This document shows positions 1 through 40,860 of a stretch of DNA of 40,860 nucleotides, piece after piece. The notes under the pieces were generated by a model that saw only the letters and a list, made by a program, of their open reading frames with translations, searched no databases and was not told the origin of the DNA. How positions within the stretch are numbered: the stretch's first letter is position 1; each line of letters starts with the position of its first letter. The translations under genes and the position numbers were made by a program. This DNA is from Thermoleophilia bacterium (GTDB lineage Bacteria; Actinomycetota; Thermoleophilia; Gaiellales; JAICJC01), in the NCBI GenBank assembly GCA_025928655.1, contig JAICJC010000016.1, forward strand, positions 1-40,860, given 5' to 3'.

Positions 1-2
1 AT

Positions 3-362
3 CGCTTCCGGCCACTCCTTAAAGAGCTTGTGCATCTCTTTGGCGCTGCGGAAATAAACCTGATCGGTCTTGTAGCGCAGTTCGTCGATCTTCGCCGGTT
101 CTTTTCCGCTGTCCTTGATGTGCAGCAGAATATTATGCGCGATCGAGTGCTTTTGCTCGATGTAATGGCAGTCGTTGGTCGCGACGAGCTTGATACCCAT
201 TTCGCGAGCAAGCTTCGGGGCGAGTTCGCGGATCTTTACTTCCGCATCGAGACCATGGTCCTGGATCTCGATGTAGAAATCGTCGTCGAACATTGTCTTG
301 AAGCGCGTGGCGACCTCTCGAGCCTTTTCGTAGTTGCCACCAACCAGGTGTGAGCTGATAAC
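3..362 (-). CDS. dnaE: DNA polymerase III alpha subunit, PHP-domain fragment (partial at both ends)
   Basis: Reverse-strand reading gives ...ISSHLVGGNYEKAREVATRFKTMFDDDFYIEIQDHGLDAEVKIRELAPKLAREMGIKLVATNDCHYIEQKHSIAHNILLHIKDSGKEPAKIDELRYKTDQVYFRSAKEMHKLFKEWPEA; FYIEIQDHGL and LVATNDCHY are DnaE PHP hallmarks. GC visibly lower than the rest of the window. Confidence 0.85.
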
Positions 363-365
363 TCC

Positions 366-918
366 GCCTGCGCAGGCGCTCAGGGCCGGCCGGTGCTGCG
401 GTCGCGATCACCTCGGCGCCGCGGGCCGCGGCCAGCCCGACGAGCAGCGCCCCGGTCACCCCGCTCCCGCCGTTGACGAGCACCAGGTCGTCAGGGCGCA
501 CCACCAGGGCTCCGTCGATCACCTGCGTGGCGGTCAGGGCCGGAACCGGGAACGCTGCAGCGGCCTCCCACGAGAGCGAGGCGGGCTTCCGCGCGAGGGC
601 CGTCGCCGGGGCGATCAGGAAGGGCGCCCAGGCTCCCTGGTCGCGGAGGGGGAGGGGATGGGTGAGCACCTCGTCTCCCGGCTCCCAGCCGTCGACGGAA
701 TCTCCGACCGCCGCGATCGTGCCGGCGGCCTCCACGCCGAGCGCCATGGGCGGGGTGCGGCCGACATCCCACTTGCCCGTGCGCACGAACTCCTCCCAGT
801 TGCCGACGCCCGCGGCCCGGATCTCGATCAGCACCTCGTCGTCGCCGAGCGGGCGCGGATCCGGGAGGTCGATCAGCCCGACGGCGCCACCGAACTCGCT
901 GATACCGGCGACTCGCAT
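366..918 (-). CDS. Zinc-type alcohol dehydrogenase/quinone oxidoreductase (MDR family), 3'-truncated at the junction
   Basis: MRVAGISEFGGAVGLIDLPDPRPLGDDEVLIEIRAAGVGNWEEFVRTGKWDVGR...LVNGGSGVTGALLVGLAAARGAEVIATAAPAGPERLR, then out of frame into the dnaE segment. Confidence 0.8.
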
Positions 919-927
919 CGCAGAGGA

Positions 928-1386
928 CTAGGCCAGCCCTTTCTCGCGAAGCTCCGCGAGGGCGCCGTCGCTCTTTTGAAGCGCGTCCGACCCCATGCCC
1001 GCGAGCACGGCGGGCGTCTTCGTGAACTGCACGTCGCGGTAGTCGACGACCTCGATGTTGTTCCCCCAGGGGTCGCGGAAGCGCAGCGCCCCGGCGGCCG
1101 GCACCGACACCCCGGCGTCGCGGAGTGCTCCGCGCAGCGATTCCTTGCCGTCGACCACGAGCCCGAAATGGCGCGAGGCGTCCTCGGTCTGCGTACGCGG
1201 CTCGCTGAGCGCGATGAACTGATCGCCCAGGTCGATCCACGCCATCCGTCCCCTGTGGCCGCGCAGCTCGAAGGCCAGGAACCGCCCCCACCATTCGAGC
1301 GCGGCGTCGACGCTGTCCACCTCGAGGGCGACGTGATTGAGGCCCAGGGCCCGCACCCGGGGCCGCCGGCTCGGCGTCCCGGTCAC
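928..1386 (-). CDS. VOC/glyoxalase-family protein
   Basis: GTG start at 1386 overlaps the TGA of the upstream FMO (GTGA); LNHVALEVDSVDAALEWW...FRDPWGNNIEVVDYRDVQF. Confidence 0.8.
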   Translation of the reverse strand: MTGTPSRRPRVRALGLNHVALEVDSVDAALEWWGRFLAFELRGHRGRMAWIDLGDQFIALSEPRTQTEDASRHFGLVVDGKESLRGALRDAGVSVPAAGALRFRDPWGNNIEVVDYRDVQFTKTPAVLAGMGSDALQKSDGALAELREKGLA

Positions 1387-3107
1387 GTCCTGGACGGCTC
1401 GACCTCCGACGCGTCGCCGGCGCGCTCGGCGGGGGCCCCGACGAGCGGTCCGACGCAGAAGTGCTCCATGTGCCGCTCGGCGAGCCGGCTGTGGTAGTCG
1501 CCGAACTCCGCCGTGGCGTCCTTGCCGCCGTACATGCGCGCGACGAAGGGCCCGCCCGGGTGGTGGTCCTTCCACTCGGTGAAGTCGTAGACCTTGCCGC
1601 GGACGACCACCCAGCAGTCGTCGAATGTCGCGTGCTGTGCGAGCTCCTCGCGCGTGACGGGCCGGTCGCCGGTCGCCGGCTTCGCCGGCTTCCAGCGGCT
1701 GGTGGCGACCTCCCTGCGGGCGCTCTTGAGGGCCTCCTCCCGCGAGCGGAAGTCCCACGGCCCCAGCTTCTTGATCGGCAGCTTGTCGCCGATCTCGCGC
1801 GCGTCGAACGCGTAGATCCACGAGTCGTCGCTGCCCGCACGCTCCGTGTGATCGAAGACGGGGTAGTCCCGCTCGTTGACCGCAGCGAGGATCTTCCGGC
1901 GCTGAGGGGAGTCCTCCGGCTCGAGGTGCTTGAAGAGGAACTTCGACGCGAACTGGAAGCGCGTCGCGCGGTAGTAGCGGACGCGCTCGTAGTGCAACAG
2001 CGCCCGGTAGATGTCCGTGCCGTGGAGCTCGAAGCACTTGCCCAGTGCCGCGGCGTCCTCGAAGGCCTGCGCGGCACCCTGGCCGAAGGTCGGCAGCATC
2101 GGGTGGGCGGCGTCACCCACCAGGCCCACGCGACCCTCCGTCCAGTTCTCGAGCGCGTCCCGGTCGTAGAGCCCCCACTTCGTCGGGTTCTCCATCAGGC
2201 TCGTGAGTGCGACGACGTCGTCGTGTCGGGGGTCGCCCTCGAACGCCTTACTCATGTTGCCGATCATCTCGTCGCGGTCGGCGGGGAACCAGTCGCTCTC
2301 CTGGCGCTCGAACTCCTCGGCGTTGGGCTCGTAGTAGGCGAGCCACACGTTGAGCAGCTCGCCGCCGCGGACCCAGTAGGTGAGATGCTGCGCCGTCGGG
2401 GTTTCGCGGGTGTCCATCGACATCGTCTCGATGGGGTTGAAGTCCAGCGGGCTCCCGCCGGGCTTGCGCGCCGCGGCGACCCTGTCCCTCGAGACCAGAC
2501 CGCGGTAGACAACGACCTCGGTCCAGCGCTTGGTCGACACGCCCGGCCAGACCGCCTCGAGCACCTGGGAGTCGACGCCGTCGGCACCGATCAGCAGGTC
2601 TCCGGTCTCCGTCGTGCCGTCGGAGAACGTCACGGTCACGGACTCATCGTCCTGGCTGACGGCCTCCAGGCGCTTGGCCATGTGGACACGGATCGGGCAG
2701 TTGGCGCCCGTCTCGGGCGCGAACTCGAGGACCCGCTTGTAGAGGCACATCAGCAGGTCGAGGCGGTGCATGTGGTGGAAGCCGGCGTTGTCGCCGGCCG
2801 ACGTGTTGTGATCGAGCGGCTTGCGCGTGATGGAGCCGTCCTCCCAGACCATCCGCGTCTCGCTGAGGATCGCCGCCCTGCCGCCGTCGACCGCCCCGTG
2901 CGGGCCCTTGGGATCCCCGCCGTCGAGGTCGACGCCCAGCGCCCGCGCCAGCCGTGCGGCGTTCGGGGGGATGTTCAGCCCCGCTCCCGCGGTGCTCGGC
3001 GTGCGCGTCTGCTCGAAGACGTCGATCGTCGTGAACACGCCCGACTCCCGCAGCGCCAGAGCGGTCATCAGCCCCGCCATGCCTCCGCCTGCGATAAGTG
3101 CCCGCAT
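1383..3107 (-). CDS. FAD-dependent aromatic hydroxylase (salicylate hydroxylase-like) with C-terminal cytochrome b5 domain
   Basis: N-term ALIAGGGMAGLMTALAL (FAD-binding), GADGVDS, GLVGDAAHPMLPTFGQGAAQAFEDA; C-term VTREELAQHATFDDCWVVVRGKVYDFTEWKDHHPGGPFVARMYGGKDATAEFGDYHS with the cyt b5 HPGG haem motif. Start at 3107 preceded by GGAGGG. Confidence 0.88.
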   Translation of the reverse strand: MRALIAGGGMAGLMTALALRESGVFTTIDVFEQTRTPSTAGAGLNIPPNAARLARALGVDLDGGDPKGPHGAVDGGRAAILSETRMVWEDGSITRKPLDHNTSAGDNAGFHHMHRLDLLMCLYKRVLEFAPETGANCPIRVHMAKRLEAVSQDDESVTVTFSDGTTETGDLLIGADGVDSQVLEAVWPGVSTKRWTEVVVYRGLVSRDRVAAARKPGGSPLDFNPIETMSMDTRETPTAQHLTYWVRGGELLNVWLAYYEPNAEEFERQESDWFPADRDEMIGNMSKAFEGDPRHDDVVALTSLMENPTKWGLYDRDALENWTEGRVGLVGDAAHPMLPTFGQGAAQAFEDAAALGKCFELHGTDIYRALLHYERVRYYRATRFQFASKFLFKHLEPEDSPQRRKILAAVNERDYPVFDHTERAGSDDSWIYAFDAREIGDKLPIKKLGPWDFRSREEALKSARREVATSRWKPAKPATGDRPVTREELAQHATFDDCWVVVRGKVYDFTEWKDHHPGGPFVARMYGGKDATAEFGDYHSRLAERHMEHFCVGPLVGAPAERAGDASEVEPSRT

Positions 3108-3195
3108 CAAGTCCCTCCAGTTGCTCTCCATCGATGGCGTGCGACCGAGCGACCGGCGCCCGCGGCCGTCCTGAGGACGAGGTGATCACGCAGCG

Positions 3196-4725
3196 TCACT
3201 CCGGCAGCGCCTCGTAGTCGAGAGATTCGTCCAGCGGCGCGACGCCGTGGTGACCCGCTGCATACGCGGCGGCGTTGGCGACGTTCTGCGGACGCACGAC
3301 GCGGCAGATGCCGAACCAGATGGCCGCAATGACCACGCATCCCAGCGCCCAGTACAACGCCAGCCAGTTCAGGTTGGTGGTGTTGTGCGGCGCCGGCTTG
3401 AGGGCTCCATAGAAGCCCAGCAGCGGCGTGGCGATCGCCACGAGCACGATGACGAACTGCCACCACGCCGCCTTGTCCCGGACGAGCAGCCAGACCGCCG
3501 CGACCGACAGGAACAGATACACGAGCTCGACGGCGAACGACCCCGCCGTGGCCGCGACGAGGAACGCCGCAAACTCGCGAGAGGGCGCCGCCTGCTGGGC
3601 GACGAAGCGATCCAGCGTGTGGCTGTAGAGGCCGAGCAGCATCAGCCCGATGCCGCCGATCGACACCACGAGATTCCCGACCCACGGCGTGTTGTGCCGC
3701 GACGTCTTGGCGAAGAACGACGGCAGCAGCCCGTCACGGCCGAGCGCGAAGTAGCCGCGGCCGATGGTGACGCAGATGGCCAGGGCGAGCGCCGTCGCGT
3801 CGAGGATCACGATCAGGTCGATGATGGTGGCGAACCACGAGCCGATGTACTGCGTCGCCACCTGATCCAGGGCCGCCGGGTTGAAGGCCCAGCCGCCCTT
3901 ATCCACGACCGCCTTGCCCAGGCCGGTCGAGATCGCATAGGCCATCAGGACGAAGAACACGGCCGACGCGCCGACCGTGCCCAGCAGGGCGCGCGGAATC
4001 GAGCGATGGGGGTCGTGACTCTCCTCGCCGATCGAGGCTGCCGCCTCGAAGCCGACGAACAGCAGGATGCCGAGCATGACGCCGTTGAACACGACGTGCA
4101 GCGAGGTCGTGCTGGGGTTGAAGCCCGAGAGGGTGTTTCCGTTGGCGCCGCCCTTGGCGATGATCGTGACAGCCAGGATGAGCATCGGTGTGAACGAGAG
4201 GGCCGCGAACGTCAGCATGGCGCCGATCGCGATCCGCACCCCGACGTAGTTGAGGATCAGCACCAGCGCCAGGAACAGCAACAGGAAGAGCCACCAGGCG
4301 GGCACGGTCGAAGTCGAGATGTGCTCCTGCCAGAAGCTCTGCGAGAGGATGCCGAGGCCGAGATAGATCCCGCCGCCGCCGAGGAAGAGGGTGCCGGTGA
4401 AGAAGACGCCCGCGGCGAAGATGCCGACGGCCGGGTGCGCACCCCGGGTCAGGTACTCGTAGATCGCCCCTGCGCCCTGATACTTCTTGGCGAACAGCGA
4501 GATCGAATAGGCGATGGCGAGGACGCCGAGCCCCGCGATCAGCACCGCCAGCGGCGTGGTCCAGGCGGCGCCATTGACCGGATTCGACACGAAGCTGAGC
4601 ACGATCGCCGTGGAGAACATCGGTCCGATCGCCAGCGCCTGTGCGACCGCGGCCGGCGTCCCCAGCCGGCGATGACCGAGCTCGCCTCCCTTCGCCGCCG
4701 GTGACGGTGACGGAGCCTCCGACAT
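3196..4725 (-). CDS. APC-superfamily amino acid permease
   Basis: 509 aa multi-TM protein; LGHRRLGTPAAVAQALAIGPMFSTAIVLSFV...GYEAAASIGEESHDPHRSIPRALLGTVGAS-like APC motif (actual GFEAAASIGEES); AGGAGGG RBS. Confidence 0.85.
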   Translation of the reverse strand: MSEAPSPSPAAKGGELGHRRLGTPAAVAQALAIGPMFSTAIVLSFVSNPVNGAAWTTPLAVLIAGLGVLAIAYSISLFAKKYQGAGAIYEYLTRGAHPAVGIFAAGVFFTGTLFLGGGGIYLGLGILSQSFWQEHISTSTVPAWWLFLLLFLALVLILNYVGVRIAIGAMLTFAALSFTPMLILAVTIIAKGGANGNTLSGFNPSTTSLHVVFNGVMLGILLFVGFEAAASIGEESHDPHRSIPRALLGTVGASAVFFVLMAYAISTGLGKAVVDKGGWAFNPAALDQVATQYIGSWFATIIDLIVILDATALALAICVTIGRGYFALGRDGLLPSFFAKTSRHNTPWVGNLVVSIGGIGLMLLGLYSHTLDRFVAQQAAPSREFAAFLVAATAGSFAVELVYLFLSVAAVWLLVRDKAAWWQFVIVLVAIATPLLGFYGALKPAPHNTTNLNWLALYWALGCVVIAAIWFGICRVVRPQNVANAAAYAAGHHGVAPLDESLDYEALPE

Positions 4726-4971
4726 TTACGCCCTCCTTGTAGCCAACCAGGACATGGAGAACATTCGCAGGTTGAAATTCAACGGTCAAGCCCTCCGCGA
4801 GCCCGTCGTGGGCTGGGGTACGCGGCTCCCGTATACGGCGTTCATGGGCCAGTCTCTGCCAGCATGGCGCCCGCCTAGAACAGCTGACAGCGACGCGGGC
4901 TGCGCGGCGTGGGTACGCCTTGACCACCGCCGTTCCTTGACTCCGTCCGACCCCTCTGCAACACTATAACC

Positions 4972-4985
4972 CGAACACACGTTCG
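4972..4985 (+). promoter_or_regulatory. LexA/SOS box CGAACACACGTTCG
   Basis: Matches the Gram-positive/actinobacterial SOS consensus CGAACRNRYGTTYG; ends 17 nt before the lexA ATG. Confidence 0.9.
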
Positions 4986-5002
4986 ACCCCAGGAGGGCGG
5001 CG

Positions 5003-5638
5003 ATGGATCTGTCCCAGCGGCAGAAGGAAATTTTGGACTTCGTGAACACCCACGTGGATGCCAACGGGTATCCGCCGACGGTGCGCGAGATCGGCCAGGC
5101 GGTCGGCCTGACCTCGCCGTCCACGGTGCACGCGCATCTGGCGAAGCTGGAGACCCTCGGGCTCATCCGGCGCGACGCCACCAAGCCGCGCGCGCTCGAG
5201 GTGATCGAGGGTGGGCGCTCGCGCCGTGCGCCGGTCGTGGCCGTGCCGCCCGCGGCGCCCGTCGGAGCGACGGTGCTGCCGCTCGTCGGTCAGGTTGCCG
5301 CCGGCTCGCCGGTGGTCGCCGAGGACCAGGTCGAGGAGTACCTGCCACTGCCCGACCAGTTCTGCCGCGACGCCGACTTCGTGCTCGCCGTCCGCGGTGA
5401 CAGCATGATCAAGGCGGGCATCCTCGACGGCGACTACGTGGTCGTCCGTCGCCAGTCCGACGCCCGTAACGGCGAGATCGTCGTGGCCCTCGTCGGCGAC
5501 GAGGACGCGACCGTGAAGCGCTTCTTCCGCGAGGACGGCCGCGTGCGGCTGCAGCCCGAGAACGACGCGCTCGAGCCGATGTATCCGGAGCAGGTCGCGA
5601 TCCTGGGAAGCGTCCAGGCGGTGTTCAGGCGGGTATGA
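5003..5638 (+). CDS. lexA: LexA repressor (SOS regulator, S24 peptidase)
   Basis: LSQRQKEILDFVNTHVDANGYPPTVREIGQAVGLTSPSTVHAHLAKLE; VAAGSP cleavage site; RGDSMIKAGILDGDYVVV; ATVKRFF. Confidence 0.97.
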   Translation: MDLSQRQKEILDFVNTHVDANGYPPTVREIGQAVGLTSPSTVHAHLAKLETLGLIRRDATKPRALEVIEGGRSRRAPVVAVPPAAPVGATVLPLVGQVAAGSPVVAEDQVEEYLPLPDQFCRDADFVLAVRGDSMIKAGILDGDYVVVRRQSDARNGEIVVALVGDEDATVKRFFREDGRVRLQPENDALEPMYPEQVAILGSVQAVFRRV

Positions 5639-5871
5639 CCATGGCACTCACCCGTCCAGGCCCCGGAGGCCAGATGCTCGAGGACGTCATCCTGGCGGCG
5701 CTCGCCGCGGGACGGGTGCGCCAGACGGGCCGCCGCCCCGCGTGCCCCGTCTGCGGTGAGGCGATGTGGACGTTCGACCGCGAAGGCCAGAGCGCCGAGC
5801 TCTGCTGCAGCGGGTGCGGCTCCCGGCTCTCCGATGCCGAGGCCGAGCAGGAACTGCGCCTGATCGCCTGA
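5635..5871 (+). CDS. Small zinc-ribbon-like protein
   Basis: 78 aa, start overlaps the lexA stop (ATGA); CPVCGEAMWTF...CCSGCGSRL four-Cys pattern. Confidence 0.65.
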   Translation: MTMALTRPGPGGQMLEDVILAALAAGRVRQTGRRPACPVCGEAMWTFDREGQSAELCCSGCGSRLSDAEAEQELRLIA

Positions 5872-5893
5872 CGCCGGCTGCGACAATCGGGCA

Positions 5894-6976
5894 GTGCGCC
5901 TGACCCGCCGCCAGATGCTCGTCTCGGGGTCGATGCTGCTCGCGAGCGCGTGCACGCGGCCCGGGAGCAGCTCGGCGCCGCAGCGCTTCGGCCGCCGGCT
6001 GTCGGGGCCCAACGTCCAGGTGCTCGACCGGCATCTCGTCCTCGCGATCCCGGACGACACCGTCGATCCGGCGACCGTCTCGTCGTTCGTGGACGACTTC
6101 GGCGTCAGGACGCGCGTCGTCCGCGGCCGCCTGACCGACCTGACCGATGTGGGGGCGACGGACGTCGCGCTCGTCGACGACACGACGCTCGCGAGCCTCA
6201 TCTCGCGCAAGCTCGTCGAGTCGATCGACCGCAACCTGGTGGAGAACCGCACGCTCCTGCTCGCCCCGTTCGACAACCCACCGTACGACCACGGCAACCG
6301 CCACGGCGTGGTGAAGGACTACATGTGCGTCGGGTTCGCCGTGGCCGGCGCCGCCGGCCCGACGACGTGGCGCGGCTTCTTCCGGCTCGCGAAGGCGCTG
6401 CCCAACCGCGTCGCCGTCCCGCCAGACCGCGACCTGGTCATCGGCGCGGCACTGACCGCCGCCGGCCACGACTGGAACTCCACGTCGAGCTCGGACATGT
6501 CGGACGCCGCCGGCATCCTGCTGCCGCTGCGAAACAGCCTCGTCATCGCCGGCACGCCCGAGCGCAGGGATCTGCCGCCCCCGCTCGCCGCGGCGCTCTG
6601 CTTCGGCGAAGGCTTCGTGTCCCCGCCCCGCGACGTGCGCTTCGTCGTCCCGGCGGACGGCACACTCGCCCGCGCCCGCTGCTACTGCATCCCCATCTAC
6701 GCGCCCGACCCCGTCTCGGCCCATGCCTGGCTGAACCACACGCTCGAACCGACGATCGCGGCCGCCGAGACCCGCTTCACCCAGCGCGCGACGCCGGTCG
6801 GCCCGGCCGTCTACGGGCTCCCGGACGCGATGCTCGCGAACGAGGCGGTGTTCCCGCCGGCGCTGCCGCAGACGCCCCTCACGTTCTCGAGCCTGAGTCC
6901 CCAGGCCGTCGATCAGCGCAAGCAGCTGTGGTCGGAGCTGCTCACGGAGGGGCGCCGGCGGATCCCGGCCCGGTAG
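5894..6976 (+). CDS. Extracellular solute-binding-like lipoprotein (Tat-type signal)
   Basis: GTG start; VRLTRRQMLVSGSMLLASACTRPG (RR motif plus lipobox); no adjacent permease genes. Confidence 0.65.
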   Translation: MRLTRRQMLVSGSMLLASACTRPGSSSAPQRFGRRLSGPNVQVLDRHLVLAIPDDTVDPATVSSFVDDFGVRTRVVRGRLTDLTDVGATDVALVDDTTLASLISRKLVESIDRNLVENRTLLLAPFDNPPYDHGNRHGVVKDYMCVGFAVAGAAGPTTWRGFFRLAKALPNRVAVPPDRDLVIGAALTAAGHDWNSTSSSDMSDAAGILLPLRNSLVIAGTPERRDLPPPLAAALCFGEGFVSPPRDVRFVVPADGTLARARCYCIPIYAPDPVSAHAWLNHTLEPTIAAAETRFTQRATPVGPAVYGLPDAMLANEAVFPPALPQTPLTFSSLSPQAVDQRKQLWSELLTEGRRRIPAR

Positions 6977-6983
6977 ACTCGGG

Positions 6984-7327
6984 CTGCCGATCAGGCAGTC
7001 GCGGCGCCCTCGGGCGTCGAGGAAAGTCGGGACACCGCAGGGCAAGGGTGCCGGGTAACGCCCGGACGGGGAAACCCGATGGAAAGCGCAACAGAGAGCA
7101 GACCGCCGACCGGCGCCCTCGGGCGTCGAGGCAAGGGTGAAACGGTGGTGCAAGAGACCACCAGCGTCCGCGGAGACGCGGGCGGCTAGGCAAGCCCCAC
7201 CCGGTGCAACGCCAAACGGAGCGATGACGCGGCCCGCCGAGCTCCAGGTAGGCGGCGCGAGCCGGCCGGTAACGGCCGGCCCAGATGGATGACTGCCCCA
7301 GACAGAATCCCGCTTACAGATCGGCTA
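6984..7327 (+). ncRNA. rnpB: RNase P RNA (bacterial type A)
   Basis: GAGGAAAGTCGGGAC, ACAGAGAGCAGACCGCC, GCAAGGGTGAAACGGTGGTGCAAGAGACCACCAGCG, AGGCAAGCCCCACCCGG, GATGACTGCC, ACAGAATCCCGCTTACAGATCGGC; P1 pairing GCCGATC (6986-6992) with GATCGGC (7319-7325). Confidence 0.95.
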
Positions 7328-7329
7328 CC

Positions 7330-7357
7330 GGAGAGCCCCGCGCGAGCGGGGCTCTCC
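7330..7357. terminator. Strong hairpin downstream of rnpB, shared with the convergent nitrilase gene
   Basis: GGAGAGCCCCGC-GCGA-GCGGGGCTCTCC: 12-bp perfect stem with GNRA loop; no T tract. Confidence 0.7.
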
Positions 7358-7380
7358 CATCTGGCGGGCAGTCGCACGAT

Positions 7381-8403
7381 TCACGGCCCGACTTCGAGCG
7401 CCTCCTCGGCCACCGGCATGTGATCCGGGCCGGCGAGCCACGAGATCTGCGATCGCTTGCGCCTGTCGACGGTCAGGTCGAAGATGTCCGGTCGGTTGTA
7501 ATGGCCGACCGTGTCCATGGCGTAGCGCTCGCGCGATGCGTGCGCGAGGTCGAGATCGGCGTAGAGGGTGACCTCCTCGTTGTGCACCGGCCCGACAAGC
7601 CAGTTCGCGTCGGGGCCGATGACGCCGCTCCCACCGGTCAGCATCGTCTCGCGGCCGCCCTCCGGGTCGGACCCGGCGAACATCGCCTCCCGCAGCTCAA
7701 AGCTGTCGGCGACCGCGCTCGCCGGCATGTATGTGCCCGCGACCAGCACGAAGCAGCGGCCCTCGAATGCATAGTGACGGCTGCCCAGATGCGCCAGCTC
7801 GTATCCCCACGGCCAGACCGCGACGTGGATCAGCTCCGACTGCGCGTGCATCGCAAACCGCGTCAGCGGCATCCAGTGTTCCCAGCACACGAGGCCACCC
7901 AGGCCGCCGTACGGCCTATCGAGCACCAGCAACCCGCTGCCATCCTCGCTCGCCGCCCAGATCATGCGCTCGGCATGCGTCGGCACGAGCTTTCGATGCA
8001 CCGCCACCTGACCGTCGGCCATCAGGTAGAGGAGGGAGTTGTAGAGCGTCCCACCCGATACCTCGTTGATCCCCACCACCACGTCGACGCCGCGCGCGAC
8101 GGCCGCCCTGGTGAGCCGATCGCAGGCGGGGCTTGGCACCTCGAGCGACTGCTCGTGCAGCTTCGCGAAACCGCGCTTGGCGGCCTCGTCGCCCCACCCG
8201 GCCGCGCCGTAGATCCACAACGGATACCCCGGAACCCACACCTCCGGGAACGCGATCACCTGGGCGCCCGCGTCGGCCGCCTCGTTGATCAGGGCGATCC
8301 CCTTCTCGATGGTTGCGTCGCGATCCAGAAAGACCGGCGACGCCTGCACGACCGCCACACGGCAGGTGTCTGCGTGGCGTTCAGCTCCTGCGTGAGTCCC
8401 CAT
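7381..8403 (-). CDS. Nitrilase/carbon-nitrogen hydrolase
   Basis: RVAVVQASPVFLD, AFPEVWVPGYP (Glu), HRKLVPTHAERM (Lys), GLVCWEHWMPL (Cys). Confidence 0.92.
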   Translation of the reverse strand: MGTHAGAERHADTCRVAVVQASPVFLDRDATIEKGIALINEAADAGAQVIAFPEVWVPGYPLWIYGAAGWGDEAAKRGFAKLHEQSLEVPSPACDRLTRAAVARGVDVVVGINEVSGGTLYNSLLYLMADGQVAVHRKLVPTHAERMIWAASEDGSGLLVLDRPYGGLGGLVCWEHWMPLTRFAMHAQSELIHVAVWPWGYELAHLGSRHYAFEGRCFVLVAGTYMPASAVADSFELREAMFAGSDPEGGRETMLTGGSGVIGPDANWLVGPVHNEEVTLYADLDLAHASRERYAMDTVGHYNRPDIFDLTVDRRKRSQISWLAGPDHMPVAEEALEVGP

Positions 8404-8435
8404 GATGTCGCCCCTCGGCTCGAAGACGGAACGTC

Positions 8436-8469
8436 ATTTCCCGTATAGTGGATATCGTTCCCGTGTAGT
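8436..8469. promoter_or_regulatory. Candidate IclR-type operator between nitrilase and amidase
   Basis: ATTTCC-CGTATAGT-GGATAT plus a second copy of the left part: TTCCCGTATAGT (8438) and TTCCCGTGTAGT (8458), 20 bp apart. Confidence 0.55.
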
Positions 8470-8482
8470 CTCGCAACTTACC

Positions 8483-9874
8483 ATGACCGACCGCGACCGT
8501 CTCGCCCGCGCCTCGATCAGCGACCTGCGCGGCCTGCTGGCCACGGATGAGCTGACCGCCGAAGCCCTCGCCGCCGCCTGCGCCGATCGCATCGAGCAGC
8601 TCAACCCCGAGCTCAACGCCGTCGTCCACCTCGACCGTGCGACGGTCACCGCGCAGGCCCGGGCGCTGGATCGCATCCCACCCGATCAGCGCGGCCCGCT
8701 CCACGGCATCCCCGTCGCCATCAAGGACGTGACGGAGACCGCCGACATGCCGACCACCTACGGCTCGCGCGCCTACGCCGGCTACCGAGCAGGATTCGAC
8801 GCCGCGATCGTCGGCCTGCTCCGCGCCTCCGGCGCCGTCATCCTCTGCAAGACCAACACTCCCGAGCTCGCCTGCGAGCCCGCCACCCGCAGCCAGCTCC
8901 ACGGCGACACCCACAACCCGTGGGACCTCGAGCGATCGCCCGGAGGGTCGAGCGGCGGTGCCGGCGCAGGCCTCGCCGCCGGGCTCTTCCCGCTCGCCCA
9001 GGGCACCGACGCCGGCGGATCGATCCGCATCCCCGCATCGTGCTGCGGCGTGGTCGGGATCAAGCCCACGCGCGGGCTCGTCACCATGGATCCGCTCGGC
9101 CACGGGGCGTGGGGCGGTCTGCTGCACAACGGGCCGCTCGCGCGCAGCGTTCGTGACACCGGAATCGCGCTCGACGTGATGTCCACGCCCTGCCGGCCCG
9201 CGGGCGAGCCCACCGCTCGCTGGAGCACGACGTTCGCCGACGCGTGCGACGCCGAGCTCCCGACCCTGCGAATCGCCTGCTCCAGTGCCGTGCCGGGCGC
9301 CGCCGTGGACGCCGAGGTCGCCGCCAGCTTCGCCGAGGCGGTCGGGGCGTTCCGGGCGCTCGGGTGCGACGTCGCGCCCGCGGCTCCCGACTTCTCCGAC
9401 TTCGCCGGGCCGTTCATGACCCTCGCCGCCGTTGCCTTCGCCGGCATGGGCAGCGCGATGCCCGACGAGCGGCTGGCGCTGATCGGGCACAAGTGCCTCG
9501 CGCTGATGAAGCGCGGCTGGGCGATCAGTGGTGCCGACTACTACAACGCCACGCTCGCTGCGCAGGCCGCGGGCTCACGAGCGCTCGAGTTCTGGGACGA
9601 GTTCGACCTGCTCCTGACGCCGACGGTTCCCACCGTCCCGCCGCGGCTCGACGAGTTTCCGTCGACCGACGAGTACGAGCAGATGTGGGCCGAGTACGGC
9701 TTCTGGGAGACGTTCACCTCGCCCGCGAACCTCAGCGGCCAGCCGGCGATCGCGCTGCCCGCGACCCCAGGCCGCGAATCCCGGCTCCCCATCGGCATCC
9801 AGCTGATGGGTCGTCCCGGCGCGGATGCGCTGCTCCTCACGGCGGCCGCGGCCTATCAGAGGGTCAACCCGTGA
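8483..9874 (+). CDS. Amidase (amidase signature family)
   Basis: GPLHGIPVAIKDVTETADMPTTYGSRAY; NPWDLERSPGGSSGGAGAGLAAGLFPLAQGTDAGGSIRIPASCCGVVGIKPTRG. Confidence 0.93.
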   Translation: MTDRDRLARASISDLRGLLATDELTAEALAAACADRIEQLNPELNAVVHLDRATVTAQARALDRIPPDQRGPLHGIPVAIKDVTETADMPTTYGSRAYAGYRAGFDAAIVGLLRASGAVILCKTNTPELACEPATRSQLHGDTHNPWDLERSPGGSSGGAGAGLAAGLFPLAQGTDAGGSIRIPASCCGVVGIKPTRGLVTMDPLGHGAWGGLLHNGPLARSVRDTGIALDVMSTPCRPAGEPTARWSTTFADACDAELPTLRIACSSAVPGAAVDAEVAASFAEAVGAFRALGCDVAPAAPDFSDFAGPFMTLAAVAFAGMGSAMPDERLALIGHKCLALMKRGWAISGADYYNATLAAQAAGSRALEFWDEFDLLLTPTVPTVPPRLDEFPSTDEYEQMWAEYGFWETFTSPANLSGQPAIALPATPGRESRLPIGIQLMGRPGADALLLTAAAAYQRVNP

Positions 9875-11190
9875 ACGAGCTCGAGCGATCCGTCACCGCC
9901 GCCATCGCCGCCGGCCGCGAGGAGCTGGTAACCCTCGTGACCGGCCTGGTCGGCTTCGACACGACCGCGCGCGAGCCGGCGGACCCGCCGCGGCAGGAGG
10001 CCGACATGCAGCGCTACCTCGCCGGCCGGCTGGCCGCAGCCGGCGCCTCGATCGACCTGTGGGAGCCCGAAGAGGGCTCGCTCGGCTCGCCGCGCCAGGT
10101 GCCGCCCGGCCTCTCCTTCGGCGGCAGGCCGCAGTTCGCCGCGACCTTCACCGGGACGGGCGGCGGCCGGTCGCTGCTCCTGAACGGGCACATCGACGCG
10201 GTCACGCCTGACCCGGTCGACGCGTGGACGGGCGATCCCTGGCAGGCGGAGAGGCGGGACGGGAAGGTGTACGGCGTCGGCGCGAGCGACATGAAGAGCG
10301 GCGTCGCCTGCATGGCCTACGTCGCCGAGGTGCTCGCCCGGCTCGGCGTGCGCCTGCAGGGCGATCTGATCGTCCACACCAACACCGACGAGGAGTCGTC
10401 CGGTTCCGGCTCGATCGCCGGGGTCGAGCACGGCTTGCGGGCCGATGCCGGCATCTGCACCGAGCCCACCCCGGGCGAGATCTGGGTGGCGTGCCGAGGG
10501 TCGATGTCCCTGACCGTACGAGTCGTAGGTCGCGCCGGCCACGCCGAGATCGAGCACCCGCACTGGCGCGAGGGCGGGGCGGTGAACGCGATCGACAAGG
10601 CCTCGATCCTGATGGACGCGATCCGCGAGCTCGACGCCGAATGGCAGGCGCGGCCCAACCGCGTCCATTCCTACCTGCCGCCCGCCACGATCATGACCAC
10701 GGTGATCGATGGCGGCACCTGGTACGTGACCTACCCGGCCTCGTGCACGTTCACGGTGAACATGCTCTACCTCCCGGCGGACGCGGACGCGGAGGGGTGG
10801 GGGACGGAGATGGCGCTCCAGGTCGAGGAGCGGCTGCTCGCGGCCGCCGCGACAGACGAGTGGCTGGCCGAGAACCCGCCGGCCTTCGAGTGGGGGCCCG
10901 ATCTGCCGCCCTTCGAGGTCGACGGCACGAGCCCGATCGTGGAGACGCTTGGCGGCGCCGCCGCCGACCTCGGGATGCCGCAGCGCCTCGGCGGTCTGGC
11001 GTCGTGGTTCGACGCGGCGTCGTTCACACGCGCCGGGGCGTGTCCGATGGTCGGCTTCGGGGCGGGCACGGCGGGCCGTCCGTTCGAGGGCCACAAGGCG
11101 GACGAGTCGGTCGTGATCGACGATCTGGTGCGCTGCGCCCAGACGCTGGCCGTTACGGTGATGCGTTGGTGCGGAGTGGCGTCCAGCTGA
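9871..11190 (+). CDS. M20-family peptidase/deacylase (ArgE/DapE-like)
   Basis: GTG start overlaps the amidase stop; LLLNGHIDAVTPDP, YGVGASDMKSGVACMAYVAEVL, NTDEESSGSGS. Confidence 0.9.
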   Translation: MNELERSVTAAIAAGREELVTLVTGLVGFDTTAREPADPPRQEADMQRYLAGRLAAAGASIDLWEPEEGSLGSPRQVPPGLSFGGRPQFAATFTGTGGGRSLLLNGHIDAVTPDPVDAWTGDPWQAERRDGKVYGVGASDMKSGVACMAYVAEVLARLGVRLQGDLIVHTNTDEESSGSGSIAGVEHGLRADAGICTEPTPGEIWVACRGSMSLTVRVVGRAGHAEIEHPHWREGGAVNAIDKASILMDAIRELDAEWQARPNRVHSYLPPATIMTTVIDGGTWYVTYPASCTFTVNMLYLPADADAEGWGTEMALQVEERLLAAAATDEWLAENPPAFEWGPDLPPFEVDGTSPIVETLGGAAADLGMPQRLGGLASWFDAASFTRAGACPMVGFGAGTAGRPFEGHKADESVVIDDLVRCAQTLAVTVMRWCGVASS

Positions 11191-11280
11191 ACGGGCGATC
11201 GGGGCTCGCCGAGGCTGGTGGTACACGTCGAGACTAGAGGATGGCAGTGCGGTCAACCGGGCGAGTAACGTCACATCCGA

Positions 11281-12060
11281 ATGCCGCGACCGCGCACCGA
11301 TAGCGATCCCGAGGCCCCGAAGGTCCTCGAGAAGGCGCTGCGGGTGCTGGAGGCGTTCGACGACCAGACGCCGGCCTGGTCGGAGGCTGCGCTGCGCCGG
11401 CGGCTCTCGATGCCGTCAACGACGCTCAACCGCATTCTGCGCAGTCTCGAGCGCGCGGGCTACCTGGTGCGCTACGAGGACGGGCGCTACCAGCTGGGAG
11501 CGGCCGCGGTCCGGCTTGGCAACCGCGCCAGCCGCACCCTGAATCTGGGGACCGCGCTCGAGCCGCACCTCCGCGCCCTGGGCCAGGAGACCGGCGAGCT
11601 GGTGATCCTCGGCATTCCCGACGTCTCCGCCGGGGTGGCGCGGTACGTCAAGACGGTGGACTCGCCCAGCCGCCTGCGGGTCACGGCCGAGATCGGCAGC
11701 GAGGTACCGCTGACGGCGGGCGCGACGGCTAAGGCGATCTTCGCATTCCTGCCCGACGATCGGATCGAACAGGTGATCGCGCAGGCGTCGCGAGCGATTG
11801 CAGCCGGCACCATCACCGACCCTGCGGTGCTGCGCGAGCAGGTCCGTCAGATCCGCGACCGCGGCTGGGCGTTCAGCTGGCAGGAAACCTACGACGGCGC
11901 GTGGGCGGTCGCCGCACCCCTGCTCGACGCCGACAGGCAGACCGCGTATGCCGCCATCGGCGTGGCGACGCCGGTCTCGCGGCACAGCGAGGAGACCGAG
12001 CTGGCCGTGCGCGACGCGGTCTTGCGCACGGTCACGGAGGCCACTCGCTCGCTCGGCTGA
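11281..12060 (+). CDS. IclR-family transcriptional regulator
   Basis: VLEKALRVLEAFDD...LSMPSTTLNRILRSLERAGYLVRYEDGRYQLGAAAVRLG; PLTAGATAKAIFAFLP effector-domain motif. Confidence 0.93.
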   Translation: MPRPRTDSDPEAPKVLEKALRVLEAFDDQTPAWSEAALRRRLSMPSTTLNRILRSLERAGYLVRYEDGRYQLGAAAVRLGNRASRTLNLGTALEPHLRALGQETGELVILGIPDVSAGVARYVKTVDSPSRLRVTAEIGSEVPLTAGATAKAIFAFLPDDRIEQVIAQASRAIAAGTITDPAVLREQVRQIRDRGWAFSWQETYDGAWAVAAPLLDADRQTAYAAIGVATPVSRHSEETELAVRDAVLRTVTEATRSLG

Positions 12061-12172
12061 CGCGCCCACCTCGTGGGTTCCCGGCGCCCACCATCGTCAC
12101 CGTCTTGGCGGCAGGCGAGCGGCCGCTTGCACCCCGACCCAGCGATGTGTAGGGTAGAACGAATTGGGATGG

Positions 12173-12192
12173 TTTTCCGAATTTCGGGAAAT
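12173..12192. promoter_or_regulatory. Candidate IclR-type operator upstream of the ABC transporter operon
   Basis: TTTTCC-GAATTTCG-GGAAAT; same TTCC-N8-GGA(A/T) architecture as at 8436; 20 nt before the 12213 start. Confidence 0.55.
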
Positions 12193-12212
12193 AAAGACGG
12201 AGCGATGATCCG

Positions 12213-13106
12213 GTGAGCCCGCGCCGCTACCTGCTCGCACTGGGCGTACCCGGGCTGATCTGGGTCGTCCTGTTCGTCACCCTCGCCCTCTACTCGCTGC
12301 TGGCGATCGCGCTGGGAGGGATCGACCCGCTGCTGCTGACGCCGGTGCCGGCGTGGAACCCGGTCGACTGGAGCACCGCGAACGTGCACGAGGTGGCCCA
12401 GAGCCTGCAGCCATTCTCGGGCGACACGTGGATCGTCTTTCAGCGGACGTGCATCTACATCCTGCTCGCGCTCGCCGGATGCATCCTGATCGGCTATCCG
12501 GTCGCGTACTTCACGGCAGTGCACGCCGGCCGCTGGCGCGGGCCGATCCTGGCGCTGCTCGTGCTGCCGCTGCTGGTGAGCTACATGCTGCGGATGCTCG
12601 CCTGGGTCGGCCTCCTGTCGCCGCAGGGCTGGGTGAACGCGGTGCTCGTGCCGCTCCACGTCGTCCCGGCGAACTTCGGCTGGCTCGACGGGCGGGCGAT
12701 CACCGTCGTCTCGGGGCTGATGTACGGCTGGATCCCGTACTTCATCATTCCCGTCTACGCGGCCCTGGCCCGGTTTGACACGCGCTATCTAGAGGCGTCT
12801 CGCGACCTCGGGGCGGGCACGGGTTCGACCTTCCTCCACGTGACGCTGCCGATGTCGCGGCAGGGCCTGTTGGCGGGCACGGTGGTGGTGGCGCTGCCGA
12901 TGTTCGGCGACTTCTTCACGAACGGCCTGCTCTCCGGCGTGAGCTCGACGGGCATGGTCGGAACCCTGATCAACACCTACGCCGAGAGCCAGACCAACCA
13001 GGCGGTTGCCGCGGCGGTTGCGGTGTGGCTGACCGTGTTCCTCGGGATTCTGCTTCTGCCCTACCTGCGCAGCTCGGCGCGGGCGGGCCGGGAGGTGGGC
13101 CGGTGA
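12213..13106 (+). CDS. ABC transporter permease (PotB-like, spermidine/putrescine type)
   Basis: LVLPLLVSYMLRMLAWVGLL...YLEASRDLGAGTGSTFLHVTLPMSRQGLLAG (EAA loop). Confidence 0.88.
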   Translation: MSPRRYLLALGVPGLIWVVLFVTLALYSLLAIALGGIDPLLLTPVPAWNPVDWSTANVHEVAQSLQPFSGDTWIVFQRTCIYILLALAGCILIGYPVAYFTAVHAGRWRGPILALLVLPLLVSYMLRMLAWVGLLSPQGWVNAVLVPLHVVPANFGWLDGRAITVVSGLMYGWIPYFIIPVYAALARFDTRYLEASRDLGAGTGSTFLHVTLPMSRQGLLAGTVVVALPMFGDFFTNGLLSGVSSTGMVGTLINTYAESQTNQAVAAAVAVWLTVFLGILLLPYLRSSARAGREVGR

Positions 13107-13987
13107 GCTCACGCCTGCGGCACGCCTCCTGGGGCAAGATCGGGCTGGTCGCGATCGTCGTGCTCTACATCGTCTGGTCGCTGGCTCCGGTGGCGATCGC
13201 GTTCCTGTTCTCGTTCAACGCGGGCTACTCGCGCAGCACCTGGCAGGGCTTCTCGATGCAGTGGTGGACCGGGTCGAAGTCCGTTTTCAACCTGCCGATC
13301 TACACCGACGCGATCCGGCACAGCCTGCTGCTCGCGGTGCTTGCCGTGATCATCACCGTGCCGCTGGGCGTCTCCCTCTCGATCTTTCTCAGCCGCTGGC
13401 GCGGCATCACCGCGCGGCCGGCATCGTTCCTGGCGACCGTGCCGCTGGTCGTGCCCGAGCTAGTACTGGCGCTGGCCCTGTTCTTCCTGGTCACGAAGGT
13501 GAACCTGCCCGTCGTCACACTGGGGACGTCGGGCCAGGTAGTCGGGCAGGTCACTTTCATCCTGCCGCTGGTCATCGTGATCACCATCGGCCGGCTGTCC
13601 TCGATCCCTACCGGCTACGAAGAGGCTGCTCAGGACCTGGGCGCATCGCCGCCGCAGTCGTTCCGGCTGGTGCTCGTGCCGCTCCTGCAGCCGGCGATCC
13701 TGGCCAGTGCGATCGTGGCGTTCGCCGTCTCGATCGACGACTTCGTGATCACGCAGTACATGTCGTCGACCTCGTCCACGCAGTCGGTGCCGATGCTGAT
13801 CTACACCGCCACCAGGGGCGGGGCGACGCCCGCGCTAAACGCGATGGCCACCATCATGGCGGTGACGACGATCGTCATCGCCGCGGTCGGGTTCGCCCTC
13901 TATCGCCTGCTCGCGCGGCGCGAGCAGATCACCGACGTGCCGGCGCCCGCACCCGCGCTCGCCGTCTCTCGCGAAGGAGCGCTCTGA
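13103..13987 (+). CDS. ABC transporter permease (PotC-like)
   Basis: GTG start overlaps the upstream stop; SFNAGYSRSTWQGFSMQWW; YEEAAQDLGASPPQSFRLVLVPLLQPAILA. Confidence 0.88.
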   Translation: MSSRLRHASWGKIGLVAIVVLYIVWSLAPVAIAFLFSFNAGYSRSTWQGFSMQWWTGSKSVFNLPIYTDAIRHSLLLAVLAVIITVPLGVSLSIFLSRWRGITARPASFLATVPLVVPELVLALALFFLVTKVNLPVVTLGTSGQVVGQVTFILPLVIVITIGRLSSIPTGYEEAAQDLGASPPQSFRLVLVPLLQPAILASAIVAFAVSIDDFVITQYMSSTSSTQSVPMLIYTATRGGATPALNAMATIMAVTTIVIAAVGFALYRLLARREQITDVPAPAPALAVSREGAL

Positions 13988-15129
13988 TGGCCGGCGGCCA
14001 CATCCAGATCACCGACCTGTCGAGGTCCTACGGAGACGTCCTGGCCGTGAACCACATCGATCTCGAAATGGTGCCCGGCGAGTTCTTCTCGATGCTCGGC
14101 CCTTCGGGCTGCGGCAAGACCACCACGCTGCGGATGATCGCCGGGTTCGAGGACCCGGACAGCGGCCAGATCCTGCTCGACGGGGTGGACATCCGGCACA
14201 CGCCGCCCCACAAGCGGCCGGTGAACACGGTCTTCCAGGCCTACATGATCTTCCCGCACCTCGACGTCTACGAGAACGTCGCGTTCGGGCTGCGCCGCCA
14301 GCGCGTCGGCAAGGACGAGCTCCGCCGCCGGGTTGGCGCCGCGCTCGAGCTCGTGCAGCTCGAGGCGCTCGCCAAGCGGAAGCCCTCGCAGCTCTCGGGC
14401 GGCCAGCAGCAGCGGGTCGCGCTGGCCCGTGCGCTGGTCCTCGAGCCGGCCGTGCTGCTGCTCGACGAGCCGCTCGGAGCGCTCGACGCCAAGCTGCGCC
14501 ACCAGCTCCAGGACGAGCTGAAGACCTTGCAGCAGACCGTCGGGATCACGTTCGTCTACGTGACGCACGACCAGGAGGAGGCGCTCACGATGAGCGACCG
14601 CATCGCCGTGATGAGCCACGGTGCGGTGGAGCAGATCGGGACGCCGCGCGAGGTCTACGACGAGCCGACCACCGAGTTCGTCGCCGACTTCCTGGGCATC
14701 TCGAACCTGCTCTCTGCCCAGGCGGTCTCCGGCGTCCCCGGCGAGTGCCTGCTGCGGGTGGGCGAGTTCCTGCTCACCGCCCGCGGCGGTGAGACCGCCG
14801 CGCGCGGCCAGGTGAAATGCGTGGTGCGGCCGGAGCGCGTCAACCTCGAGCCCGCCGGCGCAACCGGCCACAACCGCGTGCCCGGCACGGTCGAGCGGCT
14901 CGTCTACCTGGGCAGCGCGACCCGCGCGATCGTGCGCCTGGACACTGGCCAGACGCTCCAGTCGCTGATTCCGAGCGACGGGCAGCCCGTGGCGTTCGAA
15001 GAGGGCATCGCCGTGCAGCTCGAGCTGCCCGCCGACGCGCTGCGAGTGGTGAAGGGCGGCGGCGGTGCGGCGGCCCCGCAGGCCGAACACGTTCTTGGTG
15101 ACCAACTGGAAGGAGCAGCGGATGCATGA
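13987..15129 (+). CDS. ABC transporter ATP-binding protein (PotA-like)
   Basis: Walker A LGPSGCGKTT, signature LSGGQQQRVALARAL, Walker B VLLLDEPLGALD; TOBE-like C-terminus; TGATG overlap. Confidence 0.95.
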   Translation: MAGGHIQITDLSRSYGDVLAVNHIDLEMVPGEFFSMLGPSGCGKTTTLRMIAGFEDPDSGQILLDGVDIRHTPPHKRPVNTVFQAYMIFPHLDVYENVAFGLRRQRVGKDELRRRVGAALELVQLEALAKRKPSQLSGGQQQRVALARALVLEPAVLLLDEPLGALDAKLRHQLQDELKTLQQTVGITFVYVTHDQEEALTMSDRIAVMSHGAVEQIGTPREVYDEPTTEFVADFLGISNLLSAQAVSGVPGECLLRVGEFLLTARGGETAARGQVKCVVRPERVNLEPAGATGHNRVPGTVERLVYLGSATRAIVRLDTGQTLQSLIPSDGQPVAFEEGIAVQLELPADALRVVKGGGGAAAPQAEHVLGDQLEGAADA

Positions 15130-16399
15130 CCATGACGAGGGCCCCCGACTGAGCCCGCTCGCGATGCGGATGACGCGCCAGGCGATGCTGCGCAAGACCG
15201 CCGGTGGTGCCGCGGCGCTCGGCGCGTCGAGCTGGCTGCTCGCCGCCTGCGGAGGCTCGAGCGGCGGCGGATCCGGGGGATCCGGCGGCTCGACGTCGGA
15301 CGACCCATCCCTGCCGATCGGCACGAAGAACCGCCCGATCACCCTGCCCATATCGTCGGACAACCCGGCGATCGCCTCGGGCAAGTCGCCCGAGCGCGGC
15401 CCGTTCGTCATCTATGACTGGGACTACTACCTGAGCCCGGCCGTGGTCAAGAGCTTCGAGCAGAAGTACAACGTCAAGGCCCAGCTCACGACGTTCGCGT
15501 CCATCGACGAGGCGGTCAACAAGATCGCGTCGGGCGCCATCACCCCCGACGTCTGGGTGCCGGACGCCGAGCACATCTACCAGGTCGCGCAGAGCAAGCT
15601 GATCCAGCCGATCAACCACAGCTACATCCCCAACCTCGACAAGGCGATCACCGCGGCCGCCAACCCATGGTATGACCGCGGCGCCCGGTACACGTCGCCG
15701 AACTTCATCAACACGTTCGGCATCGGGTGGCGCAACGACCTGGTGAACATCAATCCGGCCAACGAGAAGAACTGCTGGGACGTGTTCTGGGAGACTCCCG
15801 GTGGCACCCCCATGGGCATGCTGAACGCGGCCCCCTACGACGCGATCAGCATGACGATGATCCGCAACGGCAGCACTCTCGAGCACGTCAGCGAAGACGA
15901 CGTGACCAAGGCGGCCAACGACCTCTCCAAGCTGTCCAACGTGAAGTGGCAGTACACGAGCTTCCAGCCGCTCGGCACAGGCGTCGAGCACCTGGCGTTC
16001 GCCTTCAACGGCGACTTCGCCGTGATCGGCGACTACCTGTCCAAGTCGGTGCCGATCAGCGCCGTGGACTACTACTTCCCGGCGGCCGGCAACGGCGTGA
16101 TCCTGAACGACTGCTGGACGATCCCCAAGTCGGCCAAGAACCCCGTCCTAGCGCACCTGTGGATGAACCACTTCCTCGAGACCGAGAGCGCCATCGCCAA
16201 CTTCCGCGACGTGGGCTATCAGACCATGCTGACCGATCTCACTGTCGACAAGTTGGTCGCCGCCAAGGTGGCGGACCCCCACGAGATCGAGATGGCCTTC
16301 TCGCCGCCGGCGTTCCAGGAGAACGGCATCCCGGTGCCCTTTTGGAACACCCAGCAGTTGATGTGGATGGAGCGTGAGTTCGCGCAGTTGACCTCCTAA
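15122..16399 (+). CDS. ABC transporter substrate-binding lipoprotein (PotD-like)
   Basis: Signal with lipobox SWLLAACGGSSGG; VIYDWDYYLSPAVVKSFEQKYNVK...AITPDVWVPDAEHIYQVAQSKLIQPINHSYIPNL. Confidence 0.9.
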   Translation: MHDHDEGPRLSPLAMRMTRQAMLRKTAGGAAALGASSWLLAACGGSSGGGSGGSGGSTSDDPSLPIGTKNRPITLPISSDNPAIASGKSPERGPFVIYDWDYYLSPAVVKSFEQKYNVKAQLTTFASIDEAVNKIASGAITPDVWVPDAEHIYQVAQSKLIQPINHSYIPNLDKAITAAANPWYDRGARYTSPNFINTFGIGWRNDLVNINPANEKNCWDVFWETPGGTPMGMLNAAPYDAISMTMIRNGSTLEHVSEDDVTKAANDLSKLSNVKWQYTSFQPLGTGVEHLAFAFNGDFAVIGDYLSKSVPISAVDYYFPAAGNGVILNDCWTIPKSAKNPVLAHLWMNHFLETESAIANFRDVGYQTMLTDLTVDKLVAAKVADPHEIEMAFSPPAFQENGIPVPFWNTQQLMWMEREFAQLTS

Positions 16400-16500
16400 C
16401 CGACGCGCCCCACTCACTCGCTGTCGAGCAGCATCACGAACGGTCGTGAGACCGGGTGGACGATCCACGGGCGGAGCCAGAAGCAGGAACGGAGCACACG

Positions 16501-18009
16501 ATGATCAGAACCGGAGACGAATACCGCGAGTCGATCCGCGACGGGCGTGAGGTCTGGGTGGACGGCGAGAAGGTCGCTGATGTGACCACCCACCCGTCGC
16601 TGAAGCCGATCATCGACGCCCGCGCACGGATCTACGACATGGCGCACGATCCGCGGACGCGCGACGTGATGTCGTATCTCGACACCGAGACGAACGAGCG
16701 CTGTCCGGTGGGCGCCAAACTGCCGCTGACCCGAGAGGACTGGCACGCCAAGCGCACGGCGGTGGACACGGTGATGGACGATCTCAACGGGATCGTCACC
16801 CGCGTCGGCGACGAGACGGTGGGTGAGATGTGGTCGCTGTTCGACGGCCAGGACGTGCTGAACGAGATCAACCCGGCGTTCTCGCAGCACATCCGCGACC
16901 ACATCCGCCACGCAGCGCTCGCCGATCCGTTCCACGTCTCGGCCAACACTGACGCCAAGGGCGACCGCTCCAGGCGGCCGCAGGATCAGGATCCGGACGT
17001 GCTGCTGCACACCGTGCGCGAGACCGGCGACGGCATCGTGGTGCGTGGTGCCAAGTTCGAGACCGCCGCCGCATACGCCAACCAGGCGTTCGTCAAGCCG
17101 ACCATCGGTGAGTGGGGTGACGCCGAGCTCTCCGACTACGCGGTCGGGTTCGTGGCGCAGATGAACGCCCCGGGGATCAAGCACATCTGCCGCTCGTCCT
17201 TCGCGGGCCGCGGGTCGGACGCCGACTATCCGATGTCAAACCGGTTCGACGAGATCGACACCATGATCGTCTTCGACGACGTGGAGATCCCCTGGGAGAA
17301 CGTCTTCTTCTACCGGCACACCAAAGCAGCGGCGTTCATCCGCGCGACGCTGCATCGCTACTCGATGTTCCCGTTCGTGCAGCGGCACCTGCGGTTCGCC
17401 GACCTGATGATCGGCGTCGCGTACACCAACGCGGTCCAGACCGGCGTGAAGATGCACCAGGGCGTGCGCGAGCGGCTGGCCGAGCTGGTCTGCTACCGCG
17501 AGGGGATCAACGCTCACCTGACCGCCGCGATCGACATGGCGGAGACCAGCCCGGGCGGCCTGATGATGCCGAACCAGGCGCTGCTCTACACGGGCCGGGT
17601 GCTGGCGTGCTCACAGCTTCCGCAGATCATGCACGCCGCACGCGATCTGCTCGGTGGCCAGCTGTGCGTGACACCCAACGCGGCGGCCTTCGCCGATCCT
17701 GATGAGGCCGTGTGGCTCGACAAGTACCTGGCCATCGGTGATGTCGACGCCGAGGATCGCCGCCGGCTGTTCGCGTTCGCCCGCGACCTGCTCAATTCCG
17801 ACTACGCCGGACACCGGTTGACGTTCCAGCTCTTCGCCCAGTCGCCCCGGTTCTCACACCTGCTGGCCGTCTACAACAACTATGACTTCGCGGGGCCCGC
17901 CGACCTCGTCAAGCGGTACGCGGGCCTCGAGAGCGAACTGCCCCAGCGCGAGGATCGGCTCATCTCCGCCACGCCGGCCGTCGACGCGCCGAGCCAGGCC
18001 GGCAAATGA
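16501..18009 (+). CDS. 4-hydroxyphenylacetate 3-hydroxylase (HpaB)-family flavin monooxygenase
   Basis: MIRTGDEYRESIRDGREVWVDGEKVADVTTHPSLKPIIDARARIYDMAHDP; DEIDTMIVFDDVEIPWENVFFYRH. Confidence 0.9.
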   Translation: MIRTGDEYRESIRDGREVWVDGEKVADVTTHPSLKPIIDARARIYDMAHDPRTRDVMSYLDTETNERCPVGAKLPLTREDWHAKRTAVDTVMDDLNGIVTRVGDETVGEMWSLFDGQDVLNEINPAFSQHIRDHIRHAALADPFHVSANTDAKGDRSRRPQDQDPDVLLHTVRETGDGIVVRGAKFETAAAYANQAFVKPTIGEWGDAELSDYAVGFVAQMNAPGIKHICRSSFAGRGSDADYPMSNRFDEIDTMIVFDDVEIPWENVFFYRHTKAAAFIRATLHRYSMFPFVQRHLRFADLMIGVAYTNAVQTGVKMHQGVRERLAELVCYREGINAHLTAAIDMAETSPGGLMMPNQALLYTGRVLACSQLPQIMHAARDLLGGQLCVTPNAAAFADPDEAVWLDKYLAIGDVDAEDRRRLFAFARDLLNSDYAGHRLTFQLFAQSPRFSHLLAVYNNYDFAGPADLVKRYAGLESELPQREDRLISATPAVDAPSQAGK

Positions 18010-19265
18010 GCGATCTGAACGTGGTGAACGCCGCCGAGGTGGCGGTCGTGGCCGACCGTGGCGTGTCCCGGCGCGGTCGCGACCAACGCGAGCTCGATCT
18101 GATCGCCGACGGCGCCGTGGCAATCCGGGGCGGCCGCATCGTGGCGGTCGGCCGCACCCCCGACGTGCTGAAGGAGTGGGGGGAGGACGGCGTCGCGACG
18201 CTCGACGCATCGGGGCAGACCGTGCTGCCGGGGCTGATCGAATGCCATTCGCATCCGCTCTTCTCGGGCAAGCGCCACGCCGAATACCAGCTGCGGCTGG
18301 ACGGGGCGTCGCTGAGCGAGATCGCCGCGGCGGGCGGAGGGATCTGGTCGACCGTAGTCGCCACCCGTGAGGCGGACGACCGGACGCTGATGGCCGCGCT
18401 CGATACGACATACGCGCGAATCCTCGCCGCCGGCGTGACCACGCTCGAGGCGAAGTCCGGCTACGGGCTCACCCCGGCGCACGAGCTGCATCAGCTCGAG
18501 CTGCTGGATCGGAGCCGCGCGATCACGCCGCTCTCCCTGGTCATCTCGTACCTCGGCGCGCACGTCGTGCCGGATGGCGTCGGCGCCGACGCGTACACCA
18601 GCGAGGTGCTCGAGACGCTCCCGGCGGTGATCGACCAGGGCATCGCAGCCTTTCACGACATCACCTGCGAGGCGGGGCTGTTCACACCCGAGCAGGCGGC
18701 GTCGATGTTCGCCGCCTCCCGCGCGCGCGGCATCCGGACGAAGGCCCATGCCGACGCCTGGGCGAGCTCGCATGGCTGGGAGACGGCGGTCGCCGGCGGC
18801 GCCGTTTCGGCCGAGCACCTTACGTACACGCCCGACGACGAGATCCGCGGCGTGGGCGGCACCGACACGATCGCCGTGCTCCTGCCGCAGGCCGAGCTCG
18901 TCTACATGACCGAGCGCCGGGCCAACGCGCGGCTCCTGATCGACCAGCATGTGCCGGTCGCGATCGCGACCGACTACTGCTCGTCGATCCACGCCACCTC
19001 GCTGACCACCACGCTCGGCATGGCCGCGCCGTGGTTTCGGATGACCGCCGCCGAGGTGATCGTCGGCGCGACGCTGAACGCCGCATATGCCCTCCGGCTG
19101 GAAGGTGACCGGGGCTCACTCGAGGTCGGAAAGCGCGGCGATCTGACGGTGCTCGACATCGAGCACCCCAACGAATTGACGCTCGCCGTCGGCCAGAGCG
19201 TGGTCTCCGATGTGGTCATCGGTGGCGAGATCCAGCAGCGAGAACCAGACAGGAGGACGCGATGA
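18006..19265 (+). CDS. Imidazolonepropionase-like amidohydrolase
   Basis: VLPGLIECHSHPLFSGKRHAEYQLRLDGASLSEIAAAGGGIWSTVVATR; LEAKSGYGLT; PVAIATDYCSSI; ATGA overlap with the HpaB-like gene. Confidence 0.85.
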   Translation: MSDLNVVNAAEVAVVADRGVSRRGRDQRELDLIADGAVAIRGGRIVAVGRTPDVLKEWGEDGVATLDASGQTVLPGLIECHSHPLFSGKRHAEYQLRLDGASLSEIAAAGGGIWSTVVATREADDRTLMAALDTTYARILAAGVTTLEAKSGYGLTPAHELHQLELLDRSRAITPLSLVISYLGAHVVPDGVGADAYTSEVLETLPAVIDQGIAAFHDITCEAGLFTPEQAASMFAASRARGIRTKAHADAWASSHGWETAVAGGAVSAEHLTYTPDDEIRGVGGTDTIAVLLPQAELVYMTERRANARLLIDQHVPVAIATDYCSSIHATSLTTTLGMAAPWFRMTAAEVIVGATLNAAYALRLEGDRGSLEVGKRGDLTVLDIEHPNELTLAVGQSVVSDVVIGGEIQQREPDRRTR

Positions 19266-19699
19266 GTCATACCCGGATCAGGAAGTTCAACACCAGGGAC
19301 ACCTACCCCGAGCAGAACCTCGACAACGACCTGTGCCAGGCGGTCGTCGCGGGCAACATGGTGTTCTTGCGTGGCCAAGTCGGCCTCGACATCGACACCA
19401 ACGAGTCGGTCGGGATCGGGAACGTCGCGGCCCAGACCGACAAGGCGATGGCCAACATCGACACGTTGCTCAACGAGGCCGGCGCACGCATGGAGGACGT
19501 CTGCAAGATCGTCGTCTACCTCACCGACGTCCGCTATCGCGACACCGTGTACCAGGTCATGGGGCGCTGGATGAAGGGCGTGTTCCCGTGCTCGACCGGC
19601 GTCGTCATCGACGGTCTGGCGCGGCCGGAATGGGTGGTCGAGATCGACGCGACCGCCGTGATCCCGGCTGACCGCCTTCCGAACGCGACGGGCGGTTGA
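19262..19699 (+). CDS. RidA/YjgF/UK114-family protein
   Basis: NMVFLRGQVGLDIDTNESVGIGNVAAQTDKAMANIDTLLNEAGARMEDVCKIVVYLTDVRYRDTVYQVM; ATGA overlap with upstream gene. Confidence 0.88.
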   Translation: MSHTRIRKFNTRDTYPEQNLDNDLCQAVVAGNMVFLRGQVGLDIDTNESVGIGNVAAQTDKAMANIDTLLNEAGARMEDVCKIVVYLTDVRYRDTVYQVMGRWMKGVFPCSTGVVIDGLARPEWVVEIDATAVIPADRLPNATGG

Positions 19700-19921
19700 G
19701 CCCGCCCGACGAGGGTTGAACCTGCGGTTCGCGTCCGGGCAGCCCCTGGGCCGACGACCGCCGGCATCGTCGTCGTCCGCCCGGGCGTAGGCACCGCGTT
19801 CGGCCTTGCCGCCGGTCATGGCTCTGACTCCGCCGACGGCCCCGCCGCGCGCGCCCCGGAGTCCCCCTCGCGTCGGGCTCGTCCCGGCCGAGGATCGCCG
19901 TTTAGTAGACTGTCGACCGTC

Positions 19922-22879
19922 ATGGATACCTCCCACGCCCCTCGGAGCGCCGGGGGTACGAACATGGCGACGTTCGCAGCTGCAGAGACGGAGCCCCCCG
20001 CGGTCAGCCCCGAGCAGGCAGCCGTGGTCGCCGAGACGGTGTTCGGCGTCACCGGGCCGATCGTCGAGCTCGGCAGCCAGCAGGACCGGAACTTCCGCAT
20101 CGACGCGGCCGACGGCCGCTACGTCCTCAAGATCGCCAACCCGGCCGTGCCGGAGGTGCAGCTCGCCTGCCAGAACGCGGCGATGGAGCACCTCGCGCGC
20201 GGCGGGGTGGCCGTGCCGCGCCCCTGCCCGGCGGGGAGCGGGGCCACGCTCGAGCGGGCGCGGATCGGCGATGCCGACCTCCTCGTGCGGCTGCTCACCT
20301 TCCTCGACGGAACCCCGCTCGCGAGCTTCGGCTACCTGGCCCCGGCCGTCCGGGCACGGCTCGGCGGCCTGTCGGCGACCGCGTGCCGGGCGTTCACCGG
20401 CTTCGACGCCCCGGGGCTCGACCGGCGGCTGGAGTGGGACCTGCGCAACGCCGAGGCCGTCGTGGCGTCCTTCGCGCCGCACGTGGTCGACCCGGCCCGG
20501 CGGGAGCGGCTCCTCAGCGTGACGGCCGCCGCGTGCGAGCACCTGGGACGGGTGGAGGACGATCTGCGCATCGCGCCGATCCACGGCGACGTCACCGGCG
20601 ACAACGTCGTCGGCGAGGTCGGGGCCGACGGGCGGCCCTGGCCGGCGGGACTGATCGACTTCGGCGACATCACCCGCAGCTGGGTCGTGTCCGAGCTCGC
20701 CGTCACCTGTGCCGCCTTCCTGCACCAGATGGGCGGCGATCCGCTCGGCTGGCTGCCGGCCGTCGCCGCGTTCCACGCCGTCGTGCCGCTGGACGAGGCG
20801 GACGTCGCCGCGCTCTGGCCGCTCGTCGTCCTGCGGGGCGCCACCCTGGTCGCCGCCGACGAGCGCCAGCTCGCCCTCGATCCCCAGAACGACTACGTCG
20901 CCGGCAACCTCGAGAACGACCTCGTCATCTTCGAGTCGTCGGTGTCGCTGCCGTGGGCGCTCGCGCAGGCGGCGATCCGCGAGACGCTCGGGCTGGGCGG
21001 GGAGAGGCGGATGGTGCCGCCCTTCGCGCCGGTGGTCGCCGGGTTGAGCGAGGGCCGGATCGAGATCGTCGACCTCTCGTCGACGAGCGAGGCGCTCGAC
21101 GAGGGCCGCTGGCTCGACGCGGGCGCAGAGGACGCGGCCTTCGCGGCGGCCGGCGGGTCGGCCCCGGTGGCGCTCGCCCGGTACGGCGAGCACCGGCTCA
21201 CGCGCGCCGCCGTGCACCGCGCCGACGAGCCGGCGACGTGCGCCCTGCACGCCGAGGTCGGCCTCGCCGCCGGACGCGGTGTCACCGCCCCCGCCGCCGG
21301 CGTGGTGGTGGAGGCATCTTCGGGGCGGCTCGTCGTCCGCTGCGACGACGTGACGGTGCAGCTGGACGGCATCGACCCGGCCGTGACGGCGGGCGAGCGG
21401 GTCGCGACCGGGGCCCCGCTCGGCGCGGTCGCCGCCGGCCCGGCCGGCCGCGGCCGGATCCGCGTCCAGGTCTGCCTGGTGCCCGAGGCCGACCCGCCCG
21501 CGTTCGCGACCCCCTCCGCGGCGGCCGCGTGGGGGCGGATCTGCCCCGACCCGTCGCCGCTGCTCGGCATCGACTGCGCCGCGCCGGCGGTCGACGCCGG
21601 GCGGGTGTTCGCGCGCCGGGACGGGGCCTTCGCGCGCATCCAGGCGCACTACTACGCCGACCCGCCCCAGATCGAGCGCGGGTGGCGCCACCACCTGGTC
21701 GACACGACGGGGCGGGTCTACCTCGACATGGTGAACAACGTGACCGTGGTCGGCCACGCGCACCCGGGGGTGGCGCAGGCGATCGCCCGTCAGTCCCGGC
21801 TCCTGAACACCAACTCGCGCTTCAACTACGCCGCGGTGGCGGACTTCTGCGAGCGGCTGGCGGCCCTCGCGCCCGACGGGCTCGACACCGTGGTGCTCGT
21901 GAACAGCGGCACCGAGGCGAATGACGTCGCCCTGCGCCTCGCCCGGGCGCACACGGGCCGCGAGATCGTCGTCGCGATGCGCGAGGCCTACCACGGCTGG
22001 TCGATGGCGGCGGACGCGATCTCGACGTCCATCGCCGACAACCCGCGTGCGCTCGAGACGCGGCCCGCGTGGGTGCGGCTGGTCGATTCGCCGAACCCCT
22101 ACTCCGGCACCCACCGCGGCCCGGAGAGCGGCCCGAGCTACATCCGCGACGCCCTCGCGGTCATCCACGGCCTCGAGGCGCCGGCCGAGGCGCCGGCGGC
22201 GTTCATCTCCGAGACGGTGCACGGCAACGCCGGGGGCATCCTGCTCCCCGACGGCTACCTCGAGGCGGTGTACGGCGCGATCCGGGCCGCGGGCGGGATC
22301 TGCATCGCCGACGAGATCCAGGTCGGCTACGGCCGGCTGGGCCACCACTTCTGGGGCTTTCGCCAGCAGGGCGTCGAGCCGGACGTGATCACGGTTGCCA
22401 AGGCGATCGGCAACGGCCATCCCCTCGGCGCCGTCATCACCCGCCCCGAGATCGCGGAGTCGTTCGCGGCGGAGGGAAGCTTCTTCTCCTCGACCGGCGG
22501 CAACCCCGTCAGCTGCCGCGTCGGCCTGGCGGTGCTCGACGCGATCGAGTCGGAGGGGCTGCAGGCGAACGCGCGCGACGTCGGCGAGCACCTCCTCGCC
22601 CGGCTGCGTGACCTGGCCGAGCGGCACCCGCTGATCGGGGCCGTCCACGGGATTGGGCTCTATGCGAGCGTCGAGCTCGTCATCTCCCCCGAGACGAGGG
22701 AGCCGGCGACGGAGGTGGCGGATGCCATCTGCGAGCGGATGCGCGAGCTCGGCATCGTCGTGCAGCCGACCGGCGACCACCTGAACATGCTGAAGATCAA
22801 GCCGCCGCTGTGCATCACCCGGGAGAGCACCGACTTCTTCGTCGAACAGCTCGAGCTCGTGCTCCGCACCGGCTGGTGA
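19922..22879 (+). CDS. Multidomain protein: aminoglycoside-phosphotransferase/hydroxylysine-kinase-like domain, M23-like middle domain, class III aminotransferase/phospholyase domain
   Basis: APIHGDVTGDNVV...GLIDFGDITRSW (kinase); GVTAPAAGVVVEASSGRLVVRCDD (M23-like); VNSGTEANDVALRLARAHTGR...CIADEIQVGYGRLG...VITVAKAIGNGHPLGAVI (class III PLP, Lys). Alternative start at 19964. Confidence 0.88.
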   Translation: MDTSHAPRSAGGTNMATFAAAETEPPAVSPEQAAVVAETVFGVTGPIVELGSQQDRNFRIDAADGRYVLKIANPAVPEVQLACQNAAMEHLARGGVAVPRPCPAGSGATLERARIGDADLLVRLLTFLDGTPLASFGYLAPAVRARLGGLSATACRAFTGFDAPGLDRRLEWDLRNAEAVVASFAPHVVDPARRERLLSVTAAACEHLGRVEDDLRIAPIHGDVTGDNVVGEVGADGRPWPAGLIDFGDITRSWVVSELAVTCAAFLHQMGGDPLGWLPAVAAFHAVVPLDEADVAALWPLVVLRGATLVAADERQLALDPQNDYVAGNLENDLVIFESSVSLPWALAQAAIRETLGLGGERRMVPPFAPVVAGLSEGRIEIVDLSSTSEALDEGRWLDAGAEDAAFAAAGGSAPVALARYGEHRLTRAAVHRADEPATCALHAEVGLAAGRGVTAPAAGVVVEASSGRLVVRCDDVTVQLDGIDPAVTAGERVATGAPLGAVAAGPAGRGRIRVQVCLVPEADPPAFATPSAAAAWGRICPDPSPLLGIDCAAPAVDAGRVFARRDGAFARIQAHYYADPPQIERGWRHHLVDTTGRVYLDMVNNVTVVGHAHPGVAQAIARQSRLLNTNSRFNYAAVADFCERLAALAPDGLDTVVLVNSGTEANDVALRLARAHTGREIVVAMREAYHGWSMAADAISTSIADNPRALETRPAWVRLVDSPNPYSGTHRGPESGPSYIRDALAVIHGLEAPAEAPAAFISETVHGNAGGILLPDGYLEAVYGAIRAAGGICIADEIQVGYGRLGHHFWGFRQQGVEPDVITVAKAIGNGHPLGAVITRPEIAESFAAEGSFFSSTGGNPVSCRVGLAVLDAIESEGLQANARDVGEHLLARLRDLAERHPLIGAVHGIGLYASVELVISPETREPATEVADAICERMRELGIVVQPTGDHLNMLKIKPPLCITRESTDFFVEQLELVLRTGW

Positions 22880-23506
22880 TCAGGCCTCCGGGGGGTCGAT
22901 CAGGGCGCGGATCTCCCGAAGCGCGTCACGGACGCGCTCGGCGCCTGAGCCCCCGGCGTACGGCGTGACCAGCAGTTCGTTGAGGCGCACGAGGGCGCGG
23001 GGGTCGCACCGCCCGCGCTCGATCGCCGCGGCCACGTGCTCGACCAGGTCGGCGTTGGGCGCGAAGCCGCGTACGGCGGGGACGCGGGGACCGCGCGTGC
23101 AGACGAGGTCGCGCTCGAGGTCGACGTGCCAGCGCAGGTCCTCCGCGAGCCGGGCGCGGGCCCGCGCCGACCCGAGCGCCTCGATCCGCTCGGTCACCGC
23201 CCGGCTGACCTGATCGCCCCGCGCGGAAGCGACGAACCCGGCGGCGATCAGCTCGTCCGCCCGGGCGTCGCGCCGGTCACGGGCCCAGAAGGCGATCGCG
23301 GACTCGACCGCCACGGCGAGCCCACTGACCCCGATCAGCCCGACGACGAAGGGTTTGGGGTCGTGCACCGGCGCGAGGCGCACGAGCAGCGCGCAGGCGA
23401 CCAGCACGACGAGCGCCGACCGGTGGCGGCGCGCGATCCGCTCCAGCGAGCGCGCGGCCACCAGGTCCGCTCCCGGCCAGGACCTGCGTGCGGGGACGCC
23501 CAACAC
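22880..23506 (-). CDS. Hypothetical protein with two predicted TM helices
   Basis: 208 aa; ALVVLVACALLVRL and FVVGLIGVSGLAVAVESAIAFWA hydrophobic stretches; stop abuts the convergent gene. Confidence 0.6.
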   Translation of the reverse strand: MLGVPARRSWPGADLVAARSLERIARRHRSALVVLVACALLVRLAPVHDPKPFVVGLIGVSGLAVAVESAIAFWARDRRDARADELIAAGFVASARGDQVSRAVTERIEALGSARARARLAEDLRWHVDLERDLVCTRGPRVPAVRGFAPNADLVEHVAAAIERGRCDPRALVRLNELLVTPYAGGSGAERVRDALREIRALIDPPEA

Positions 23507-23567
23507 CGTCGCCCCCGGATGCTGCCAGCGGCGCGCGGGGCCCGCAATGGGCCCGCGAACCCATCTT

Positions 23568-25097
23568 TCAGACCGGCTCGTCGACGATTCGGTCGCCCGT
23601 CAGCGAGACGTCGACCGCCCGCCGGCGCACGTCCGCGCCGAGCACGTATCCGAGCAGCGCGAACGCGAGCACCACCGCCAGCGTGCCCAGCGTGAACACC
23701 TCGAACCGCGCCTGGCTCACCCCCCAGACCGAGGGGAAGTCGTACTCGGCGCCGAACAGATGCTCGAGCGTGTCGGGGAACACCGCGACCCACGAGCCGA
23801 GCAGGGCCCAGGCCGTGCACAGCACACCGGTGATCCACATCCCCGCGTTCCCGCCGGGGACGACGAACGGCCGGTGCACGTCGGGGTAGTCGCGCCGCAG
23901 CTTGATCAGGGTGGGGAAGATCAGCAGGTACGAGATCAGCGTCGTCGAGATGGCCATGTTCAGCACGACGCCGAACACCGCCGCCTCGCTGCCCTGGAGC
24001 AGGTTCACGGCCGCGACCATGAAGATCGTGGACGTGATCCCCGACATGACGTTCACCCGCACCGGCGTCCCGAACCGCTGGCTGAAGACGCCGAACCAGC
24101 CGATGAAGGCGCCGTCGTAGCCGGCCACGGCCTGGATGCGGTCGGAGCCCATCATCCAGACGGCGCCGGACGTGACGAGGGCGAAGATGAAGCCGAGCGC
24201 CATCAGGTCGGTGAGGAAGTCCTGGGCGCCGCCGTACACGCCGAAGGTCTGGTGGACGGCGTCGAGGAAGCCGCTGATCCCCTGGATCTTGGTCCGCGGC
24301 AGCACCGTCACGATGCCGAGGATGGGGATGCCGTAGGCGAGCGCGGTGATCGCGCCGCTCGAGAGGATCGAGCGCGGCACGTCGCGCTGCGGGTTCTCCA
24401 TCTCCTCGGCGGCGCCGTTCTGGAGCTCGAACCCGACGTAGGCGAACACGAGCAGCGGCACGAGGGCGATGAACGTCTGCGAGGTCGGCTTGAAGTCGCC
24501 CGCGCCGTAGCCGTGCAGGCCGTGCTCGATCGCGTAGATGACGACCGTGATCCCGAAGAAGATGAGGACGACAAAGCGCACGATCGCGCCGGCGTTCGGG
24601 ATCCACTTCCCCCGCCGCAGCGAGGCGATCGCGACGAGGATCGAGATCCAGATGAAGACGAGCTTGAACGCGTAGTCGCCGATCGTGCCGCTCCCGATCG
24701 AATGCAGGTTCGCGCTCCACGCGTCGGTCGCGGTGAAGCACAGCGAACCGCCCACCCAGAACGGGTTCGTCACCCAGTAGAGGACCGCGCCGACCCCGGC
24801 GGGCAGCCGGCCCCACGAGAGCTTCATCCACTCGTACGGCCCGCCCTCCTGGGTGAAGCTGCTGCCCAGCTCGACCATCAGCAGGGCGTACGGCGCGAGG
24901 AAGAAGACGATCAGCACGACGATCCAGGTGAAGGTCTGGGCCCCGTAGCCGGAGACCTGCCCCAGGATGTCGAGGCCCACGATCGCGCAGACCGTGAAGA
25001 ACACCATGTCGAAGTACGTGAGGCTCTTGCGGAGCTTGTGCCGCTCCGACAGGGCAAGCTCGGTGGTGTGTTCCGCACGCGGCGGGTGCGATGACAT
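23568..25097 (-). CDS. APC-superfamily amino acid permease
   Basis: LSERHKLRKSLTYFDMVFFTVCAIVGLDILGQVSGYGAQTFTWIVVLIVFFLAPYALLMVELGSSFTQEGGPYEWMKLSWGRLPAG. Confidence 0.9.
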   Translation of the reverse strand: MSSHPPRAEHTTELALSERHKLRKSLTYFDMVFFTVCAIVGLDILGQVSGYGAQTFTWIVVLIVFFLAPYALLMVELGSSFTQEGGPYEWMKLSWGRLPAGVGAVLYWVTNPFWVGGSLCFTATDAWSANLHSIGSGTIGDYAFKLVFIWISILVAIASLRRGKWIPNAGAIVRFVVLIFFGITVVIYAIEHGLHGYGAGDFKPTSQTFIALVPLLVFAYVGFELQNGAAEEMENPQRDVPRSILSSGAITALAYGIPILGIVTVLPRTKIQGISGFLDAVHQTFGVYGGAQDFLTDLMALGFIFALVTSGAVWMMGSDRIQAVAGYDGAFIGWFGVFSQRFGTPVRVNVMSGITSTIFMVAAVNLLQGSEAAVFGVVLNMAISTTLISYLLIFPTLIKLRRDYPDVHRPFVVPGGNAGMWITGVLCTAWALLGSWVAVFPDTLEHLFGAEYDFPSVWGVSQARFEVFTLGTLAVVLAFALLGYVLGADVRRRAVDVSLTGDRIVDEPV

Positions 25098-25238
25098 GCG
25101 CCTTCCCCTCCCGGCGCCGGGCGGCGCCGACTCGATGCCGGAGCGGATTGCAGCAGGCCGTCCGGGGCCTGTGAACCCGCGGGCACGGATTGGGTAAAAA
25201 CACCCATGCGCCGGCCGGGGCATCTCGTGGGCGCCGGC

Positions 25239-25770
25239 TCATCGCAGCGGCGCCACCCCGAGCAGCCGGGCGCTGACCTCGAGCCGGTAGGGGAACGTGC
25301 CGCCGATGCGGCGCGAGATCGAGAAGCGTAGGTCGAGCCCGAGGGTCTGGCCGCGTGCGCGTCGTCCTGGGTGACGCCGAGGATGGAGATCCGCGTGCGC
25401 TGCCAGGCGAGCATCCGCCCGTGCGGGGTGATCCGGAACCGCTGCGCCTCCAGGTGCTGGGCCGAAAGGTCGGTCTCGACGGTCAGGTAGCGGCCGCGGC
25501 GGCCGACCACCACGACCGCGCGGTGGGGGAGGGAGCGGTGGAGCACAGGCTCCCGACGCCGGCGCACTCCCATCCGGAGGTGGCGTAGGTGTAGACGCCC
25601 GGCGCGGGCAGGCCGGTGGCGGGATCGGAGCCCTGTAGCGCCACGTCGCGGGCGACGGCGCGGCTGCGTCCGACCGGCGTCGAGCCGTTCCCGCGCAGCA
25701 CGACGAACACGACCGCGCCGGCCACGGCGGCGATCGCCACCGCCGCGCCGATCAGGATCCGCCGCCGCAC
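25239..25770 (-). pseudogene. Secreted/membrane-anchored hypothetical protein interrupted by two apparent frameshifts
   Basis: N-term MRRRILIGAAVAIAAVAGAVVFVVLRGNG...GVYTYATSGWECAGVGSLC (frame 1), then RAVVVVGRRGRYLTVETDLSAQHLEAQRFRITPHGRMLAWQRTRISILGVTQDDA (frame 2), then RGQTLGLDLRFSISRRIGGTFPYRLEVSARLLGVAPLR* (other frame). Confidence 0.6.
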
Positions 25771-25828
25771 GCCCGGACGCTACCCCCCCCCGGCCACCCT
25801 GCCGGCCTCGTGTACGCTCGGGGCGCGG

Positions 25829-26707
25829 ATGGACACGTCCAACCTGCGCACCCTCGAGCTGACGGAGACCCTGCTCGGCTTCTACGACGGCCGCGTGCCC
25901 GGCCGGGAGCTCGGGCCGGACCCGACCTGGGTCGACGACGGCGCGCTCTCGCTCGGCACCTGCAGCTTCGCCATCGTCGACGGCGGCGAGGCGCTGGTCT
26001 ACGACACCCATGTCTCGGTGTCGCACGCGCGCGCGGTCCGGGCCGAGGTCGAGCGCCGCGGCGCGAGCCGGATCACGGTCGTCCTCAGCCACTGGCATCT
26101 CGACCACATCGCCGGCACCGAGGCGTTCGCGGACTGCGAGGTGATCGCGAACGCCCTCACGGCGGAGCTCATGACGGCGCACCGGGCCGAGATCGAGGAG
26201 GGGCGCCGCGCCGGCCCGCCGGCGATCTCGCCCCTGATCCTGCCGACCCGGACGTTCACGGGCGAGCTGCACCTCGACGTGGGCGGCGTGGGCGTCGACC
26301 TGCTCGAGTTCGACATCCACAGCCGCGACGCGACCGTCCTGCACATCCCGGCGGAGGGCGTCCTGCTCGCCGGCGACACGCTCGAGGACACGGTCACCTA
26401 CGTCTCCGAGCCCGACGGGCTCGGCCGCCACCTGGAGGAGCTCGAGCGCCTGCGCGCCCTCGGCGCGACCCGGATCTACCCGAACCACGGCAGCGTCGAG
26501 GCGATGGCCGGCGGCGGCTACGGCGAGGGCCTGATCCTGGCGACGGAGCGCTACATCGAGGCGCTCCTGCGCCACGCCCGCGACCCCCGCCCCGAGGACG
26601 CCGACATGCGGGCGTTCGTCGCCGACTCGCTGGCGCAGGGCTGGATCGGCTACTTCGCCCCGTACGAGCGCGTGCACGAGAGCAACCTCGAGAGCGTGCG
26701 CGGCTAG
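25829..26707 (+). CDS. Metallo-beta-lactamase-fold hydrolase
   Basis: VVLSHWHLDHIAGTEAF; GVLLAGDTLEDTVTYV; RIYPNHGSVEAM. Confidence 0.88.
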   Translation: MDTSNLRTLELTETLLGFYDGRVPGRELGPDPTWVDDGALSLGTCSFAIVDGGEALVYDTHVSVSHARAVRAEVERRGASRITVVLSHWHLDHIAGTEAFADCEVIANALTAELMTAHRAEIEEGRRAGPPAISPLILPTRTFTGELHLDVGGVGVDLLEFDIHSRDATVLHIPAEGVLLAGDTLEDTVTYVSEPDGLGRHLEELERLRALGATRIYPNHGSVEAMAGGGYGEGLILATERYIEALLRHARDPRPEDADMRAFVADSLAQGWIGYFAPYERVHESNLESVRG

Positions 26708-26719
26708 CGCCGGCGCCAA

Positions 26720-26787
26720 CCGGGGTCAGACCCCACGCAACGCGCGTCACGGAACTGCAACGGCCGCCGTTCGGGGTCTGACCCCGG
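26720..26787. repeat. REP-like pair: CCGGGGTCAGACCCC ... GGGGTCTGACCCCGG
   Basis: Two self-complementary 13-mers (GGGGTCWGACCCC) in a perfect 15-bp inverted arrangement, 38 bp apart, intergenic. Confidence 0.75.
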
Positions 26788-26820
26788 TGGTCGGCGCGCG
26801 GTCCAGTAGGTTCCGCGACG

Positions 26821-27606
26821 GTGTTCCTGTTCCCGTGGTACGCGGCGTTGTGCGTCGCCCAGGGCCTGTTGGTGGCGATCCCGGCCGTCGGCCGCGACCC
26901 CAGCCGCCGCCACGCCGCCCTGGGGCTGGCCGGCCCGGCCGCGGCCATGGTCATCGGGGTCGGGACGGTGCGGCTGGGCGGGGGATCCGGCGCCGACTTC
27001 CTGGCCTGGCTGGGGACGTTCGCGACGCCGGCGCTGGCCGCGGTGCTCGGCTGGGCGGCCCGCTGGCGGTGGCCGCTCCTGACGGCGGTGGCCGCGGCCA
27101 TCCTCTACGCGGTCGCCTGGCAGGCGGGCGGCCATCTCGCCGAGGCCGCCGGCGCGGCCCTGATCGGGGGGGCCTGCCTCGCCATCGCCGCGATCGTCGG
27201 CCCGATCACCCCCGCCCGCTATCTCGCCATCGGCCTCATCGTCCTGATCGCGGTCGACGTCTACCTGGTGTGGGGCAACCGCCAGGTCGAGCGCACGACG
27301 TCCGCCCTGCAGCAGGCGACGCTCCCGCACGTCGGCGTCGCCTCCCACCACACCAGGCCGCTGCCGGCCCTGCAGCAGGTGAACCTCGGGAACTCGAGCA
27401 TGGGCTGGCTCGACTTCCTCGCGCCGGCGCTGCTCGGTGCGGTCGTCGGGCGCCGCGCCCGCCCCCGCCTGCGCGCGGCCGTCGCCGTGGCGGTCGCCGC
27501 GCTCGCGTGGGGGCTCGTGCTCGAGCTGACCTCACCCATCCCTGCCACCGTGCCGGTGCTGGCCGGCCTGGCCGTCACGTGGCCCCGGTGGTGGCGCGGG
27601 GGCTAG
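26821..27606 (+). CDS. Polytopic membrane protein, possibly presenilin/SPP-like (degenerate GxGD)
   Basis: 261 aa, GTG start, multiple TM segments; LIVLIAVDVYLVWGNRQVERTTSALQQATLP and NSSMGWLDFLAPALLGAVVG resemble the paired Asp motifs of A22/PSH proteases. Confidence 0.55.
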   Translation: MFLFPWYAALCVAQGLLVAIPAVGRDPSRRHAALGLAGPAAAMVIGVGTVRLGGGSGADFLAWLGTFATPALAAVLGWAARWRWPLLTAVAAAILYAVAWQAGGHLAEAAGAALIGGACLAIAAIVGPITPARYLAIGLIVLIAVDVYLVWGNRQVERTTSALQQATLPHVGVASHHTRPLPALQQVNLGNSSMGWLDFLAPALLGAVVGRRARPRLRAAVAVAVAALAWGLVLELTSPIPATVPVLAGLAVTWPRWWRGG

Positions 27607-27836
27607 TGCCGCGGCCCGGTGCGCGGCGGCGCGGCCAGGTAGTGCTCGAGATCGCGCAGGCCCGCCCGGACGTAGCGGCGCTGGGCCAGCCGCCGGTGCC
27701 AGCAGGCGCAGCGGCCGGAGAGCGCGCAGGCGAGCAGGCAGAGGGCGGCGCCGATCGCCACCACGAGCGCCGCCGCAACCAGCCCCGTGTCGAATGCGCG
27801 CCCGTACTGGAAGAGCGACTGCATCGACGGGGACAT
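27603..27836 (-). CDS. Small single-TM protein
   Basis: 77 aa; LVAAALVVAIGAALCLLACAL TM then RRYVRAGLRDLEHYLAAPP; overlaps the convergent stop codon (CTAG). Confidence 0.6.
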   Translation of the reverse strand: MSPSMQSLFQYGRAFDTGLVAAALVVAIGAALCLLACALSGRCACWHRRLAQRRYVRAGLRDLEHYLAAPPRTGPRH

Positions 27837-27846
27837 TCAGGGCCCC

Positions 27847-28521
27847 TCAGTCCCGCGCTTCCGGTGGCGCCATGTGCAGCACGCCCGGCCCGCGCCCGCC
27901 GTCCGGCCCGAGCGCGTGCTCGGGGCCCGTCTCCGCGACCTGGTCGTGCAGGGCGAGGAAGGCGTCGGCCGGCTCGAGGAAGTCGATCGCCGGGGTGCGG
28001 TAGTGCATCGGCACCACCCAGCGCGGATCGAGCGCCCGCGTGATCTCCGCCGCCTGCTCGGCGCCGATCGTCGGCCCGCCGCCGACGGGCAGGAAGAGCA
28101 GGTCGACCGACCCGATCGCCTCCCGCTGCTCCGGCCGCAGGGACGACTGGCCGAAGTCACCGAAATGGCAGACGCGCACGCCGTCGAGCGTGAAGACGAA
28201 GATCGTGTTCGGGCCGCGGGCCGTGCCCGCCGTGTCGTCGTGCTCGGAGGCGATCGCGACCACCTCGCCGACCGGCGTCTCGAACCGGCCCGCTGTCGAA
28301 CGGACGACGTGCGGGTCGCCGGTGACGACCTCGACGGCGTTGTGGTCGCCGTGCTCGTGCGTGACGAGCAGCACGTCGGCGTCGTGCTCGGGCACGGGCG
28401 GATAGGCGAACCGGCGGCGGCCGCCGAGCAGGGCGCCGAGGTCGCCGAAGGGATCGATCGAAACCGTGTGGTTCGCGCCGGTGAGCGTATAGGCGGACTG
28501 GCCGTGCCAACGGATCTTCAT
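27847..28521 (-). CDS. MBL-fold metal-dependent hydrolase (UPF0173-like)
   Basis: MKIRWHGQSAYTLTGANHTVSIDPFG; LLVTHEHGDHNAVE; VCHFGDFGQSSL; WVVPMHYRTPAIDFL. Confidence 0.85.
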   Translation of the reverse strand: MKIRWHGQSAYTLTGANHTVSIDPFGDLGALLGGRRRFAYPPVPEHDADVLLVTHEHGDHNAVEVVTGDPHVVRSTAGRFETPVGEVVAIASEHDDTAGTARGPNTIFVFTLDGVRVCHFGDFGQSSLRPEQREAIGSVDLLFLPVGGGPTIGAEQAAEITRALDPRWVVPMHYRTPAIDFLEPADAFLALHDQVAETGPEHALGPDGGRGPGVLHMAPPEARD

Positions 28522-28635
28522 CGCGTTTCCCCGGCGTCGCGGTTTCTCACGTTCGCTGGAGGTTATCACGGAGAAACGGCGGGGACGAGGGGAATGGGCC
28601 TCATCTCGCCTGTGCTATCTTCCGTTAACGTGAAT

Positions 28636-29112
28636 ATGACTCCGAAAGACGAGACCGCCGCCGAGGAGGGGACGGAGGCGCCCTTCCGCATCGGCGAGCT
28701 CGCGCGCCGCGTGGGCGCCACGCCCCGCACCGTGCGCTACTACGAAGAGCTCGGCCTCCTGCCCGATCGCGGCCGCCCGGAGGGCGCCCACCGGCTCTAT
28801 GACCACGAGGACGAGGCCCGCCTGTCAGACCTCATCCGCGTGCGCGACCTGCTCGGCCTCTCGCTGGCAGAGCTGCGCGACTGGATGGACGCCGAGGCGG
28901 CCCGCGCCGTCCTGCGCGAGCGCTGGCACGGCGCGCCGGCGCCGGGGTCGGAGGACCGCGCCCACATCCTGGGCGAGTCGCTGCGCCACGTCGAGCGCCA
29001 GGCCTCGCTCGTGCGCGCCCGCCGGGTGGCGCTCGAGCAGCTCGAGGACGAGCTCCTCGAGAAGCGGCGCCGGATCCGCATGCTCCGCGACGAGTTCGAG
29101 GAGCAGGTGTGA
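28636..29112 (+). CDS. MerR-family transcriptional regulator
   Basis: FRIGELARRVGATPRTVRYYEELGLLPDRGRPEGAHRLYDHEDEARLSDLIRVRDLLGLSLAEL. Confidence 0.92.
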   Translation: MTPKDETAAEEGTEAPFRIGELARRVGATPRTVRYYEELGLLPDRGRPEGAHRLYDHEDEARLSDLIRVRDLLGLSLAELRDWMDAEAARAVLRERWHGAPAPGSEDRAHILGESLRHVERQASLVRARRVALEQLEDELLEKRRRIRMLRDEFEEQV

Positions 29113-30845
29113 ACCCGCAGACGCCGCCGTCGCCGCACTACAAGTGGATCGCCCTGTCAAACACGACGCTCGGCATCCTCATGGCGACCATCAACTCGTC
29201 GATCGTGCTGATCGCGCTGCCCGACATCTTCCGCGGCATCCACCTGAACCCGCTCGGCGCCGGCAACTCGAGCTACCTGCTGTGGATGATCATGGGCTTC
29301 CTGGTCGCGACCGCCGTCCTCGTCGTGAGCTTCGGCCGGGTGGGCGACATCTACGGCCGGGTGCGCATGTTCACCATCGGCTTCGCGATCTTCACCGTGT
29401 TCTCGCTCCTGCTCACGGTCACGTGGATGCACGGCGGCGCGGGGGCGCTGTGGATGATCATCATGCGGGTCGGCCAGGGCGTCGGCGGCGCGTTCCTGTT
29501 CGCGAACTCGTCGGCCATCCTCACCGACGCCTTCCCGCACGACCAGCGTGGCCTCGCGCTCGGCGTGAACACGGTCGCCGGCATCGCCGGGTCGTTCATC
29601 GGCCTCGTGCTCGGCGGCGTGCTCGGCCCGGTGTCGTGGCGGCTCGTGTTCCTGGTGTCGGTGCCGGTCGGCCTCTTCGGCACGCTGTGGTCGTGGCGCA
29701 AGCTGGTCGACCTGGGCGTGCGCCAGCCGGCCCGGATCGACTGGTGGGGCAACCTCACGTTCGCCGCCGGCCTGGTCGCGATCCTGGTCGGCATCACGTA
29801 CGGGATCCAGCCGTACGGGGGCCACACGATGGGGTGGACGTCGCCGAAGGTGCTCGCCTGCATGGGCGGCGGGCTCGTCCTGCTCGCGATCTTCGCGGTC
29901 ATCGAGACCCGGATCGAGGATCCGATGTTCCGGCTCAGCCTGTTCGGGATCCGCCCCTTCACGGCCGGCAACATCGCGACGCTCCTGGCCTCGCTCGGCC
30001 GCGGCGGGCTCATGTTCATGCTGATCATGTGGCTGCAGGGAATCTGGCTGCCGCTGCACGGCTACAGCTTCTCCGAGACGCCGCTCTGGGCCGGGATCTA
30101 CATGCTGCCGCTGACGGTCGGCTTCCTCATCGCGGGCCCGGCCTCCGGCTACCTCTCCGACCACTTCGGCGCGCGGCCGTTCGCGACGGGCGGCATGCTC
30201 GTCGCCGCGCTCAGCTTCTTCCTGCTCGAGCTCCTGCCGGTGAACTTCAACTACCTCTGGTTCGGGCTGCTGCTGCTCATGGTCGGCCTGGGGATGGGCC
30301 TGTTCGCGTCGCCCAACATGGCGGGGATCATGAACAGCCTGCCGGCGAACCGGCGCGGCGCCGGGGCCGGCATGGCGACGACGTTCCAGAACTCGGCCCT
30401 CGTGCTCTCGATCGGGATCTTCTTCTCGCTGATGATCCTCGGCCTCGCGAACACGCTGCCCGGGACGCTCGACCACGGCCTGGTCGCCCAGGGCGTGCCC
30501 AAGGCGGACGCGGCCCGGGTCTCGAACCTGCCGCCCGTCGGGCTGCTCTTCGCCTCGTTCCTCGGGTACAACCCGATGCAGCAGCTGCTCGGGCCGGTGC
30601 TCCCGCACCTCTCGCACGCCCACGCGACTTATCTGACCGGGCGCACGTACTTCCCGCAGCTGATGTCGAAGCCCTTCTCCGACGGCCTGCACGAGGCGTT
30701 CGACTTCGCCATCGCCGCCTGCCTGATCGCCGCCGCGGCCTCGTGGCTGCGGGGCGGCAAGTACGTGCACGGCCTGGAGGACGAGAAAGCCGTGCCGTCC
30801 GTGGCGTCGGTCGAGGGCGAGATGATGCTCGCCGACGGTGACTGA
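29109..30845 (+). CDS. MFS transporter, DHA2/EmrB-QacA type (14 TM)
   Basis: LGILMATINSSIVLIALPDIFRGIHL...VSFGRVGDIYGRVRMF...GVNTVAGIAGSFIGLVLGGVLGPVSWRLVFLVSVPVG; GTGA overlap with merR. Confidence 0.92.
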   Translation: MNPQTPPSPHYKWIALSNTTLGILMATINSSIVLIALPDIFRGIHLNPLGAGNSSYLLWMIMGFLVATAVLVVSFGRVGDIYGRVRMFTIGFAIFTVFSLLLTVTWMHGGAGALWMIIMRVGQGVGGAFLFANSSAILTDAFPHDQRGLALGVNTVAGIAGSFIGLVLGGVLGPVSWRLVFLVSVPVGLFGTLWSWRKLVDLGVRQPARIDWWGNLTFAAGLVAILVGITYGIQPYGGHTMGWTSPKVLACMGGGLVLLAIFAVIETRIEDPMFRLSLFGIRPFTAGNIATLLASLGRGGLMFMLIMWLQGIWLPLHGYSFSETPLWAGIYMLPLTVGFLIAGPASGYLSDHFGARPFATGGMLVAALSFFLLELLPVNFNYLWFGLLLLMVGLGMGLFASPNMAGIMNSLPANRRGAGAGMATTFQNSALVLSIGIFFSLMILGLANTLPGTLDHGLVAQGVPKADAARVSNLPPVGLLFASFLGYNPMQQLLGPVLPHLSHAHATYLTGRTYFPQLMSKPFSDGLHEAFDFAIAACLIAAAASWLRGGKYVHGLEDEKAVPSVASVEGEMMLADGD

Positions 30846-30896
30846 CCGGCCCTGAAGGGCTGATCCGCCCGCGGCGGGCGACCGTATCATGGGCGC

Positions 30897-31931
30897 ATGG
30901 ACGACGCGCCCTCGCGGCTATCGGATCCCGAGTTCCGGCGTGCGGTCTCGACGCTCCGCGCGGCCGGGCGCGTCTGCGTGGCGACCCACGAGAACCCCGA
31001 CGGCGACGCCATCGGCTCGCTGGTCGCCGCGGCCGCCGGGCTGCGGGCGCTCGGCAAGACCGTGCGGACGTACCTCGAGCCGGGCTCGACGATCCCGAGC
31101 GAGCTGCGCTTGCTCGACGTCACCGGGCTCGAGCGCCGGCTCGACCCCGGCGCCCTCGCCGGCTGGACGCTGCTCACGCTCGACTGCGCCACCCTGCGCC
31201 GGCTCGGTCACGGCCACCGGTCGGTGATCGCCGGGGCCGACGCGGTCGTCTCGATCGACCACCACTACGACAACACCCGCTTCGGCGACGTGAACCTGAT
31301 CGACGGCGGCGCCTCGTCGACGGCCGAGATCCTGTTCGACGTGCTCGAGGCGCTCGGGGTCGGGATCACGCCCGAGATCGCACAGGCGCTGTACGTCGCG
31401 CTCGTCACGGACACCGGCCGCTTCCAGCAGCGGACGACCGGCCCGGGGGCGCTGCGCATGGCGGCGCGCCTCGTCGACGCCGGCGTCGACATCCAGCGCG
31501 TCTCCGAGCTCGTCTTCGAGACCGTGCCGCTGCGCAAGCTGCACCTGCTCGGCGTCGTGATCTCGAACCTCGTCCTGTACGAGGGGGGGCGGATCGCGAT
31601 CTCCCACCTCGAGCGCGGCGACTTCGTCCGGCTGGCGGCCGCCGAGTCCGACACCGAGGGCCTGGTCGACCATCTGCGCGCCGTCAGCGGCGTCGAGGTG
31701 GCGGCACTCATCCGGGAGCCGCAGCCGGCCCCCGACGGCCACCTGCCGCCGAACCGCGTCTCGCTGCGATCGCGCGGCAGCATCGACGTCTCGGCCATCG
31801 CCCGCAAGACGGGCGGCGGCGGCCACAAGCAGGCGGCCGGGTTCTCGCACGGCGGCGACATCGCCGCGATCCGCGCCTTCATCGCCGCCGAGGCGGCGCT
31901 CCAGCTCAGCCTCGTCGACTCCGCCGCCTGA
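30897..31931 (+). CDS. DHH/DHHA1 phosphoesterase (NrnA-like oligoribonuclease/PAP phosphatase)
   Basis: THENPDGDAIGSLVAAAAGLRALGK; VSIDHHYDN; ALVTDTGRFQQRTT; GGGGHKQAAGF. Confidence 0.92.
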   Translation: MDDAPSRLSDPEFRRAVSTLRAAGRVCVATHENPDGDAIGSLVAAAAGLRALGKTVRTYLEPGSTIPSELRLLDVTGLERRLDPGALAGWTLLTLDCATLRRLGHGHRSVIAGADAVVSIDHHYDNTRFGDVNLIDGGASSTAEILFDVLEALGVGITPEIAQALYVALVTDTGRFQQRTTGPGALRMAARLVDAGVDIQRVSELVFETVPLRKLHLLGVVISNLVLYEGGRIAISHLERGDFVRLAAAESDTEGLVDHLRAVSGVEVAALIREPQPAPDGHLPPNRVSLRSRGSIDVSAIARKTGGGGHKQAAGFSHGGDIAAIRAFIAAEAALQLSLVDSAA

Positions 31932-33191
31932 TCAGCCGCAGTGCGATCGCGAACGGCGCAGGTCGCCCAGCAGCGCGGCGATCACCGACGGGTTGCTCGG
32001 GAGCGAGAAGTGGTCGACGCCGGGATGGTTCGTGAGCTGGAACCGGAAGCAGGTCATGTGCCGCCAGGCGCGCACGGCGCCGTTGGTGATGTCCTCCTGG
32101 TTCACGTCGCCGTCGCGGGTGAAGAAGGTGGCGGTGTTGGGGTCGAGCACCTGCCCGACGTGGAGGTTCGGGAGCACGGCGCCGACCACCGTCGGGATGC
32201 CCGAGCCCTTCTGGGCATGCACGTCGACATCCGGGAAATGCGCCCGGTCGGTGAACCGCACGAAGCCGATGTAATGGCGGGCGACGGGGATCAGCCAGCG
32301 CAGGTGCGCGTCCCGCAGCAGCCGGGGCCAGCCGGCGGGTGTGTAGCTGCGGCCGGTGGCGGCATCCTCCACCACGACCTCGCGATGCCCGAAGATCCGT
32401 GGGTCGGCCGCGCTCATCCACGACGACGGGGCGGTGAGGTACATCCGCGCGCTCGTGCGCGCCTGGGTCGGCGTCGCCGGGTAGGTGAAGTCCTCGGTGT
32501 TGAGCCCGGTGAAGAGGATGGGGTAGAGCGCTCCCTGGCCGGGCAGGTTCCCGGCGATCGGGCTGAAGCCGTGGATGTAGCGGTGCCGCCAGGCGTGCGA
32601 GGTGTGCGTCAGCAGGTACTGCGCGTAGAGCGGGCCGTTGGAGTGGCCGATCAGCTGCACGGGGCGGCCCCCGTTGGCGCGGGAGGTGCGCTCCACGAGC
32701 CGCTTCGTCCGGCGCAGGAAGCCGCCCATGTCCGGCGTCAGGCGGGCGTCGTAGCCGGCGACGCGGATGTTCTCGCCGGGCGTGTACCCCGCGGCCTCGA
32801 GCGCGTGGTAGAGGGGCCCGTAGAACGGCGCGCTGGCCGGGCTGCCGTAGTCCAGGATGCGCACCGACACCCCGCGCTGGTTCGAGAACCGCCGCCGCAT
32901 CGGTTCTCGGGAGTGGCGGTCGTAGCGCAGGGTCAGGAGCTCGTCCCGGCAGACCTGGCTGAAGGCGTTGCCCGGGTGCGGGTTGGCGAACCAGTCCTGG
33001 AACGAGCCCGACCCCGGGCAGCCCGGGAACGCCGTCTGGTCGCGGACGGTGACCTCGAGCTTCGTGAAGTGGAACGCCGGGAAGAGCACGACCGGCGTCA
33101 GGCCGCCGTGCGCCGATCCGGCGGCCTCGCCGGCCGGCGAGAGCACGAGCGCCGCTGCGGCCACCGCCAGGAGTCCGAGCCTCCGCCTCAC
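31932..33191 (-). CDS. Secreted LCAT-like (lecithin:cholesterol acyltransferase family) lipase/acyltransferase
   Basis: Signal peptide; PVVLFPAFHFTKLEV; QLIGHSNGPLYAQYLL nucleophile elbow; C-terminal NHPGVDHFSLPS. Confidence 0.75.
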   Translation of the reverse strand: MRRRLGLLAVAAAALVLSPAGEAAGSAHGGLTPVVLFPAFHFTKLEVTVRDQTAFPGCPGSGSFQDWFANPHPGNAFSQVCRDELLTLRYDRHSREPMRRRFSNQRGVSVRILDYGSPASAPFYGPLYHALEAAGYTPGENIRVAGYDARLTPDMGGFLRRTKRLVERTSRANGGRPVQLIGHSNGPLYAQYLLTHTSHAWRHRYIHGFSPIAGNLPGQGALYPILFTGLNTEDFTYPATPTQARTSARMYLTAPSSWMSAADPRIFGHREVVVEDAATGRSYTPAGWPRLLRDAHLRWLIPVARHYIGFVRFTDRAHFPDVDVHAQKGSGIPTVVGAVLPNLHVGQVLDPNTATFFTRDGDVNQEDITNGAVRAWRHMTCFRFQLTNHPGVDHFSLPSNPSVIAALLGDLRRSRSHCG

Positions 33192-33215
33192 GGGCGCGAT
33201 GCTACCAGCCCGCGA

Positions 33216-33247
33216 CGCACCAAACGGGGTCAGACCCCGTTGGTGCG
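33216..33247. repeat. REP-like hairpin CGCACCAAACGGGGTCAGACCCCGTTGGTGCG
   Basis: Near-perfect inverted repeat with a single A bulge around GGGGTCAGACCCC; ends 3 bp before the MFS stop codon. Confidence 0.75.
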
Positions 33248-33249
33248 CC

Positions 33250-34446
33250 CTATCGGCGCCAGAGGGGCACGAACGCCGCCAGGGCCACCGCCTGCACGGC
33301 GACGACGAACGTCTCGGCGGCGCCGACCGAGCTCGAGTAGAGGGCTGCGATGACGGCGGCGCCGGCCAGCCAGGCGAGGCCGTAGACGGCGGTGAACGTC
33401 CCGTAGCCGGCGCCCCGCCGGCTGGCCGGGACGAGGTCGGTCACGGCCGCCCGCATGGTCGACTCGTGCACGCCCATCGCGACGCCCCAGATGAGGGCCC
33501 CGATCCACACGAGCACCGGCGTGGTCGAGAAGGAGAGGAACGGGACGACCGCGGCCAGCGGCGGCAGGACGGCCATCCCGCGCAAACCGATGCGGTCGTA
33601 GGCGATCCCGGCGCCGAGCGCTCCCAGCGCCGCCGCCCCCATCGCGGCCGCGTAGGTGACCGGGATCCACGGCGCCGAGATGACGTGCCTGGCCTGGAGG
33701 TGGTAGGCGAGGACCGCGAACGTGGCGAAGCCGGTCATCGTGAGCGCGGTGAACGCGGAGTAGAGCCAGAAGCGGGCCGGGAACCGGCCGCCGACGCTCA
33801 TGGCCTTGGCGGCCGCGCCCGCCCCGTGCTCGTACGCCGCCGGCTGCGGCACCGCCGCCCGCAGCCGCAGGACGGCGGCCATCGCCAGCAGGCCGGGGAC
33901 CGCGAGCACGGCGAAGCCGAGCCGGTAGCCGCTCACGGCCACCATCGCCGCGACCAGGAGCGGCCCGACCAGGGCGCCGGACTGATCCATGGCCTCGTGG
34001 ATCGCGAATGCCCGCCCGCGGCCGATGTCGACGCTCGCGTGGGCCAGCATCGTGTCCCGCGCCGGCGAGCGCACCGCCTTCCCGAACCGTTCGGTGATGA
34101 CGAGGATGGACGCCGGCGCGACGGTCTGGGCGACCGCCATGAACGGCACCGAGACCATCGTGATCGCATACCCCCAGATCGCGAGCGCCCAGTGACGGCC
34201 GGTGCGGTCGGAGGCCGGGCCGGTCCACAGGCGCAGGACGAGCGCCACCGCCTCCCCTGCCCCGGTCACGAGCCCGACGAGCGTCGCGCTCGCCCCGAGC
34301 GTCGCGAGGTACGGCCCGACGATGCTCCGGCCGCCCTCGTAGACGAAGTCGCCCAGCATGCTGACGACCCCGAACGCGAGCACGAAGCGGTACGGCGTCA
34401 GCCGGTTCGGCCGCGCCTCGCGCCCGCCGCGGGCCGGGGCGGTCAC
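33250..34446 (-). CDS. MFS transporter
   Basis: YRFVLAFGVVSMLGDFVYEGGRSIVGPYLATLGASATLVGLVTGAGEAVALVLRLWTGPASDRTGRHWAL; GTG start overlaps the upstream stop. Confidence 0.85.
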   Translation of the reverse strand: MTAPARGGREARPNRLTPYRFVLAFGVVSMLGDFVYEGGRSIVGPYLATLGASATLVGLVTGAGEAVALVLRLWTGPASDRTGRHWALAIWGYAITMVSVPFMAVAQTVAPASILVITERFGKAVRSPARDTMLAHASVDIGRGRAFAIHEAMDQSGALVGPLLVAAMVAVSGYRLGFAVLAVPGLLAMAAVLRLRAAVPQPAAYEHGAGAAAKAMSVGGRFPARFWLYSAFTALTMTGFATFAVLAYHLQARHVISAPWIPVTYAAAMGAAALGALGAGIAYDRIGLRGMAVLPPLAAVVPFLSFSTTPVLVWIGALIWGVAMGVHESTMRAAVTDLVPASRRGAGYGTFTAVYGLAWLAGAAVIAALYSSSVGAAETFVVAVQAVALAAFVPLWRR

Positions 34447-35339
34447 AGGTGGAAGGGCTTCCCCATTCCGGGTGCCGTGCAGGCGCGCTTCAGGCAGGCG
34501 ACGCCGAGCATCCGCTCCCAGACCCGCAGCGCGCTGAAGTCGTTCAGGGCCACGGCGGTGTGGACGTGGGGCGTCGAGGGGCTGATGACGATGAACGGCA
34601 GCGGCGTCGAGACGTTGTCGGAGTTCGCCCCGGTGTCGAACCAGATGAAGACGGCCGTGTGCCCCTGCGTGTACGGCTTGTGGGTCAGGATCCCCGAGGA
34701 GCCCTCGAGGACGGCGTGCAGCCACGTGCTCGCCTGCGCCGGCGTGCCGACCTCCATGTCGCGCTGCTCGTCGGGCGCGATCCAGGTGAACCGGCGGCCG
34801 AGGTTGCCGACGAGGTTCGGGAGCGGCAGCACGTTGGCGACGCAGCTCGCGTGCGTCGTGCGCGTGTAGTACAGTGGCGGCAGGTGGCGGGTGACGTAGT
34901 CGCCGGAGTTTGTCTTCGCGCACGGAGACGGCATCGACTGGCCGTACGCGCGCCAGCCCGTGGGCCCGAGCTGCGAGAAGATGTTCACCGCGCCGCTCTG
35001 GCACGACCCGCCCGGCAGGCAGTCGCCCGTGATCGAGACCTGGCCGCTCGTGCTCGCGATGTAGGTCGGCAGGCTGTGCGGGAAGTGCGAGGCGGTGAAG
35101 CGTGTGGCGACGCCGCACTCGCCGGCGAGCTTGGTGAACTCGCTGGCGGGCGCCCCGGCGCCGAGGACGCTCGCGTAGGAGTGGTTCTCGAACGCGATCA
35201 CGATCACGTGGCTCCAGGCCGGGACCGTCTTCGTCCGCCCGCAGGGCGACGTGGCCGCGGCGGCCGCCGGCCACGCCAGGGTCGCCGGCGCGAGGAGGGC
35301 GAGCGCCACCGTGAGCGCGATGACAAGCCGGCGAGGCAC
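34443..35339 (-). CDS. Secreted phosphoesterase (PF04185 phospholipase C/acid phosphatase-like)
   Basis: VPRRLVIALTVALALLAPATLAWPAAAAA signal; SHVIVIAFENHSYASVLG; ASHFPHSLPTYIASTSGQ; VFIWFDTGANSDN. Confidence 0.8.
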   Translation of the reverse strand: MPRRLVIALTVALALLAPATLAWPAAAAATSPCGRTKTVPAWSHVIVIAFENHSYASVLGAGAPASEFTKLAGECGVATRFTASHFPHSLPTYIASTSGQVSITGDCLPGGSCQSGAVNIFSQLGPTGWRAYGQSMPSPCAKTNSGDYVTRHLPPLYYTRTTHASCVANVLPLPNLVGNLGRRFTWIAPDEQRDMEVGTPAQASTWLHAVLEGSSGILTHKPYTQGHTAVFIWFDTGANSDNVSTPLPFIVISPSTPHVHTAVALNDFSALRVWERMLGVACLKRACTAPGMGKPFHL

Positions 35340-35432
35340 GGCCCAAAGTATGCCGCGAGACGTTTGAATCCCGCGGCACGCGGTCATAGAGTGCGGCCAA
35401 CCGCAGGTTTGGTCCGAGGAGGAGGGGTTCCC

Positions 35433-36593
35433 ATGGGGCGTTCTGTGCTGGTTCTCTGCGCCGTGGTGGCGGCGGGGGTGGTGCTCGCGCTCCCCGCGGC
35501 GGCAGGCGCTGCCGTCGGCAAGGGCAAGGCCTGCATCGCCAAGCACCCGAACTACGTCGAGGACGTGTTCGAGGTGAACTACGCGCCGGGGTGCACGGGC
35601 CATGACGAGCCCGAGCTCGACCCGCTCTCCTCGCTGCCGCACTCCGCGACGAACCTGACCTGGAAGGCCGTGCTGCCCGTCGACGGCGTGTTCCCCGTCT
35701 CGGCCACCGGCTTCGGCTTCTGGTTCGGCGGCACCGTCACCGACCCGAACCCGAAGGCCCTGTTCAACCAGGGCTTCCTCGAGGTGCAGTTCTATCCCGA
35801 CACGCACGTGACGAAGTGCTTCGCGAACGGCAACTTCAACTACACGCACGCGAAGAACGAGTACACCGTCTGCACGCCGGTCTGGTCGATCGTCGGCAAC
35901 AGCGAGCCGGCCGCCTTCAACGCGATGCTGAAGGTCGACGGCAAGCCGGGCCCGATGGTCATGCACGGCGGCGACACGATCCGCCTGCACTACTTCGGGA
36001 CGCACAACGGGGACGGCGCCCACATCGTCGTGACCGACGTGACCACCCACCAGCGCGGCTCCATCGTCCTGCGCAACGCGCGCACCGGGGCGATGAACCC
36101 CGCGTTCGACCGCCAGGTGATCGGCAACTCGCTCGGCTGGGGCATCGTCCACGACGCGCCCAACTCGTTCGTGTGGGAGATCGGCCACCGCTCGATCTTC
36201 GGCGGCCGGCCGGGGGCGTTCTGCTCGCCCGGTCACTCCGGCTGCGAGTCGTACAACTGGCCCGCGTGGGCCGAGACGACGCCGATCCGGATCGAGTCGG
36301 TCAGGTTCGGCGACCGCGGCCCGGCGAGGCACTGGGCGGTCGTCAGCGACTACGGCGGCAAGGCCCAGGTGCTCGACCCGAGCGAGACCGGGTCGACCTG
36401 CACCCACTACGGCGGCCCGTGGTGCCTCTACCCGTGGTTCACCCAGAACCACGACGGCTCGTTCACCTACGGCGTGAACTACCCGGGGCTGACCGCAGAC
36501 GACTTCGGGAAGGCGAACCAGTTCGAGCGGCAGCTGAACTGCGGCGGGCCGTTCGGGAAGAACAGCACGTACTGCATGACGGTCATCCGCTGA
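35433..36593 (+). CDS. Secreted protein of unknown function, Cys-containing
   Basis: Signal MGRSVLVLCAVVAAGVVLALPAAAGAA; strong RBS GAGGAGGAGGGG; several Cys in the mature part. Confidence 0.8.
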   Translation: MGRSVLVLCAVVAAGVVLALPAAAGAAVGKGKACIAKHPNYVEDVFEVNYAPGCTGHDEPELDPLSSLPHSATNLTWKAVLPVDGVFPVSATGFGFWFGGTVTDPNPKALFNQGFLEVQFYPDTHVTKCFANGNFNYTHAKNEYTVCTPVWSIVGNSEPAAFNAMLKVDGKPGPMVMHGGDTIRLHYFGTHNGDGAHIVVTDVTTHQRGSIVLRNARTGAMNPAFDRQVIGNSLGWGIVHDAPNSFVWEIGHRSIFGGRPGAFCSPGHSGCESYNWPAWAETTPIRIESVRFGDRGPARHWAVVSDYGGKAQVLDPSETGSTCTHYGGPWCLYPWFTQNHDGSFTYGVNYPGLTADDFGKANQFERQLNCGGPFGKNSTYCMTVIR

Positions 36594-36601
36594 ACGTGGG
36601 A

Positions 36602-36638
36602 CGCGTGGCCCCGGCCTGCGAGGGGCCGGGGCCACGCG
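36602..36638 (+). terminator. Strong hairpin after the secreted protein gene
   Basis: CGCGTGGCCCCGGCC-TGCGAGG-GGCCGGGGCCACGCG: 15-bp perfect stem; no T tract. Confidence 0.75.
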
Positions 36639-36686
36639 GGTGCCCGCTCTCGCCCGTGTCAAAACCGTCAAGCGTGCGGGATGCCA

Positions 36687-36715
36687 TTGCACTTGCGGCC
36701 TCCGAGGCTTAGACT
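36687..36715 (+). promoter_or_regulatory. Putative sigma70-type promoter TTGCAC-N17-TAGACT
   Basis: -35 TTGCAC at 36687-36692, -10 TAGACT at 36710-36715, spacer 17. Confidence 0.55.
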
Positions 36716-36749
36716 CGGCGGGGCAGGCAGCACTGATGGAGACGGCACC

Positions 36750-37025
36750 GTGTCATTGACCGCGTCCATGGAGCCGCTGATCGTCGCACTGGTCGCGGTC
36801 GCAGCTCTCGTCGTCCTCATGTTCGTGCTCGTGCACATCGGCATGAGGACCTGGCGCTCCGTCGCGCCGGACGCCCGGGAGCGGCTGCGCCGCCGCCGCG
36901 ACGTGCGCCGCGGGATCCGCGAGATCGAGGCGTTCCTGGCCGGGCCGGGGGTCGACCCCTGGGAGGACGAGCACCAGCCCGGGCCCGCCGAGGGCCGCCC
37001 CCGCGGCGACACCGACCAGCTCTAG
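36750..37025 (+). CDS. Small single-TM protein
   Basis: GTG start with GGAG upstream; MEPLIVALVAVAALVVLMFVLVHIGM TM then RRRDVRRGIREIEAFLAGPGVDPWEDE. Confidence 0.6.
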   Translation: MSLTASMEPLIVALVAVAALVVLMFVLVHIGMRTWRSVAPDARERLRRRRDVRRGIREIEAFLAGPGVDPWEDEHQPGPAEGRPRGDTDQL

Positions 37026-37282
37026 CGCCGGCCCGCGGCCTCGAGCAGCTCCGGCTCCCGCTCCTCCGGCGCCGCGCCGGCGATCGCCAGCAGGGCTGCG
37101 AGCAGCCTGCCGGCAGGGTCGTCGGCGGGCACGCGCGCCGGTGGGGTGGAGGGCAGTGGATCGGGCTCGGGCAGAAGCGTCATGTCCACCATTGCTCCGG
37201 CGCCAGGCCCGGAGGACGGAAACCGCGGGGACTGACGCCGGAGACTGGGGGTGTTGGGCTGGAAGAGGCTGCCTCTTTCCAC
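37022..37282 (-). CDS. Hypothetical small protein (start uncertain, possibly 37192)
   Basis: MVDMTLLPEPDPLPSTPPARVPADDPAGRLLAALLAIAGAAPEEREPELLEAAGRR; overlaps the convergent stop codon (CTAG). Confidence 0.35.
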   Translation of the reverse strand: MERGSLFQPNTPSLRRQSPRFPSSGPGAGAMVDMTLLPEPDPLPSTPPARVPADDPAGRLLAALLAIAGAAPEEREPELLEAAGRR

Positions 37283-37422
37283 AGGCCCCCGTCAAGCCTC
37301 GACCGGCCCTCTCGAGGGCCCGAGGCCGCATCGTGCGGGAAACTCGTGCATCGCTCCACACGCTGTCCCCAGGGTTGCCGCGGTTGCCCACAGAGGTGTC
37401 CACAGGCGCCCGTCCGGCGGGC

Positions 37423-38604
37423 TCAGCGGGCGAGCTCGGCGAGCGCTCCGGCCATCACCTGCGCGGCCGCGACGCAGTCGTCGTCGGAGGCGAACTCGGC
37501 CGGGGTGTGGCTGGCGCCGGTGGGGTTGCGCACGAAGATCATCGCGGCCGGGACGTGGGGCGCCAGGATGCCGGCGTCGTGGCCGGCGAACGAGGGCAGG
37601 TCGCCGACGGGCACGCCCGCCGACTCGGCGGATGCGTACAGGGCCGCGCGCAGGCCGGAATCGAACCGCGCCCCGGTGTTGCGCGACTCCTGCTCGATGC
37701 GCGCGTCGGGGAACCGGCCGCGCAGGCCGGCGACGAGGTCCTCGACGGTTTCGACCTCGGGCGCGCGGGCGTCGAGCGTGCACTCCACCCGTCCGGGGAT
37801 CGAGTTCGTCGACCCGGGCGAGACCTCGATCCGGCCGACCGTGGCCACGGCCCCCGGGCGCGCGCGGGCGGCCTCGTCGACGGCGAGGATGAAGCGGGCC
37901 GCCTCGACGAGCGCGTCCCGCCGCCCCGCCATCGGGGTGGTGCCGGCGTGGTTCGACTCGCCCTCGAAGGCCGCCCGGTAGCGCGACCGCGGCGCCAGCA
38001 CGTCGGCGATCCCGAGCGCCTGCCCGCGGTCGACGAGCGCCTTGCCCTGCTCGACGTGCACCTCCAGGAACGCGCCCACGCGGCGCAGCTCCTCGCGGCT
38101 TGCGAGCAGCGACTCGCGGGTGACGCCGTGGATCTTCGGTGCCTCGCCCATGGCGCCGATCACGGCGTCGACGTCGAGCTCGCCGGCGATCGCCCGGCTG
38201 GCGAAGCAGGCGGTGCGGAAGCGGGCGCCCTCCTCGTCGACGAACGAGATGACGGCCAGCGGCCGCGAGCGCGGCTGCCCCGATTCGAGCACCGCCGCGA
38301 CCGCCTCGAGCGCGCACACGACGCCGAGCGCGCCGTCGTAGGCGCCGCCGTCGGGCTGCGTGTCGACGTGCGAGCCCGCGCACACATACGGCCCGTCGCC
38401 GGCGCCCGGCGTGACCGCCCACAGGCTGCCGGCGCCGTCCCTGCGCACCTCGAGCCCGATGCTCTCCGCCGCGCCCCGGAACCACTCCTGGGCCTCGACC
38501 TCGAGCGGCGTCCACGCGAGGCGGTTCCAGCCGGTGTCCGTGCGGCCGATGCCGGCGAGCTCGGCGAACCAGCGCAGGAACCGTTCTCGGGAGACCGCCG
38601 GCAT
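37423..38604 (-). CDS. M20-family amidohydrolase (allantoate amidohydrolase/N-carbamoyl-L-amino-acid hydrolase type)
   Basis: VCAGSHVDTQPDGGAYDGALGVVCALEAV; ISFVDEEGARF; LEVHVEQGKAL; ESNHAGTTPMAGRRDAL; SFAGHDAGILA. Confidence 0.9.
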   Translation of the reverse strand: MPAVSRERFLRWFAELAGIGRTDTGWNRLAWTPLEVEAQEWFRGAAESIGLEVRRDGAGSLWAVTPGAGDGPYVCAGSHVDTQPDGGAYDGALGVVCALEAVAAVLESGQPRSRPLAVISFVDEEGARFRTACFASRAIAGELDVDAVIGAMGEAPKIHGVTRESLLASREELRRVGAFLEVHVEQGKALVDRGQALGIADVLAPRSRYRAAFEGESNHAGTTPMAGRRDALVEAARFILAVDEAARARPGAVATVGRIEVSPGSTNSIPGRVECTLDARAPEVETVEDLVAGLRGRFPDARIEQESRNTGARFDSGLRAALYASAESAGVPVGDLPSFAGHDAGILAPHVPAAMIFVRNPTGASHTPAEFASDDDCVAAAQVMAGALAELAR

Positions 38605-38626
38605 CGGGTCTGGAAGGATACGAGAG

Positions 38627-39757
38627 ATGTCTCGCTCCACGCTGCGCCTGCCCGGGTTCGTGAACGCGCACAGCCATGCCTTCCAGCGCGGCATGCGCGG
38701 CATCGTCGAGCGGGTCGATCCGGCCCATCCCCACGACGATTTCTGGACCTGGCGCGAGGAGATGTACGCCGCCGCCGGCCGGCTCGATCCGGACTCGGCC
38801 CACGGCGTCGCCCTGCTCGCGTACCGCGAGATGCGCGCGGCCGGATTCGTGGCGGTGGGCGAGTTCCACTACGTCCACCACCGCCCGGACGGCACGCCGT
38901 ACGCGCCGGCCAACGCGATGTCGCTCGCGACCGCCGCCGCCGCCGACGAGGCCGGCATCGACCAGGTGCTGCTCATGACCGCCTACGAGCGCGCCGGCGC
39001 CGGGCTGCCGCCGACGCCCGGCCAGCGCCGCTTCTGCGATCCCGACGTCGCGACCTACCTGGCGCGGGTCGAGGCACTCGCCGGCGACCGCCCCGCCGGC
39101 CGGGTGGGGCTCGCGCCGCACAGCGTCCGCGCCGTCTCGCGCGACTGGCTGGCCGAGATCGGCCGCTACGCCGCGTCGGCGGGGATGGTCGTGCACGTGC
39201 ACGCCTGCGAGCAGCGGCGCGAGATCGAGGAGTGCCTGGCCGAGCACGGCCGCCGCCCGATCGAGCTGCTCGCCGACGCCGGCTGCCTCGGCCCCCGCAC
39301 GACGATCGTCCACGGCACCCACGCCTCCGACGGCGAGCTCGACCTGCTCGCCGAGGCGGGGGCGTCGGTGTGCCTGTGCCCGACGACCGAGGCGAACCTC
39401 GGCGACGGCTACCTGCCGGCGCTGCGTCTCTTCGAGCGCGGCATCCGGGTCTGCATCGGCACCGACTCGAACACCGTCATCGACCCGGTGGTCGAGGTGC
39501 GCGAGGTGGAGGCGGTCGCCCGCCGCACCGCCGAGCGCCGCAACGTGCTCGTGCCCGAGGGCGACGACGGCCCCAGCGGCTATCTGCTGGCGGTCGGGGG
39601 CCGCTTCGGCGCCGAGGCGCTCGGATTGCCGCCGCCCGCCGACGTCGAGCTCGACCTCTCCCATCCGTCGCTCGCCGGCGTCGCGGAGCGTGACGCGGTG
39701 GCGGCGCTGATCTTCGGCGGATCGGCCGCCGCATTGCGACCAACGGAGGACCGCTGA
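38627..39757 (+). CDS. hutF: Formimidoylglutamate deiminase (HutF-like)
   Basis: LPGFVNAHSHAFQRGMRGIVERVDPAHPHDDFWTWREEMYAAAGRLDPD; VGEFHYVHH; GLAPHSVRAVS; HVHACEQRREIEECL; CIGTDSNTVIDP. Confidence 0.88.
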   Translation: MSRSTLRLPGFVNAHSHAFQRGMRGIVERVDPAHPHDDFWTWREEMYAAAGRLDPDSAHGVALLAYREMRAAGFVAVGEFHYVHHRPDGTPYAPANAMSLATAAAADEAGIDQVLLMTAYERAGAGLPPTPGQRRFCDPDVATYLARVEALAGDRPAGRVGLAPHSVRAVSRDWLAEIGRYAASAGMVVHVHACEQRREIEECLAEHGRRPIELLADAGCLGPRTTIVHGTHASDGELDLLAEAGASVCLCPTTEANLGDGYLPALRLFERGIRVCIGTDSNTVIDPVVEVREVEAVARRTAERRNVLVPEGDDGPSGYLLAVGGRFGAEALGLPPPADVELDLSHPSLAGVAERDAVAALIFGGSAAALRPTEDR

Positions 39758-40860
39758 TGGATTTCGCGCTCTCGCCCGAGCTGACCGATCTCCGCGCCCG
39801 GGTGCGGGCGCTCGTCGACGACCACCTGGTGCACTACGAGACGGAGGCCGAGGAGCACCACGGCCGCCTGTCGGCGGAGTCGCACGCGCGCATCAAGCAG
39901 GCGGTGCTCGATTCCGGGCTCGCCGCCAACAACATCCCGAAGGAGTTCGGGGGCGGCGGGTTCACCCTGACCGAGCAGATCGTCACCCACGAGCAGCTCG
40001 GCCGGCTCACGAACTGCCTGTGGGTGCTCGTGTGGAGCCCGTCGAACGTGCTCGTGCACGGGACGCCCGACCAGATCGAGCGCTACCTGCTGCCTGACGT
40101 GCGCGGAGAGCACCGGCACGCGTATGCGATCACGGAGGAGGCGGCCGGCTCCGACCCGCGCGCGATCGCGGCGGAGGCGGTCTGGAACGGCGAGCACTAC
40201 GAGCTCTCGGGCACCAAGTGGTTCGTCACCGACGGCGACGTCGCCAGCTACTTCATCGTGCTCGCCTGGGCGGTCGACGGCCACGACCGCCGACCCGCGC
40301 TCTTCCTCGTCGACAAGGACATCCCCGGCGTCGAGATGACGGACGACCCGGACTTCACGCACAACTTCCCCTACCGCCACCCGGAGTTCACCTTCACGAA
40401 GACGCCGGTGCCGCGCGAGAACATCCTCGGCGAGCTCGGCCGCGGATTCGAGCTGACGGGCGAGTGGTTCGTCGAGGAGCGCGTCCACATCGCCGCCCGC
40501 TGCGTCGGCGCGTGCGACCGCCTGATCGAGCTCGGCACCGCCTGGGCGCTCGAGCGGGAGCAGTTCGGGAGCCGCATCTTCGACCACCAGGCCGTCAGCT
40601 TCGCCCTGGCGGACTGCGCGGCCGAGGTCACGGCCGCCCGGCTGCTCACCTACTACGTCGGCTGGCTGGCCGACTCGGGCGCCGACCGCAAGCTCGTCCA
40701 CCACAAGGCGTCGATGGCGAAGCTGGTCGCCTCGGAGACGGCCGGCCGGGTGGCCGACCGGGTCGTGCAGATCTTCGGCGGCCGCGGCTACATGCGCTCG
40801 AACCCGGCCGAGCGGCTGTGGCGCGAGCTGCGCGTCGACCGCATCTGGGAGGGGACGAGC
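39757..40860 (+). CDS. Acyl-CoA dehydrogenase (partial, runs off the window end)
   Basis: TGATG overlap with the hutF-like gene; MDFALSPELTDLRARVRALVDD; YAITEEAAGSDP; LSGTKWFVTDGDVASYF; REQFGSRIFDHQAVSFALAD; QIFGGRGYMRSNPAERLWRELRVDRIWEGTS. Confidence 0.93.
   Translation, partial: MDFALSPELTDLRARVRALVDDHLVHYETEAEEHHGRLSAESHARIKQAVLDSGLAANNIPKEFGGGGFTLTEQIVTHEQLGRLTNCLWVLVWSPSNVLVHGTPDQIERYLLPDVRGEHRHAYAITEEAAGSDPRAIAAEAVWNGEHYELSGTKWFVTDGDVASYFIVLAWAVDGHDRRPALFLVDKDIPGVEMTDDPDFTHNFPYRHPEFTFTKTPVPRENILGELGRGFELTGEWFVEERVHIAARCVGACDRLIELGTAWALEREQFGSRIFDHQAVSFALADCAAEVTAARLLTYYVGWLADSGADRKLVHHKASMAKLVASETAGRVADRVVQIFGGRGYMRSNPAERLWRELRVDRIWEGTS

Follow-up and report, generated by a model that had tools for sequence, protein, structure and literature searches.

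Gene organization of the locus

The window, i.e. the whole stretch of 40,860 nucleotides that was analysed, belongs to a draft genome of 193 contigs and has a G+C content of 71%. All genes that an earlier note on this DNA had named in the region were recovered, with the same positions and families. They are listed here with the next gene downstream.

7381-8403, minus strand: nitrilase (PF00795); divergent, adjoins the cluster, pathway membership uncertain
8483-9874 (start at 8483 likely), plus strand: amidase-signature hydrolase (PF01425)
9871-11190, plus strand: M20 (ArgE/DapE-type) hydrolase; proposed HinG-like role
11281-12060, plus strand: IclR-family regulator (family match, and kept in the variant loci)
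12213-13106, plus strand: ABC permease, PotB-like
13103-13987, plus strand: ABC permease, PotC-like
13987-15129, plus strand: ABC ATPase, PotA-like
15122-16399, plus strand: extracellular solute-binding protein, distant PotD/PotF relative (PF13416)
16501-18009, plus strand: HpaB-family flavin monooxygenase (Pfam HpaB_N/HpaB), HinF-like; proposed imidazole-4-acetate monooxygenase
18006-19265, plus strand: HutI-like amidohydrolase (TIGR01224); proposed 4-imidazolone-5-acetate amidohydrolase
19262-19699, plus strand: RidA-family protein (PF01042), HinL-like
19922-22879, plus strand: PRK06149 phosphotransferase-aminotransferase fusion (NCBIfam PRK06149, 1314.7 bits); next gene downstream, membership uncertain

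The genes had been described as contiguous and mostly coupled by overlapping stops and starts. Overlaps of one to eight bases are indeed found between most neighbours, namely at the M20 hydrolase, the second permease, the ATPase, the binding protein, the amidohydrolase and RidA, whereas gaps of about 90-150 bases occur at the IclR regulator, the first permease and HpaB. The nitrilase, which had been listed among the contiguous genes, was rejected as a member of the operon because it is transcribed divergently and is rarely conserved with the rest; it has only a short intergenic region in common with the amidase, and its nearest PDB relatives are true nitrilases. The PRK06149 fusion was likewise rejected, being absent in a congener beside its amidohydrolase, which is 93% identical. 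An APC permease (23568-25097) was rejected as well, since its closest relatives, which are in congeners, were not found beside this HpaB; relatives of 48-50% identity do occur in the hin-type loci described below. No flavin reductase is encoded inside the cluster, two being present elsewhere in the genome, and the window has neither a dedicated aldehyde dehydrogenase nor a dedicated amine oxidase. A class A RNase P RNA (6983-7332) lies just upstream of the cluster, and further upstream (1383-3080, minus strand) a FAD_binding_3 monooxygenase carries a fused C-terminal cytochrome b5 domain, an unusual combination.

Conservation of the HpaB neighbourhood and its resemblance to the hin pathway

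The HpaB protein was scanned against 84,980 species, which gave 385 relatives; the loci of the best 80 were kept, gene-called and clustered, with Pfam and NCBIfam used to verify the families. The kept homologues share 63-82% identity and come from Actinomycetota, several classes of Pseudomonadota, Thermomicrobiota and SAR324, the window HpaB being nested within the family tree; plasmid records contain HpaB relatives of up to 67% identity. Among these best 80 of 385 relatives, all with enough flanking sequence, HpaB is accompanied by RidA in 68 and by a DUF1028 protein in 59. The stable core consists of HpaB, RidA, the DUF1028 protein, a flavin reductase, a LysR regulator and M20-type hydrolases, to which an aldehyde dehydrogenase, a class III aminotransferase, a copper amine oxidase or an aspartase is often added. 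In two Pseudomonas loci the order is HpaB-RidA-DUF1028-M20, with LysR, aldehyde dehydrogenase and aminotransferase genes close by. A flavoprotein of about 700 residues of the NADH:flavin oxidoreductase type (8007-10112 in locus L039, 12629-14725 in L054) recurs near HpaB in 15 loci and might serve in the demethylation of a methylated substrate.

This gene content corresponds to the published hin pathway of P. putida U and P. aeruginosa (hinFLHG, hinACDK and hinI). In Pseudomonas, hinFLHG convert imidazole-4-acetate to aspartate: HinF is a FAD-monooxygenase (EC 1.14.13.5), HinL an enamine deaminase, HinH an amidase and HinG a hydrolase (EC 3.5.1.8), the last three assignments being taken from a table and a review (PMC6467879, PMC8231116). 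The aminotransferase HinC and the aldehyde dehydrogenase HinD form imidazole-4-acetate from histamine, the aspartase HinI deaminates aspartate, and the LysR protein HinK senses imidazole-4-acetate (PMC6467879, PMC8231116). HinF homologues of Brevibacterium are 60-63% identical to P. putida HinF (PMC6467879). With the HpaB proteins of Pseudomonas hinFLHG-like loci, which served as the reference for HinF, the window protein shares 64-66% identity.

The window likewise encodes a HinF-like HpaB and a HinL-like RidA protein, as well as an M20 hydrolase, and the aminotransferase, aldehyde dehydrogenase and LysR of the hin pathway are present in relatives of the variant. Differences are also evident. 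The hin enzymes are adjoined by an APC permease and LysR, those of the window by a PotABCD-like importer and IclR; the M20 hydrolases belong to different subfamilies; and where hin loci have the DUF1028 protein, the window has a HutI-like hydrolase. The statement in the earlier note that the genes match no canonical pathway is not supported, and the substrate, which it had left unnamed, can be proposed through the HinF and HinL matches to belong to the histamine/imidazole-4-acetate class. Other parts of its outline are supported: a pathway for an N-heterocycle, hydroxylation of the ring by a flavin-dependent enzyme, hydrolytic opening by the amidohydrolase, and an importer conserved together with the enzymes.

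The window RidA is 56-67% identical to the RidA proteins of hin-type loci. Its counterpart of the canonical RidA motif P-A-R reads P-C-S, so that the catalytic Arg is absent, and none of the 60 readable RidA relatives has Arg at this position. The imine/enamine hydrolysis earlier ascribed to RidA is doubtful as written, since proteins of this type lack the Arg of canonical RidA deaminases. The M20 hydrolase shares 55% identity with that of locus L040 and only 27-29% with Pseudomonas M20; for this enzyme we propose a HinG-like role on N-formyl- or formimino-aspartate, or the deacylation of an amine. A relative of the amidase (34%) lies beside the amidohydrolase in L163.

A HutI-like amidohydrolase in place of the DUF1028 protein

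The window amidohydrolase scores 327.9 bits against TIGR01224, above the curated cut-off of 298.15. Among the 80 HpaB loci, such an enzyme is found without DUF1028 in four (the window, L039, L040 and L041), DUF1028 alone in 59, neither hydrolase in 17, and both together in none. Fisher's test gives p = 0.0038 for this exclusion, a value that ignores relatedness, as the tree points to a single event: the HpaB proteins of the four amidohydrolase loci form one clade (support 100/88) nested among the DUF1028-type HpaBs, and their sister group has DUF1028. The class yielded four more relatives of this enzyme (61-93%), and the eight sequences group together as a single clade (100/100) on a long branch away from canonical HutI. 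Plasmid records hold no close relative, all matches being under 60%. In three genomes the amidohydrolase occurs without an HpaB of this type; all three are incomplete bins, and either incomplete assembly or another oxygenase may account for this.

The genes surrounding the amidohydrolase are conserved in part as well. The IclR regulator is 53-72% identical to those of L039, L040 and L163, the binding protein 61-69% to those of the same loci, and the PotB-like permease, PotC-like permease and PotA-like ATPase share 65-66%, 72-73% and 65-68% identity, respectively, with their counterparts in L040 and L163. The neighbourhood check thus bears out the proposed co-conservation of importer and enzymes, with the binding protein recurring in L039 and the whole importer in L040 and L163, all three being independent relatives. 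Together with the pairing of HpaB and RidA in 68 of the 80 loci, this co-conservation is well beyond chance. L040 contains LysR, RidA, IclR, aldehyde dehydrogenase, importer, M20, HpaB, amidohydrolase and aminotransferase genes; L163 has the importer, IclR, an aminotransferase and an amidase, L164 an aspartase, and L039 a copper amine oxidase at the syntenic position. The aminotransferases of the variant loci are 65-70% identical to those of Streptomyces DUF1028-type loci, suggesting that both types have the same upstream steps. The variant-locus aldehyde dehydrogenase is 57-59% identical to the Pseudomonas enzyme, and the LysR proteins are of the same family.

In comparison with HutI of the hut pathway, the window enzyme has the same fold and the same expected ring-opening chemistry. 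It keeps His81, His83, Arg90, Tyr153, His186, His248, His271 and Asp323, which we take to be the HutI metal ligands and the carboxylate-binding Arg/Tyr/His, with roles as in published structures. In contrast, Tyr102, Glu/Gln252, Asn326 and Gly328 (as in the B. subtilis enzyme) are replaced by Leu, Ala, Cys/Ser and Ser in the variant clade; these ring-pocket positions differ in every clade member with data, and hardly any of the sampled canonical HutI proteins has such residues there. A crystal structure of HutI contains imidazole-4-acetate, called a substrate homologue in its title (PDB 2g3f). The conserved metal- and carboxylate-binding residues, the altered ring pocket and this ligand together fit a ring opening of 4-imidazolone-5-acetate. 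The structure model of the amidohydrolase is poor (pLDDT 58) and not usable for the pocket, its best matches still being HutI structures. No hutH or hutU adjoins the gene in the window, and canonical hutU and hutI lie together on contig C133 of the same genome. A plain second hutI was rejected as the main reading on account of clade, pocket and gene context, and is retained below as a rival.

By its place in the gene order the DUF1028 protein would correspond to HinH. Its structure model is confident (pLDDT 94) and matches the solved DUF1028 structure 2imh; the next matches are to Ntn-hydrolase folds, weak and not significant, which leaves a hydrolase role merely plausible. From the mutual exclusion and the conserved residues we infer that the HutI-like amidohydrolase would open 4-imidazolone-5-acetate in place of HinH/DUF1028.

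No DUF1028 gene is present in the window, the copies in its own genome being restricted to contigs C69, C107 and C180. The own genome and a congener nevertheless also hold the DUF1028-type module, and the variant may therefore serve another substrate; the presence of both modules in one genome has to be accounted for, be it by redundancy or by a second substrate. On C69 (locus L125, 2491-6946, minus strand) a second HpaB-RidA-DUF1028-copper amine oxidase module is found with a divergent LysR gene; a frameshift, perhaps an assembly error, interrupts the HpaB of this module.

Proposed pathway and alternative substrates

Taken at the level of gene families, conservation, displacement pattern and catalytic residues, the locus is probably a variant of the histamine/imidazole-4-acetate (hin) module in which a HutI-like amidohydrolase replaces HinH/DUF1028. 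From these sequence features we infer the substrate and each reaction step as follows. The PotABCD-like importer would take up the amine or the acid. The HinF-type HpaB would form 4-imidazolone-5-acetate from imidazole-4-acetate through addition of a single oxygen to the imidazole ring. The HutI-like amidohydrolase, having taken over the position held by the DUF1028 protein (presumed HinH) in most relatives, would open the ring of this imidazolone to give N-formimino-aspartate, as HutI does with the one-carbon-longer propionate. Finally, the HinL-type RidA, the M20 hydrolase and perhaps the amidase could process the product via N-formyl-aspartate to aspartate.

This would assign an unnamed N-heterocycle cluster to a known pathway and points to a distribution of that pathway far beyond Pseudomonas. 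The exchange of a HutI paralogue for DUF1028 also predicts that DUF1028/HinH is a 4-imidazolone-5-acetate hydrolase, and a histidine-pathway enzyme could have been re-used on a substrate one carbon shorter.

It is unlikely that another N-heterocycle, such as pyrrole-2-carboxylate, a pyridine or hydroxypyridine, or a pyrimidine, is degraded instead. HpaB-type oxygenases do act on various rings, and an NCS1 nucleobase-type permease is found near some relatives, but HpaB and RidA, like the enzymes encoded next to them, correspond to those of the hin set. In the Rut pyrimidine pathway (RutA-RutB-RutC) a flavin oxygenase, a hydrolase and a RidA-family protein are likewise encoded in one operon. The Rut oxygenase and hydrolase are of other families, and the window RidA matches RutC only weakly (40.3 bits against a cut-off of 169.1). 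For pyridine, pyrrole and hydroxypyridine pathways, literature searches turned up nothing but the 4-hydroxypyridine kpi cluster of Arthrobacter sp. IN13, in which, as in the window, a flavin monooxygenase is followed by a ring-opening enzyme of the amidohydrolase superfamily. The enzyme families are nevertheless different, as the kpi monooxygenase is of the FAD_binding_3 type, unrelated to HpaB, KpiC is a dioxygenase, and the kpi amidohydrolase groups outside the imidazolonepropionases (PMC7356986).

The same chemistry might also act on another imidazole acid, e.g. imidazole-4-propionate, with HpaB forming 4-imidazolone-5-propionate and the amidohydrolase, as a second HutI, yielding formimino-glutamate. 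The score above the HutI equivalog cut-off, the co-occurrence of both module types in the own genome and a congener, and the atom count, by which imidazole propionate plus one oxygen equals the HutI substrate, are in line with this. We nevertheless consider it quite improbable in view of the canonical hutU-hutI pair elsewhere in the genome, the ring pocket unlike that of canonical HutI, and the aspartase, aminotransferase, aldehyde dehydrogenase and amine oxidase adjoining the relatives, which fit a two-carbon side chain. Its stricter form, a dedicated pathway in which HpaB makes imidazolonepropionate and the HutI-like enzyme opens it, side by side with a normal histamine/imidazole-acetate module in one genome, appears very unlikely. 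If true, the imidazole-propionate reading would mean that the cluster provides a way to metabolise imidazole propionate, which has been linked with diabetes and heart failure.

Finally, the importer, M20 hydrolase, amidase and IclR regulator could form a unit for uptake and deacylation of polyamines or N-acyl-amines that merely adjoins HpaB, the HutI-like enzyme and RidA, in keeping with the distant PotD/PotF relationship of the binding protein (its PDB relatives being spermidine/putrescine-binding proteins, with low score) and with a deacetylase-family gene beside the importer in relatives, but this has little probability, as L039, L040 and L163 also carry importer genes and IclR together with the amidohydrolase, in differing arrangements. 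The deacetylase-family gene, a member of the histone deacetylase family (358-1473 in L039, 458-1549 in L173), suggests deacetylation of an acetylated amine.
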